Assembly (NCBI RefSeq): GCF_001083805.1
Contig: NZ_JXSK01000004.1
Span: 434,001-498,000 of the forward strand
Direction: 5' to 3'
Length of the DNA stretch: 64,000 nt
From: Photorhabdus luminescens subsp. luminescens
GTDB lineage: Bacteria > Pseudomonadota > Gammaproteobacteria > Enterobacterales > Enterobacteriaceae
Below, piece after piece: positions 1 to 64,000 of this stretch (position 1 is its first letter; every line of letters begins with the position of its first letter). Both the position numbers and the translations under genes were made by a program. The notes beneath the pieces are model-generated. The model did not search any database, had not been told where the DNA came from, and was given only the letters and a program-made list of their open reading frames with translations.

Positions 1-142
1 TTAACATATCGCCCCTTTGACGAGTGATAAGGGAATTAACGGGGTGTCTTGCTGTCTGCCCATTATCCCCGTTAGACCAAATAAAAAGCTGTCGTCCTCC
101 ACTTATAAATAACATTATCTAACAGAAACTGAGTTAAAATTT

Positions 143-3049
143 ATGCCATTTACCCTCGGTCAACGCTGGATCAGCGATACAGAAAGCGAACTTGGATTAG
201 GAACCGTTGTTGCACTGGACGCACGAATGGTCACTTTGCTCTTTCCTGCCAGCGGCGAAAACCGCCTCTATGCACGCAATGATTCTCCTATTACCCGTGT
301 TATGTTTAACTCGGGGGATGTTGTCACCAGCCACGAAGGCTGGCAACTCAAAGTGGATGAAGTCCAACTAGAAAATGGCCTGCTGATTTATACAGGCACA
401 CGGCTTGATACTCTGGAAGAAAATATCAGTCTGCGCGAAGTACTCCTCGACAGTAAACTTACCTTCAACAAACCACAGGATCGCCTGTTTGCTGGTCAAA
501 TTGACCGCATGGACCGCTTCGCCTTGCGTTTTCGCGCCCGTAAATATCAAAGCGAACAATTTAAACTGGCTGAAAGCGGTTTGCGGGGTATCCGCGCAAG
601 CCTGATCCCTCATCAACTTCATATCGCTAATGAAGTCGGCAAACGCTACGCGCCAAGGGTTCTGTTGGCTGATGAAGTCGGTTTGGGTAAAACCATCGAA
701 GCCGGGATGATCATCCACCAGCAATTGCTGGCCGGTCGTGCTGAACGTGTTCTGGTGATTGTGCCAGAGAGCCTTCAACATCAATGGCTGGTAGAAATGC
801 TACGCCGTTTCAATCTGCGCTTTGCCTTGTTTGACGATAGCCGCTATACCGAAGCACGACACGATAGTGATAATCCATTTGAAACAGAACAATTGGTACT
901 CTGTTCACTGGATTTTGTCCGCCGTAACAAACAACGTTTTGAGCATATGCTTGAAGCCCACTGGGATCTGATGGTGGTGGATGAAGCTCACCATCTGGCC
1001 TGGAGCGAGGATGCGCCTAGCCGTGAATATCAGGTTGTCGAACAGTTATCTGAACAAATCCCCGGCGTATTGCTATTGACTGCAACACCAGAACAGCTAG
1101 GGCAGGAAAGCCATTTTGCCCGTCTACGCCTCCTTGATCCAAACCGTTTCCACGATTATCAAGCTTTTATTGACGAACAACAAAAATACCGTCCAGTTGC
1201 CGATGCTGTCACACTGCTGTTATCCGGTGAACAACTCAATAATAATCAATTAAACCTAATGGGTGAGTTGATTAGTGAACAGGATATTGAGCCTCTGCTG
1301 AAAGCCGCTAATAGTAATAGTGATGAAAGTGAAACGGCACGCCGTGAACTCATTTCCATGTTGATGGATCGTCACGGCACCAGCCGTATTCTGTTCCGTA
1401 ATACCCGTAATGGCGTGAAAGGCTTCCCCCATCGGGAACTGCACCAGATAAGGTTGCCTCTGCCATCCCAATATCAGACCGCCATTAAAGTCTCCGATAT
1501 TATGGGCGCTAAAAAATCGCTGGAAGCACGCGCATGGGATATGCTCTACCCAGAACAAATTTATCAAGAATTTGAAGGCGAAAATGCTACCTGGTGGCAC
1601 TTTGATCCCCGCGTAGAGTGGCTACTCGGTTTTCTGATGGCTAATCGTCATGAAAAAGTGCTGGTAATTTGTGCGAAAGCAACCACCGCTCTGCAATTGG
1701 AACAAGTACTACGTGAGCGCGAAGGGATTCGTGGCGCTGTTTTCCATGAAGGCCTATCACTGATTGAACGTGATCGCGCCGCAGCCTATTTTGCTTCCGA
1801 AGAAGAAGGGGCTCAGGTATTACTGTGCTCCGAAATTGGCTCAGAAGGCCGCAACTTCCAGTTCGCTAATCAATTAGTGATGTTTGATTTGCCATTCAAT
1901 CCGGATTTATTGGAACAGCGCATCGGACGTTTGGATCGTATCGGCCAAAGCCGTGATATCCAGATTAGTGTGCCTTATCTGGAAAATACTGCTCAAGCAG
2001 TCCTGATTCGTTGGTATCACGAAGGTCTGGACGCATTCGAGCATACCTGTCCAACCGGTCGTACCATTTACGATCACTATTATGAAACTCTGCTGAACTA
2101 TCTTGCCAAACCCAATAGCCAAGAAAAATTTGGTGAATTTATTGATCAGTGCCGCCAACAACATGAGCAACTCAAGCAGCAATTGGAGCAAGGCCGTGAC
2201 CGGCTGCTGGAAATGAACTCCAATGGCGGCGAACATGGTTTGCGGCTGGCAGAAAAAATTTCAGAGTATGATAATGATACTGATCTGGTGAATTTCTCTC
2301 TCAACTTATTTGATATCGTTGGTATCAATCAGGAAGATCGCAATGACAACATGATAGTGCTGACACCATCCGATCATATGCTGGTCCCTGATTTCCCTGG
2401 GTTACCAAAAGATGGTTGTACTATCACCTTTAATCGTGAACAGTCACTGTCCCGCGAAGATGCCCAGTTTATCAGTTGGGAGCACCCAATTATCCGTAAT
2501 GGGTTGGATCTTATCCTTTCCGGCGATACGGGTAGCTGTGCGGTATCCCTTTTGAAAAATAAAGCATTACCTGTCGGAACCCTGCTAGTAGAGTTGATCT
2601 ATGTCGTTGAAGCTCAAGCCCCGAAACACCTGCAATTGACCCGTTTCCTTCCACCAACGCCATTGCGGATACTGATGGATCTGAAAGGCAATAATCTGGC
2701 TGGTCAGGTGGAGTTTGAAAGCTTTAACCGCCAACTTAATGCAGTGAATCGTCATACTGCAAGTAAACTGGTCAATGCGGTACAAAAAGAAGTCCACGCT
2801 ATTTTGCAACAGGCCGAAGGTTTAGTAGAAACTCAAGCTCAATCATTGATTGAACAAGCGAAACAGCAAGCAGATGAAAATCTCACTGCTGAACTTTCCC
2901 GTTTGGAAGCATTGAAGGCCGTTAATCCAAATATTCGTGATGATGAATTGGAAGCCATTGAATCCAATCGCCAACAGTTACTGCTTAACTTAAATCAGGC
3001 TGGCTGGCGTCTGGATGCTATTCGCCTTGTTGTCGTTACGCATCAGTAA
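143..3049 (+). CDS. rapA: RNA polymerase-associated ATPase RapA (HepA)
   Basis: Swi2/Snf2-family ATPase that binds RNA polymerase and promotes its recycling after transcription. The 968 residues equal the usual family length. The N-terminal Tudor-like part is followed by the helicase core: Walker A within DEVGLGKT at residues 177-184, DEAH at 280-283, and a C-terminal helicase lobe containing the GSEGRNFQ and [11 protein letters not shown] motifs. The C-terminal third is charged and helix-rich as in E. coli RapA. It is the first gene of the window, with rluA following about 95 bases downstream on the same strand, as in E. coli. The 142 bases before it hold an inverted repeat (TAACGGGG at 37-44, CCCCGTTA at 67-74) and an AT-rich leader that probably carries the promoter. 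Confidence 0.97.
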
Positions 3050-3144
3050 ATATTAGCAATACCCGGAGGCTGAACTGGGATGGGGTAAACTTTACTAAGA
3101 ACCCTATTCCGAGCCTCCCCTAATATTCAGCTACCGGAGCCTCA

Positions 3145-3795
3145 ATGGAAGCTTATAACCCTCCTACCGATCCTTGGTTACATGTGCTCTATCAGGATCA
3201 ACATATCATCGTGGTCAATAAACCCAGCGGATTACTTTCTGTTCCCGGTCGGGCAGAAGAACATAAAGACAGTATTATGACGCGGATACAGCAACAGTTT
3301 CCAGCCGCAGAATCTGTCCACCGGCTAGATATGGCAACCAGCGGCGTAATGGTAGTTGCATTGACCAAAGACGCAGAGCGAGAATTGAAACGCCAGTTCC
3401 GTGAACGAGAGCCGGAAAAAACCTATATTGCACGGGTTTGGGGACGTCTGGAACCAAAAACTGGTCTTGTCGATTTACCGCTGATTTGCGACTGGCCGAA
3501 TCGGCCAAAGCAGAAAGTGTGTTTTGAAACCGGGAAATCAGCTCAAACTGAATATGAAGTACTCGCTTACGAAGATGAGGCAACTCGAGTAAAACTCTCA
3601 CCGATAACTGGTCGTTCACATCAGCTCAGAGTACATATGCTAGCACTTGAGCACCCGATTTTGGGAGATCGGTTTTACGCTCATCAGCAGGCAAGAACAA
3701 TGGCGCCTCGCCTGCAATTACATGCACAAGAGCTATATATCACACATCCGGTCTATGGAACACCAATGCATTTTCAGTGTAAAGCCGATTTTTGA
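3145..3795 (+). CDS. rluA: 23S rRNA/tRNA pseudouridine synthase RluA
   Basis: Dual-specificity pseudouridine synthase that in E. coli modifies U746 of 23S rRNA and U32 of several tRNAs. The 216 residues match the family. The catalytic motif HRLDMATSG is visible at about 59-67, with Asp62 as the expected nucleophile, followed by the family motifs ETGKSAQTEYEVL and GRSHQLRVHM. The order rapA-rluA-djlA is ancestral. The stop codon abuts the stop of a tiny convergent reading frame on the other strand. Confidence 0.96.
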   Translation: MEAYNPPTDPWLHVLYQDQHIIVVNKPSGLLSVPGRAEEHKDSIMTRIQQQFPAAESVHRLDMATSGVMVVALTKDAERELKRQFREREPEKTYIARVWGRLEPKTGLVDLPLICDWPNRPKQKVCFETGKSAQTEYEVLAYEDEATRVKLSPITGRSHQLRVHMLALEHPILGDRFYAHQQARTMAPRLQLHAQELYITHPVYGTPMHFQCKADF

Positions 3796-3897
3796 TTAAT
3801 AGACAAATACGGTAACCGAATCCAATGAAGCCAATACCAGACACAAGGCTAAGCCGCAACAAGCCAAAAGAACACGGATATTTGCCATTTTTTTCAT
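3796..3897 (-). CDS. possible 33-residue hydrophobic small protein
   Basis: A short frame on the minus strand, not assigned to a known family. It reads from ATG at 3897 to a stop at 3796, directly convergent with rluA. The product has a basic start (MKKMANIR), a hydrophobic stretch rich in Leu, Ala and two adjacent Cys (VLLACCGLALCLVLA), and a short polar-aromatic end. It could be a single-span membrane peptide or a toxin-like or leader peptide. A perfect AGGAGG lies at 3899-3904, only one base from the first ATG but ten bases from a second ATG at 3888, so the true product may be 30 residues. The strong ribosome binding site is the main support. Coding status is unproven. Confidence 0.4.
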   Translation of the reverse strand: MKKMANIRVLLACCGLALCLVLASLDSVTVFVY

Positions 3898-4040
3898 TCC
3901 TCCTAAATTAAAACAAAATAAAACATAAAATATTCTAATATTTTAGAGAAATAAAAAATAAACTCAACAGCTATAGGGGATATTATTCCCCTATAAATTG
4001 AGTAACATTAGTAACATGTTTTTAAAAATAAAATAACAGG

Positions 4041-4862
4041 CTATTTAAAACCTTTCTCTTTTTTAATGAGATCATAAGCAGCCTGAATTGACTGGGCCTT
4101 TTGTTTAGCAATCTCCATCATTTCCGGTGGTAAACCTTTTGCTACCAGCTTATCCGGATGGTGTTCACTCATCAATCTACGATAGGCACGCTTAATTGTC
4201 GTCGCGTCATCCTTTTCACGCACACCTAACACCTTACAAGCATCCGCGAGTGTTGGCCCCTGCGCAGCCCTCTGATAACCGCCATACTGCCGTTGCTGCC
4301 ATTCGCCTCCATCACCGAAACTACGGCCGCCTTCCATCATGGCAAGGAATTGTTCAAATTGGTTACGAGAGATTCCAAGTTCATCAGCAATAATAAACAG
4401 CACTTTCCTCTCATTCGGATGCAACTGACCATCAGAAAATGCAGCCTGTAATTGGATCTCCAAAAACATGCGAATTAAGTCAGACCGGCCAAAACAGGCG
4501 CGACGCAATTGTCTTAGTGTCTCACGCAAAGGAAAATTGGACTCTTTACCTTCACGAAAAGCCTGCTGTGCTGCTATCCTGGCTTGTCCGTGAAGTTGCA
4601 TTCGCTCCATTAACTGGCTCGCAAGCTGGATATCTGTTTCAGTCACCCGCCCTTTTGATTTAGTAATATGACCCATCACCTGGAAAGTACTACTGAAAAA
4701 TAACAGTTGGCGAGACTGATTATTTGCAAAAAAACCTTGGTTTCTCCGTACACTGGCCCTATCAAGCATATGACCAATAAATAGACCAATAACAATACCC
4801 CAGAAGCCCGCTCCAGACACAACACCAAAGATCAGCCCAAGCAATTTTCCCCAATAATGCAT
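4041..4862 (-). CDS. djlA: membrane-anchored co-chaperone DjlA
   Basis: J-domain co-chaperone anchored in the inner membrane. It stimulates DnaK and in E. coli is linked to the Rcs envelope stress pathway. The 273 residues start with a single membrane segment (residues about 5-30, glycine-rich as in the E. coli dimerising TM), followed by a TerB-like acidic helical middle domain. The C-terminal J domain carries the HPD motif in SEHHPDK. It is transcribed divergently from lptD, with 184 bases between them, the same arrangement as in E. coli. Confidence 0.95.
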
Positions 4863-5046
4863 ATACTCCTCAATTCACCAATGCTCTGAGTGTAGTTTTG
4901 CATTATCATACTATTCATTCAGCTCCGTGCCTAACGGCAAGATAAGTAAAGGTATGACTTTACACTGGCGCATATTCATCGAGTGCGCTAGTCTCTTGAG
5001 GTTTGCCCGGCATAATGCCACTGATGACGGAACCGCATAAATATCT

Positions 5047-7371
5047 ATGAAGAAATGTTATCCAACTTTGCTGGCCACAACGGTATGGGCCGCACTTTAT
5101 GGTCAGCATGCACATGCTGATCTCGCAGCACAGTGTATGCTGGGTATACCTGTTTATGATCAACCAATAATTAATGGCGAGCTCAATCAACTCCCTATCA
5201 ATATCCTGGCAGATGATTCACAAGCAGATTATCCACGTTCCGCTAAATTTATCGGTAATGTCAATATTAAACAGGGTAATAAGACCCTGACCGCAGATAA
5301 AGTACAACTTGATCAAACAGAAGATGAAGTTCCGTTAAGAACCGTGACTGCAACGGGTAATGTTCATTATGATGATCCTCAAATTATTCTAAAAGGTCCA
5401 CGCGCCTGGTCCAATTTAAATAATAAAGATACCGATATGTATCAGGGTGATTATCAGATGGTTGGGCGTCAAGGACGCGGCACCGCAGATAAAATGAAAC
5501 TGCGTGGTGAAAACCGTTATGCCATTCTGGATAATGGTACTTTTACTTCCTGCCTGCCTGGTAATGATAGCTGGAGCGTTGTCGGCTCCGAAGTCATTCT
5601 CGATCGCGAAGAAGAAGTGGCCGAAATATGGAATGCCCGTTTTAGAATGGCTAACGTTCCAGTATTTTATAGTCCGTATCTTCAATTACCGATCGGTAAT
5701 AAACGCCGTTCCGGTTTTCTTATTCCTAACGCCAGCTATTCCAAAAAAGGCGGTTTTGAATTTCTGCTACCTTATTACTGGAATATCGCACCGAATTATG
5801 ATGCTACGATTACACCACACTATATCAGTCAGCGTGGTTTAAAACTGGATAATGAATTCCGTTACTTAACCAAAGCAGGCACAGGTACCCTGGCTCTCGA
5901 TTGGCTGAATAACGACGAGCAGTATGTCAAAGACAAAAAGGCAAACACACGTACCGCCAGAGAAAGTGATAATCGCTGGTTATTCTATTGGAGACACAGT
6001 GGTGTGATGGATAGGGTATGGCGTTTTAATATCGACTATACCAAAGTCAGCGATCCCGAATATTTTTCTGATTTCAGCTCTCAATATGGTTCCACCACGG
6101 ATGGCTATGCTACACAAAAATTCAGTCTGGGCTATGCTCAACAGAACTGGAATGCCACGCTATCAACCAAACAGTTCCAGATTTTCTCCAAAGATACCAG
6201 TAGAAAAGCTTACAGGGCTGAACCACAGTTAGATCTGAACTATTACAAAAACGATCTGGGGCCATTTGACCTTAAAGTCTATGGTCAGGCGGCAAAATTC
6301 ACCAGTGTAGGTAAAAATAACCCGGAAGCCACCCGCTGGCATCTGGAACCTTCCATTAACCTGCCGCTCTCTAATGGCTGGGCCAGTATGAATAATGAAG
6401 TTAAGCTGATGGCGACTCATTATCAGCAGGATATTCCCAAGGCTCTTGAGAATGCTGAATATAAAGAATCTGTTAACCGGGTTCTGCCACAGTTCAAAAG
6501 CGAAGCCAAAATGGTGTTTGAGCGTTCAACGTACCTGAACAGCAATTACACCCAAACGCTGGAGCCGCAGGTTCAGTATCTGTATGTTCCATACAAAGAC
6601 CAAGATAATATCAACAACTTCGACTCATCTTTACTACAAACTGACTATACCGGCCTGTTCCGTGACCGCTTTTATGGCGGCCTGGACCGTATCTCATCTG
6701 CCAATCAAGTGACTACCGGTCTCACTACCCGCCTTTATGATGAAGGTTTAGTTGAACGTTTTAACCTGTCATTAGGTCAAATCTATTACTTTGAACGTCC
6801 ACGCACCGGTAAAGAGACCATGATCAACAGTAAAGATAGTACAGGTATGATGACTTGGGCAGGTGATAGTTACTGGAAAATTAATGATTCCTGGGGCTTG
6901 AAAGGGGGTATGCAATACGATACTCGCCTGAGCAGCGTAACAATGGGAAATGCAGTACTAGAATATCGCCGTGATGCAGACCGACTTGTGCAGTTGAACT
7001 ATCGTTTTGTTGACAGAGATTATATCCAAGCTACAGCTAAGAGTGCTCCGGCTTTCCAACAAGGGATTTCTCAAGTCGGTCTGGTTGCAAGTTGGCCGTT
7101 AAGTGATCGCTGGGGTTTCGTCGGCGCTTACTACTACGATACCAAAAAACAGCAACCGGCAAGCCAGTTAGTGGGTTTGCAGTACAACACTTGTTGCTGG
7201 GCAGTTAACGTTGGCTATGAGCGTAAAATCGTTGGTTGGAAAGACAACAATAGCGAATATGACAACAAATGGTCATTTAACTTTGAACTTCGTGGCTTAA
7301 GCAACAATCATAGTCTGGGTAGCCAGAAAATGTTGAAGTCTGGCATCATGCCATACCAACGTGCATTCTGA
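5047..7371 (+). CDS. lptD: LPS assembly outer membrane protein LptD
   Basis: Outer-membrane beta-barrel that with LptE inserts lipopolysaccharide into the outer leaflet. The 774 residues compare with about 784 in E. coli. A signal peptide (about 1-24) precedes the conserved LAAQCMLG segment with Cys30, then a periplasmic beta-jellyroll (OstA-like) domain and a long aromatic-rich barrel. The Cys pair NTCCWAVN near the C-terminus provides the partners for the inter-domain disulfides known in this family. An extra Cys at position 4 lies in the signal peptide. surA follows 69 bases downstream; its product helps fold LptD, so the pair is functionally linked. Confidence 0.97.
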
Positions 7372-7440
7372 TGCTAATAACATTTTGATATTAAACACGA
7401 TAAATCCGCTATTGCGGAACCTACATATGATGGGAAAAGT

Positions 7441-8742
7441 ATGAAGAACTGGAGAACTCTCATTTTTGGATTGATGTTTTCAGTGAGTACTGCCTTCGCT
7501 GCGCCTCAGCAAATGGATAAAATTGCTGCGGTTGTTAATAACGGAGTGGTACTGGAAAGCGACATCAACAGCCGCTTACAATCTGTCAAACTGGATGCGC
7601 AACATGCCGGCCAGCAAATACCGGACGAACAAATACTTCGTCATCAGATTCTTGAGCGTCTGATTATGGATAATATCCTGCTACAAATGGCAAAACAGAT
7701 GGGGATCGCTATTCCTGATCAAGCATTGGATTCTACCATTGCCAATATTGCAGCTCAGAACCACATCACTGTGGAGCAAATGAAACATCGCATTGCTGCT
7801 GACGGCATGAGTTTCGATACTTACCGTGATCAAATCCGTAAAGAGATGATGATAGCAGAAGTGCGCAATAATGAAGTTCGCCGTCGCGTCACCATTCTGC
7901 CTCAGGAGATCGACGCCTTAGTCAAACAAATTAGCAGCCAGAACACCAACGATACTGAACTGAATATCAGCCACATTCTGATCCCATTACCAGAAAACCC
8001 TGATCAGGCACAAATGGAAAAAGCCATGACGGTAGTGCAGAAAATTATGTCTGAACTTAAACATGGCGTTGATTTCGGTAAATTAGCTATCGCCTACTCT
8101 GCTGATCCACAAGCGCTGAAAGGCGGCAATATGGGTTGGAGTAGACTTGAAGAATTACCAACCCTGTTTGCTGAACAACTGCAATCAGCTCAGAAAGGCG
8201 CCATCGTTGGCCCAATCCGTTCCGGTGTTGGTTTCCATATTCTCAAAGTCAATGATATCCGTGGCGGTAACCCAACCATCGCCGTCACTGAAGTTCACGC
8301 CCGCCATATTCTATTGAGAACGTCCCCTGTCATGACCGATGATCAGGCGCGCGCCAAGTTGCAGCAAATCGCCAGTGATATCCGCAGTGGAAAAACCGAT
8401 TTTTCCGATGCTGCTAAAGAGTTCTCAGACGATCCTGGCTCCGCCCTACGTGGGGGCGATCTCGGCTGGAGCACCCCTGATATCTATGATCCTGCTTTCC
8501 GTGACGCATTAATGCGCCTGAATAAAGGTGAAATCAGCCAACCTGTTCATTCATCTTTTGGCTGGCATCTGATCCAACTGCTGGACACTCGCAAAGTTGA
8601 TAAAACAGATGTTGCTCAGAAAGATCGTGCTTACCGTATGTTGTTCAACCGTAAATTCACCGAAGAAGCCCAAAGCTGGATGCAGGAACAACGCACCTCA
8701 GCTTATGTGAAAATTTTAGATGGCAGCGATGCACAACAATAA
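7441..8742 (+). CDS. surA: periplasmic chaperone / peptidyl-prolyl isomerase SurA
   Basis: Periplasmic chaperone for unfolded outer-membrane proteins such as LptD and porins. The 433 residues begin with a signal peptide cleaved after about residue 20 (TAFA-APQ). The N-terminal chaperone domain is followed by two parvulin domains (about 172-274 and 283-385), each with the HILI/HILL strand and the GGxxGW signature ([16 protein letters not shown]). The C-terminal helix closes the chaperone module. The 3' end overlaps the start of pdxA by about 20 bases, suggesting translational coupling. Confidence 0.97.
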
Positions 8743-9739
8743 ACCGATTATTATTAATAAACCGATTGTTATTACCCCCGGCGAGCCTGCCGGGGTTGGA
8801 CCCGATTTAACGGTTGCTCTTGCTCAACAAAGTTGGCCAATGCAATTGGTCGCTTGCGCAGACCCCAACCTGCTTCTCGACCGAGCCAGACAACTTAATT
8901 TACCTTTGCAATTACAAGAATACTCTGCTGACAACCTTTCCGAACCACAGGCTGCCGGGACGTTGACAATATTGCCAGTTCCTCTTCATGCTTCCGCAAT
9001 CGCCGGCGAATTGAATCAAGAAAACGGCAGATATGTTACCGAAACACTGGCACGAGCCTGTGACGGCTGTTTAAACGGAGAATTTTCAGCATTAGTCACA
9101 GGACCGGTTCATAAAGGGAATATCAATGATGCTGGCGTGCCTTTTATCGGCCATACCGAATTCTTTGCCGATCGCAGTGGATGCCAGCGAGTTGTCATGA
9201 TGCTTGCGACAGAAGAACTTCGGGTTGCCCTGGCAACGACGCATCTACCTATTGTTGATGTACCAAAGTCCATCACTTTCGATAGTCTGCGGGAAGTGAT
9301 TACTATTCTTAACCATGACTTAAAAACAAAATTCGGCCTGGCAAAACCCTGTATTTATGTCTGCGGTCTGAATCCCCATGCGGGCGAAGGCGGCCATATG
9401 GGCCGGGAAGAGATTGATGTCATTATTCCGGCATTAACCAGCCTGAAAGCAGAAGGCATTGTGCTGGAAGGCCCTTTACCGGCAGATACCCTGTTTCAAC
9501 CTAAATATCTTCAACATGCAGACGCCGTGCTCTCTATGTATCACGACCAGGGATTACCCGTGTTAAAATACCAAGGTTTTGGCAGAGCAGTGAATATTAC
9601 ATTAGGCCTGCCGTTTATCCGTACTTCGGTCGATCATGGCACAGCGCTGGAACTGGCCGGGACAGGTCAAGCTGATGTGGGGAGCTTTATCACCGCATTG
9701 AATTTAGCAATTAAAATGATACAAAACAGTAATGAATAA
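8720..9739 (+). CDS. pdxA: 4-hydroxythreonine-4-phosphate dehydrogenase PdxA
   Basis: NAD-dependent enzyme of the DXP-dependent pyridoxal 5'-phosphate pathway; PdxJ then uses its product. The motif [12 protein letters not shown] is near the N-terminus, and the metal-binding histidines appear in [15 protein letters not shown] and SMYHDQG. The 339-residue frame is slightly longer than E. coli PdxA because of a short Asn/Ile-rich extension. Its ATG lies inside surA, and a second in-frame ATG at 8729 is an equally good start. rsmA overlaps its end by eight bases, so surA-pdxA-rsmA-apaG-apaH reads as one operon. Confidence 0.96.
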
Positions 9740-10550
9740 CAGAGTCCACCAAGGGCATTTTGCCCGTAAACGTTTCGGGCAGAACTTCTTAACCGATCAA
9801 TTTGTCATTGATAGTATTGTTTCCGCTATCAATCCACAACCCGGCCAGGCCGTATTGGAAATTGGCCCCGGTCTTGGTGCATTGACAGAACCGGTCGGAG
9901 AGCGAATGGATAAAATGACCGTCGTTGAACTCGACCGCGATTTAGCCGCTCGTCTACAAATTCATCCACAATTAAAAGATAAACTTACCATTATCCAACA
10001 AGATGCCATGACGGTTAATTTTAGCGAATTGTCTCAGCAAAGAGGGGAGCCGCTGCGCGTCTTTGGTAATTTACCTTATAATATTTCCACGCCGTTAATG
10101 TTCCACCTTTTCAGCTATACTGATGCTATTGCTGATATGCATTTCATGTTGCAAAAAGAGGTGGTGAACCGTCTGGTAGCTGGCCCCGGAAGTAAAGCTT
10201 TCGGGCGTTTGAGTGTCATGGCCCAATATTATTGTCAGGTTATCCCTGTGCTGGAAGTACCGCCAACTGCGTTTACTCCCGCACCTAAAGTCGATTCAGC
10301 CGTTGTACGTCTGATACCGCACAAAAGCATACCTCACCCCGTCAAAAATATTCGTATGCTGAGCCGGATCACGACTCAAGCTTTCAACCAACGGCGTAAA
10401 ACCATCCGTAACAGCCTCGGTGATCTTTTTACTGTAGAACAGCTAACAGAACTTGGTATCGATCCAAGTACTCGTGCAGAGAATATTTCTGTTGAGCAGT
10501 ACTGTAAAATGGCAAACTGGCTATCAAAACAACCTGAAATGCAGTCATAA
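9732..10550 (+). CDS. rsmA: 16S rRNA dimethyladenosine transferase RsmA (KsgA)
   Basis: SAM-dependent enzyme that dimethylates A1518 and A1519 of 16S rRNA late in 30S assembly. The frame has 272 residues. The SAM-binding motif [13 protein letters not shown] is near residues 42-54 and the catalytic NLPYNIST motif follows at about 113-120. FGQNFLTD at the N-terminus is a family hallmark. It overlaps pdxA by eight bases and is followed by apaG after 12 bases, with an AGGAG in the gap. Confidence 0.97.
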
Positions 10551-10562
10551 CAGGAGTCAATT

Positions 10563-10940
10563 ATGATTAATACGCCCAGGGTTTCTATTCAGGTACAAAG
10601 TGTTTACGTAGAAAGCCAATCGTGTCCCGATCAACAGCGTTTCGTTTTTGCCTATACAATCACTATCCGAAATCTTGGGCGCGAACCGGTCCAGTTAATT
10701 AATCGTTACTGGCTGATTACCAACAGTGATGGCCATCAAACGGAAGTTCAGGGGGAAGGCGTTGTTGGTGAGCAACCCATAATCCAGCCAGGGACCGAAT
10801 ACCGTTACACCAGCGGCGCAATATTGGAAACACCTTTGGGTACTATGCAAGGCCATTATGAAATGGTCGATCACAATGGTGAGCCATTTCGCGTTGCCAT
10901 ACCGGTTTTCCGCCTAGCTATCCCAACGCTGATTAATTGA
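10563..10940 (+). CDS. apaG: ApaG domain protein
   Basis: Small 125-residue beta-sandwich protein of the ApaG/DUF525 family, usually co-transcribed with apaH and rsmA. Its exact role is unclear. The diagnostic stretches are [18 protein letters not shown] and the GEGVVGEQP loop. The start is backed by CAGGAG about seven bases upstream. The stop is two bases before the ATG of apaH, so translation is probably coupled. Confidence 0.95.
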
Positions 10941-10942
10941 TT

Positions 10943-11758
10943 ATGTCTACATATCTCATTGGTGATATTCATGGCTGCTATCGTGAATTACGTGCTTTAT
11001 TAACTACAGTCGATTTTGATCCTAAAAAGGACACGTTGTGGTTAACGGGAGATTTGGTTGCCCGCGGCCCGGATTCTCTTAAAGTTCTCCGGTATGTTAA
11101 ACAGTTAGGCTCAGCCGCAAAAGTGGTATTAGGCAATCACGATCTCCATTTATTGGGCGTTTATGCCGGGATCAGCCGTAATAAACCTAAAGATAAAATT
11201 GATACGTTATTGTCTGCGCCAGATGCCGATGAATTAATTAATTGGTTACGCAAACAACCGTTACTACAGTGCGATGATGATCTAAAGCTGCTCATAACAC
11301 ATGCCGGCATTACGCCTCAATGGGATTTAGAAACAGCCAAAATGTGCGCCAGCGAAGTTGAAACCATGCTCAACAGTAGCAGTTACCCCCTATTTCTCAA
11401 TTCCATGTATGGGGATATGCCAAACAACTGGTCACCAGAACTCTCTGGACTGGCGCGTTTACGTTTCAGTACCAATACATTGACACGTATGCGTTACTGT
11501 TTTCCAAATGGTCAATTGGACATGTTGTGCAAAGATAAACCCGAAAACGCCCCTGCGCCACTAAAGCCTTGGTTTGAACTGCCACGCCAGATCTCATCAG
11601 AATATGCCATCGTTTTCGGTCACTGGGCATCATTAGAAGGCCAAGGAACGCCCGATGGATTTTATGCATTGGATACAGGGTGTTGTTGGGGAGGACAACT
11701 AACAATGCTACGTTGGGAAGATAAACAGTACTTCACACAATCGTCATTACCGCAGTAA
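10943..11758 (+). CDS. apaH: symmetrical bis(5'-nucleosyl)-tetraphosphatase ApaH
   Basis: Hydrolyses diadenosine tetraphosphate (Ap4A) to ADP and also removes Np4 caps from RNA in E. coli. It is a metallophosphatase with the motifs [20 protein letters not shown] and GNHDLH visible in order, and later HAG and FGHWA histidine motifs. I chose the ATG at 10943 (MSTYLIGD) instead of an in-frame TTG two codons earlier, because the family begins exactly with M-x-TYLIGD. The product is 271 residues. It is the last gene of the surA operon; a convergent hairpin separates it from folA. Confidence 0.96.
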
Positions 11759-11775
11759 AACAGCATTAAAGCCAG

Positions 11776-11805
11776 ACACGCCGTGAAAAAAGCTCATCGG
11801 CGTGT
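11776..11805. terminator. convergent hairpin between apaH and folA
   Basis: An 8-bp perfect stem, ACACGCCG (11776-11783) with CGGCGTGT (11798-11805), around a 14-base A-rich loop. It lies between the convergent stops of apaH and folA, so it can serve both. There is no long T-run on the plus strand, so the call rests on position and stem strength. Confidence 0.6.
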
Positions 11806-11814
11806 TCTATCAAA

Positions 11815-12300
11815 TTAGAAGCGACGTTGTAAAATCTCAAAACAGTAGCTGTGAGAATTTAGTTCATCGGCATCATGGTATTCAGTAAATTCAGAATCCC
11901 ACTCATCCGGTTCATAGTCAGGAAAATGCGTATCACCTATCACTTCTGCATCGATGTGCGTCAGGTACATACGGCTCGCTCGTGAAATAAATTGGTCATA
12001 AACTTTACCGCCGCCCATGACCATAACTTCTTCTGCATCACCCGCCACAGCCAGTGCTTCATCAACTGAGCTGACCCAGGTTACACGTTCATCATTACCC
12101 GGCTGATTACTCAATACAATATTGAGCCTCCCCGGTAATGGGCGACCTATGGCTTCATAAGTCACTCGCCCCATAATAACGGGTTTATTCAATGTATTAC
12201 GTTTAAACCAGGCCAAATCCCCCGGCAGATTCCACGGCATTTTATTCTCCATGCCGATAACCCGATCCATAGCTAAAGCAGCGATCAAGCTGATATTCAT
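11815..12300 (-). CDS. folA: dihydrofolate reductase FolA
   Basis: Reduces dihydrofolate to tetrahydrofolate with NADPH and is the target of trimethoprim. The 161 residues match the chromosomal enzyme (E. coli 159). The N-terminus [21 protein letters not shown] contains the catalytic-loop Trp. [15 protein letters not shown] and [10 protein letters not shown] are the NADPH-binding motifs, and the active-site acid is in the first helix (DLAWFKRNT). It is convergent with apaH as in E. coli. Right of folA the ancestral order breaks, and accessory DNA begins. Confidence 0.97.
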
Positions 12301-12478
12301 TAAGTCACCTTATAGGCAAATAGTATAAAAATTGATGACACTATACGGAAAGGGATGTACCCAGTCGATAGGCTCAACGCTTTCTTAAGTACAAAAGATT
12401 AATTTATACTTGCTTTATTACTTAAGACATTTATTGATCAAAATAATAACAAAGCTAATATTAACTATAGGGTACATT

Positions 12479-13093
12479 ATGCTGGAAACATCACTAGTCG
12501 TCATCACTATCTCAACGTTGGGTATGCTCTCTCCCGGTCCTGATTTCTTTCTGGTAGTCAAAAATGCCATACGTTACCAACGCTCTGCCGCCATGATGAC
12601 AGTAGTGGGCTTAATCGCCGCTATCACTTGCCATATGGCTTATTGCGTCGCCGGGTTGGCTATTGTTATCACCACAACACCGTGGCTATTTAATCTGATG
12701 AAATATGCCGGAGCGGCTTATCTTATTTGGATTGGGATCAATAGCCTGCTTTCACGCGGTGGAAACACTCTCACTTTCGATGATCAACCACGCCAAATTG
12801 TTACTTTCAAAAAAGCGTTTATGCAGGGGTTCTTATGTAATTTGCTCAATCCCAAAGCAACGTTGTTCTTTCTGGCAATATTTACTCAAGTGCTAAACGT
12901 CAATTCTGGTGTTGGTGAGAAATTATGGTATGCCTCTATTATCTGGGGATTGTCGGTCATCTATTGGCCGCTATTAGTCATATTGATCCAGAGTGCTCCA
13001 GTACGCCGCGGATTAGCTAAAACTCAGAAAATTATCGATAAACTACTAGGCATTATTTTGATTGGCTTAGGTGTCAAAGTGGCGCTGGGATAA
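12479..13093 (+). CDS. LysE/RhtB-family amino-acid exporter
   Basis: Membrane exporter of the LysE/RhtB superfamily, whose members expel amino acids such as homoserine, threonine, leucine or lysine; the substrate here is unknown. The diagnostic N-terminal motif SPGPDFFLVVKNA is present, followed by about six hydrophobic segments and the conserved LLNPKATLFFL motif in the middle. I chose the ATG at 12479 (MLETSLVVIT), giving 204 residues, rather than an upstream in-frame ATG at 12410 whose 23-residue extension is not typical of the family. It sits at the left edge of the accessory block between folA and carB. Confidence 0.85.
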   Translation: MLETSLVVITISTLGMLSPGPDFFLVVKNAIRYQRSAAMMTVVGLIAAITCHMAYCVAGLAIVITTTPWLFNLMKYAGAAYLIWIGINSLLSRGGNTLTFDDQPRQIVTFKKAFMQGFLCNLLNPKATLFFLAIFTQVLNVNSGVGEKLWYASIIWGLSVIYWPLLVILIQSAPVRRGLAKTQKIIDKLLGIILIGLGVKVALG

Positions 13094-13132
13094 CAGACAA
13101 CGATTCTTTCTCTTTAATTTTTCAATCAACAT

Positions 13133-13158
13133 AAAAAAGTGCGCTTAATAAAGCGCAC
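13133..13158 (-). terminator. GTGCGCTT hairpin with minus-strand T-run
   Basis: Perfect 8-bp stem GTGCGCTT (13139-13146) and AAGCGCAC (13151-13158) with an AATA loop. Six A's at 13133-13138 give a T-run when read leftward, so it is built as a terminator for minus-strand transcription. No intact minus-strand gene lies immediately upstream. The stem arms are identical to those of the hairpin after carB at 21416-21435. Confidence 0.6.
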
Positions 13159-13339
13159 CTCAAAATCCAGCGCTGATTTATTCGAGTCTGTACATTATTC
13201 TTGTTATTGGGTTAACACTGTGATGCCACCTAATTTATCAACTTAAAACCCGTTTTTCCTGACATTTTCTCTTCCAATATCAGTATTGGATTGAGTTTTT
13301 CATCCACTTTAAAAAATCTTTAATCACGGCCTCTTACCT

Positions 13340-13480
13340 TTAATGATTAAATTTTTTACCCGCCCTTTCATCGTGGGAGCTCATCCTATCCCGATTGCCA
13401 GATACCATCACGCGAAAACTGAAAGAGTCATGTCTGGCGTAAGTAACAATATCTCCATCCTTATCGTGATTTAACGACAT
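13340..13480 (-). other. 46-codon minus-strand frame, possible gene remnant
   Basis: A frame from ATG (13480) to TAA (13340) on the minus strand, not recognised. The peptide starts MSLNHDKDGD, an EF-hand-like acidic run, followed by a polar, Arg/Ser-rich stretch (HDSFSFRVMVSGNRDRM). It lies upstream of the leftward hairpin at 13133-13158, so a terminator would be suitably placed. The ribosome binding site is weak. It could be the fossil of a gene lost when the exoprotein locus was gained, or chance. Confidence 0.2.
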
Positions 13481-13726
13481 TTAATATAATAGATTCCCCA
13501 TTATCAGGATTAAAAAACCGATCATTGATCACATTTCGTACTATTCATTCTGACAGTCAATTAATTTCACATTAGAATAGTTTAATGATGTCACTATTAA
13601 ATCATCAATATTCTCTGTGGGTAGATGATCATTTTATCACCGAAGCCTGACCACAGATAATTAGGTCACTTATTGGTCAGCGCCGCTGACGTTTTTACAC
13701 TTAAATTAAACAAAAGGGAAAGTACG

Positions 13727-16700
13727 ATGAGTAAACTCATCAACTCCGTGGCGAGAGGCACGAGTTATCTTTTAATTTACCTGACGGCAATCCAGCCGCT
13801 ACACCCGGCGATTGCCGCGGGAATCACACCGGATAATAACCAGACTCAGGTAAAAAATCAGGGCAATGTCCCGGTGGTGAATATTGCTACGCCGAATGAC
13901 GCGGGGATATCTCACAACACCTATAAAGAGTTCAATGTCGCCACTCAAGGCGCCGTACTGAATAACGCCACTCAAACGGCTAAATCACAACTGGCAGGAC
14001 AACTTAACGCTAACCCTAACCTGCATGGCAAAGCAGCGGAACTGATTATTAATGAAGTGACCGGCAGCGGACGATCTAATCTGCAAGGCCAGTTGGAGAT
14101 TTTCGGCAATAAAGCCAATGTGATGATTGCCAACCCTAATGGCATTACTTGTGATGGCTGTGGTTTTATTAATACTTCGAGTGCAACGCTGACCACGGGT
14201 AAACCCCAATTTGATAAACAGGGCGCGTTGGAAGCATTGGAAGTTAAAAAAGGCCAAATCACCATTGGCGGCAAAGGGTTAGATGGCAAGGCGACAGATT
14301 ATGTCGATATTATCAGCCGGGCGACTGAACTGAATGGAAAAATTCAGGCGAATAACCTGTCTCTGACGCAAGGCGCTAACCGAATCAGCTTAAAAGACGG
14401 CACAGTTAAACCTGTCGCTGGCGAGGGTGCTAAACCACAATTAGCCATTGACACCAAAGCGTTAGGCGGCATGTACGCCAATAAAATCCGACTGGTTGCC
14501 ACTGAAGATGGCGTTGGCGTGAATTTAAAAGAGTTAACCAGTCACCAGCGTGATATTACTTTAAACGCCAATGGCAAAATTGAACTGGGAAATATCACAG
14601 CTAAAACGGACCTGAATATTGTTGGTAAAGAAACCCATATTGCGCCAAATATTAAAGTGCAAGCGGGACGGGATATTACTCTGGAAAATACCACGCTAGA
14701 GAATAAAGGCAGTGTAACCGCAGGTCGCGATATGCGGATCTTTGGCGACACTGTGCGAAATACAGGCGACAAAGCTTTGCTACAAGCCAATGATAATATG
14801 TGGATACAGAAAGATGCTCAGGGGAATAAAGGTAAATTAGTCGAGAATAGATCTGCGACGATAAAAACCGTGAAGGGGGATTTGGTCGTCAGGACAAAGG
14901 AATTGAATAATACTCGCAATATCTTTGTCATGCAAAATAAGCAAGCCACGCCAGATTTCACAGATAGAGATATGACTATCTTTAGTGATATCAGTATTTT
15001 TGGCTCACCCTATACGATAACAGCAGAGTTGACTCCCCTTCCTGACAAATGGTTTGGGCATGCCTATTTTAGTGGTATTGGCCTTGAAGAGGATGGGACA
15101 GGAAAAGCTTATTTAAATAATAGCAGGATTAACAGTATTGTATTAAACAATTCTCAGCCCGGTCTTATCTTCTCTGGAAAAAACGCTTACATTAACAGTA
15201 ATAATGTGTCCAATCAAATCAGTCAGATTAAGGCTGAAAAAGATATTTTCCTGTCTGGAAATAGGTTTATTAATGAAAGCAAAAGAAAAAGTTCACTCAA
15301 TAATTTTATTATTTATGATCTTAAACTTGAGCCCGCGCCAACGGTATATACTTATAAAAAATCAGGAGAAACCAAAATCTGGAATGATGAGGACAATGTC
15401 ATTGAGCCAGCAAGCGTCATCGCGAAAGGTAGCATTGTTGCTGATTTCAAAGACAGTATTAATATTAATACCGCACTTCCTTATGACATTAAAACGGTCT
15501 CAGAAGTTAATATTAAAGAACGGCCAGCAACATTATCAGCAGAAAATATTATTCTCCATGCCGGTCAAATTAATATTACTGATAAAATAAAGGCAATTAA
15601 TGCATTAGATATTATATCTGAAAAAGATATTAATCTTAATGATGCCTCACTGCTGTCATCAAATAATTTATCTATGACAGCCATCAATAATATTCATTCT
15701 CTGCAAAGTGAGATAAAAGGAAAAAATATTACTCTTATCAGCCGAAATGGAGATATACGATTCCAGAGCAGTGAAAAAACCGGTTATTTTAATGCAGACA
15801 ATACCCGCAGAATGAATACATTAGAGGCTCATGGTAATTTAACAATCAACGCCGGTAAAAATCTACTTTTACAAAATACATATTTAACGCCAAGTACTCA
15901 TATCTCTCTGACAGCAAATAATGATATTGAAATAGAAAACAATGGACTGCTATTCTCACGACAAACGGGTCCTATGCATCCAGACCAATGGGATAAAAAT
16001 CTACTTAATGCTATTTTGCCTGAACAAGAGAAAGCAAGTTTTAAGCCTCTATTACCCATGACCGGCGTTTTAACTGCCTCAGAGTCATTGATGATTAAGG
16101 CTGGTGGTAATCTTTTCACTCAAGGGGCTTTCATCTCAGCCGGAAAAGATGTTTATTTAAGTGCGGCAAAGCATATTGCGCTCAATTCTCGTGAACTGAT
16201 TTTTCATAGACTAGAAGAGCTTTTCTTATCGGGTAATTATGTCCCACCTTTACGTTCAATAGAATTAGGTAGCAGAATCACGGCAAAAAATAATATCAGC
16301 ATAATGAGTGGTGGAGATATTAACGGGAAAGCCATTCAGATACAGGCCAACGGAAACACATTATTATCCGCAGGCAGAAATATCACATTACCTTTCCTGA
16401 CTTATGTTTATTCCCCAATTCAATATCGCAATGATAACGACAAAGAGAATCTCCATTTCATGGCTCAAATCCGGGGCGATAAAAAACTGACAATAGCGGC
16501 AAATGGCGCTATCACCACAGCGGGTTCTAAATTGACTTCGGGTGGTGATGTCATACTTTCCTCCGGTGGCAATATGCGCTTAGAATCAGTGCAAAATCAC
16601 ACTTATCGGGAAAACGGCAGTGAATCCACCGAATCAGTGACTCAGAACGGCACTGAATTGACCAGCGGCGGCATACTGACGGTTATTTCAAACGGCAGCA

Positions 16701-18922
16701 TTCTATTCCAGGCCACCAAACTCGCGTCCAAAGGGGCAATGGATATCGCGGCGAAAGGCGGTTATCTCTACGCTCAGGCGATGGAAGAATCCAGCCGCTA
16801 TGAAAAAACAGAAACCAAACGCAGGTGGTACGGCAAAAAGAAAACCACCACACGCACTCGTCATGATGTTACGAACAAAGTCACCGAATTTACCGCTGGC
16901 GGCGATATCAATCTGTTAAGCCGGGATGACAGCACCTATGAAGCCAGTAAAATCGCCGCCAATAAAAATGCCAAACTGACCAGTACTCACGGTAAAGTCA
17001 ATTTCAAAGCGGTCAAAAACAGTACCTTTGAACAGACGATTACCCATTCCAAAGGCTTTTATATCAAGCAGACCGATAAAGGCTATACCGAAAACAAATG
17101 GGTGCTCCCTGCTATTCATATCGGCGGAAAATTCACCGTAGAGGCGGCCAAAGGAGTTAGCGCGGATATCAAAGCCCAACATGGTCAAGCGCTACAAAAT
17201 GCAGTATCAATATTCGGCAATACGCCGGAAACCGCCTGGCTGAAAGGACTCAATGAACGTAAAGACGTTCAATGGAATTTAGTCAAAGATGCCTATGACA
17301 GTTGGGATTATAAAAGTCAGCATCTAAATCCGGTGGTCTCTGCGGTCATCGCGATTGCAGTCGCCGCTGCGACAGCGGGAGCCGGATTAACGGTTTCCGT
17401 TGCCGGATCAGCCGCCAGTACCGCGGGTTCAGCCGCCACGGCAGCGGGCGCTACTGCCAGCACTGCCGCCGCCATGAGTTCAGTCGCTTACGGCGCGACC
17501 GCTTCCGGCATGGCCGCTCTCGCTTCTCAGGCAGCAGTAGCGTTGGTGGATAATCAAGGTGACTTATCCAAAACCTTAAAAGTAATGGGAAGCAGCGATA
17601 CGGTTAAATCAACTGTCACTTCAATGGCAATTGGCGGCGCACTGGCGGGTTTTGATAACGTGATGGGATGGGATAAAGCCGCCAATGGCACACAAATTGA
17701 CCCGGCAAAAGCGACACTACCTAAACTGAGCAATAGGGACTGGAGCAAAGTGGCTCAACGGATCGCAGGTCAATCCCTTATCAGTTCCAGCCTGGGTACA
17801 GCCATCAATGGCGGGAGTTTTAAGGACAATTTTACCACCGCATTACTGGCTAATATTGGCAGCCAGATTAACGCCGAGGGTGCCGGGTTGATTGGCAAGA
17901 ATGGTCAGGTGTTAGGTTTACCCGGAAAAGCCATCAGCCACGCGGCGGTTTCTGCCCTTGCGGCGGAAATTGGCGGCGGTGATGCCAAAGGGGCGGCTGC
18001 CGGGGCATTAGCGGCAGAATTGGCCGCGATAACATTGGATAAAACATTCAATGATCCAATGAAAATTCAGGCGGGCGGCAAAATCATTGGCAGCGTTGCA
18101 GGCGCCATTGCGACCAATAGCGCCAAAGGCGCTAACAGTGGGGCCAATGCCGGAGAAATGGTTATTCTCTTTAACCACCTGAACTCCATGAATGCCTACA
18201 ATCTGGCGAGAGAGCTCCAGGAAGCTAATAAGCAAGGAACGCCTACCGAAACAATCTGGAACAAATACAACAAACTGAGCGCTGCGCAACGGGCAGAAAT
18301 GTTGTCTACCTGTGCCGGGAACGGTGGGTTATGTACATTGACCTATCAGGCTGAAATGGACGGTGGGATAAAAACAGCAGATGCTATTAGTGGCTTAAGA
18401 TGGATGTTTAACTTATCGGCTGAGGATGCTCATCGTATCAGCCAGTTTGTGACGACAGAAAACCAGAACGATTTAGGGCTGTTATATAACTCACTGCCTG
18501 CCTGGGAAAAAGGTGCACTAATAGCCAAAGAAGCGGTAGAATCTGCCGGTATTGGTGGTGCTATCGGCGGTAAAGCTTCCGTTGCTTCAATTGTTAGGAA
18601 GAATAAACAACCTTATCAACCGAATCAGGGTGCTGTTGGTAATATGGGAGAATTTTTTAAGCAACAGGGATTTGGGAGTCAGATTAAAAACGGTACACTT
18701 AAAACCAGCAAACGATATCAGGGGCAGAGTATTTATCAAGCTAAAACCAAAATGGGTGACAATATTAGTAAAGGTGACCAAATATATTTAGACGGGTCAC
18801 ACAAGAATCATTTAGAAGTATTTGATAGTAAAGATAAGTTCAAGTTCGTTCTTAACTTGGATGGGACTATAAACGATGATAAAACTCGTGCAGGAAAGGG
18901 AAGGAGGCTAAAAGTTGACTAG
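13727..18922 (+). CDS. CdiA/TpsA-like filamentous exoprotein with C-terminal toxin
   Basis: Large secreted hemagglutinin-repeat protein of the two-partner secretion type; such proteins carry toxins to neighbouring cells. The start at 13727 (MSKLINSVARG) is chosen over an upstream in-frame ATG because AGGGAAAG precedes it and the extended signal peptide then begins correctly; the product is 1731 residues. The TPS secretion domain (about 35-290) shows NPNLHG and NPNGITCDGC. Beta-helical hemagglutinin repeats follow, then a DUF637-like segment near 1150-1210, an Ala/Gly-rich stretch, and a pre-toxin region from about 1500. The last 90 or so residues form a compact basic domain with GDQIYLDGSHKNHLEVFD and a terminal RAGKGRRLKVD, reminiscent of colicin E3-type ribonucleases (inference). 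It is short for CdiA proteins, and no CdiB-type transporter is in the window. The immunity gene overlaps its end by eight bases. Confidence 0.9.
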   Translation: MSKLINSVARGTSYLLIYLTAIQPLHPAIAAGITPDNNQTQVKNQGNVPVVNIATPNDAGISHNTYKEFNVATQGAVLNNATQTAKSQLAGQLNANPNLHGKAAELIINEVTGSGRSNLQGQLEIFGNKANVMIANPNGITCDGCGFINTSSATLTTGKPQFDKQGALEALEVKKGQITIGGKGLDGKATDYVDIISRATELNGKIQANNLSLTQGANRISLKDGTVKPVAGEGAKPQLAIDTKALGGMYANKIRLVATEDGVGVNLKELTSHQRDITLNANGKIELGNITAKTDLNIVGKETHIAPNIKVQAGRDITLENTTLENKGSVTAGRDMRIFGDTVRNTGDKALLQANDNMWIQKDAQGNKGKLVENRSATIKTVKGDLVVRTKELNNTRNIFVMQNKQATPDFTDRDMTIFSDISIFGSPYTITAELTPLPDKWFGHAYFSGIGLEEDGTGKAYLNNSRINSIVLNNSQPGLIFSGKNAYINSNNVSNQISQIKAEKDIFLSGNRFINESKRKSSLNNFIIYDLKLEPAPTVYTYKKSGETKIWNDEDNVIEPASVIAKGSIVADFKDSININTALPYDIKTVSEVNIKERPATLSAENIILHAGQINITDKIKAINALDIISEKDINLNDASLLSSNNLSMTAINNIHSLQSEIKGKNITLISRNGDIRFQSSEKTGYFNADNTRRMNTLEAHGNLTINAGKNLLLQNTYLTPSTHISLTANNDIEIENNGLLFSRQTGPMHPDQWDKNLLNAILPEQEKASFKPLLPMTGVLTASESLMIKAGGNLFTQGAFISAGKDVYLSAAKHIALNSRELIFHRLEELFLSGNYVPPLRSIELGSRITAKNNISIMSGGDINGKAIQIQANGNTLLSAGRNITLPFLTYVYSPIQYRNDNDKENLHFMAQIRGDKKLTIAANGAITTAGSKLTSGGDVILSSGGNMRLESVQNHTYRENGSESTESVTQNGTELTSGGILTVISNGSILFQATKLASKGAMDIAAKGGYLYAQAMEESSRYEKTETKRRWYGKKKTTTRTRHDVTNKVTEFTAGGDINLLSRDDSTYEASKIAANKNAKLTSTHGKVNFKAVKNSTFEQTITHSKGFYIKQTDKGYTENKWVLPAIHIGGKFTVEAAKGVSADIKAQHGQALQNAVSIFGNTPETAWLKGLNERKDVQWNLVKDAYDSWDYKSQHLNPVVSAVIAIAVAAATAGAGLTVSVAGSAASTAGSAATAAGATASTAAAMSSVAYGATASGMAALASQAAVALVDNQGDLSKTLKVMGSSDTVKSTVTSMAIGGALAGFDNVMGWDKAANGTQIDPAKATLPKLSNRDWSKVAQRIAGQSLISSSLGTAINGGSFKDNFTTALLANIGSQINAEGAGLIGKNGQVLGLPGKAISHAAVSALAAEIGGGDAKGAAAGALAAELAAITLDKTFNDPMKIQAGGKIIGSVAGAIATNSAKGANSGANAGEMVILFNHLNSMNAYNLARELQEANKQGTPTETIWNKYNKLSAAQRAEMLSTCAGNGGLCTLTYQAEMDGGIKTADAISGLRWMFNLSAEDAHRISQFVTTENQNDLGLLYNSLPAWEKGALIAKEAVESAGIGGAIGGKASVASIVRKNKQPYQPNQGAVGNMGEFFKQQGFGSQIKNGTLKTSKRYQGQSIYQAKTKMGDNISKGDQIYLDGSHKNHLEVFDSKDKFKFVLNLDGTINDDKTRAGKGRRLKVD

Positions 18923-19295
18923 AATCAGTTCATTGAACGAATCAAAAGAAGCGTTAGTTAGACTGGCTCAAATCTGTAATATTCCCAAACGTGAATTATA
19001 TGATGAAGGAAATACAGATTATACACTCAATCTGGATGAGGAACTGAATCTCAGTATCAATCGATTATTGGATGCTTTTTCTTTATTACAAAAAGCACTT
19101 GATCAGGAAGATATGATCGCTGTTCAAGCTGCTTTAAATCGAGCACGAGCTAACTCAATGGATCTAAGCAATTTTTTCGGGAATATATGTGAAGATATAG
19201 AAATGATAGGTTGGACAGATCGATATAATTGGCCGAAAATTCCTGAAAATTATAAGATCCCAGACCACTATAATTACCCTGAAAATAAAAAATAA
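18915..19295 (+). CDS. probable immunity protein 1 (cognate to the exoprotein toxin)
   Basis: A 126-residue acidic, helix-rich protein without signal peptide; family not recognised. It is predicted to neutralise the toxin encoded just upstream: it overlaps the toxin stop by eight bases, and relatives follow the two other toxin modules (imm2, imm3). The start is a TTG at 18915, supported by AAGGAGG at 18901-18907 with a seven-base spacer; no ATG fits the family length. Shared features with the other two are an LNLDEEL-like region, QAALNRARANSMDLSNFF, and the C-terminal NWPKIPENY motif. The last 90 or so bases are practically identical to those of the third copy. Confidence 0.8.
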   Translation: MTRISSLNESKEALVRLAQICNIPKRELYDEGNTDYTLNLDEELNLSINRLLDAFSLLQKALDQEDMIAVQAALNRARANSMDLSNFFGNICEDIEMIGWTDRYNWPKIPENYKIPDHYNYPENKK

Positions 19296-19301
19296 TAACC
19301 A

Positions 19302-19321
19302 CCCCAGCTAAAAGGCTGGGG
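19302..19321 (+). terminator. hairpin after immunity gene 1
   Basis: Seven-base stem CCCCAGC (19302-19308) and GCTGGGG (19315-19321) with loop TAAAAG, just after the immunity gene stop. The T-run is poor. A diverged copy with G-U-compatible changes lies after immunity gene 3 (21335-21354), so the hairpin travels with the module. Confidence 0.5.
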
Positions 19322-19445
19322 TTCAACTTATTAAAAAAGTGCTGATTTTTAGTCGGTATTTGGCTCCAATAAAAATTTGCCAGCATGTTAAAGCCATCTA
19401 AATTTTTCCTCCAGAAAGGAGCTCTCTTGAGTAACTGATGGAGAT

Positions 19446-19808
19446 ATCGGCAATAAAGCTTCGGTTGCTTCGATTGTTGGGAAGAATAAACAACCTTATC
19501 AACCTAATCAGGGTGCTGTTGGTAATATGGGAGAATTTTTTAGACAACCCGGATTTGGAAGTCAGATAAAGAATAGCTCAAGTAAAACCAGCCAAATCTA
19601 TCAAGGCCAAAGTGTTTATCAAGCTAAAGATGTGGTCGGAGATCATATAGCTAAAGGTGATAAATATTATCTTGATGGTATGCATAAAAATCATATTGAA
19701 ATATTTGATAAGAATGGGAAATTCAAATCTGTTCTTAATTTAGATGGTTCGTACAATGAAGTTAAAACTCAAAAAGCTATGGCTGAAGGACGGAGATTGC
19801 CAAAATGA
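19446..19808 (+). pseudogene. orphan toxin module 2 (cdiA-CT-like fragment)
   Basis: An exoprotein C-terminus without its secretion domain. The reading frame opens after a TGA at about 19428, and similarity to the full-length gene starts near 19446 with KASVASIVGKNKQPYQPNQG, as at the toxin junction of the main gene. The toxin part keeps the same pattern (YLDGMHKNHIEIFD, then NLDG and GRRLPK) and is intact to the stop. An internal ATG at 19527 (MGEFFRQPGFG) could start a 93-residue toxin, but no clear ribosome binding site was seen. It resembles the orphan CdiA-CT modules known downstream of cdi loci, which can replace the toxin end of the full gene by recombination. Confidence 0.75.
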
Positions 19809-20155
19809 TAGACCATATTCCTCTTGATAGAATGAAAAAAGACTTTTTGCTTATTCTCAACCAAAAATCTATTGGTACGATAGATACGGATAACCTATCA
19901 GTAAACTACAATGACCACTTAGATAAAAGACTAAAAAGATATTTAACTTTATTGTGTGATACCGCTGAGTTGCTAGCTAATGCGACAGAAAATAGAGATG
20001 AAGTAACTGCACAAGCAGCTTTATTGAGAATCCGTAGTCATTCAATGAGTTTATCTAGTTTCTTTGAAGCAATAACTGAAGATGTAGAAGTATTGCTTGG
20101 TCTGAATGGCTGGCCAAAGATCCCTGATAATTACATTTATCCATCTAGTAAATAA
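19805..20155 (+). CDS. probable immunity protein 2
   Basis: A 116-residue relative of immunity protein 1, overlapping the stop of toxin module 2 by four bases (ATGA). Similarity is in the second half: QAALLRIRSHSMSLSSFF, an acidic EDVEVL, then GWPKIPDNYIYP. The N-terminal half is clearly diverged from copies 1 and 3, as expected if it determines toxin specificity. It is predicted to protect against the toxin of module 2 or against sister cells carrying that toxin on a full-length exoprotein. Confidence 0.75.
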   Translation: MIDHIPLDRMKKDFLLILNQKSIGTIDTDNLSVNYNDHLDKRLKRYLTLLCDTAELLANATENRDEVTAQAALLRIRSHSMSLSSFFEAITEDVEVLLGLNGWPKIPDNYIYPSSK

Positions 20156-20175
20156 TAATCCCAACCATGTATGAA

Positions 20176-20210
20176 CCGAAAGCCCACATCACGTGGGCTT
20201 TCGGCCTTTT
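20176..20210 (+). terminator. strong terminator after immunity gene 2
   Basis: Perfect 12-bp stem CCGAAAGCCCAC (20176-20187) and GTGGGCTTTCGG (20193-20204), loop ATCAC, followed by CCTTTT. It is a typical intrinsic terminator placed 20 bases after the immunity 2 stop codon. Confidence 0.8.
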
Positions 20211-20253
20211 ACCAATAATCACCAGATGTGCGTAAACAAGCTAGTAATACACC

Positions 20254-20955
20254 AAGAAGCCAATAAGCAAGGAACGCCTACCGAAGCAATCTGGAACAAA
20301 TACAACAAACTGAGCGCTGCGCAACGGGCAGAAATGTTGTCTACCTGTGCCGGGAACGGTGGGTTATGTACATTGACCTATCAAGCTGAAATGGACGGTG
20401 GGATAAAAACAGCGGATGCGATTAGTGGCTTAAGATGGATGTTTAACTTATCGGCTGAAGATGCCCATCGCATCAGCCAGTTTGTGACGACAGAAAATCA
20501 GAACGATTTAGGGCTGTTGTATAACTCGCTGCCTGCCTGGGAAAAAGGTGCATTAATAGCCAAAGAAGCGGTAGAATCTGCCGGTATTGGCGGTGCTATC
20601 AGCGGTAAAGCTTCGGTTACTTCGATTGTTGGGAAGAATAAACAGCCTTATCAGCCGAATAAAGGTGCTGTTAGTAATATAGGAGAGTTTTTTAAACAGC
20701 CAAGATTTGGGACCAGATTAAAGACGGCACACTTAAAACCAGCAAACGATATTAGGGCAGAGTATTTATCAAGCTCAGGGTAAACTGGGTGATATAATCA
20801 AGAAAGACAATCAAATGTATCTGGATGGTGCGCATAAAAATCATCTTGAACTTTTTGATAGTAAAAATAATTTTAAAGCAACCCTTAATTTAGATAGTCC
20901 AGTAAATGTGGATAAGACCAAAGCTGGTCAAGGGAGGAAACTTAAAATTGACTGA
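20254..20955 (+). pseudogene. orphan toxin module 3, broken by two single-base deletions
   Basis: A long duplicate of the exoprotein 3' end, nearly identical to 18219-18922 over the pre-toxin part (EANKQGTPTE through SIVGKNKQPYQPN). Compared with the main gene, one base is missing near 20712-20714 (GGGACCAG against GGGAGTCAG) and another in a G-run near 20755 (TTAGGGC against TCAGGGGC). The remaining toxin can be read in the restored frame as MYLDGAHKNHLELFD, NLDS and GRKLKID to the TGA at 20953-20955. An upstream ATG at 20193 adds only unrelated residues. The toxin is therefore probably not made from this copy as it stands, though it could be repaired by recombination. Confidence 0.8.
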
Positions 20956-21328
20956 AATAAACAAGTTAAATGACATAAAAACGATTTTAGTCGAGCTAGC
21001 AGCAGCTTGCAATATCTCAAAAAATAAGCTTGATAATGATGGTAGCCTTGATTATTCGTTAAATTTGGATGATGAACTGCAAGATGAGCTCAAAAAATTG
21101 ATATCCATGTTTGCAGTATCAAAAAAAGCCCTTGACCAAAATGATATGGTTGCAGTTCAGACAGCATTAGTAATGGCTAGGATATATGCAATGAATTTAC
21201 GTAATTTTTTTGATGGAATCTTTGAAGATATCGAAATGATAGGTTGGACAGATCGATATAATTGGCCGAAAATTCCTGAAAATTATAAGATCCCAGACCA
21301 CTATAATTACCCTGAAAATAAGAAATAA
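20948..21328 (+). CDS. probable immunity protein 3
   Basis: A 126-residue paralogue of immunity protein 1 with the same length and the same geometry: a TTG start at 20948 overlapping the toxin stop by eight bases, preceded by GGGAGG at 20932-20937. The middle (residues about 20-85) has diverged from copy 1, while about 89 bases at the 3' end are identical, including GWTDRYNWPKIPENY. It remains open although the paired toxin frame is broken, which suggests selection for protection. An alternative upstream in-frame ATG at 20906 would add 14 residues read from toxin sequence and is less likely. Confidence 0.75.
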   Translation: MTEINKLNDIKTILVELAAACNISKNKLDNDGSLDYSLNLDDELQDELKKLISMFAVSKKALDQNDMVAVQTALVMARIYAMNLRNFFDGIFEDIEMIGWTDRYNWPKIPENYKIPDHYNYPENKK

Positions 21329-21334
21329 TAACCA

Positions 21335-21354
21335 CCTCAGTTAAAAGGCTGGGG
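21335..21354 (+). terminator. hairpin after immunity gene 3
   Basis: Diverged copy of the hairpin at 19302-19321: CCTCAGT pairs with GCTGGGG through two G-U pairs, with loop TAAAAG. It follows the immunity 3 stop and precedes the convergent carB terminator. Confidence 0.4.
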
Positions 21355-21410
21355 TTCAATTTATTAACAAAGCGCTGATTTTTTTATCCGGCATTTTGTC
21401 AGTAATAAAT

Positions 21411-21441
21411 AATAAGTGCGCTTTCTCAAGCGCACCTTATT
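21411..21441 (-). terminator. carAB terminator hairpin
   Basis: Stem GTGCGCTT (21416-21423) and AAGCGCAC (21428-21435) with loop TCTC, extended by AATAA/TTATT on the outside with one bulged base. It lies 20 bases beyond the carB stop and can also stop rightward transcription from the immunity genes. Its arms equal those of the hairpin at 13139-13158. Confidence 0.7.
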
Positions 21442-21456
21442 TATTACTTCAATTAA

Positions 21457-24400
21457 TCATAATACGGACTGGCTATTAATCGCCGCATGCATTTCTTGTA
21501 CAGAAATCACCTGCTCTGTTGGATCTGCGCTTAGTGCCATTGTTGTAGCAAACCCACCATTTAATGTGGTGTCATAATGTACTTTATATTGCAATGCGCT
21601 ACGGCGAATAAGTTTGGAATCCTCAATTGCCTGACGACCCGCAGTCGTGTTTACAATATAGCTATATTCACCATTTTTGATTCTGTCCTGAATATGTGGA
21701 CGCCCTTCGTGAACTTTATTCACCAGACGAGGGTTAATCCCGGCTTCACCGAGTACAACCGCAGTACCATGAGTCGCATCCAGTTCAAAACCCTGTTTCA
21801 GCAACTTAGCGGCCAAATCCACAACCCGGCCTTTATCACCTTCACGCACTGACAGAAGCGCTCTACCACTTTGCGGAATTTTAGCGCTACACCCCAATAG
21901 TGCTTTTGAGAAAGCTTCGGCAAATGTACGCCCAACTCCCATCACTTCTCCGGTTGACCGCATTTCAGGCCCAAGAATCGGATCCACACCGGGGAATTTA
22001 TTGAAAGGCAATACAACCTCTTTCACCGAATAGTATGGCGGGATGATCTCCTCAGTTGCACCTTGCTCAGCCAGAGATTGACCAACCATCACACGAGCTG
22101 CAACTTTCGCCAGTGGTAAACCGGTCGCTTTAGAAACAAATGGCACAGTACGAGCTGCACGCGGGTTAACTTCAATCAGATAAACTTCGTCATCCTTGAC
22201 GGCAAACTGGACATTCATCAAGCCACGTACACCCAATTCAAATGCCAGTTTTTCTACCTGCTGACGCATGACATCCTGAATTTCCTGATTTAGGGTGTAA
22301 GCAGGCAGTGAACAAGCTGAGTCGCCGGAATGTACTCCAGCCTGCTCAATATGTTCCATAATGCCGCCGATCAATACCCGTTCACCGTCACAGATAGCAT
22401 CAACGTCCACTTCCACGGCATCATCAAGGAAGCAATCAAGCAATACCGGGGCATCATTAGAGACACTGACCGCAGTCTGGAAGTAACGGCGTAAATCAGC
22501 TTCGTCGTATACGATTTCCATTGCACGGCCGCCCAAAACATAAGATGGACGAACCACCAGCGGATAACCCAGAATGTTTGCCTTCTCAACTGCGCGTTCT
22601 ATCGTGGCCACTGTAGCATTTTCAGGTTGTTTCAGGCCAAGGCGATTGACTGCCTGTTTGAAACGTTCACGATCTTCCGCACGATCAATCGCATCCGGGC
22701 TGGTGCCAATAATGGGAACACCGGCAATTTCCAGTTCACGCGCCAATTTCAGCGGAGTCTGACCACCATACTGAACAATCACCCCTTTTGGTTGCTCAAC
22801 ACGTACAATCTCAAGAACATCTTCCAAAGTCACCGGTTCAAAATAGAGGCGGTCCGAAGTATCGTAATCTGTTGAAACGGTTTCCGGGTTACAGTTCACC
22901 ATGATGGTTTCATACCCATCTTCACGCAGCGCCAAGGCTGCATGCACACAACAATAGTCGAATTCAATCCCTTGCCCAATACGATTAGGGCCGCCACCCA
23001 ATACCATGATTTTTGGCTTGTCACTATTTGGATTAGCTTCACACTCATCTTCATAAGTGGAATACATGTATGCAGTATCAGTCGCAAATTCTGCCGCACA
23101 GGTATCAACGCGCTTATAAACCGGATATAGATTATATTTGTGGCGCAGTTTACGGATCTCTTTTTCGGCCACACCAACCAGTTGCGCCAGACGTGCATCT
23201 GCAAAACCTTTACGTTTCAGATGACGTAGGAAGTCGGCCGTCAAGCTGTTAATGCCCTGATCTGCCACCTGCTCTTCCAATCGCACCAATTCTTCAATTT
23301 GCACTAAGAACCAACGATCAATATCAGTCAGGTTAAAAACACCATCAATAGACATACCCGCACGGAAAGCATCAGCGATATACCAGATACGCTCAGCACC
23401 TGCATCTTTTAATTCGCGACGAATTTTAGTCAATGCTTCTGGATCATCTAAATTGACTTTCGGATCAAAACCGGTTGCCCCGATTTCTAAACCACGCAAT
23501 GCTTTTTGCAGAGATTCTTGCTGAGTGCGGCCAATCGCCATCACCTCGCCAACAGATTTCATCTGAGTTGTCAGACGATCATTGGCCCCTGCAAATTTCT
23601 CGAAATTAAAGCGGGGAACTTTAGTGACTACGTAGTCAATAGAAGGTTCAAAGGAAGCTGGCGTGCGACCGCCAGTGATATCATTCATCAATTCGTCAAG
23701 GGTGTAACCGACAGCCAATTTAGCGGCAATTTTAGCGATCGGGAAACCTGTCGCTTTCGAAGCCAGCGCAGAAGAGCGGGAAACGCGTGGATTCATTTCG
23801 ATGATAACTAAACGGCCGTTTTTTGGGTTCACCGCAAACTGTACGTTAGATCCCCCAGTTTCTACGCCGATTTCACGCAATACCGCCATCGAAGCGTTAC
23901 GCATGATTTGATACTCTTTATCCGTCATCGTTTGCGCCGGGGCGACCGTGATGGAATCACCAGTATGAATCCCCATCGCATCAAAGTTTTCAATAGAGCA
24001 GACGATAATGCAGTTATCATTTTTATCCCGCACGACCTCCATTTCATACTCTTTCCAACCAATCAGAGATTCATCAATCAAGAGTTCGTTGGTTGGTGAA
24101 AGATCCAAACCGCGCTCACAAATTTCCTCGAATTCTTCACGGTTATAAGCAATACCGCCGCCGCTTCCTCCCATAGTAAAAGAAGGACGAATAATACAAG
24201 GAAAACCGACTTTATCAGCAACTGCCAACGCTTCTTCCATTGAATGGGCGATACCAGAACGCGGAGTTTCCAAGCCGATCTTTTTCATTGCTATATCGAA
24301 ACGGCGGCGATCTTCCGCTTTATCAATCGCATCTGCGGTAGCGCCAATCATGGTAACGCCAAACTCTTTCAGAACTCCCTGACGCTCCAGTTCTAGCGCA

Positions 24401-24693
24401 CAGTTGAGCGCAGTTTGTCCGCCCATTGTTGGCAGAATCGCATCAGGACGCTCTTTTTCAATGATTTTACGTACCACTTCCCAGTGGATCGGCTCAATAT
24501 AAGTAGCATCGGCCATTTCTGGATCAGTCATGATGGTAGCAGGGTTCGAGTTCACCAGAACGACACGATAACCTTCTTCCCGTAACGCTTTACAAGCTTG
24601 TGCTCCTGAGTAGTCAAACTCACAAGCCTGACCAATAACAATCGGGCCAGCTCCCAGAATCAGGATACTTTTAATATCAGTACGTTTTGCCAT
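21457..24693 (-). CDS. carB: carbamoyl-phosphate synthase large subunit
   Basis: Makes carbamoyl phosphate from bicarbonate, ammonia (channelled from CarA) and two ATP, for arginine and pyrimidine synthesis. The 1078 residues match the family (E. coli 1073). Two homologous ATP-grasp halves are visible, each opening with a [18 protein letters not shown]-type motif. An oligomerisation domain lies between them, and a C-terminal MGS-like allosteric domain (binding UMP, IMP or ornithine) follows from about residue 940. It lies 15 bases downstream of carA in one operon. Confidence 0.98.
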
Positions 24694-24708
24694 TTTATTT
24701 TCTCCTGA

Positions 24709-25872
24709 TTACTTGGTGTTATGACGATTATTTTTCTGACAATACTGTTCAATTAGGTCAATAAAGTGATCAAATAACGATGCTGTTTCATGAGGACCTG
24801 GGCTGGCTTCTGGGTGCCCCTGGAAACTAAATGCAGGTTTATCCGTGCGATGAATGCCTTGCAACGTACCGTCAAACAGAGATTTATGAGTCACATTCAG
24901 ATTTGACGGTAGTGATTTCTCATCTACAGCAAAACCGTGGTTTTGGGCAGTGATCATAACAACATTACATTCAAGATCTTTTACCGGATGGTTTCCACCA
25001 TGATGACCGAATTTCATTTTCATGGTTTCAGCGCCACTAGCTAATGCCAGCAATTGGTGTCCAAGACAGATACCAAAGATTGGAATCTCTGTCTCAAGCA
25101 GGGTTTTGATTGCTTCGATTGCATAGCCACAAGGCGCCGGATCCCCCGGTCCATTAGATAAGAAAATACCATCTGGATTCAGTTTCAGTACATCTTCAGC
25201 CGGTGTCTGGGCGGGAACAACTGTCAGCCGGCACCCACGATCCACCAGCATTCGCAAAATATTACGTTTCGCGCCAAAGTCATAAGCAACAACATGATAA
25301 GGCAGATCCTGTTCTTGCTTATCTTCCTGTAATCCCTCCGCCAGCGTCCAGCTTCCCTGTAACCACGGATAAATCTGTTTAGTTGTCACCTCTTTTGCTA
25401 AATCCATTCCTTCCAACCCCGGAAATGCTTGCGCTTTTTCCAGAGCAACCTGAGCGTCAATCTGCTTACCTGCTATAATACAACCATTCTGTGAACCCTT
25501 TTCTCTTAATAAACGCGTAAGCTTACGGGTATCAATATCTGCTATCGCAACAATATTATGGCGTTTAAGGTAATCGGAAAGTGTTTCTTCGCAGCGGAAG
25601 TTACTGGTCAACAGTGGTAGATCACGAATCACTAGCCCTTGGGCCTGTACTTTTAGTGATTCTTTATCGACTGAGTTAACACCGACATTACCAATATGGG
25701 GATAAGTAAGAGTGACAATTTGGCGGGAATAGGAAGGGTCTGTGAGAATTTCTTGATATCCGGTCATCGAGGTATTGAAAACCACTTCCCCAACTGCCGC
25801 CCCTTCCGCACCGATGGCACGACCGTGGAATTGGGTTCCGTCTTCCAGAACCAATATAGCTGACTTAACCAA
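24709..25872 (-). CDS. carA: carbamoyl-phosphate synthase small subunit (glutaminase)
   Basis: Class I glutamine amidotransferase subunit that releases ammonia from glutamine for CarB. The start is taken as TTG at 25872 ([12 protein letters not shown]), with GGAGGG just upstream, because E. coli carA also uses UUG at this position; an earlier in-frame TTG lies in the ribosome binding site. The product is 387 residues. The catalytic Cys lies in [13 protein letters not shown] and the His-Glu pair in [16 protein letters not shown] boxes sit immediately before the start. Confidence 0.97.
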
Positions 25873-25883
25873 AACACCCTCCA

Positions 25884-25919
25884 AAGAATAATTACTCGCA
25901 ACTAGTGCATATTAATTCA
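25884..25919 (-). promoter_or_regulatory. two ARG boxes (ArgR operator) of carAB
   Basis: Read on the minus strand, TGAATTAATATGCA (25919-25906) and GAGTAATTATTCTT (25897-25884) match the ARG-box pattern and occupy the same place as the ArgR sites of the E. coli carAB arginine-controlled promoter. Arginine-bound ArgR is expected to repress here. Confidence 0.75.
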
Positions 25920-26306
25920 GATTTATTCCTCAAAATCAATGCCAAAGCTGCTTTTTAGGCAAAATTTTGGCAAATTGCGCGCATTCTAATGATGAGAGGG
26001 AGAGTTGTCTACAAAAAATGTTACTTTTCTTATTTTTTTACACATTACACTGGGTGAATTAATGCAATAAGACTAAAAACAGCAACAAAACTAATTTAGA
26101 AAACGGTAATCAGCATAGAAAACTTGATTATCAGATGAAAAGCTGAAAATAATCATAAAAAAGAGAAAAAAGCAGAAAATTAAGGCTAAAAATAAGACAA
26201 AAATAGAAAAAATAAACCAAAAAATAATAAAATCAAACAAAGGAAATAAAAATCGCACAATAAAATTTTTAATTATGCGATATCAATAAATTACAAAAAT
26301 TTTCTT
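25885..26306. other. carAB control region between carA and dapB
   Basis: About 420 gene-free bases. The part nearest carA carries the ARG boxes and the P1-like promoter. The rest (about 26040-26290) is strikingly A-rich on the plus strand with many short A-tracts, so probably bent DNA suited to IHF/PepA-type control. No small gene was seen. Confidence 0.6.
25983..26011 (-). promoter_or_regulatory. upstream carAB promoter (P1-like)
   Basis: Minus-strand TAGACA (-35, 26011-26006) and TAGAAT (-10, 25988-25983) with a 17-base spacer, about 110 bases before carA. Its position fits the upstream, pyrimidine-controlled promoter known in E. coli. Confidence 0.55.
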
Positions 26307-27134
<828 letters not shown>

Positions 27135-27239
27135 TCACTATGAAGTTAGTCCTTTTCCTGATTTAACACGATGATCAGTCAGATGAATACTTTAAATAAA
27201 GATTATACACACTACTTTATTCTTACTTATCGTGATTAT

Positions 27240-28193
27240 TTAGCGAATTTCTTTGACTTCAACTCGTAACTCTTTCGGCACTTCAAACACAATATTTTCT
27301 TCGCGGCCATGTAATTCCCTAACGGAATCAGCCCCAAAATTTTTCAAGCGTTCAATAACTTGCTGAACTAAAATATCTGGCGCAGAAGCGCCAGCGGTTA
27401 CACCAACCAGAGAGGTGCCGGTAATCCACTCTTCTTTAATATCCTCAGCAGAATCTATCAGATAAGCAGGCTTACCAACTCGCTGAGCTAACTCAGCAAG
27501 ACGATTTGAGTTAGATGAATTCTTCGATCCCACAACCAAGACAACATCAGCATCAGACGCCAAATCTCGTACCGCTTCCTGACGGTTAGTCGTCGCATAG
27601 CAAATATCATCTTTACGGGGACCGACGATGTTCGGGAATCGCGCATTAAGCGCATCAATCACTTCTGAAGTATCATCAACAGATAACGTAGTTTGTGTCA
27701 TAAAACACAGGTTATCTTCATCTTTGACTTTCAAGTTCCATACATCTTTAGGGGATTCAACCAGATACATGCCACCTTCCACATTGTTGTACTGGCCCAT
27801 TGTTCCTTCAACTTCGGGATGGCCGGCATGACCAATCAGAATAGCTTCTTTACCCTTGCGACTGGCTCTTGCGACCTCCATATGGACTTTCGTCACTAAC
27901 GGACAAGTCGCATCGAACAACATGGTCAAATTGCGAGAACGCGCTTCCGCTCGGATAGCCTGTGAAACACCATGCGCCGAAAAAATCAGAATCGCGTCAT
28001 CCGGTACTTCTGAAATTTCTTCAATAAAGATAGCCCCCCGCTTGCGCAGGTTGTCTACAACATAACGGTTATGCACAACTTCATGACGAACATAGATTGG
28101 CGCGCCATATAATTCCAGTGCGCGTTCTACGATACTGATAGCTCGGTCAACACCGGCACAAAAACCGCGAGGGTTAGCCAGCAATATCTGCAT
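27240..28193 (-). CDS. ispH: 4-hydroxy-3-methylbut-2-enyl diphosphate reductase IspH
   Basis: Last enzyme of the MEP isoprenoid pathway, giving IPP and DMAPP; a [4Fe-4S] enzyme. The ATG at 28193 ([14 protein letters not shown]) is chosen over an in-frame start at 28238 because the family starts exactly there; the longer form would lie inside fkpB. The three cluster cysteines appear in GFCAGVD, DATCPLV and DDICYATT. The product has 317 residues. It overlaps fkpB by 20 bases and closes the ileS-lspA-fkpB-ispH operon. Confidence 0.97.
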
Positions 28194-28644
28194 GGTTTTC
28201 CTCCAATTGTGGATCAATTTCCAACACTTCAATTTCAAACGTGACGTTCTGTTCAGCTAACGGGTGATTGAAATCAACCGTTACAGACTCTTCTGTTACG
28301 GCTTTGACTACACCCGGCATTTCACTGCCATTCATCGCCGTAAATAACATTATAGTGCCGATTTCAGGAATACCGGTTTCAGCAAAATCACGCGGAGTAA
28401 AATATTGGATCAGATCAGGATTTGGTTTACCAAATACAGCTTCACCAGCCAGAGTAAAACTATGTTTATCTCCCTCTTTTAGCCCAGTAAGCTGCTGTTC
28501 CAAAGGTGAGGAAAGGGTTCCATCACCTAAACGAAATAATGCAGGTTTGCCCTGAGTGTAAGTGGAGTCGGCAGTAGAGCCGTCTTGCAGTTTTAAAGTA
28601 AAATGCAGTAAAACTGCACTATCCGCCTGCACCTGGTTTGACAT
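28174..28644 (-). CDS. fkpB: FKBP-type peptidyl-prolyl isomerase FkpB (SlpA)
   Basis: SlyD-like cytoplasmic prolyl isomerase and chaperone. The 156 residues contain an FKBP core interrupted by the insert-in-flap domain (about 75-125). [13 protein letters not shown] and LRL-type active-site residues are reduced as usual for this subfamily. There is no His-rich tail of the SlyD kind. It lies five bases downstream of lspA, and the 3' end overlaps ispH. Confidence 0.95.
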
Positions 28645-28649
28645 ATTAC

Positions 28650-29153
28650 TTATCCCACTTTGATTGTCTTTTCATCCGGGCTTAAAAAGCTATCAATGAT
28701 AACCAATCCAGCCCCGATGCATATCGCCATATCGGCGATATTAAAAGTTGGAAAGTGCCAATCACCGACGTAAAAATCAATAAAATCGATGACAAAACCA
28801 TGAACCAACCGGTCAAACAGATTACCCAATGCTCCACCAATAATCAGGGCATAAGCGATATTACTCAGTTTCTTCTGTGCACTGGCACGATACATCATCA
28901 CCGTCAACACAACTGAAATAGCAACAGCAATGAATGCAAAGAACCAACGCTGCCAGCCGTCTTTCTCTGCAAGGAAACTGAAAGCCGCCCCAAAATTCTG
29001 GGCATAAGTCAGATTAAAATAAGGTATCAATGGAACGGATTCATACAGATGAAAGTGTTGTAACACTAGCTGTTTACTACCCAGATCCAGAATCAATACC
29101 ACAACAACTAACCAAAGCCAGCGAAGGCCGGTGGAGCAAATGGGTTTATTCAT
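28650..29153 (-). CDS. lspA: lipoprotein signal peptidase LspA
   Basis: Aspartic protease of the inner membrane that cleaves signal peptides of diacylglyceryl-modified prolipoproteins. The frame has 167 residues with four hydrophobic segments. The two catalytic Asp motifs are visible in FVIDFIDF and FNIADMAI, and the family motif [10 protein letters not shown] is between the third and fourth segments. Its start overlaps the stop of ileS by one base. Confidence 0.97.
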
Positions 29154-31966
29154 CAGGCAAACTTACGCTCTTCGCCGTTACCGGCAACATTAGTTACACA
29201 GCGGCCACAAAGTTCTGCATGTTCCGCCACCAATCCCACATCTTTAGCGTAATGCCAGCAACGAGGGCATTTTTCGCCATCCGCTTTACGGAAAGCAATT
29301 TTCAGGCTACCAATTTCGCTTTGCTGCGCATCTTCACCAGCCTGCTCATAATCTGCAACAACAACCTGAGATGTTAGCAGAACGAAACGCAATTCATCTC
29401 TGAGGCTATTCAGTTTGTCCGCCAATTCAGTATCGGCGTACAGCGTCACCGCGGCTTCCAGTGAACTACGAATATGTTTGTCTGCACGTGCCTGCTCCAG
29501 CACTTTGTTAACTTCACCACGCACTGCCAGCAAATCAGCCCAGAAAGCATCATTCATTTGCTCGCCCGCGGCCAGACCAAACAAACCGTCATACCACTCT
29601 TCGGTAAATACATATTGAGCACGTTTGCCAGGCAACTCATTCCAAACTTCATCGGCAGTAAAGGAGAGGATAGGCGCCATCCAACGAACCAACGCTTCCG
29701 CAATATGATACAACGCAGTCTGACAACTACGACGAGCCAGACTATCGCTCTTAGCGGTGTACTGACGGTCTTTAATGATATCGAGATAGAACGATCCCAT
29801 CTCCACGGAGCAGAATTGCATCATACGCTGAACAACAGTGTGAAAATCATATTCATCGTAACATTTGGCAATGTCTGCCTGCGCTGCCTGAGCACGCCCT
29901 ACAGCCCAACGATCCAGCACCGCCATCTCTTCTGGTTCAACCCTATGTTGTTCAGGATCGAAACCAGTCAGGTTTGCCAACAGGAAACGCGCCGTGTTAC
30001 GGATACGACGATATGCATCAGCAGAGCGTTTTAGGATCTCATCGGATACCGCAATTTCACCGGTGTAATCGGTAGAAGCAACCCATAGACGCAGAATATC
30101 TGCCCCTAATTTATCCATGACATCCTGCGGACTGACGGTATTACCGATAGATTTAGACATCTTACGGCCCTGACCATCCACAGTGAAACCATGCGTTAAC
30201 ACCTGACGATAAGGCGCTTTACCTTTTATTGCCGTTGAGATCATCAGGGAAGACATAAACCAGCCACGGTGCTGATCTGAACCTTCAAGATAGATATCCG
30301 CAGCGTTACCCTGGAATTCAGGGCGGGCATCAACCACCGATGCGTGAGTTGATCCCGAATCGAACCAGACATCCAACGTATCAAAAATTTTGACATAGTT
30401 AGCTGCGTCATCACCTAGCAGTTCGGCTGGCTCCAGATCCCACCACGCCTGAATACCGTCAACTTCAACACGTTTTGCCACTTCTTCCATCAATTCGATG
30501 GTACGTGGATGAAGCTCTTCTGTCTCTTTATGGACAAAAAGAGACATCGGCGTGCCCCAAGTACGTTGACGTGAAATACACCAGTCAGGGCGGTTTTCAA
30601 CCATTGCCTCAATACGGGCCTGACCCCAACCCGGAATCCACTGAACCCCTTTGATCTCTTGCAACGATTGTTTACGCAGACCATTTTGATCCATGCTGAC
30701 AAACCACTGCGGCGTGGCACGGAAAATGATAGGCGTCTTATGGCGCCAGCAGCAGGGATAACTATGCTGTAATTTTTCCAAATGCAACAATGCATTGTTT
30801 TCACTCAGGATATTCAGCACAACATCATTCGCCTTAAAGACAAATATGCCATCCAGAGCAGGATAAGTACCGGGCAGATAGCAACCATTCGGGCCAACCG
30901 GGTTTGCAACTTCCAAACCATATTTCTGACCGAGAACAAAATCGTCCGGGCCGTGACCTGGGGCCGTATGCACAGCACCGGTACCCGCATCCAGAGTCAC
31001 ATGATCACCCAATACAACCGGTGAATCAAAACCCATAAATGGATGTTTAAAGCGCAACAGCTCCAATGCCGCACCCGCACAACTCCCTAATACCATCCAC
31101 GAAGTTATACCCGCGCGCTGCATCACGCTTTCTACCAAATCAGCAGCCAGGATCAGACATTCGCCCTCAATCTGTACTAATTGATAGTTAAATTCAGCAT
31201 GCAAAGCGATGGCCCGGTTAGCCGGCAATGTCCACGGCGTGGTTGTCCAGATCACCAGAGAGACTGGCTGATCTGGTGCTTGTACACCAAATTTCGCACA
31301 AACCGCTGCTACATCGACCGCCTTAAAACGCACATCAATCGATGGCGAAGTTTTGTCGTAATACTCAACTTCCGCTTCGGCCAATGATGAACGGCAATCG
31401 GTACACCAGTGAACAGGCTTGGCGCCTTTCAATAAATGACCATTAGCGATAATACGGCTCAATGCGCGAATAATATTGGCTTCGGTCTTAAAGTCCATCG
31501 TCAGATATGGACGTTCCCAGTCACCTAATATGCCCAGACGAATAAAATCTTTCTTCTGACCTTCAATCTGCTCTTTGGCATATTTGCGGCACTCAGCACG
31601 AAATTCAGCGGCGGAAAATTTTTCCCCAGGTTTACCAATAATCTGCTCAACCTTAAGCTCAATAGGTAAACCGTGGCAATCCCAACCAGGAATATATGGC
31701 GAGTCATATCCCGCCATCCCTTTGGATTTAATAATAATATCTTTGAGAATTTTATTGACTGAGTGACCAATATGAATACTGCCATTCGCATAAGGAGGGC
31801 CGTCATGCAGAATAAATGTTTTTTTGCCGGCTTTTGCTTTACGAATTACCTGATACAACTCATCTTTGTACCAACGTTTTAACATATCTGGTTCGCGCTT
31901 TGCTAAATCTCCACGCATTGGAAACCCTGTTTCTGGCAGATTCAGGGTGTTTTTATAGTCACTCAT
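29153..31966 (-). CDS. ileS: isoleucyl-tRNA synthetase
   Basis: Class I synthetase that charges tRNA-Ile and edits valine. The 937 residues match the E. coli type. The HIGH-type signature is in NGSIHIGHS (about 64), the editing domain CP1 spans the middle, and KMSKS is at about 602 in [10 protein letters not shown]. The C-terminal zinc motif CPRCWHY...CGRCV is intact. It is the second gene of the ribF-ileS-lspA-fkpB-ispH operon. Confidence 0.98.
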
Positions 31967-31990
31967 TCGATTCTCAATTCCAATTTTCCG

Positions 31991-32935
31991 CTAGATACAT
32001 GACACAGGCCGCTGTTTAAGAAATTCCCTCGCAGCGACCAAATCATTAGCAATTTGCTGCTTGAGTGCATCAAGGGAAGCAAACCGCTGCTCATTACGCA
32101 ATTTTTTGCGTAACACCACATCAATATAATGCCCATAGAGATCCATTTGGGCATCAATTAGATGTACTTCAAGTTGTTGACCCTGACCAGAAACTGTTGG
32201 GCGCGTACCAATATTGGCAACACCCGGTAAGGGCTTGTCTCCTAAACCATAAACTTCAACAACATAAACGCCTTGTACAGGAACCACTAATCGTTTTAAC
32301 GGCAAGTTAGCTGTTGGAAAACCAATAGTGCTCCCTAGTCGTTTACCATGAACGACCCGGCCGCAAATGCTATATGGATGCCCTAATAATGTTTCGGCTA
32401 ATGCCAAATCATCATTTTGCAATGCTTGACGGATAGCTGTACTGCTGATCCGCAAACCATTATCACAAAAACTTTCACTATTGGTCACGTCAAAGCCGTA
32501 TGTTTCACCGGCTCGCTGTAAAAAGGCAAAATCACCACTGCGAGCTTGACCAAAACGAAAGTCGTCTCCTACGGCGAGAAACTTAACACCCAATTTTTCC
32601 ACCAGCAACCGTGAAACAAAAGCTTCTGGCGTATTTGCCGCAAAATTCCTGTCAAATTTCACGCATAATAAATAATCCACTCCACATTGGGCGAGATATT
32701 TGGCTTTATCCCTTAATCTCGTCAAACGCGCGGGAGCATTACCCTTAGCAAAAAACTCCAAGGGTTGTGGCTCAAAAATCATGACCATTACTGGTAATCC
32801 CAGACGCTGCCCTTCGTGTTTTAAGTGCCTCAGTAGTGCCTGATGGCCTCTGTGGACGCCATCAAAATTACCAATCGTCAACACGCAACCGCGGTGACAT
32901 GCCCGGATATTACGTATACCGCGAATTAGCTCCAT
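31991..32935 (-). CDS. ribF: bifunctional riboflavin kinase / FAD synthetase RibF
   Basis: Phosphorylates riboflavin to FMN and adenylates FMN to FAD. The N-terminal nucleotidyltransferase domain shows GNFDGVHRGHQALL and the ISSTAIRQAL motif, and the C-terminal kinase domain shows GSTIGFPTANL. The frame has 314 residues (E. coli 313). It is divergent from rpsT and first in the ileS operon, as in E. coli. Confidence 0.97.
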   Translation of the reverse strand: MELIRGIRNIRACHRGCVLTIGNFDGVHRGHQALLRHLKHEGQRLGLPVMVMIFEPQPLEFFAKGNAPARLTRLRDKAKYLAQCGVDYLLCVKFDRNFAANTPEAFVSRLLVEKLGVKFLAVGDDFRFGQARSGDFAFLQRAGETYGFDVTNSESFCDNGLRISSTAIRQALQNDDLALAETLLGHPYSICGRVVHGKRLGSTIGFPTANLPLKRLVVPVQGVYVVEVYGLGDKPLPGVANIGTRPTVSGQGQQLEVHLIDAQMDLYGHYIDVVLRKKLRNEQRFASLDALKQQIANDLVAAREFLKQRPVSCI

Positions 32936-33285
32936 AGCTGGCCCAATACCCTGGAAATTACCAAATTATACCTTGTACAAAGCTCAAGGTTAACCCACCA
33001 TCATAAGATGATTTAAATCAATAACCCTGATTCATACAACAAAAACGCGCAGGAATCCCGAAAAATATTCATTTTATTTCTATCTGGACTATTCAATGAG
33101 ATTTTTATTGTGAAAGACTGTATTCCCGCTAAGTAAGCTGATAAAATCCTGCGCCATCACAACGAAACAAGTTGCCGCGGTACAACGGCGCTTATTTGCA
33201 CAAATCCATTGACAAAAGAAGGTTGAACAGGCATATTCCTCGGCCTTTGAATTGTCCTCGATAGAATATATTTGGGAGTTGGACC
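32936..33285. other. ribF-rpsT divergent control region
   Basis: About 350 bases without a gene. The right end holds the rpsT promoter and leader described separately. The left part should contain the ribF promoter, which I could not fix. No small frame with a good ribosome binding site was seen. Confidence 0.6.
33209..33237 (+). promoter_or_regulatory. rpsT promoter (P2-like)
   Basis: TTGACA (33209-33214) and CATATT (33232-33237) with a 17-base spacer, 50 bases before rpsT. Sequence and place agree with the main E. coli rpsT promoter. Confidence 0.75.
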
Positions 33286-33549
33286 TTGGCTAATATCAAA
33301 TCAGCTAAGAAACGCGCCATACAGTCTGAAAAACGTCGTCAGCACAACGCTAGCCGTCGTTCTATGGTGCGTACCTTCATCAAGAAGGTATATGCTGCTA
33401 TCGCTACTGGCGATAAAGAAACTGCACAGAAAGCATTTAATGACATGCAACCTATTGTCGATCGTCACGCCTGTAAAGGTCTGATCCACAAAAACAAAGC
33501 AGCACGTCATAAATCTAATCTGGCGGCTCAAATCAACGCAATGCAATAA
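33286..33549 (+). CDS. rpsT: 30S ribosomal protein S20
   Basis: Binds 16S rRNA early in 30S assembly. The 87-residue basic protein begins [11 protein letters not shown], the canonical S20 N-terminus. The start is TTG at 33286, with GGGAG at 33274-33278 and a seven-base spacer. E. coli rpsT likewise uses UUG, which is part of its autogenous translational control. It is monocistronic, followed at once by an intrinsic terminator. Confidence 0.97.
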
Positions 33550-33568
33550 TTTGCGTTTAGATTACTGA

Positions 33569-33593
33569 AAAACCGGCCTGCGCCGGTTTTTTT
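33569..33593 (+). terminator. rpsT terminator
   Basis: Stem AAAACCGGC (33569-33577) and GCCGGTTTT (33582-33590), loop CTGC, then TTT. The A-run on the left makes it usable for nhaR on the other strand too. Confidence 0.9.
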
Positions 33594-33620
33594 GTGTTTG
33601 CAGTTATTATCAATTATTTT

Positions 33621-34535
33621 TTAAGCACGCTTCTTAGGCGGCACATTAAACAACGCAGAAAAATCTTTATTACATACCCTTTGAACAGCCGGGTGTTGAA
33701 TCATTCGTTCAGCAAAAATCACATAATACTCTTCCTGCACGGCATCCAACCGACCAATTTCGGCAATATCATTATCCGCAAAAATATCATTGGTATACAA
33801 AGATGGCGCCACAAAAATCGCATTATGGTACATACCAAACGCTTTCATTAACGCGGCATCATCAAACTCACCTAATACTTCAACTTGAAGATTTTTATTA
33901 CGTATCCAAGTCAACAATTTACGCCCCAACATAGAGCGGCGCCCTGGAACCAATAAGCGACGTTCCTCCAAACATTCCGGGAAAGGTTTTTCCGGGATAG
34001 GCTGTCGGCAGAAAAAACTTACATTACATTCACCCAGTTTTACCGAGAACAACCCTTCCTGTTGGGAAGAATCCACCGGGCAATCAGACAATATCATATC
34101 GAGTTTGTGCTGGCTGAGTTGCTCCAATAGCAATTCATGGGTTGATTCAAAACAACGTAGATGGATCTGTTCATGTTCCACAACCGCCGTTTTCAATACC
34201 TGGCTAACCAGACGTTTGGACAGTGCATCAGCAACACCAACATCAAATAAAAGATTAGATTCACGGCTATAGTTAACGATATCTAACATCTCCTGGCTTA
34301 GCATAAACATCTTATCCGCATAGCGGAAAATAAGTTGCCCTAGCTCGGACGGAACTAAACCCCGGCCTTGACGTTTGAACAGCTTTCCTCCCAGACGCTC
34401 TTCCAGCGCCTTTATCTGTCCGGTGATCGTCTGAGGCGTTAGATAAAGCGCTTCTGCCGCCCCAACCACAGATCCTTCCTTGCAAACATGCCAGAAATAA
34501 TAGAGATGATTAAAATTCAGATGTGACACCCGCAT
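33621..34535 (-). CDS. nhaR: LysR-type activator of nhaA, NhaR
   Basis: Sodium-responsive LysR regulator; in E. coli it activates nhaA and also pgaABCD. The frame has 304 residues. The N-terminal winged HTH runs through [20 protein letters not shown] and [15 protein letters not shown]. An effector domain follows. It lies downstream of nhaA in the same direction with about 210 bases between them. Confidence 0.96.
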
Positions 34536-34744
34536 ATATTTTTCCTTATGTATCGCTTTCGTCTAACAGACTACCTAGCCATACATCTCTAATTTACCGC
34601 TTTACGGCGATTTCCTGTTTTTCACTACATAAAATATCCGCGATACCATTTTAATATCGTACCGCGAGTACAAAAATGAGAGTCAGTTCGGAAATTCTTT
34701 CTGAAACTACCGGCTAAATTAATGAATTTACCACAGCTCTGCCA

Positions 34745-35911
34745 TCACTTTTTCTTTGGTAAGACCATTCGTAACAAGCCATAACCCACAAATGCAGCAA
34801 TGGTTGAACCCATCAGAATGCCAAGACGAGAATAGATACTGAAAGATTCATCTCCCCCTTCAAAAGCCAATCCTGAAATAAAGATAGACATAGTAAAACC
34901 GATTCCACAAAGAACGGAAACCGCAAATATCTGTTTAAGATTAATCCGCTGCGGCAATTTAGCAAATCCGATCTTAATAGAAATATAGCTAAACAGAAAA
35001 ATTCCCAATGGCTTACCAAGAAATAGAGCCGCAGCAATACCTAGAGGTAACATATCGGTCAAACTATTTAACGTAACGCCATTTAGGACCACACCTGCAT
35101 TGGCAAAGGCAAATAACGGCAAAATAAGATACGCCACCCAAGGATGCAAACCATGCTCGAGCGATTCAGATGGTGAATCACCATTCTGACCACGTAGAGG
35201 AATGAGAAAACCAATGATAACGCCGGCCAGTGTTGCATGAACACCCGATTTCAGGATACAAACCCAAAGGATAGCGCCAACAACCAGATAAGCCGATATT
35301 TTTTCGACACCACGCCAATTCATCCAAACCAGCAAAGCAATCATCGCGGCTGACAATCCAAGCGCCACAAGAGAAACAGTTTTGGTATAAAACAGAGCGA
35401 TGATCACGATAACGCCCAGATCATCAATAATCGCTAACGCCAACAAGAAAACCTTGAGTTCTGTTGGTACTCGCTTAGACAATAACGCCATCACACCTAG
35501 GGCAAAAGCAATATCGGTTGCCGCAGGAATAGCCCATCCCTGACGGGTAAACTCATCATTGCCATTAAATAGCAGATATATCAGTGCCGGAGCGACCATA
35601 CCACCTATCGCCGCAATCACCGGAAATACCGCCTTATCACGCCCTGCCAAAGAGCCTTCCAGCAGTTCCCGTTTGACTTCCAGACCAACAATCAAAAAGA
35701 AGACCGCCATTAAGCCGTCATTAATCCACAGCAACAAGGGCTTATTGATCTCCAGTGCTGCGAATTGTACTACCACCGAAAGATTAAGAAATTGCTGGTA
35801 AATATCCTGTAGTGGTGAGTTTGCCATTATCAGCGCAATAATGGCAGCAATGATAAGAAGGAGCCCTCCAGCCGCTTCTAATTTCAGGAATTGACGAATA
35901 ATTGCGGTCAC
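34745..35911 (-). CDS. nhaA: Na+/H+ antiporter NhaA
   Basis: Electrogenic antiporter of the inner membrane exporting one Na+ for two H+. The 388 residues hold about 12 membrane segments. The paired ion-binding aspartates appear in [19 protein letters not shown], and the unwound TM4 region around [12 protein letters not shown] is intact. NhaR probably activates it. To its right the ancestral neighbour dnaJ is displaced by a type VI cargo unit. Confidence 0.97.
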
Positions 35912-36331
35912 GATGATTTACCTCTGAAACTGATCGGACTTAAAATGGTACTCTAGCTATGGTTTCGAAAAAAATCGATTTTATAACCAGAATAATTCGC
36001 TATAACCGATCTATTGATGATCTACATCTCAATAAAATAGATTATCAATTGGAGGAAGAGAGCTAATTAACTGCTTATTGAGATTGATAATTTCACGAAA
36101 CAAGGATGAAAGATAATTCAAGACAAAATAATAGAACCAACCCAGAAAATCCGGCCTAGAAAAAATAGCACAGCCACCAAACAATAAAATATATAGATAA
36201 ATTTACAATTTTTTACTCTAAATAACTCAATATTTAAGATCAATAATATTGAAGATATCAAAACCATATAGTAACGTGCTGTATATACATGGCATTAGAA
36301 ACCAAATTATCAAGAAAAGAGATTATTAAAT
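35912..36331. other. nhaA-hcp divergent spacer
   Basis: About 420 AT-rich bases without a credible gene. It must carry the nhaA promoter on the minus strand and a promoter for the Hcp unit on the plus strand; no unambiguous -35/-10 pair was picked. The coding start at 36332 is preceded by AAGAAAAGAG. Confidence 0.5.
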
Positions 36332-36826
36332 ATGGCAATACCTGTTTATCTTTGGCTAAAAGATGATGGCGGTTCAGACATCAAAGGTTCTGTCGATGTT
36401 ACAGGCCGAGAAGGTAGCATTGAAGTTACTGGATTCAATCATGATGTATATATACCTACTGATGACAATACAGGAAAACTGACGGGTACTCGTATACACG
36501 GTACATTTTGTTTTGATAAAGAAGTGGACTCATCTTCACCTTATATCTATAAGGCTTTGAGTACAGGGCAAACCCTTAAAGAAGCCAAATTTAAATCTTA
36601 CCGAATTAATGACGCCGGGCAGGAAATTGAGTATTTCATTACCCAGCTTGAAAATGTGAAAGTTGTAGCCGTAGTTCCTCTGATGCATGACATTAAATCA
36701 GCTCACGGCAAACGGCATAACTCCCTTGAATATATCGAATTACGTTATGAAAAAATAACTTGGACCTACAAAGATGGCAACATTACCCATTCAGATAGCT
36801 GGAATGAACGAGTAACAACTTATTAA
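36332..36826 (+). CDS. type VI secretion tube protein Hcp
   Basis: Hcp-family protein whose hexameric rings form the inner tube of the type VI secretion system and carry cargo effectors. The frame has 164 residues, typical length. It starts MAIPVYLWLKDDGG and has the characteristic ITG/EVTGFNHDVYIP and GTRIHGTFCFDKEVDSSSPYIYKAL regions, and LEYIELRYEKITW near the end. No other type VI structural genes are nearby, so this is an orphan hcp that must work with a main cluster elsewhere. The next gene starts 12 bases after the stop. Confidence 0.92.
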   Translation: MAIPVYLWLKDDGGSDIKGSVDVTGREGSIEVTGFNHDVYIPTDDNTGKLTGTRIHGTFCFDKEVDSSSPYIYKALSTGQTLKEAKFKSYRINDAGQEIEYFITQLENVKVVAVVPLMHDIKSAHGKRHNSLEYIELRYEKITWTYKDGNITHSDSWNERVTTY

Positions 36827-36838
36827 AGAGTACTAAAT

Positions 36839-37201
36839 ATGGCTTGGACATATCATCAAAGCACTGGCGAAATGTACCACAATGGTGAATTGGTTGAGAC
36901 TGGCTATTCTGGCCGAATGACGAACAAAAACAACCCTGACAGGCAACAGGTGAAAGGATTAGGCCCAATCCCACGGGGCAAATATCGCATTGATAGTTTC
37001 AATTCATCAAAAGGACCAATGACAATAGTATTAAAACCTGACTCATCTAACGAGATGTTTGGCCGTGATGCGTTCAGAATCCACGGAGAACGAATACATG
37101 GTCCTAGAGGTTGGGCCTCCGAAGGATGCATTATACTAGGTCCAAATACTAGATGGAGTATTATTCGCTCAGGAGATAGGGATCTAGAGGTAGTTAAATG
37201 A
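36839..37201 (+). CDS. Tlde1-like type VI effector (L,D-transpeptidase fold)
   Basis: A 120-residue protein resembling the DUF2778/Tlde1 family: type VI effectors that attack peptidoglycan in the target periplasm by L,D-carboxypeptidase and D-amino-acid exchange activity. Visible features are WTYHQSTGEMYHNGE at the start, GLGPIPRGKYRI at 40-51, and the catalytic-type cluster RIHGERIHG (His82, His87) followed by WASEGCIILG with Cys97. There is no signal peptide, as expected for a cargo loaded into Hcp. It is sandwiched between hcp and a secreted probable immunity protein, with a four-base ATGA overlap to the latter. The family call is from motifs, not a search. Confidence 0.82.
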   Translation: MAWTYHQSTGEMYHNGELVETGYSGRMTNKNNPDRQQVKGLGPIPRGKYRIDSFNSSKGPMTIVLKPDSSNEMFGRDAFRIHGERIHGPRGWASEGCIILGPNTRWSIIRSGDRDLEVVK

Positions 37202-37710
37202 AAATTTTGCTACTATTGACTCTATTCCCATTTTTCTCTAATGCAACAATAACGCCACCGTTATTGTTGAAATCAGTAAATGAAATCGGGGTACATAAAG
37301 CTATCCTAGAAATAAGTAAAGAAGATTGGAAAAACAGTGTTATAAACGGTATATCATCAGGTGACTCTTCATGGCTAAGTCTAGTACCACTATTAGCCGT
37401 AGGAGCTGGCCCAAAATATGCAGCTATGCTAGAAGATTCATTATCTAATGCTTTGACAACAAACACAAAAGAAACACTACATATCCTAAACATAATTGAT
37501 AGAAACCAATATCCTTATATGATTGGCTCAGACATTGTATGCACATTACCTTTTGATCAATCAAAAAATGCCATTTACAATTATTACCAACGGACTCATG
37601 CAGCTCTTAAAAAGATCACACCAGAAGGAGATAAATGTTTATCTATTTTAGACTCAACAATGGATGAATTTAAAAATAATAAAACAAAAATATACCATGA
37701 ATATCCTTAA
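37198..37710 (+). CDS. probable periplasmic immunity protein for the Tlde1-like effector
   Basis: A 170-residue protein with an N-terminal signal peptide (hydrophobic KILLLLTLFPFFSNA, probably cleaved near residue 16) and two cysteines (115 and 147) that could pair in the periplasm. Export to the periplasm is where a peptidoglycan-attacking effector must be neutralised. The start overlaps the effector stop by four bases. The base composition is more AT-rich than the backbone. I do not recognise the family by name; the function is inferred from export and position. Confidence 0.7.
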   Translation: MKILLLLTLFPFFSNATITPPLLLKSVNEIGVHKAILEISKEDWKNSVINGISSGDSSWLSLVPLLAVGAGPKYAAMLEDSLSNALTTNTKETLHILNIIDRNQYPYMIGSDIVCTLPFDQSKNAIYNYYQRTHAALKKITPEGDKCLSILDSTMDEFKNNKTKIYHEYP

Positions 37711-38081
37711 TATATAGATTATCAAAATTAGAAATTAAAATGGCTTAATAACCAACTACATCCAATAACACTTTTTCTTTTAGTCGGCATTATTGAGTGA
37801 TATTCCTCTCTATTAATAAGGTGGATATACACGCTACTAAGAAACTACTAAAAATGCCAAGCAAAAAATAGAGAGATACATCAGAAAGAATATACCTATC
37901 GTGTTTACAACGGAATCTATTGGACTAATAACTTATTGTATACTTATCACCCATCAGTGACACCGAAATAAGATGATGCCTATAATTTTCTCAAACAAAA
38001 AGTCCTCATTTAATAACGAGGACTTTTTTACCTATAATTTGAACTTTATTTAACAATCCAGCTATATATAGATATCAACTG
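37711..38081. other. spacer after the type VI unit, with a possible gene fossil
   Basis: About 370 bases. A stretch ending at about 37972 can be read as YTYRVYNGIYWTNNLLYTYH without a start codon or ribosome binding site, preceded by a stop; it looks like the 3' end of a lost gene. The right end holds the bidirectional hairpin at 37997-38029. Confidence 0.4.
37997..38029. terminator. bidirectional terminator before dnaJ
   Basis: Stem AAAAAGTCCTC (37997-38007) and GAGGACTTTTT (38018-38028) with a ten-base loop. A-run and T-run on the two sides give U-tracts in both directions, serving the type VI unit and dnaJ. Confidence 0.85.
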
Positions 38082-39197
38082 TTACTTGGTCAAATCATCA
38101 AAAAATTTCTTTACGCCATCGAAGAAACTTTTAGACCGTGGACTATTTGTTTCTTCGCCAGTACCACCGAAAGATTCACCCAATTCACGCAGTAATTCTT
38201 TCTGTCTTTCATTCAATTTAACTGGCGTTTCTACCACTACCCGGCACAGTAAATCACCCTGAACACCACCACGGACCGATTTAACACCTTTGCCTTTCAT
38301 GCGGAACATTTTACCGGTCTGAGTTTCAGCAGGTATTTTCAGTTTCACACGGCCATCGAGGGTGGGTACTTCGATTTCTCCGCCCAGTGCCGCCATTGCA
38401 AAGTTAACTGGCACCTCACAATAGAGATTACTTTCTTGACGCTCAAAAATATGGTGCGATTTCACCTGTACCTGAACATACAGATCACCTGCGGGAGCGC
38501 CTTTAGCTCCTGCTTCACCCTCGCCACTCAAACGAATGCGGTCGCCAGTATCCACACCCGCTGGGATTTTAACAGACAGGGTTTTGTATCTTTCGACTCG
38601 CCCATGACCATGACATTTATGGCAAGAATCTTTAATGATCTGACCACGGCCATGACAGTGTGGACAAGGTTGCTGAACAGTGAAGAACCCCTGACGCATA
38701 TGAACCTGACCAGCACCTTGACAGGTTGAGCAGGTTACAGGGCTGGTGCCTGCTTTAGCGCCGCTACCATGACAGGTATCACAAGTTTCCAGTGTCGGGA
38801 TGCGGATCTCTTTGGTCACACCACGAACCGCTTCTTCCAGCGTCAACTCCATGCTGTAACGCAAATCAGCACCACGGCTTGGACGCTGCTGACGACGACC
38901 ACCGAAGATATCACCGAAAACGTCACCAAAGATATCGCTAAAATCAGCACCGCCGCCGCCCATGCCGCCTTGTTCAAAAGCAGCATGACCATATTGGTCA
39001 TAAGCAGCCCGTTTCTGGTCATCCGTCAGAATTTCATAAGCTTCTTTAACTTCTTTAAATTGGCTTTCTGCCTCTTTATCTCCCTGATTACGATCAGGAT
39101 GATATTTCATCGCCAGCCGCTTATAGGCTTTTTTAATCTCTTTTTCGTTCGCTGTTTTGGAAACCCCCAAAACCTCGTAATAATCTCTTTTCGCCAT
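38082..39197 (-). CDS. dnaJ: chaperone DnaJ
   Basis: Hsp40 co-chaperone that delivers substrates to DnaK and stimulates its ATPase. The frame has 371 residues. The J domain carries HPD in KYHPDRNQG, followed by the Gly/Phe-rich region ([16 protein letters not shown]). Four CxxCxGxG zinc repeats are present ([32 protein letters not shown]), then the C-terminal substrate domains. It is downstream of dnaK, separated by 113 bases with a strong hairpin. Confidence 0.98.
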
Positions 39198-39222
39198 CTC
39201 TTATTTTACCCTTAACATGCGC

Positions 39223-39254
39223 GCACGGGCGCAGAGTTCCCTCAACGCCCGTGC
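39223..39254 (-). promoter_or_regulatory. dnaK-dnaJ intercistronic hairpin
   Basis: Nine-bp stem GCACGGGCG (39223-39231) and CGCCCGTGC (39246-39254) with a 14-base loop and no T-run. It is likely an RNA processing or stability element that sets the dnaK:dnaJ ratio rather than a full terminator. Confidence 0.55.
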
Positions 39255-39310
39255 CGGTTAATCAGCAACAGTTGTCATCATCTAACTGTCACCGCGCCCG
39301 CTAAGGGCTA

Positions 39311-41221
39311 TTATTTTTTATCTTTAACTTCTTCGAATTCAGCGTCTACAACGTCGTCATCTTTCTTCGCGCTGTCGCCAGCGTCTGCGGTTGCGCCAGC
39401 CTGAGCCTGCTGCTGAGCAATTTCCAACAGCTTAGCGGAAGCCTGAACCAAAGCCTGAATTTTCGCTTCAATATCCGCTTTATCTTCGCCTTTCGCCGCA
39501 GTTTCTAGCTGAGCAACAGCACTTTCAATCGCAGTTTTATCTTCTGCCGGCAGCTTGTCGCCCGCTTCTTCTACTTGCTTACGAGTACCGTGAACCAGTT
39601 GATCCGCTTGGTTACGCGTTTGTACCAACTCTTCAAATTTACGATCAGATTCAGCGTTAGCTTCTGCATCACGAACCATCCGCTGAATTTCTTCCTCATT
39701 CAGACCGGAAGAAGCCTTAATGGTGATCTGCTGTTCGCGACCCGTGTTTTTGTCTTTAGCAGATACGTGCAAAATACCGTCGGCATCAATATCAAAAGTC
39801 ACTTCAATCTGAGGCATGCCACGAGGTGATGGCTGAATACCATCCAAATTGAACTGGCCCAGAGATTTGTTATCGCCGGCACGTTTACGCTCACCCTGCA
39901 ATACATGAATAGTTACCGCAGACTGATTGTCCTCTGCCGTAGAGAACACCTGGCTGTGTTTGGTTGGGATAGTGGTGTTTTTCACAATGAGGGAAGTCAT
40001 TACGCCACCCATTGTTTCGATACCCAGAGACAGTGGCGTGACATCCAGCAACAGGACATCTTTCACATCACCGGCCAAAACACCGCCCTGTACCGCCGCA
40101 CCCATTGCTACCGCTTCGTCAGGGTTTACGTCTTTACGCGGCTCTTTACCGAAGAAGTCAGCAACCACTTTCTGTACCATCGGCATACGGGTCTGACCAC
40201 CCACCAGAATAACATCGTTCACATCAGAAACTGACAGGCCAGCATCTTGCAATGCAACGCGTACAGGCTCCATAGAACGTTTAACCAGATCTTCTACCAA
40301 TGATTCCAGTTTCGCACGGGTCACTTTGATGTTCATGTGCTTAGGACCAGTTGCATCTGCGGTGATATATGGCAGGTTAACATCGGTCTGCTGTGCAGAA
40401 GAGAGCTCAATTTTCGCTTTTTCCGCCGCTTCTTTCAGACGTTGCATTGCCAGTGGGTCGTTACGCAGATCAATGCCCTGATCTTTCTTAAATTCGTCAA
40501 CCAGATAGTTGATCATACGGCTATCGAAGTCTTCGCCGCCCAAGTGAGTATCACCGTTGGTTGCCAGCACTTCATAGGTTTTTTCGCCGTCAACTTCATC
40601 AATTTCGATAATAGAGATATCGAAAGTACCACCACCGAGGTCATAAACCGCGATAGTACGGTTACCCACTTCTCTGTCCAAACCATAAGCCAGCGCAGCA
40701 GCCGTTGGTTCGTTGATAATACGTTTTACTTCCAGACCTGCGATACGGCCCGCATCTTTGGTTGCCTGACGCTGAGCATCGTTAAAATAGGCAGGAACGG
40801 TAATTACCGCTTCAGTCACTGGCTCACCCAGATAATCTTCCGCTGTTTTCTTCATTTTCTTCAAAACTTCAGCAGAAACCTGAGGAGGAGCCATTTTCTG
40901 GTCTTTCACTTCCAGCCATGCGTCGCCATTATCTGCCGCAATAATTTTATATGGCATGATAGCTACGTCGCGTTGCGCTTCTTCGTCTTGGAAACGACGT
41001 CCAATCAGACGCTTAATAGCAAACAACGTATTTTGCGGGTTAGTAACAGCCTGACGTTTAGCCGGTTGACCAACCAGAGTTTCACCATCCTGGGTATAAG
41101 CAATGATGGAAGGGGTGGTGCGATCACCTTCGCTGTTTTCCAGCACACGAGCTGTCGTGCCATCCATAATAGCTACACAAGAGTTGGTAGTTCCCAGGTC
41201 GATACCAATAATTTTACCCAT
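39311..41221 (-). CDS. dnaK: chaperone DnaK (Hsp70)
   Basis: ATP-driven Hsp70 chaperone; also titrates sigma-32. The frame has 636 residues. The nucleotide-binding domain starts [17 protein letters not shown], with [14 protein letters not shown] and the VGGQTRMP motif; the linker [16 protein letters not shown] leads to the substrate domain; and the disordered tail ends in the EEVKDKK-type acidic motif. A heat-shock promoter precedes it. Confidence 0.98.
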
Positions 41222-41533
41222 CTAAACGCCTCCAAAGAAATTCGTAATCAGTCAAGTTGCTAATCAATATGAGGATAACTCTCTGCTTTTCAATGGCACC
41301 CATTTTTATGCCTCTACGAGATTCCTCACCTTTGCTTTATACACCGGCTGTATAAGACAGCCATTAGCAACTGCGGTTGATTATAAGATGGGGCCGTTAA
41401 AACCATCATCAAGGGGGGATGAGAAAAAAAAACCTTTTTATTATTTCAAAGGTCATTGTTTCCTTACTGACAGATCATTATGATTCGCCACCTTTGCTAT
41501 TTATGACTTTTGCGATTTTCTTTCAGAGGACTT
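41222..41533. other. dnaK-satP divergent region
   Basis: About 310 bases holding the heat-shock promoter and a 160-base dnaK leader, plus the satP promoter on the other side (not fixed). No gene seen. Confidence 0.6.
41388..41413 (-). promoter_or_regulatory. sigma-32 (heat-shock) promoter of dnaKJ
   Basis: Minus strand CTTGAT (41413-41408) and CCCCAT (41393-41388) separated by 14 bases, matching the sigma-32 pattern and the E. coli dnaK P1 arrangement almost base for base (CCCCCTTGATGA...GGCCCCATCT). Confidence 0.85.
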
Positions 41534-42103
41534 ATGAGCGCTAATCAATTGGCTAATCCCGGCCCCTTAGGTTTGATGGGCTTCGGCATGACAACCATTC
41601 TGCTTAATCTGCATAACGCCGGTTTCTTTCCGCTGGCATCCGTTGTCCTGAGTATGGGCATTTTCTACGGCGGCCTGGCCCAAGTACTGGCCGGACTTTT
41701 TGAATATAAGAAAGGCAATACCTTTGCCGCAACCGCTTTCACCTCTTATGGATTCTTTTGGCTCAGTCTAATCGGGTTATTATTTCTACCCAAAATGGGA
41801 CTGGCAGAAGCCACCAGCAGCCAATATTTAGCGGTATATCTTGGCCTGTGGGGGGTGTTCACTCTGTTTATGTTCTTCGGCACCTTCAAGACTAACCGCG
41901 TACTACAGTTTATCTTTGGTGGCCTGACTCTGTTGTTCGCTCTGTTAGCCATCGGTAACTTTACCGGCAATACCGCTCTTCTGACGATTGCCGGTTATGA
42001 AGGGATAATTTGCGGCGCCAGCGCATTTTATTTGGCAATGGCGGAAGTACTAAATGAACAGTATGGACGCACTATTCTGCCCATTGGCGAGATAAAACCG
42101 TAA
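41534..42103 (+). CDS. satP: succinate-acetate/proton symporter SatP (YaaH)
   Basis: Inner-membrane acetate and succinate uptake channel of the AceTr/GPR1-FUN34-YaaH family. The family motif is visible as NPGPLGLMGFGMTT at 7-20, followed by six hydrophobic segments and the conserved LLFALLAIGNF region. The start at 41534 is chosen because AGAGGA lies just upstream and the 189-residue product then matches E. coli SatP; an earlier in-frame TTG is unlikely. Confidence 0.95.
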   Translation: MSANQLANPGPLGLMGFGMTTILLNLHNAGFFPLASVVLSMGIFYGGLAQVLAGLFEYKKGNTFAATAFTSYGFFWLSLIGLLFLPKMGLAEATSSQYLAVYLGLWGVFTLFMFFGTFKTNRVLQFIFGGLTLLFALLAIGNFTGNTALLTIAGYEGIICGASAFYLAMAEVLNEQYGRTILPIGEIKP

Positions 42104-42111
42104 TAAACCGT

Positions 42112-42150
42112 GGATTGGGAGAAGGCAAATTTTTTCCCCTCTTCCAGTCC
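42112..42150. terminator. convergent hairpin between satP and galK
   Basis: Imperfect 14-bp stem (42112-42125 with 42137-42150; one mismatch, two G-U pairs) around a T-rich loop, placed nine bases after the satP stop and before the galK stop. Confidence 0.5.
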
Positions 42151-42165
42151 GTTATGAGCATATTG

Positions 42166-43326
42166 CTACCCTGTTTCAACCAGACTTGCCCCGTCCGAAG
42201 CCTGACATACATAAATGGTCTCTTTCAAACCCGTCAACGCAAAATAGTGTTGTTCCACCGCTGCCTTAACCACATTAACCAAAGTTTGTGGAACTAAAGC
42301 CACCACACAACCACCAAATCCGCCACCAGTCATTCTCACTCCCCTCTGTTTACCAATGGCTTGCTGCACAATATCAACCAAAGTATCGATTTCAGGTACG
42401 GTAATTTCAAAATCATCACGCATTGACTGATGTGATTGCGCCATAAGTTCCGCGATTAATGGCATATTTCCCTCTGCCAACGCTTTTGCTGCCAGAAGTG
42501 TACGTTCATTTTCTGTGATGACATGGCGTGCACGTTTAGCTACGATACTATCAAGTTCAGAACTACGCTTTTCAAATTCATCTAATGTCACATCCCGCAA
42601 AGCTTTAACCTCAAATAATGCCGCAGCTTGTTCGCATTGGGCCCGACGAATATTATATTCACTGCCAACCAATTCCCGTTTTTTATTTGAATTAATAATC
42701 ATAACCGCAATATCTTTCGGCATAGATACGGCTTGCGTGGTTAAATGACGACAATCAATTAATAACGCATGATTTTTCTTACCTTGCGCGGAAATTAATT
42801 GATCCATAATGCCACAATGACAACCGACAAATTCATTTTCAGCTTGCTGCCCATTTAAGGCAATTTCCGTTTGGCTAATGTCTAAGTGGTAAAGATTTTT
42901 AATTGTTTGACCAATAACTGTTTCCAATGCAGCCGATGAACTCAACCCCGCCCCTTGCGGCACATTGCCGGTTACCACAATATCTGCCCCGTTAAATATA
43001 TACCCACGACTGAGCAGACATTTTACAACACCGCGAATATAATTAGCCCACATATTACTTTCATGAAATGTAATAGATTGGCTAATATCAAATTCGTCTA
43101 ACTGATTATCATAATCAACCGAAACAACACGGATAATATTATCTTCTCGTTTCGCGGCAGCAACCATAATTTGGTAATTAATAGCACAGGGCAATACAAA
43201 GCCGTCATTATAATCCGTGTGCTCTCCAATTAAATTCACTCGGCCGGGCGCTTGAATAATATGTGTCGGCATATAATGAAATACCGAATTAAAAACATCT
43301 TTAACACGCTTAATTAAAGTTTTCAT
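42166..43326 (-). CDS. galK: galactokinase
   Basis: Phosphorylates D-galactose at C1 in the Leloir pathway. GHMP kinase with [22 protein letters not shown] at the N-terminus, the ATP-binding [14 protein letters not shown] and the C-terminal [15 protein letters not shown] chose the ATG at 43326 (MKTLIKRV) because the family starts near there and AATAAGGCG precedes it; an in-frame start at 43395 would overlap galT. The product has 386 residues. It is downstream of galT, with no galE or galM nearby. Confidence 0.95.
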
Positions 43327-43366
43327 CGCCTTATTCTCAAATATGATATTAGCCGCACGATAATTA

Positions 43367-44422
43367 TCATGGTTGTTCTTTATAATGTACATCACTCACC
43401 GCGCGTAAAAACTGAGCTGCTTGCTCTGCCGTTAAATCACGCTGTGTTTCAGCAAACATTTCATAGCCCACCATAAATTTTCGCACAGTAGCCGATCGCA
43501 ATAATGGCGGATAGAAAAGTGCATGTAATTGCCAATGTTCAATATCGCTGCCTTGTTCAAAAAACGGCGCAAAATGCCAACCCATCGAATAGGGAAAAGA
43601 GCTATGAAATAAGTTGTCATAACGACTGGTCAGCTTTTTAAGCGCAACTGCCAAATCATCGCGTTGTTCATCCGTTAATTCATTCATACGACGAACATGA
43701 ACTTTTGGTAACAACATGGTTTCATAAGGCCATGCTGCCCAATAAGGCACAACTGCCAACCAATAGGTTGTATCGACCACAATCCGTTCATCATCAGCTA
43801 ATTCAGCCTGAACATAATCCATCAGTAAATTAGAACCATTTTCTTGATAATAGTTACGTAGCTGTTTATCTTTACGTTCAATTTCATTGGGTAAAAAACT
43901 ATTTGCCCAGATTTGTCCATGCGGATGAGGCTGAGAACACCCCATTATCTCGCCCTTATTTTCAAATAATTGTACCCAGAGATACTCTTTACCCAATATC
44001 TCAAGTTGTTCATTCCAGGTATCAATCAATTGACGAATTTGTTCAACTGTCAATTCCGGTAATGTCTTACTGTGATCAGGAGAAAAACAGATCACACGAC
44101 TTAATCCTCGTACTCCTTGTATTTTAAATAACGGGTGAGACGATTGGGGAACATCAGGTGAGTCGGGTATTAAAGCCGAAAAATCATTATTAAAAACAAA
44201 GGTTCCTTGATAAGCAGGATTTTTATCACCGGAAATACGTGTATTTGATGGGCAAAGAAAACATTGCTCATCATAGTTAGGGATATCGTCTATCAATGAC
44301 GGTTCATCCTGCCCACGCCACGGCCGCTTCACCCGATGAGGAGAGACCAAAACCCATTGCCCGGTTAGCGGATTATAACGACGATGGGGATGTTCAACAG
44401 GATTGAATGCAATCTTGGGCAT
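43367..44422 (-). CDS. galT: galactose-1-phosphate uridylyltransferase
   Basis: Exchanges galactose-1-phosphate with UDP-glucose. The frame has 351 residues. The catalytic HPH motif is in [11 protein letters not shown], and zinc ligands in [10 protein letters not shown] match the family. First gene of a two-gene galTK unit transcribed divergently from the sugar symporter. E. coli carries galE in front of galT; here it must be elsewhere. Confidence 0.96.
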
Positions 44423-44538
44423 AGCAGTCTCTACTTTTTGTATTTTTCAACACCGATTATGAAAATCGTTATTAATACTCAGGCTGGACACAGTTTAACA
44501 ACGGGCATTAATGCTAATCTGAGATATCAATCACGCAA

Positions 44539-44554
44539 ATGCAAATGCTTACCC
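44539..44554 (-). promoter_or_regulatory. possible GalR/GalS-like operator near galT
   Basis: Minus strand GGGTAAGCATTTGCAT agrees with the GalR/GalS operator pattern GTGKAANCGNTTNCAC at most fixed positions, about 120 bases before galT. Pattern match only. Confidence 0.35.
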
Positions 44555-44714
44555 AAAAAGTTTAAATATAAACCTAAAAGAAAGATAAAGTGCTCATATT
44601 TGATATATTCCGCAAACATGAGTTAAAAGTCACAGTAAATTTACTTAATCTATTAATTAAAACGAATTATTAAGAATTAAGATAAGTTACAAATACGATA
44701 TTTAATAACAATTT

Positions 44715-44730
44715 TGTGATTCTGATTACA
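44715..44730 (+). promoter_or_regulatory. CRP-like site before the symporter gene
   Basis: TGTGATTCTGATTACA: a perfect TGTGA half, six-base spacer and TTACA (consensus TCACA). It is about 60 bases before the symporter start, fitting catabolite activation. Confidence 0.5.
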
Positions 44731-44741
44731 TCCCCACCAAA

Positions 44742-44755
44742 TGGTAACGTTTACA
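44742..44755 (+). promoter_or_regulatory. GalR/GalS-like operator
   Basis: TGGTAACGTTTACA, a LacI-family type palindrome with central ACGT, close to the GalR/GalS pattern, between the CRP-like site and the symporter start. It suggests galactose-induced control of the symporter. Confidence 0.5.
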
Positions 44756-44790
44756 ATTCAGTATCAAATAGACTAACCAGGAAAAGAAAC

Positions 44791-46422
44791 ATGTCCACTA
44801 TAGAACACGGTTTAAGCTTGGTAGATATATTGGTATTTATGCTCTATGTCGCCATTATCGTCAGTGTGGGGCTCTGGGTATCAAGAGATAAAAAAGGATC
44901 AGATAAAAGCACTGAAGATTACTTCCTGGCGGGTAAATCTTTACCTTGGTGGACAATAGGCGCTTCACTGATCGCAGCAAATATTTCTGCCGAGCAATTT
45001 ATTGGCATGTCCGGCTCCGGTTATTCCATTGGTTTAGCAATAGCTTCTTATGAATGGATGGCGGCAATTACATTAATTATCGTAGGTAAATATTTCTTAC
45101 CCATTTTTATTGAGAAAGGCATTTATACTATTCCCGAATTTGTGGAACAACGGTTTAATAAAAACTTAAAAGCCATTCTGGCAATATTCTGGATCTCACT
45201 CTATATTTTCGTCAATCTGACCTCTGTGCTTTATTTAGGTGGCTTAGCACTTGAAACCATTCTGAATATTCCATTGATCTATTCGATTATTGGGCTTGCC
45301 ATTTTTGCCTTGGTTTATTCTATTTACGGCGGCCTCTCAGCTATCGTTTGGACCGATGTTATTCAAGTCTTTTTCCTGATATTAGGCGGATTGCTCACAA
45401 CATTTATCGCTATCAGCTATATTGGCGGTAGTGACGGCATGATGGCCGGATTTGCAAAAATGGCTGATGCAGCGCCAGAACACTTTAAAATGATTCTGGA
45501 TAAAAGTAATCCTCAATTCATAAACTTGCCGGGTATTGCTGTACTGATTGGCGGTTTATGGGTTGCCAACCTTTATTATTGGGGCTTCAACCAATACATT
45601 ATTCAGCGTACCCTTGCTGCCAAATCAGTGCAGGAAGCGCAGAAAGGAATTGTTTTCGCCGCCTTTCTGAAACTCATTCTGCCTTTCCTAGTTGTTGTGC
45701 CGGGCATTGCCGCTTACGTGATCACAACATCCCCTGAATTAATGGCAGGTTTAGGTGACCTCGCACTAAACAACATGCCTGATGCAACGCACGCAGATAA
45801 AGCTTATCCGTGGTTAACCCAATTTCTACCTGTCGGTTTTAAAGGTATCGTATTTGCCGCATTAGCAGCCGCTATCGTTTCATCATTAGCATCAATGTTA
45901 AATTCGACCGCCACCATTTTCACTATGGACATTTATCGGGAATATATCGCACCTGATTCAAGCGACCACAAACTGGTTAATGTTGGCCGTATTTCTGCCG
46001 TTATTGCCCTGATTATCGCCTGTTTTGTTGCGCCAATGCTTGGCGGCATTAACCAAGCATTCCAATATATTCAGGAATATACCGGCCTTGTCAGCCCCGG
46101 TATTTTAGCCGTATTTTTACTTGGTCTGTTCTGGAAAAAAACAACCAGTAAAGGCGCGATAATTGGTGTGGTTTTATCGATACCTTTTGCCTTATTCCTG
46201 AAATTTATGCCGTTTTCGATGCCATTTATGGATCAAATGCTCTACACATTACTCTTTACGCTGGTGGTTATTGCATTCACGAGTTTAAGTACATCGGCTA
46301 ATGACGATGATCCTAAAGGCATTGTATTAGTTTCATCTATGTTTGCTACGGGCCGCAGTTTTAATATTGCATCTTATGCCATTATGATCATTCTGGCTGT
46401 ATTGTACGTTGTTTTCTGGTAG
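44791..46422 (+). CDS. Na+/galactose (glucose) symporter, vSGLT-like
   Basis: Sodium:solute symporter of the SSS family, very close in remembered sequence to the structurally known Vibrio parahaemolyticus vSGLT (same length of 543 residues; shared stretches such as STEDYFLAGKSLPWW and NISAEQFIGMSGSGYSIGLA). It has about 14 membrane segments. The start at 44791 (MSTIEHGL) is chosen because it equals the vSGLT N-terminus and AGGAAAAG precedes it. With galTK divergent to it, the likely substrate is galactose. E. coli has no orthologue at this locus, so transfer or differential loss is likely. Confidence 0.92.
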   Translation: MSTIEHGLSLVDILVFMLYVAIIVSVGLWVSRDKKGSDKSTEDYFLAGKSLPWWTIGASLIAANISAEQFIGMSGSGYSIGLAIASYEWMAAITLIIVGKYFLPIFIEKGIYTIPEFVEQRFNKNLKAILAIFWISLYIFVNLTSVLYLGGLALETILNIPLIYSIIGLAIFALVYSIYGGLSAIVWTDVIQVFFLILGGLLTTFIAISYIGGSDGMMAGFAKMADAAPEHFKMILDKSNPQFINLPGIAVLIGGLWVANLYYWGFNQYIIQRTLAAKSVQEAQKGIVFAAFLKLILPFLVVVPGIAAYVITTSPELMAGLGDLALNNMPDATHADKAYPWLTQFLPVGFKGIVFAALAAAIVSSLASMLNSTATIFTMDIYREYIAPDSSDHKLVNVGRISAVIALIIACFVAPMLGGINQAFQYIQEYTGLVSPGILAVFLLGLFWKKTTSKGAIIGVVLSIPFALFLKFMPFSMPFMDQMLYTLLFTLVVIAFTSLSTSANDDDPKGIVLVSSMFATGRSFNIASYAIMIILAVLYVVFW

Positions 46423-46434
46423 TCAGTTTCTTTA

Positions 46435-46458
46435 ACAGCCTCTACTAATGGAGGCTGT
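46435..46458 (+). terminator. hairpin after the symporter gene
   Basis: Stem ACAGCCTC (46435-46442) and GAGGCTGT (46451-46458), eight-base loop, 12 bases after the stop codon. The downstream T-run is missing, so the strength is uncertain. Confidence 0.55.
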
Positions 46459-46534
46459 CATAATAAGGCCGATGTTTATTACTAAATCATTATTAGTGGG
46501 CACATTCAGGAAGCCATTAATTCGATAAATTCAT

Positions 46535-47110
46535 TCAACGCCGAGCACTCTTCGGCCTAAAAGCCGCGACTACCTTATTATCGGTTTCCACATATGGACC
46601 ATCCAGCAATTGAATACAATACGGCACGCTGGCAAAAATACCGGATACCAGAACGTTGCCATTTTCGTCTTTCAAGCCTTCTAGCGTTTCCGCGATTGCT
46701 TTTGGCTGCCCTGGTAAATTCAAGATAAGAGACTGCTTGCGGATAACGCCAACCTGACGGGATAAAATTGCCGTTGGAACAAATTGCAAACTAATCTGAC
46801 GCATCTGTTCGCCATAGCCCGGCATTTCTCGGTCTGCAACCGCTAATGTGGCATCAGGCGTCACATCTCGGCGTGCCGGACCCGTTCCACCAGTGGTCAA
46901 AACCAGATGACAACCGATTTCATCCACCAACTCACACAAGGTTTGTTCAATGATGATCTGCTCATCCGGGATCAAACGAGTCTCTATCTGAAAAGGGGTA
47001 GTAATCGCACTTTTCAGCCACTCTTCCAATGCCGGAATCCCTTTGTCCTGATAAACACCGCTTGATGCACGATCAGAGACGGATACCAAGCCAATACGCA
47101 ATTCATTCAT
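46535..47110 (-). CDS. mog: molybdopterin adenylyltransferase Mog
   Basis: Adenylates molybdopterin before molybdenum insertion by MoeA. The ATG at 47110 (MNELRIGLVSVSDRASSG) is chosen to match the family and because GAGG lies just upstream; an in-frame start at 47128 adds six residues. The product has 191 residues. The MPT-binding TTGGTGPARRDVTPDAT motif is at about 70-86. It is downstream of talB on the same strand as in E. coli. Confidence 0.96.
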   Translation of the reverse strand: MNELRIGLVSVSDRASSGVYQDKGIPALEEWLKSAITTPFQIETRLIPDEQIIIEQTLCELVDEIGCHLVLTTGGTGPARRDVTPDATLAVADREMPGYGEQMRQISLQFVPTAILSRQVGVIRKQSLILNLPGQPKAIAETLEGLKDENGNVLVSGIFASVPYCIQLLDGPYVETDNKVVAAFRPKSARR

Positions 47111-47143
47111 ACAAACCTCAATTAACACAATTAACCAAATAGC

Positions 47144-47170
47144 AAAAAGGCGGCCAATTATGCCGCCTTT
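47144..47170 (-). terminator. talB terminator
   Basis: Stem AAAGGCGGC / GCCGCCTTT (47146-47154 with 47162-47170), seven-base loop; leftward reading ends in a T-run. It is placed directly after the talB stop and before mog. Confidence 0.8.
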
Positions 47171-47200
47171 AAAGCTAAAAGAATAGTTTATAGCCTATCA

Positions 47201-48154
47201 TTACAACAGATCAGCGATCATCTTCTCAAGTTTGCCCTGATCAATAGCAAATTTACGGATACCATCCGCCAGTTTTTCTGTCGCCATTGCATCCTGATGA
47301 TGTTCCCAGTAGAACTGAGCTTCATTCAATGGCTCTGGATGCGCTTTAATTTCACCGGAATAACCCAGTTTACGTTCAACTTCACCCTGAGCTTCAGACA
47401 ACTCTTTCAACAGCGCAGGGGCAATAGTCAAACGGTCACAACCTGCCAATTCCAAAATCTCACCAGCATTACGGAAGCTTGCTCCCATAACCACAGTGTT
47501 ATAGCCGTGTTGTTTATAGTATTGGTAGATTTCAGTCACAGAAATGACGCCGGGATCTTCGTGTGGAGCGAACTCTTTCTGATCACTGTTCGCTTTATGC
47601 CAGTCAAGAATACGGCCAACGAATGGCGAAATCAGATAAACCCCGGCTTCCGCACAAGCACGCGCCTGAGCAAAGGAGAACAGTAGTGTCAGGTTACAGT
47701 TAATACCTTCTTTTTCTAACTGTTCAGCCGCGCGGATACCCTGCCAGGTTGAAGCCAATTTAATCAGAATCCGATCATTGCTGATACCTGCCTCGTTATA
47801 CAACTTAATCAGGCGTTTAGCTTTAGCAACACTGCGTTCGGTGTCATAAGACAAACGGGCATCAACTTCTGTCGAAATACGGCCAGGGATCAATTTGAGA
47901 ATTTCCAAGCCAATATTTACCGCCAGTTTATCACTCGCATCCATAATCTGCTGCTCGTGGGAATCGCTCTGTTCACGCGCCCACGCAATTGCTTCATCAA
48001 TTAATTTACGGTATTCAGGAATCTGTGCGGCGTTAAGGATCAGAGATGGGTTAGTTGTCGCATCTTGTGGCTGATAAAGTTTCATCGCCGCAATATCCCC
48101 GGTATCTGCCACGACTGTTGTCAGTTTACGCAGGGAGGTTAGTTTATCGGTCAT
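47201..48154 (-). CDS. talB: transaldolase
   Basis: Pentose-phosphate pathway enzyme moving a dihydroxyacetone unit between sugar phosphates. The ATG at 48154 ([20 protein letters not shown]) gives 317 residues, identical in length to E. coli TalB; a frame extending to 48268 would add 38 unrelated residues. The Schiff-base lysine lies in [13 protein letters not shown] (about residue 132). Confidence 0.97.
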
Positions 48155-48517
48155 TTTGTCATATCTCATCGTTATGCGTGAAATTGTGGCATGGTTTCTG
48201 AGCCATCCGTTGATGATAACACGGTAGGTCCTTGCTGCAAGGCGGTAAAAACGATCACTCACTCGCAACCGTTTTCGATTCCGTATCTGTCACCAATCTT
48301 AGTAAATCTTAAGGCAAATCCTAATATATCCGTTATCTTTCAAGTTGCCTCTTTGTTGGCTGCACTCACTCACCCCAGTCACATAGTTATCTATGCTCCC
48401 GGGGATTCGTTCCCTTGCCGTCGCGATGCATCTTGAAATCCATAGGGTATATAATAATACTTGCTGATCCTATTTCGGTCAGCCAATTCAACATAATTTA
48501 AATTGCAACCAACCTTT
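48155..48517. other. talB upstream region and left border of the AT-rich island
   Basis: About 360 bases with no gene. The first 170 should hold the talB promoter. Positions 48325-48453 are an ERIC repeat. After it the base composition drops sharply to AT-rich island DNA. Confidence 0.7.
48325..48453. repeat. ERIC element (enterobacterial repetitive intergenic consensus)
   Basis: About 129 bases with inverted ends (TATATCC at 48325, GGGTATATA at 48453) and the diagnostic core CTCACCCCAGTCAC and CTCCCGGGGATTC, separated by the ATAGTTATCTAT centre. Length and core match the ERIC/IRU family of imperfect palindromes. Confidence 0.9.
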
Positions 48518-51025
48518 TTATACCACCTCGCTAATGTCCAATCTTGAACCAATAGTTTCCATATGTGAGACAACGATTATTTTCTTATTTTTATCAATTC
48601 TATTTATTAATTTCCTGCAATCAAACTCATCAAATATAATCACATCTGAATTGGAATTGTTGAGATAATCTAAAAATCTATCGTTTGCTAAATAGGAATC
48701 AAAATTATGATCTATATATATGTATCCTTTTATTTCAGATAATCTCTTAAGAAGAAAGGTTTTACCACTACCATTATTTCCCACTAATTGTATAATTCTA
48801 TCTTTTTCCAAGTTTTGTTCTAAAATTGATAAATTAGAAGATAAATTTATTTTTTTATAATAAGCATTGTAGTGTTCAGTTATTCTTTTAATAGATACAG
48901 TTTCTGACAAATATCCAAATATGGCGAAGTAAAAAATGACTATTCTACTATCTAAGTTTATAGCCGCCGTAATGTTATCTGATTCGAAACTGGGATATAA
49001 AGAATAAAAGATCATTAAGCTAGATATTATAAGACCTAATATAGAAGCCAAAGAATTAATTAAATATCGCTGCGATGCTATGGTATACAAACTATGTATT
49101 CCAGATAGAATAGTATCTCGGCAAAAACGATTAGCCAGACGACATTGAGGTAACTTATTAAGATAAGAAAAGAGAATTGATAAATTATGCAACTCTTTAT
49201 AATGCTTATTTCTATTATGCCTGTACACAGGATACAATAAATAAACGCTAGTGAGCAATACAAATATAGCTCCAAACATAATCATAAAATTGTCAGAATT
49301 AAGGAATAAAAGTACAGTTCCGACAAATATCGAACCAAACCAAAAAACATCCTTAGCATACATGGTAAATCTATTTATTATTACATTATATTCATGCTTA
49401 AATAAATTGAAGCCTTCGATCCTAAAGTTGCTTTTAATAGAACTATATATGTCTTGTCTTGCTTTTTTTCTTATCTTAAGCTCTATTAAATATGATCCTA
49501 CAATCAATGAAATCATACCTAATAGAGATATAAATATTATTTTATAGGTTTCACTACCATATTCACTATATGTAATTGCTCCCAACTCGAATAATGAAAA
49601 ACTAGCAATGAACAAGAGTATAATCCCAATTACAGAATTATAACTAAAAACATATAGCAACTGAGAAACTCTTGATTTATTAATTTTATAATCTTCTTCT
49701 AATATAACACCACTATTTGACGTCGATTTTAGGGGTTTATTTTTTATATCCAGTTCAATATTCTTAAGCTCATGAGGAAATGATAATATAACATCAATTT
49801 GATACTCTTCCCTTAGTCTTGATATTATACTGTCTAAATCAAGCAATAAATTAGAATCCCACCCAGTCCTATTTACGTCAAAATAAATATGGCCTTTATA
49901 ATTATCAAGTATAGCCATATATACATTCCTTACAGCAAAAATAAGATTCAATTGTCCTCTTGACAGATCGCTAATACTTGAATTCATATCAATATATTTA
50001 TTAATCTGAAAAATTTCATAACTTAATTTATTTAATATTCCTCTATTAATTAGCTCTTTTGATAAATATATATTCCCCAGAATAGTTTTCTCAATAAAAC
50101 CCTGTTTACCATCTAAATCATAATATTCCTCTGGCTTGCATCGATAATTTTTATATCTCCTAATAATTGACAATTTAGCTAAATAACCATCATAAAATGG
50201 CGTTAGTAATCTAACTAAACCAAGATATTCACTAACCAAAATTAGAGAATATAAAAGAATTAGCATTTTATCACTATTATATATTTCCTTGCCAATTAGA
50301 ATGAGAAAAAGAACAGGAATCACTTTTAAAAATGCATTTGATGAAATATCTACAGCTCTCCACAGTGAATCAGTACGCTTTACTTTTTCTTCAATATTAA
50401 TAATTCTATTCAAGTTTGAAAATTTCCCTCCTTGGTATCCAGTTAACAATATAGCAGTCAGAGACTCTAAATTATCTCCAATAAATCCATATCTCCGTTT
50501 CCTTATCTTTGCTAATTTCTTAGAGAAATATATTCGCTTTTTAAATAGAAAAAAGGATAATAGTATTAATATAGGACACAAAGATAATAAGCCAACTGTT
50601 CCGCCCTCAACATTAATGACCATTAGAATGGACAGATAAATGAAGCAGATTACCTTAGATATCATCAAAACCACACTAGTATCATACGTGGAGTAATTTA
50701 CAATATCATGCTCATTCTGCTGAGCATCTTTTTTACTGGTGAAACAGCTATCAAATATTGAGAGAATATAAGCCTGTTTTTTAGTGATGAGAAATAGACT
50801 TAGATTATTAATCACACTCAAGATAGGTCTTAATATTATAATTAAGAAGATAATCACGCCAACACTACCTGCCTCTAAACCCTCAGTCAAAGGCAGTGTT
50901 ATTATATAAATCAGTATGAAAAATGAAAAGAAAGAAGATAATAAATTAATTATTACCTCAATAGGAAATAGAATTAATGTACTATATTGCTTTGTTAAAT
51001 TGTCCTTAATTGCAGAAATGTTCAT
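48518..51025 (-). CDS. fused ABC exporter-like protein with two half nucleotide-binding domains
   Basis: An 835-residue membrane protein, family name not recognised, with the layout TM block (about 15-290), reduced NBD (305-425), TM block (about 455-705), reduced NBD (742-835). The first NBD has no Walker A but keeps an ABC signature (SDLSRGQ, 352-358), a Walker-B-like HIYFD (379-383) followed by Val in place of catalytic Glu, and a D-loop-like GWDSN. The second has Walker A GNNGSGKT (749-756), Walker B VIIFDEFD with Glu800, and H-loop VVSH (818-821), but only about 40 residues separate Walker A and B, so the signature helical subdomain is missing. The halves could build one composite ATP site. 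Preceded by AAGGTGG and, 22 bases upstream, a 44-codon peptide gene. Very AT-rich. Likely an exporter or a protection protein; the substrate is unknown. Confidence 0.8.
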   Translation of the reverse strand: MNISAIKDNLTKQYSTLILFPIEVIINLLSSFFSFFILIYIITLPLTEGLEAGSVGVIIFLIIILRPILSVINNLSLFLITKKQAYILSIFDSCFTSKKDAQQNEHDIVNYSTYDTSVVLMISKVICFIYLSILMVINVEGGTVGLLSLCPILILLSFFLFKKRIYFSKKLAKIRKRRYGFIGDNLESLTAILLTGYQGGKFSNLNRIINIEEKVKRTDSLWRAVDISSNAFLKVIPVLFLILIGKEIYNSDKMLILLYSLILVSEYLGLVRLLTPFYDGYLAKLSIIRRYKNYRCKPEEYYDLDGKQGFIEKTILGNIYLSKELINRGILNKLSYEIFQINKYIDMNSSISDLSRGQLNLIFAVRNVYMAILDNYKGHIYFDVNRTGWDSNLLLDLDSIISRLREEYQIDVILSFPHELKNIELDIKNKPLKSTSNSGVILEEDYKINKSRVSQLLYVFSYNSVIGIILLFIASFSLFELGAITYSEYGSETYKIIFISLLGMISLIVGSYLIELKIRKKARQDIYSSIKSNFRIEGFNLFKHEYNVIINRFTMYAKDVFWFGSIFVGTVLLFLNSDNFMIMFGAIFVLLTSVYLLYPVYRHNRNKHYKELHNLSILFSYLNKLPQCRLANRFCRDTILSGIHSLYTIASQRYLINSLASILGLIISSLMIFYSLYPSFESDNITAAINLDSRIVIFYFAIFGYLSETVSIKRITEHYNAYYKKINLSSNLSILEQNLEKDRIIQLVGNNGSGKTFLLKRLSEIKGYIYIDHNFDSYLANDRFLDYLNNSNSDVIIFDEFDCRKLINRIDKNKKIIVVSHMETIGSRLDISEVV

Positions 51026-51047
51026 TTTCCACCTTATTTTTTAATAG

Positions 51048-51182
51048 CTAAATTAGGTCTTCTTTGCTCCCTGCATTACTTACAAAAATGATGTCAGGTC
51101 TTGAAAACTCACTCTTAAAATCTTTATCTTTTCTTACTTGTTTAAGTAATCTCATTAATTTAGCTTTTTCTTTATTACTCAA
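51048..51182 (-). CDS. 44-residue peptide gene upstream of the ABC gene
   Basis: A short frame from TTG (51182) to TAG (51048-51050), with AAGGAG six bases before the TTG; no ATG or GTG occurs earlier in the open stretch. The product is a lysine-rich, amphipathic N-terminal half (MSNKEKAKLMRLLKQVRK), then DKDFKSEFSRPD, a hydrophobic IIFVS and the tail NAGSKEDLI. There is no Cys, no GG leader site and no recognised family. It lies 22 bases before the ABC gene and behind a plausible own promoter (51236-51264). It may be the exported product, a RiPP-like precursor, or a small partner protein of the transporter. Function is inferred from position only. Confidence 0.6.
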   Translation of the reverse strand: MSNKEKAKLMRLLKQVRKDKDFKSEFSRPDIIFVSNAGSKEDLI

Positions 51183-51235
51183 TTTTTTCTCCTTTAATTG
51201 GAAATGTTTATTAGCTTGCTGGAATAAAAGCGAAT

Positions 51236-51264
51236 ATTTAAATCATTTCAATATTGTTGGTCAA
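51236..51264 (-). promoter_or_regulatory. candidate promoter of the peptide-ABC unit
   Basis: Minus strand TTGACC (51264-51259), 17-base spacer, TTAAAT (51241-51236). It lies in the 237-base gap between the MFS gene and the peptide gene, giving a leader of about 45 bases with the AAGGAG at its end. No other feature is seen in the gap. Confidence 0.45.
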
Positions 51265-51419
51265 TGATGATCTCTCAGATATGGGGTAAATGTCGCATAA
51301 ATTATGTTTTATATACTTACACCCAACCGCCGATTTTCCTGTATTGTAAACATCAGAAAAAACGAAGCCAAAGAACTCAGTAAATTGAAACTATTACCAA
51401 TAACTTTATACAAAATAAA

Positions 51420-52631
51420 TTACTTTAATGTTAGTTTATTCTCAACATCAGCACTTATTTTCTTTGCAACAAAAACTGAGCTCAAAGAACACATTGCAAA
51501 AAAGACAAATAAAATACTACTTCCTAGCAAAGGGATTAACCATATTATTATAATACCAAAGGCTGATTGGTAACTTCTTGAAATTGCATCCGAAGACGAT
51601 ATTATTCTCGCAAAATATTTTTCTGGCGTCAGCTCTTGCCCTGATGTATAGAGAGAGATTCTTAAAAAAGAAAGTCCGATAAAAATAAGCATGGTTCCCA
51701 GTGTATAGTATAACAGGACAATTTTTGATAAAGGCATAGCCCAAAGAATACTCCCAATCGCAATCAATAGAGAACCAAGGAAGAAAGATTTTTTTATTCT
51801 ACTTATAGTAAAATAGCGACCAGATAAATAAGACCCAAATAACATTGAAACAGAAGCTAAAAAGGAAAAATAAGCAATCAGATCAGAAAAAGAAAACGAA
51901 TATGACCCACTAAATAAAGAGGAAATTGTTATATAGTTAGAAGTCACTATATAGGTCGAAATCACTTGGTATGACACCATTGCAGTTAAAATACTTATCC
52001 TGAATAATAATATATTTCTCTGAGTATTATTCTTGATAATATATTCTAATCCACCATATTTCATAGAAATATCTTTTTCCTTTATTTTAGTTCCCCAATC
52101 GCTGATAAATAATAGAAATATAATTGATAAAATAAAACACATTGATTCAATAAAAAATAAGGGGCGTATTGAAATCATATTTATCAAAAAACCAGCTATC
52201 AATGGAGAAGATATAGAGAGCAATCCATAATAGAATTGTTGCTTTGATATAAAAGCCACTCTTTCTTCTGAGCTAACAAATGCCTGGTATGCTACTGACC
52301 TTATTGATATATTCAAACCTGAAAAAAATGATAGAAGAAAAGATATGAAAAACAATAAATATATATTATCGACAAATACAGCAAGAAATATTGTTACTGC
52401 CCGGAAGAAATCCGAAGAAATACAAATAGCCCGCATATTAAACCGAGCAGTTAGCCAACCAATAACCACAAAAACTAATATACTCGCTGTTAACCTTACA
52501 GATACCATTAAAGACGCATCTATCTCCGACTTGGTAATTGAATATACAAGTGAAAGAAGCGCTATTTCACTTATTCCTGTACCAAAGATAGATATTATAT
52601 CAGAGGATAATAGCCTGTTTTTATTTTCCAT
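51420..52631 (-). CDS. MFS-family transporter
   Basis: A 403-residue membrane protein with about 12 hydrophobic segments and the MFS_3/EntS-like style: SDIISIFGTGISEIALLSLVY in TM1, a basic loop after TM2 (GWLTARFNMRAI), and DAISRSYQSAFG late in the protein. Related exporters secrete siderophores, macrolides or peptides; the substrate here is unknown. It shares strand and AT-rich composition with the peptide and ABC genes downstream and is probably part of the same acquired island. ATAGGA lies immediately before the ATG. Confidence 0.8.
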   Translation of the reverse strand: MENKNRLLSSDIISIFGTGISEIALLSLVYSITKSEIDASLMVSVRLTASILVFVVIGWLTARFNMRAICISSDFFRAVTIFLAVFVDNIYLLFFISFLLSFFSGLNISIRSVAYQAFVSSEERVAFISKQQFYYGLLSISSPLIAGFLINMISIRPLFFIESMCFILSIIFLLFISDWGTKIKEKDISMKYGGLEYIIKNNTQRNILLFRISILTAMVSYQVISTYIVTSNYITISSLFSGSYSFSFSDLIAYFSFLASVSMLFGSYLSGRYFTISRIKKSFFLGSLLIAIGSILWAMPLSKIVLLYYTLGTMLIFIGLSFLRISLYTSGQELTPEKYFARIISSSDAISRSYQSAFGIIIIWLIPLLGSSILFVFFAMCSLSSVFVAKKISADVENKLTLK

Positions 52632-52981
52632 ATCCTATCCCGCTTATATTTTATTTATCCAATCGATTTCAATCAAATGATAAATTGGAAATATAGTATA
52701 GCCGTTTACTTTTAGAATAATTACTATATTACAATTCAAAAAAATCGATCAAACGCACAAAATCTGACATTTAAATAATCAATCAAAACTTAATTTAAAT
52801 TTATAAATTATTTAAATATTTTTAATATTAAAAGTAATATCGATCAATAAAATGGAGTGCAAAATTATCAGCTTGTTACCCGACAGATATCACGTACACA
52901 GTTTCCGCTATCGTCGTTATTAATTCTTTATTATCCTATCTTTTGTTAAAGTAACTTCATCTGAACAACCGGAACGATATT
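52632..52981. other. right border of the AT-rich island, yaaA upstream region
   Basis: About 350 bases, extremely AT-rich up to about 52860 and normal after that, so the island border is near 52860. It must hold the leftward promoter of the MFS gene and the yaaA promoter. The octamer ATCGATCA occurs twice (near 52743 and 52839). No gene or ERIC copy seen here. Confidence 0.5.
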
Positions 52982-53758
52982 ATGCTTATTACTATTTCAC
53001 CTGCAAAAACCCTTGATTATGAAAGCCCGCTTGCCACGGAAAAATATAGTCAGCCAGTATTACTCAACCAATCAGAGCAGTTAATCAGTATTTGTCGCGA
53101 ACTGGCACCCGCCCAAATTGCGAGTTTGATGGGTATCAGCGATAAACTTGCCGGCCTGAATGCAGCCCGTTTTGGCGAGTGGCATGCTGATTTCACTCCA
53201 GAAAATGCCCGTCAGGCTATCCTGGCATTTAAAGGTGATGTTTATACCGGTATGCAAGCTGAATCTTTCTCCGATAAGGATTTCGATTTTGCTCAGAATC
53301 ATCTGAGAATCTTATCTGGCCTTTACGGTGTACTCCGTCCGTTAGATTTGATGCAACCTTACCGGCTGGAAATGGGGATCAAACTGGAAAATAAACGCGG
53401 TAAAGATCTCTACGCTTTCTGGGGAGATCTGATCACAGAAAAGCTTAATGAGGCTCTGGAACAGCAAGGCGATAATATACTGGTTAATCTGGCTTCTGAT
53501 GAATATTTCAAATCCGTGAATACGAAAAAATTAGCCGGTAAAATCATTAAACCTGTATTCCTCGATGAGAAAAACGGTAAGTATAAAATCATTAGTTTTT
53601 ATGCGAAAAAAGCTCGTGGGCTAATGAGCCGGTTTATTATTCAGAATCAATTAACGCAAGCTGACCGTCTGGTGGAGTTTAATCTGGATGGCTACGCCTT
53701 TGATGAATCGTTATCCAAAGGGAACGAACTGGTATTTAAACGCCCAGAACAACATTAA
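52982..53758 (+). CDS. yaaA: peroxide stress protein YaaA
   Basis: DUF328 protein that lowers free iron and protects against hydrogen peroxide in E. coli (OxyR regulon). The frame has 258 residues, usual length. It starts [17 protein letters not shown] and has [38 protein letters not shown] and [11 protein letters not shown], the diagnostic blocks. It is convergent with thrC as in E. coli. Confidence 0.96.
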
Positions 53759-53779
53759 GACCTTATTATCAATAATATA

Positions 53780-53806
53780 CGCCGCATGATCTGTGCGGCG
53801 CTTATT
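53780..53806. terminator. convergent terminator between yaaA and thrC
   Basis: Stem CGCCGCA (53780-53786) and TGCGGCG (53794-53800) with loop TGATCTG, then CTTATTTTC. It lies between the two convergent stops. Confidence 0.75.
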
Positions 53807-53807
53807 T

Positions 53808-55106
53808 TCATGATAACTTAGCTGCTCTTTCCATCAAGAAAGATCGCAACTTAGCAAAATCTGCCGGTAAGTAATGGGATAGCAACTCCAAATCAGCTCG
53901 TTCAGCCAACGCTTCGGGTAATGGCAGTTCCTCACCCAGAATCTGTTCCACACTCTCTTTAAATTTCGCTGGATGAGCTGTACCAAGAAATAACCCGTAT
54001 TCACCTTCTTGTAATTGATCACGCAGAACACGATAAGCAACCGCTGCATGAGGTTCAGAGATATAACCCAGTTTAGCCAGTTCTTTAATTGTCTCTTTAG
54101 TTACCTCATCACTGATTACGCCATATCCCAATTCGTTCAACGGCCAAGATTTACGATAGAACAGTTCTTCAATCCGTGGCCAATTGTTTGGCTGGCTCAC
54201 ATCCATTGCGTTGGAAAGCGTGGCAACCGTTTGATGAGGCCGCCATTTTCCATCCACGAGATAACGAGGAACCGTATCGTTAACATTAGTGGCGGCGATA
54301 AAGCGTTTTACCGGCAATCCCATCGATTTTGCCAATAAACCCGCGGTCAAATCACCAAAATTCCCACTCGGTACAGAGATAACCAGTTGTTCACGCTTAT
54401 CTTCCGGTAGCTGAGCAACCGCTTCAAAGTAGTAGCAAATTTGCGCCAACAAGCGGCTGATGTTAATTGAGTTAGCTGAATTGAGATACAGAGCTTGTTT
54501 CAATTCCTGATCATCAAACGCCTGTTTAACCAACGCCTGACAATCATCAAAATCGCCATCAATCGCCACCGTGTGAATATTACCGCCCAATGTACAGAAT
54601 AGTTTTTCCTGTAACGGGCTGATCTTGCCTCGCGGATAGAGGATTACCACTTGTACATTATTCAGTCCATAAAAGGCGTGCGCTACTGCTGCCCCCGTGT
54701 CGCCGGAAGTCGCAGTCAGGATAGTTACTGGCTGCTCACCAGCAACTTGTGCCAACATTTGCGCCATAAAACGGCCGCCAAAATCCTTAAATGCCAGAGT
54801 CGGGCCGTGGAATAATTCCAGCGTTGCAACATCATTTTCCACTTTGGCAACAGGCGCTGGAAAATCAAAAGCTCTCTTAACCCGCGTCGCCAACTGTTCT
54901 GGCGGAATTTCATCGCCAATAAACGCTGAGAGAATGCGACCGCTGCGGGTAACAAAATCCAGTTTCAGCAGTTGGTCAATTTCTTCACGGCTAAATTCCG
55001 GTAAATCTTGCGGGAAGAAAAGCCCTTGCTGTTTGCCTAACCCCTGTTTGACTGCCTGTGCAAAACTCACCTGCTCGCTGTTGTCTTTCAAGTTATACAG
55101 TTTCAT
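53808..55106 (-). CDS. thrC: threonine synthase
   Basis: PLP enzyme converting O-phosphohomoserine to threonine. The frame has 432 residues (E. coli 428). The PLP lysine is in LAFKDFGGRFMAQ, and the phosphate-binding glycine loop is in VPSGNFGDLTAG. Last gene of the attenuated thr operon, four bases after thrB. Confidence 0.97.
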   Translation of the reverse strand: MKLYNLKDNSEQVSFAQAVKQGLGKQQGLFFPQDLPEFSREEIDQLLKLDFVTRSGRILSAFIGDEIPPEQLATRVKRAFDFPAPVAKVENDVATLELFHGPTLAFKDFGGRFMAQMLAQVAGEQPVTILTATSGDTGAAVAHAFYGLNNVQVVILYPRGKISPLQEKLFCTLGGNIHTVAIDGDFDDCQALVKQAFDDQELKQALYLNSANSINISRLLAQICYYFEAVAQLPEDKREQLVISVPSGNFGDLTAGLLAKSMGLPVKRFIAATNVNDTVPRYLVDGKWRPHQTVATLSNAMDVSQPNNWPRIEELFYRKSWPLNELGYGVISDEVTKETIKELAKLGYISEPHAAVAYRVLRDQLQEGEYGLFLGTAHPAKFKESVEQILGEELPLPEALAERADLELLSHYLPADFAKLRSFLMERAAKLS

Positions 55107-55109
55107 CAG

Positions 55110-56039
55110 TTACCCTATCTGTCGTGCGCCTGCGAGATCCAGACGGCAAATGTGTACAAAACCTTCATCATTCTGAACATAATGCTGTTGCAGCCACTCA
55201 GCTACTTCCTCTGCGGTCGCCATATCATTACAAATGGAGAACAAGGTCGGACCAGAACCAGAAATACCACACGCCAATGCGCCTACCCGTTTTGCTGTTT
55301 CTCGCGCCTTAGCAAAACCCGGTAACAGTTGAGTACGATACGGTTCAGCAACCACATCTTTCATCAATTTGGCTGCCAGCTCTGGTTGACGTGTATGACA
55401 GGCATGAATAAAACCAGCAAGAAAGCGTCCATGATCGATAACATCCTGTTTCGAGTATTTCACAGGTAAAATTGCTCTGGCTTCTGCGGTAGAAACTTTG
55501 ATGCCCGGATAAGCCATCACCCATAACCACTCATCAAACGAAGGTACTGGCTGACAGATAATATCCCCCTGTTCCATAATCAGTTGTAAACCGCCGAGAT
55601 AGCATGGAGCAACATTATCATAGTGAATACTGCCGGAAATACGTCCTTCCAGTTGCCCCATCATTGCCAGTAATTGGTTCTTACTAAACGGGAGATCCGC
55701 AAACTCGTTCAATGCCATCAAACCAGCAACAACAGAACAAGCGCTGGAGCCAAGGCCAGAACCAATCGGCATATTTTTTTCCAGCGTCATTGCCACAGGT
55801 AATTGCTTGCCCAAATGCTGGCAGAATAATTGCCAGCATTGATAAACGATGTTGTACTCCAGCTTCTCAGGTAACTTCCCCACAAAAGGCCCTTCATTAT
55901 GCAAACTGAAGCTCTCCGCTGCCCGGACAGTAACGCAATCACCTAATAAAGCACCATCAACCGGAGAGACCGCCGCTCCCAGTACATCAAACCCAACACT
56001 GACATTGCCAATAGATGCAGGCGCATAGACTTTAATCAC
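55110..56039 (-). CDS. thrB: homoserine kinase
   Basis: GHMP kinase that phosphorylates homoserine. The frame has 309 residues, with the ATP-binding motif [17 protein letters not shown] at about 89-105 and the N-terminal [15 protein letters not shown]. It follows thrA with only two bases between stop and start. Confidence 0.97.
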
Positions 56040-56041
56040 AA

Positions 56042-58501
56042 TTAAACTCCCTGTTTCCAGGACAAGGTACGCAGCATATCTGCGAACACACCTGCGGCAG
56101 TCACATCATTACCCGCCCCGTATCCCCGCAGTACCAGCGGGATTGGCTGATAGTAACGCGTGTAGAATGCCAACGCATTTTCGCCATTTTTGACTTTATA
56201 AAGTGGATCATTGCCATCTACTGCGGCAATTTTCACCTTGCAACGGCCATCTTCAATGACGCCAACATAGCGCAGCACTTTTCCCTGCCCTTTGGCTTCC
56301 GCCACACGCTGGCTGAAAACCTGATCAAGAGCGGGTAAACGCTCAAGGAAACTATCCACGCCGCCACTGTTATCAAAGGAAGCTGGTAGTACAGGTTCCA
56401 CATCAATATTATCCAGTTCCAGTTCATAACCCGCTTCACGAGCCAGAATCAACAGTTTACGAGCAACATCCATCCCGGACAGATCATCACGCGGATCGGG
56501 TTCGGTATAACCCTTCTCTTTTGCCAGCAACGTTGCCTGAGATAGTGACATTCCTTCATCCAACATACCGAAAATAAAAGAGAGAGAACCGGAAAGAATG
56601 CCATTGAACTGAATCAGTTCATCACCCGCATTAAGCAGGTTTTGTAAGTTTTCAATAACAGGCAAGCCAGCCCCGACGTTAGTGTCATACAGAAATTTGC
56701 GTTTGGATTTCTCGGCTGCCTTGCGGATTTGGTGATAATAAGCCATTGACGACGTATTGGCTTTTTTATTCGGCGTGACCACATTGAAGCCATCACTCAG
56801 GAAACTGGCGTATTGATCAGCAATTTGCTGATTAGAGGTACAATCCACTATCACCGGGTTTAGCAAATGGTACTCTTTCTCCAAACGGATCAGACGGCTT
56901 AAGCTAAAAGGTTCTTTGGCCTCTGATAAACATTGCTGCCAATTATCAAGGCAAATACCTCTCATGTCCGTCAGCATCGCCCGTGAATTAGCAATACCAC
57001 ACACCCGTAAATCAATGTGCTTTTGCTTCAACCAAGTTTGCTGACGACGGATCTGCTCAATCAAAACACTGCCTACACCACCAACACCGACAACAAAAAC
57101 TTCGATCACCTGATCGGTATTAAATAGCATCTGATGACACAGACGAACGGCTGTGGTTGCCATTTCATTATCGATAACCGCAGAGATAGAACGTTCAGAA
57201 GATCCCTGTGCGATTGCAACGATATTGATATTACCGCGCGCCAATGCAGAGAAGAAACGGGCAGAGATGCCACGCAAAGTACGCATACCATCGCCAACAA
57301 CAGAGATAATGGAAAGATTTTCCATCATATCCAGAGGATCAAGAACCCCCTCTTTCAGTTCAAGATAGAATTCTTCACTCAGCGCTTGGCGCGCACGTTC
57401 CAATTCACGTTGAGGGACACAGAAACTGATACTGTATTCTGAAGATGATTGAGTAATCAGCACAACAGAGATCCCTTTGCGAGACATGACAGCAAATACC
57501 CTTGCCGCCATACCCACCATCCCCTTCATTCCAGGGCCTGATACGTTAATCATTGCCATACTGCTCAGGTTGGTAATCCCTTTTACCGGTGTACTTTCAT
57601 CTTTCTGCCCGTCACCGATAAGCGTTCCCGGCGCATCTGGATTGGCGGTATTTTTAATCAAACAAGGGATCTGAAATTGAGCAATCGGGGCAATGGTCCG
57701 TGGATGCAATACCTTGGCGCCGAAATAAGAGAGTTCCATCGCTTCCTGATAGGACATGCCTTTTAGTAACCGCGCATCCGGCACGACTCTGGGATCACAG
57801 GTATAAACGCCATCCACATCGGTCCAGATTTCACAACATGTCGCCCGCAAACAAGCCGCCAAAACCGCAGCAGAATAGTCAGAACCATTACGCCCCAGAA
57901 CAACTAGCTCCCCTTTATCATTTCCGGCCGTAAATCCAGCCATCAGAACAATATGGTCATCAGGAATATTCAGAGAAGAAATACGCTTCGTAGACTCGCT
58001 GATATCTACCGTAGATTCAAGGTAATGACCTTGCGCCAGCAAATTTCTTACCGGATCAATCACCGTGACCTTGTGACCACGCGCCTGCAATACAGACTCC
58101 ATGATTGCGATAGAGAGTTTTTCCCCACGACAAATCAGGGAAGCGTTAATGCTGTCCGGACATTGACCCAGTAACGAAATACCATGCAGAACCTGTTTCA
58201 ATTGAGCCAATTCTTGCTCAACCATCATCTTTAACCTTTCATAAGCAAAACCGGGTTGCGCCTGTGCCAATCCCTGTAATAAATCAGCAAAGATTTGCTC
58301 AGCATCATGCATATGGGTAATGATCTCTTGCCCGGCTACCGTTTTTTCAATCATCTCCACTAAATGATTGGTAATTTTTGCCGGTGCGGAAAGCACCAAC
58401 GCAACTCCGCCTTGGGAAAGTTTTTTTTCTGCAATATCGGCAACGCTCAGCACACGCTGGTAATTCGCGACCGAAGTTCCTCCAAATTTAAGCACTCGCA
58501 T
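56042..58501 (-). CDS. thrA: bifunctional aspartokinase I / homoserine dehydrogenase I
   Basis: First and third steps of threonine synthesis in one protein, feedback-inhibited by threonine. The N-terminal kinase starts [15 protein letters not shown], followed by ACT-type regulatory domains ([27 protein letters not shown]). The C-terminal dehydrogenase has [13 protein letters not shown] and the catalytic [19 protein letters not shown]. The ATG at 58501 gives 819 residues as in the family. An ATG two codons earlier (58507) sits at better spacing from AGGAG and may be used. Controlled by the leader and attenuator upstream. Confidence 0.97.
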
Positions 58502-58527
58502 TAACATTTTTCTCCTGATTCCGCGCC

Positions 58528-58566
58528 AAAAAAAAGCCCGCATCTGATTTGGATGCGGGCTTTTTT
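58528..58566 (-). terminator. thr operon attenuator
   Basis: Eleven-bp GC-rich stem AAGCCCGCATC (58534-58544) and GATGCGGGCTT (58552-58562), loop of seven. Leftward reading ends in eight T's. It lies between the Thr/Ile-rich leader peptide and thrA, the classical attenuator position. Confidence 0.93.
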
Positions 58567-58584
58567 CTCTGTTTTATTTATGCG

Positions 58585-58653
58585 TCAGCCCGCCCCGCAA
58601 CCTGTGGTTCCGGTGGTGATAATAATTGTGGTTTTCAGGCTGATAGTTTGCAT
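58585..58653 (-). CDS. thrL: thr operon leader peptide
   Basis: A 22-codon leader from ATG at 58653, with CAGGA before it, to TGA at 58585. It starts MQTISLKTTIIITTGTTG, so eight of 22 codons are Thr and four are Ile. Ribosome stalling at these codons under Thr or Ile shortage would prevent the attenuator hairpin, as in E. coli. The E. coli leader is 21 residues with similar content. Confidence 0.92.
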   Translation of the reverse strand: MQTISLKTTIIITTGTTGCGAG

Positions 58654-59312
58654 TAGGTTCCTGTCTGTCATTTAATGGGTTCGACCCTATATTGGTTAAA
58701 TTATTTTGTGCACAAAGTCAAACATTTTCGCTAAATAATCTTATATTTTTGATATTTTTAGCATTGGAATAATCCATCTTATGGTCGTCAATGCAAACAA
58801 ATATTTCTTACTGAACACAATTTTTTAGTTGTTAAATCCATTTTTAACAAAATTAACAATATATTTTATCTTTTAGTAAAAATCAGTGATTTTTGTTCAC
58901 TATTAAGCTTATAGCAGGTTGCTTTTGATACAAAAACACACGGGTATATTAATAGAAATTTGTCATTTGCATGACAGAATACAAGGTATAAAATAACCAA
59001 TATAAATAATATTAACGTGCTACAATCAATTTTGATGTACGTCAATAAAAGGTAGTTTTTTTAGATGGTAAATGCATTGCAAGCTGTTATATTGCTGTTA
59101 ATGAACTAACATAACACTGTTTAACCAGTTTTTTGGGTATATACCCACCAAAGGAAAAGCAACTTTTACTTTCAGTGTAAAACATATCAATAAATGTTAT
59201 TACTGATTTAAGTTATAATTTCAGTGATGACAAATAATAACCAGTAAATATCCTGAGATAAGAGTAGTTTGAATCATTCTGATTTATTTTTAAGCGATTC
59301 TAGGTAGCAACC
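58654..59312. other. thrL-arcA divergent region
   Basis: About 660 AT-rich bases. The left end holds the thr promoter; the rest is the long arcA leader region known also in E. coli, where several promoters act. A perfect palindrome TGTCAT-TTGC-ATGACA lies at 58961-58976 and may be a regulator site. No gene seen. Confidence 0.6.
58686..58721 (-). promoter_or_regulatory. thr operon promoter
   Basis: Minus strand TTGACT (58721-58716) followed by TTTAACCAATATAGG (-10 region, TATAGG at 58691-58686), the same words as in the E. coli thr promoter. Confidence 0.7.
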
Positions 59313-60029
59313 ATGCAAACCCCGCACATTTTGATTGTTGAAGACGAAATTGTCACTCGCAATACCCTAAAAAGCATTTTCGAAGCTGAAGGGTATATCG
59401 TTTATGAAGCCACCGATGGCTCAGAGATGCACCACATTCTGTCAAACAATGACATTAACTTGGTGATCATGGACATTAACCTTCCAGGCAAAAATGGCTT
59501 GTTACTTGCCCGCGAACTGCGTGAGCAAGCAAATGTTGCCCTGATGTTCCTGACCGGCCGTGATAACGAAGTAGACAAAATCCTTGGCTTGGAAATTGGC
59601 GCAGATGATTATATCACCAAACCATTTAACCCACGTGAATTGACTATTCGCGCCCGCAACCTGCTTTCTCGTACCATGAATCTGAGTAATGCCAGCGAGG
59701 AGCGCCGCCAAGTTGAAAGTTATAAATTCAACGGTTGGGAATTAGATATCAATAGCCGCTCACTGATCAGCCCAGCGGGTGAGCAGTATAAATTGCCACG
59801 CAGCGAGTTCCGCGCCATGCTTCATTTCTGTGAAAATCCAGGAAAAATCCAAACGCGCGCAGATTTACTAAGAAAGATGACAGGTCGTGAATTGAAACCT
59901 CATGACCGTACTGTCGATGTCACTATTCGTCGTATCCGTAAACATTTCGAATCGACGCCAGATACGATGGAAATTATCGCCACCATTCACGGTGAAGGCT
60001 ATCGTTTCTGTGGCGATTTAGAAGCATAA
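59313..60029 (+). CDS. arcA: aerobic respiration response regulator ArcA
   Basis: OmpR-type response regulator of the ArcBA system that represses aerobic genes under low oxygen. The 238 residues equal the E. coli length. The receiver domain has the acidic pair Glu10-Asp11 and the phospho-acceptor Asp54 in VIMDINLPG, and the C-terminal winged helix carries [15 protein letters not shown]. It is monocistronic. Confidence 0.98.
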
Positions 60030-60059
60030 CTTGAATACCGGTAAGCCTCTAAAAATAAC

Positions 60060-60090
60060 AGGATGGGATATCCCTGTAGGAACCCATCCT
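60060..60090. terminator. convergent hairpin between arcA and creA
   Basis: Stem AGGATGGG (60060-60067) and CCCATCCT (60083-60090), extended inside by TCC/GGA. It lies between convergent stops; no long T-run. Confidence 0.6.
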
Positions 60091-60095
60091 GCCCC

Positions 60096-60581
60096 TCAAT
60101 TTCCCACCGTCTTCCACGGCATAATCGGTACAGCACTGAGCGCATTCTTCGGAGAACCATCGATCATCTTATCGGAATATGTCAGATAGACTAATGCATT
60201 ACGATTTGCATCATAGAAGCGAACGACTTGAAGTTTTTTAAACACCAGTGAGGTTCGTTTCTGAAAAACCACCTGACCTTTTTTGCTGCTCTTTTTAATC
60301 TTATCTGTTAATTCAATCTCTCCAACTTGCTGACAAGAAATAGCCGCATCAGAAGTATCTTCCGCAAGTCCTAACCCCCCTTTTATGCCGCCTGTTTTTG
60401 CCCTGCTTAGGTAACAAGTCACATTTTTAACATCAGGATCATCAAATGCTTCCACGACAATTTTGTGATCAGGCCCGATAAATTTAAAAACAGTGTCTAC
60501 CGAACCAATCTCTTCAGCCTCAGTCGCCACAGGTATGAACAACAATGTTGTTGTTACTAGTATCTTTATGATTTTTAACAT
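60096..60581 (-). CDS. creA: periplasmic protein CreA
   Basis: Conserved secreted protein of unknown exact function. The 161 residues start with a signal peptide (about 1-22, ending VATEA). The family blocks [34 protein letters not shown] and [18 protein letters not shown] are intact. In E. coli creA is followed by creBCD; here those genes are absent. Confidence 0.95.
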
Positions 60582-60964
60582 ATATAGTCTCGTTCCTTAA
60601 TTAATTCAGCGTAAAATTTCACCGCCGAGATACCAAATAGGGTGGTAATACCACCCAATAGCAATAATTACTTATTAGAATAGTTTCACAAAGTAATGAG
60701 TGAAATAATAATACGAATAAGTATCCTATTGTAAATACAAGACTTGTTTTACACTTAGAACTTATATCCAGTAGAGTTATTGTTGAATGCCACGTTTGTC
60801 AATAAATTATGAACACGAACAGCACGCAGACACCAGAACAGACATGCAATACACAGGAATGATCGTTTTACTCACTCTGTAGACCTGTTCAAGTGGCAAA
60901 CAAAATAGTCTAGTAATATAGGTTCTTATGTTGTTCTTTCTGGTCTTAACGACTAAGGAGATGT
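60582..60964. other. creA-rob divergent spacer
   Basis: About 380 bases without a gene. It must contain the creA and rob promoters; no reliable -35/-10 pair was identified. The rob ATG is preceded by AAGGAG. Confidence 0.5.
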
Positions 60965-61840
60965 ATGGATCAAACCGGCATCATTCGTGATTTATTACGT
61001 TGGCTAGACAATCATTTAGATCAACCGTTATCACTCAATAATGTTGCAGCTAAAGCAGGTTATTCTAAATGGCACCTGCAACGTATGTTTAAAGACATTA
61101 CCGGCCAGGCTATTGGCTCCTATATCCGTGCCAGAAGGTTATCACGGGCAGCCGTTGCTTTGCGTTTAACCAGCCGCCCTATTCTGGATATTGCTTTACA
61201 GTACCAGTTTGACTCCCAACAAACGTTCACTCGCGCATTTAAAAAACAATTTAATAAAACACCAGCACTTTATCGTCTCAGTGAGGAGTGGTGCGCCACA
61301 GGTATTTGCCCCCCCATATTGTTGGACAAGAGGTATATTCCCGAAGCAACCTATCTCACACTAAAGGAACAGCCACTGGTTGGTATAGAACAGACCTGTT
61401 CTTATACGCTGGAACAATGGTCCAGTTTTTGTACTGAAATGCGACACAATTTCTGGACATACTATCTGAAAAATGCGGAAGTGTTGCCTCCTGTACTTTA
61501 TGGCCTTCATCATGCGACGCCCAATCCAGAAAAAGAAGATGAACAAACCGTGTTGTACACCACAGCGGTAGAACCCCAATATGCCCAGTTTGATGTGGCA
61601 GGCAGCCAACCTGTTACATTACCGGCTGGAGAATACGTCTCATTTAGTTACTACGGCACCAAAGATGGCTTACAGGATTTTCTGTTTACCGTCTATGGCA
61701 TTTGCCTGCCAATGCTAAACCTGACACGTAGGAAAGGATACGATATCGAGCGATATTATCTTACCAATATCAATGATAGAGATAAGGAAGCAGCGAACCA
61801 TATCATCGAATTTCAGTATCTCATTCCTATCCAGCATTAA
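60965..61840 (+). CDS. rob: right origin-binding / AraC-type regulator Rob
   Basis: SoxS/MarA-like activator of stress and multidrug-efflux genes. The frame has 291 residues. The N-terminal AraC DNA-binding domain (about 1-115) shows NVAAKAGYSKWHLQRMFKD and QTFTRAFKKQFNKTPALYR. The C-terminal GyrI-like ligand domain ends in RRKGYDIERYY and LIPI. It is convergent with gpmB, the two stops overlapping by four bases. Confidence 0.96.
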   Translation: MDQTGIIRDLLRWLDNHLDQPLSLNNVAAKAGYSKWHLQRMFKDITGQAIGSYIRARRLSRAAVALRLTSRPILDIALQYQFDSQQTFTRAFKKQFNKTPALYRLSEEWCATGICPPILLDKRYIPEATYLTLKEQPLVGIEQTCSYTLEQWSSFCTEMRHNFWTYYLKNAEVLPPVLYGLHHATPNPEKEDEQTVLYTTAVEPQYAQFDVAGSQPVTLPAGEYVSFSYYGTKDGLQDFLFTVYGICLPMLNLTRRKGYDIERYYLTNINDRDKEAANHIIEFQYLIPIQH

Positions 61841-62484
61841 CGTTGTAATTCATCCAGCGCGGGCGTATCCAGATGTGTGATATCGCCTGCCGTTTCTACA
61901 ATCCAACCTGACGCCAGCCACGGACTGTGTTGATAATCCACTCTGGACAGAGAGCAATTTCTCAGGCGAAGGCGACGTTCAGCATGCGCCGGCAATCCCA
62001 GTATTGTGCTAACCAAACATCCCAAAGCAATGCCGTGACTGACTAACAATGGCCGACTCCCAACCGGCAAATTACGGCAGCTTTCCAGCGCAGCTCTCAT
62101 ACGCATAGCAAGTTCATCCATAGATTCACCTTCGGGGATACGCCCCCCAGGTGTGCCATCAAGGACCTTCTTGCGCCAAGTCTCCTCTTCCGAGGTCAAA
62201 GAATCAATATTTCTGCGTTCAAGCACTCCCATGTGCAATTCGCGCAAACGTGGCTCCAGAATAATTTCACAACCACAAACCTCAGCAATAATTTCCGCCG
62301 TTCGGCGTGTCCGCCCAAGGTCGCTGGTAATAATATGGGTAATACTTTCAGATTTTACTCTTTGCGCCACTAATCTGGCTTGATGTTCGCCTGTTTCGGT
62401 CAAAGGGCTGTCAGATTGTCCCTGAATACGACGTGCCGCATTCCATTCGGACTCCCCATGCCGAACAAGATATACCTGTAACAT
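61837..62484 (-). CDS. gpmB: phosphoglycerate mutase-like phosphatase GpmB (YtjC)
   Basis: Histidine phosphatase of the cofactor-dependent mutase family; in E. coli its mutase activity is doubtful. The ATG at 62484 ([15 protein letters not shown]) gives 215 residues, the E. coli length; an in-frame ATG two codons earlier is possible. Catalytic RHGE is at 8-11, with a second His in [10 protein letters not shown]. Confidence 0.94.
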
Positions 62485-62538
62485 TTTCATTTTCCGTTAT
62501 ACTGCGTAAATACTCGTTCAAAGGATAACTCACCTATT

Positions 62539-63069
62539 ATGTATCACGTTATTGCTGCAACCACCAACCCTGCAAAAATTAAAGCCATTAGTCTCGCCTT
62601 TGATGATGTTTTTGGGCCAGGTACTTATCGGATCGAAGATATCAATGTAGATAGTAGCGTCCCACAACAACCTATTGGTAACACGGAAACCCGTACTGGC
62701 GCCCGTCAGCGCGTAATGGCCGCCAGACAAGTTCGTCCTGAAGCAGATTTTTGGGTCGGTGTTGAAGCAGGTATTGAAGACGATATGACATTTGCCTGGA
62801 TGGTGGTGGAATATCAGCAAATTCGCGGAGAATCTCGTTCAGCCAGTCTAATGCTACCTGAGAAAATTCTTGATGGTATTCGAGAAGGTCGGGAATTAGG
62901 CCATGAAATGGCTTACCTTACAGGCATTGATAACATCAAGCAGAAAGATGGAGCGATTGGCTTTTTTACTGATGGCATCCTGACTCGTACCAGTGTGTAC
63001 CACCAAGCTCTAATACTCGCTTTGGTGCCGGTACATCATGAAATTTATAAGGAACTGAACGCCCGTTAA
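62539..63069 (+). CDS. yjjX: inosine/xanthosine triphosphatase YjjX
   Basis: House-cleaning NTPase acting on ITP and XTP. The frame has 176 residues. [19 protein letters not shown] at the start and [28 protein letters not shown] are family hallmarks. It is divergent from gpmB, with 54 bases between them. Confidence 0.95.
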
Positions 63070-63104
63070 ACAGGCATTCACCATAGGCCGCAGTTGGCGG
63101 CCTG

Positions 63105-63431
63105 CTATTTCAGTAATTGCTGTTCTAACCAAGCCTTCACATCGTTTGAAGCAAATTTCAGGCTATTAGAACCGCGCGTAATCGTCGCAATACCCACCCC
63201 AAGTTCATTTTTCAGCTCACGTTGACTCATTTTTCCACTCATCAACTCCTTGATGATTCGTACCCTGGTAGCCAGTGCTGTCCGTTCATCCGGTGTCAAT
63301 AATAACTGCAAAATCGGATGCTGTAGATTTTCAGCAAAAGCCTGTTGGAGTAATGTCACGAAACATTGCCAATCTTCATGATCTTGCGGCGAAAGTGCCG
63401 GGTCTGTCAGATGATTCGTCGTCATAATCAA
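63105..63431 (-). CDS. trpR: trp repressor TrpR
   Basis: Tryptophan-binding dimeric repressor of trp, aro and its own gene. The 108 residues equal the E. coli length. The DNA-binding helix-turn-helix is in [24 protein letters not shown], and [21 protein letters not shown] forms the ligand pocket. An operator lies immediately before the start. Two or three possible N-terminal Met codons exist. Confidence 0.97.
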
Positions 63432-63436
63432 TCATT

Positions 63437-63454
63437 ATACTATTTAACTAGTAC
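63437..63454 (-). promoter_or_regulatory. trp operator (autoregulation of trpR)
   Basis: The minus strand reads GTACTAGTTAAATAGTAT, differing at two positions from the perfect trp-operator palindrome GTACTAGTTAACTAGTAC. It is six bases before the trpR start codon region, overlapping its promoter. Confidence 0.85.
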
Positions 63455-63480
63455 AGCAGCATAACATAGTTTGCCATAAA

Positions 63481-64000
63481 TCAATAACGCCTTTGCCATT
63501 CCACGTTAGTCAGCACATTTGATGATTTGCCCATGAAATGACTGTAGAAGACATCATAAACCAAAACATTTTTGACATAATTGCGGGTTTCAGAAAATGG
63601 AATGCTGTCAATAAAGGCTATCGCATCCAGTCGCCCACCACTGTTAGATAACCAACGATCTACGCGAGTTGGTCCGGCATTATAGGCAACGCTGGCAAGT
63701 ATCCGATTATTACCAAAGCGTTGATAAACCAATTCAAGATAAGCAGTGCCGATTTCGATATTCGTTAGCGGGTTTATAAGTTGGCTACTGTTTACATATC
63801 CCTGGATGCCATTTTGCTTAACCGTATCCTTCGCCGTTTCCGGCATCACCTGCATCAACCCAATTGCCCCAACTGGCGAACTGGCTTGCGGATTCCAGGC
63901 GCTTTCCTGACGGGCTATCGCCATCGCATAACTTTGAGGAATGCCTTTATTGGCAGTGAAATGACTAAATTCCCGCTGCCATGCTAATGGAAAACGTTCT
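63481..64000 (-). CDS. slt: soluble lytic transglycosylase Slt, C-terminal part
   Basis: Periplasmic murein lytic transglycosylase. Only the last 172 or so codons are in the window; the frame is open to the right edge (reading ERFPLAWQREFSHF there), so the gene is cut by the window, not truncated. The catalytic Glu is in YAMAIARQESAWNP, followed by VGAIGLMQVMPETA, the GNNRILASVAYNAGP motif and the C-terminal WQRRY. The neighbour trpR is as in E. coli. Confidence 0.95.
   Translation of the reverse strand, partial: ERFPLAWQREFSHFTANKGIPQSYAMAIARQESAWNPQASSPVGAIGLMQVMPETAKDTVKQNGIQGYVNSSQLINPLTNIEIGTAYLELVYQRFGNNRILASVAYNAGPTRVDRWLSNSGGRLDAIAFIDSIPFSETRNYVKNVLVYDVFYSHFMGKSSNVLTNVEWQRRY

Follow-up and report, generated by a model that had tools for sequence, protein, structure and literature searches.

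An ABC exporter gene of Photorhabdus luminescens with two complementary half NBDs, predicted to form a single ATP site, and its apparent descent from a RiPP-like operon

The locus and the two halves of the exporter

The window, by which we mean the whole stretch of 64,000 nucleotides of Photorhabdus luminescens subsp. luminescens that was analysed (contig NZ_JXSK01000004.1, positions 434,001 to 498,000), carries a gene for a two-block ABC exporter (Table 1), which shares an AT-rich island with an upstream MFS transporter gene (48518-52631, 28.8% GC versus 43.7% for the window outside 48001-53000). Judging by their protein sequences, the genes on either side of the island are probable homologues of yaaA and talB. 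The ABC gene is found in a matching neighbourhood in three named genomes, those of P. noenieputensis, P. caribbeanensis and P. akhurstii; in the genus genomes G004 and G006, the encoded protein is identical to that of P. noenieputensis and P. caribbeanensis, respectively. Elsewhere in the window, a large hemagglutinin-like ORF with TPS and DUF637 domains (Pfam; 13673-18922, forward strand) is followed by a second ORF (20193-20783, forward) in which a portion of the C-terminal region of the large one recurs, as judged by eye, and a gene of the Hcp family (T6SS_HCP) has a small neighbour (36332-36826 and 37198-37710, forward), for which a Pfam search at E 0.001 gives no match.

Table 1. Coordinates of the exporter gene, its parts and the related loci (window positions, unless a locus is named; residue numbers in brackets)
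Feature	Position	Strand	Basis
ABC exporter gene, two transmembrane blocks and two half NBDs (835 residues)	48518..51025	-	ORF list
Transmembrane block 1, six peaks (1-295)	50141..51025	-	hydropathy
Half NBD 1, without Walker A lobe (about 303-430)	49736..50119	-	
Q-loop-like Gln308 and TILGNI (308-319)	50069..50104	-	motif alignment
Signature LSRGQ (354-358)	49952..49966	-	motif alignment
Degenerate Walker B HIYFDV, Val for catalytic Glu (379-384)	49874..49891	-	
D-loop-like GWDS, Asp390 at Walker B Asp +7 (388-391)	49853..49864	-	
H-loop-like His418	49772..49774	-	
Transmembrane block 2, six peaks (446-725)	48851..49690	-	hydropathy
Half NBD 2, without helical subdomain, signature and D-loop (730-835)	48521..48838	-	
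Walker A GNNGSGKT (749-756)	48758..48781	-	
Walker B VIIFDE, catalytic Glu800 (795-800)	48626..48643	-	
H-loop His821, in VSH (819-821)	48563..48565	-	
44-codon ORF with TTG start, deletion scar	51048..51182	-	
MFS transporter gene, upstream in the same AT-rich island	51420..52631	-	
RiPP-like operon, L024	3196-9487		
RiPP-like operon, L013 (second locus of G007)	6119-12554		
ABC gene remnant with large internal deletion, L015	5161-5445		
ABC gene remnant with large internal deletion, L017	5580-5862		
ABC gene remnant with large internal deletion, L016	296-508		
Streptomyces/Kitasatospora plasmid regions, L026-L029	around 7200-11350		

The original prediction, of an 835-residue protein with two transmembrane blocks that are each followed by an incomplete NBD, agrees with what we find. 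The ORF has an ATG start and no internal stops and is intact over its entire length, and the hydropathy profile, with overlapping peaks merged by eye, resolves into six peaks for block 1 (approximately 24-42, 54-72, 119-137, 143-161, 227-245 and 255-273) and six for block 2 (approximately 466-484, 496-514, 557-577, 580-598, 655-673 and 685-703). By hydropathy, these are two blocks of six transmembrane helices, as in type IV (type I) ABC exporters, and the helix pattern is also present in the low-confidence full-length model discussed below. When compared by hhalign to 17 exporters of the same genome, blocks 1 and 2 show weak sequence homology (E of 0.056 and 0.12, respectively).

As to the motifs, half 1 had been described as possessing a signature, no Walker A, and Val where a catalytic Glu would be expected, and half 2 as possessing Walker A, Glu800 and His821, with neither signature nor helical subdomain, and both descriptions hold residue for residue. 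Half 1 comprises a Q-loop-like stretch, a short helical subdomain, the signature, a degenerate Walker B, a D-loop and an H-loop-like His. Its Asp390 fits the D-loop of the same-genome exporters, in which Asp occupies the Walker B +7 place in 15 of the 15 correctly registered sequences (17 were examined, with two rows, L032 and L038, dropped as placed on an earlier Asp), and Leu is found at this place in half 2. These 17 represent a set of 18, one having been left out for lack of a Walker A by the pattern used. In half 2 there is no clear Q-loop Gln, an invariant Asp772-His773 being found near the expected place, and no signature is seen between Walker A and Walker B, which are 50 residues apart; in the 17 exporters, Walker A and signature alone are separated by 94-105 residues. 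This short spacing, and the distance of 35 residues from the final peak of block 1 to Gln308, leave hardly any space in which another reading frame could encode a missing Walker A lobe.

When two NBDs pair in an ABC protein, ATP bound at Walker A, Walker B and the H-loop of either one is contacted by the signature and the D-loop of its partner. Such composite ATP sites are described in a review (PMC7756269). By this logic, the putative trans-acting elements (signature, Asp390) are kept in half 1 and the putative cis-acting elements (Walker A, Glu800, His821) in half 2, and the motif count would leave one composite ATP site. As read from the sequence, this would be a consensus site of the type present in asymmetric exporters. 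The second site of such exporters, deviating but able to bind ATP, has no counterpart here, because half 1 is without Walker A and half 2 is without a signature.

The two halves differ in how clearly they can be recognized as parts of NBDs. Half 2 scores 63.8 against a profile of the 17 exporter NBDs, with a maximum of 20.8 for 200 column shuffles, and half 1 scores 23.6 against the same profile, with 200 shuffles giving a mean of 13.6, a standard deviation of 2.5 and a maximum of 22.7. The half 1 alignment brings two elements into register, TIxxNI (KTILGNI in half 1, DTVANNI in the template) and LSxGQ (LSRGQ and LSGGQ, respectively). The hhalign E value is 0.0066, with an HH probability of just 6%, and the evidence for the homology of half 1 is therefore moderate. 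In Pfam, the Walker A half alone is matched, under the cut-offs, and a search with half 1 gives no match; a sequence search of solved structures with the ABC protein has its best E, 0.021, around Walker A. When half 1 is modelled alone (pLDDT 57.8), we read 43 of the 50 Foldseek rows listed as ABC-type ATPases (best E 0.1; for ranks 1 and 5 the ABC identity is presumed) and the remaining seven as non-ABC proteins. The model of the full-length protein, based on an alignment of six sequences (pLDDT 39.2, pTM 0.27), is too poor for the geometry of the signature and Walker A. Its first ten Foldseek rows are exporter-type ABC proteins (best E 0.018, TM below 0.2), and a second fold search lists ABC proteins, with an rmsd near 15 A in most of these rows, along with SMC heads, an AhlC protein and other long-helix proteins.

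Relatives and a RiPP-like operon

Three other intact copies with the same layout are found, in P. noenieputensis (L012, 85% identity), at a second locus of the genus genome G007 (L013, 79%) and in a metagenome-assembled genome (MAG) of Enterobacteriaceae (L024, 64%). These are homologues sharing both deletions, for which a search had been proposed, and the complementary loss between the NBDs is genuine and common to relatives down to 64% identity. Private decay or a frameshift as the cause of the layout is ruled out by these three copies, and it is because L013 and L024, described below as operon copies, carry the layout too that the notion of a copy that has just decayed is refuted in this respect. 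Among the six copies compared, Walker A (GxNGSGKT), Glu800, His821 and Asp390 are kept in all, and the signature is complete in five, the P. akhurstii ORF stopping inside it. The half 1 Walker B is subject to drift at Asp383 and Val384, with Asn in the MAG copy and Thr in P. akhurstii. All six copies also keep two further half 1 residues, Gln308 and His418, even though these would serve the absent site. Pairwise comparison of the four intact copies (six pairs) gives dN/dS values of 0.17-0.33 for half 1 and 0.14-0.24 for half 2.

Broken copies are also apparent. Those of P. caribbeanensis and P. akhurstii are each in two pieces, with the break outside the NBDs in the former. Remnants are found in G001 and, near talB, in G007, both with the N-terminal part joined, in a nearly identical manner, to the last 68 residues or so, and in G009 the C-terminal part alone remains. 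These broken or remnant copies (P. caribbeanensis, P. akhurstii, G001, G009 and the talB locus of G007) show the orphan ABC gene, as we shall call it, to be dispensable. The ABC protein is matched in 6 of 58 relatives, all within the genus. Profiles of the protein (A1/A2) match 6 of 12 genus genomes, three of them with an intact copy, 4 of 392 family genomes, all of them in the genus and with G006 and G007 not among the matches, and 1 of 369 class genomes, which is the window's own; in the larger searches at most two candidates were scored per genome among the matches listed, making absence weak evidence. A scan of genome contigs gave four loci out of 39 pattern matches. No homologues with complete NBDs were found among the relatives or the genus, family and class genomes, and the ABC protein has no match in plasmids, phages or viral contigs. 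Nor, as judged by titles and abstract openings, is an exporter with complementary half NBDs described in any of the papers listed by literature searches.

At L024 and L013, the ABC gene is part of an operon, in the order of a 37-residue ORF ending in YHY, a gene for an MBL-fold protein with an HxHxDH motif, the half-NBD ABC gene, a P-loop gene and a gene for an HpaB-type monooxygenase (TIGR02310). The two 37-residue ORFs differ by a dN of 0.23 and a dS of 0.91, and in both operons a hairpin is present between the peptide gene and the MBL gene (-18.2 and -16.0 kcal/mol). Both copies possess the gene content that characterizes RiPP clusters: a short conserved precursor gene, putative modifying enzymes and an exporter. 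The P-loop gene (177 residues) comes immediately after the ABC gene in L024 and is interrupted by a repeat in G007; the best Pfam match and several NCBIfam matches of its product are to shikimate-kinase-like or other small kinases, and ABC models match it weakly. A repeat in the window (48321-48455) has 92% identity to the interrupting element and resembles further copies in L013 and L017; we take it to be ERIC-like. By eye, the ORFs that flank the L024 operon are tyrosine-recombinase-like and, in one case, primase-like, as if it were carried on an integrative element.

Outside of this group, the MBL-fold protein is matched in five records from Streptomyces/Kitasatospora plasmids, four of which align over 98% or more of its length (30.6-33.5% identity). 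The gene order is a transcriptional regulator, a small ORF of 41-50 residues, the MBL-fold protein and a protein that is APH-like by eye, and the small ORF ends in YHH or YHR in four of the four regions. These loci look like a related peptide pathway. That the plasmid MBL genes also have a small ORF upstream supports the small ORF as the putative substrate of the MBL enzyme. MBL profiles match none of 398 phylum genomes and none of 392 family genomes; in the genus, one of 12 genomes is matched, the positive control G007, and there is no match in the window's own genome. The MBL protein finds no match in phages and viral contigs, and the operon finds none in Escherichia coli genomes by megablast. 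A pathway of an MBL-fold enzyme and a Tyr-His peptide was not found described among the papers listed by literature searches, again by titles and abstract openings.

A deletion scar upstream of the exporter gene

Just upstream of its ABC gene, the window appears to carry a scar, with the leader of a RiPP-like precursor (homology at 51093-51229) running into the 3' end of an MBL-fold gene that has otherwise been lost (homology at 51040-51088). It matches the peptide gene region over 137 bp (75%, E 1.6e-23) and the end of the MBL gene over 49 bp, with 77.6% identity to L013 (E 1e-6) and 79.6% to L024 (E 2.5e-8). P. akhurstii (E 9.5e-7 and 2.2e-8) and P. caribbeanensis (E 0.002 and 3.8e-5) share this join. 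BLAST matches the peptide part alone in P. noenieputensis (84 bp, E 1.1e-17), and the alignment suggests a further deletion in this species. Since the scar joins the peptide gene to the MBL end, an MBL gene must formerly have been present at the window locus, and most simply it was deleted once, before the species split. The ABC gene would thus be an orphan of a deleted RiPP-like operon.

The divergence of the orphan is as expected from vertical descent, the dS between the window and P. noenieputensis (0.31) and between the window and the P. caribbeanensis piece (0.24) being like those of thrC (0.26 and 0.31). It has evolved under purifying selection, with a dN/dS of about 0.24-0.32 (0.24 pairwise between the window and P. 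noenieputensis, 0.32 and 0.27 as branch estimates); between the two operon copies the value is 0.16, at a saturated dS of 1.46, and for thrC it is 0.06-0.10. As dN/dS is far below 1, the orphan seems to have been useful for much of the time since the deletion, if P. noenieputensis shares it.

A possible one-site exporter and its comparison with known systems

The explanation that we favour as a whole, and consider fairly probable, is that of complementary half NBDs whose one ATP site drives export, in a protein with RiPP-like operon ancestry. The protein would be a full-length exporter in which the NBDs have been trimmed in a complementary fashion, half 1 keeping the parts that act across the dimer and half 2 those that hold and cut ATP. 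The halves would close on a single ATP, which half 2 would hold at its Walker A and half 1 would contact with its signature, and this one site would power export. What was originally exported may have been the C-terminal part, in modified form, of the 37-residue operon peptide, which ends in YHY. After the peptide gene became a scar and the MBL gene was lost, the orphan would be, if anything, a pump for immunity or efflux. On the stronger proposition, of a natural exporter that cycles on one ATP site, the other having been removed through loss of its cis half in one NBD and of its trans half in the other, a minimal engine evolved for one RiPP-like peptide and kept as an orphan pump once the biosynthetic genes had gone, we are evenly divided.

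A different view of the present state of the gene, which we find rather unlikely yet the most serious of the alternatives, is that no ATP-driven pumping takes place in the window's species today, the orphan heading toward loss and perhaps only binding ATP. It would account for the scar in place of the peptide gene and the lack of an MBL match in the same genome, for the broken and deleted copies in other Photorhabdus, and for branch dN/dS estimates that exceed both those of thrC and the value between the operon copies, where dS is saturated. However, the ORF is intact in both the window and P. noenieputensis, with dN/dS well below 1 and every catalytic residue kept, and this view leaves the identical layout in the operon copies unexplained.

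Less likely again is that the halves pack in cis as one whole NBD and that two chains dimerise, producing two composite sites and 24 helices. The halves do sum to about 234 residues, one NBD's worth, and the Q-loop Gln is found in half 1 only, but each half has its own Walker B-like strand and its own H-loop-like His, unlike a simple split, and the two full transmembrane blocks already make up one exporter. We regard as improbable that half 1 is a linker with a chance LSRGQ, half 2 alone being the ATPase, either in a dimer of chains or as a P-loop switch of a non-ABC type: half 1 indeed has no Pfam match, a modest profile score and a low HH probability, but this score exceeds those of all 200 shuffles, in register, the D-loop spacing fits, the Foldseek rows, if of weak E, are mostly ABC ATPases, and the segment is placed right after six helices. 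Very improbable is the supply of a Walker A to half 1 by another protein, such as the 177-residue P-loop protein, to make two sites, as while the P-loop gene adjoins the ABC gene on its 3' side in L024, its product is mainly shikimate-kinase-like or small-kinase-like and only weakly ABC, the gene is interrupted in G007, and no such ORF is found beside the ABC gene of the window.

With the one-site exporter as the preferred reading, three known systems can be compared. The plasmid loci of Streptomyces/Kitasatospora are like the operon in having an MBL gene with a small ORF upstream, and they differ in that no ABC gene is among the listed features (four regions, with an incomplete gene table) and that an APH-like protein of about 290-298 residues (by eye) follows. 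RiPP exporters such as McjD or those of the PCAT type likewise have the exporter gene beside a short peptide and putative modifying enzymes, as at L024 and L013, but unlike these, the window protein has no Pfam peptidase domain and its NBDs are incomplete. The operon copies point to a peptide pathway with an MBL-fold enzyme and a peptide ending in Tyr-His.

The closest comparison is with the asymmetric ABC exporters. TM287/288, TmrAB, BmrCD, TAP1/2 and the ABCC proteins likewise possess 6+6 helices, with one consensus and one non-consensus ATP site. To our knowledge, all known asymmetric exporters keep two complete NBD folds. By motif logic the window protein resembles them, but it lacks the two complete NBDs that also define a type IV exporter, half 1 having neither Walker A nor the catalytic Glu, and, unlike in exporters of the TM287/288 type, its second site is, by sequence, physically absent. 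In asymmetric exporters, the degenerate site arises from deviations in motif residues and has been suggested to hold ATP as a glue, and whether such a second site is needed, be it as a glue or as a scaffold, is considered unclear in the review cited above (PMC7756269). If our reading is true, an exporter whose second site is physically absent would be a direct natural test of whether two sites are needed, and it would show how small the ATPase core of an ABC protein can become.
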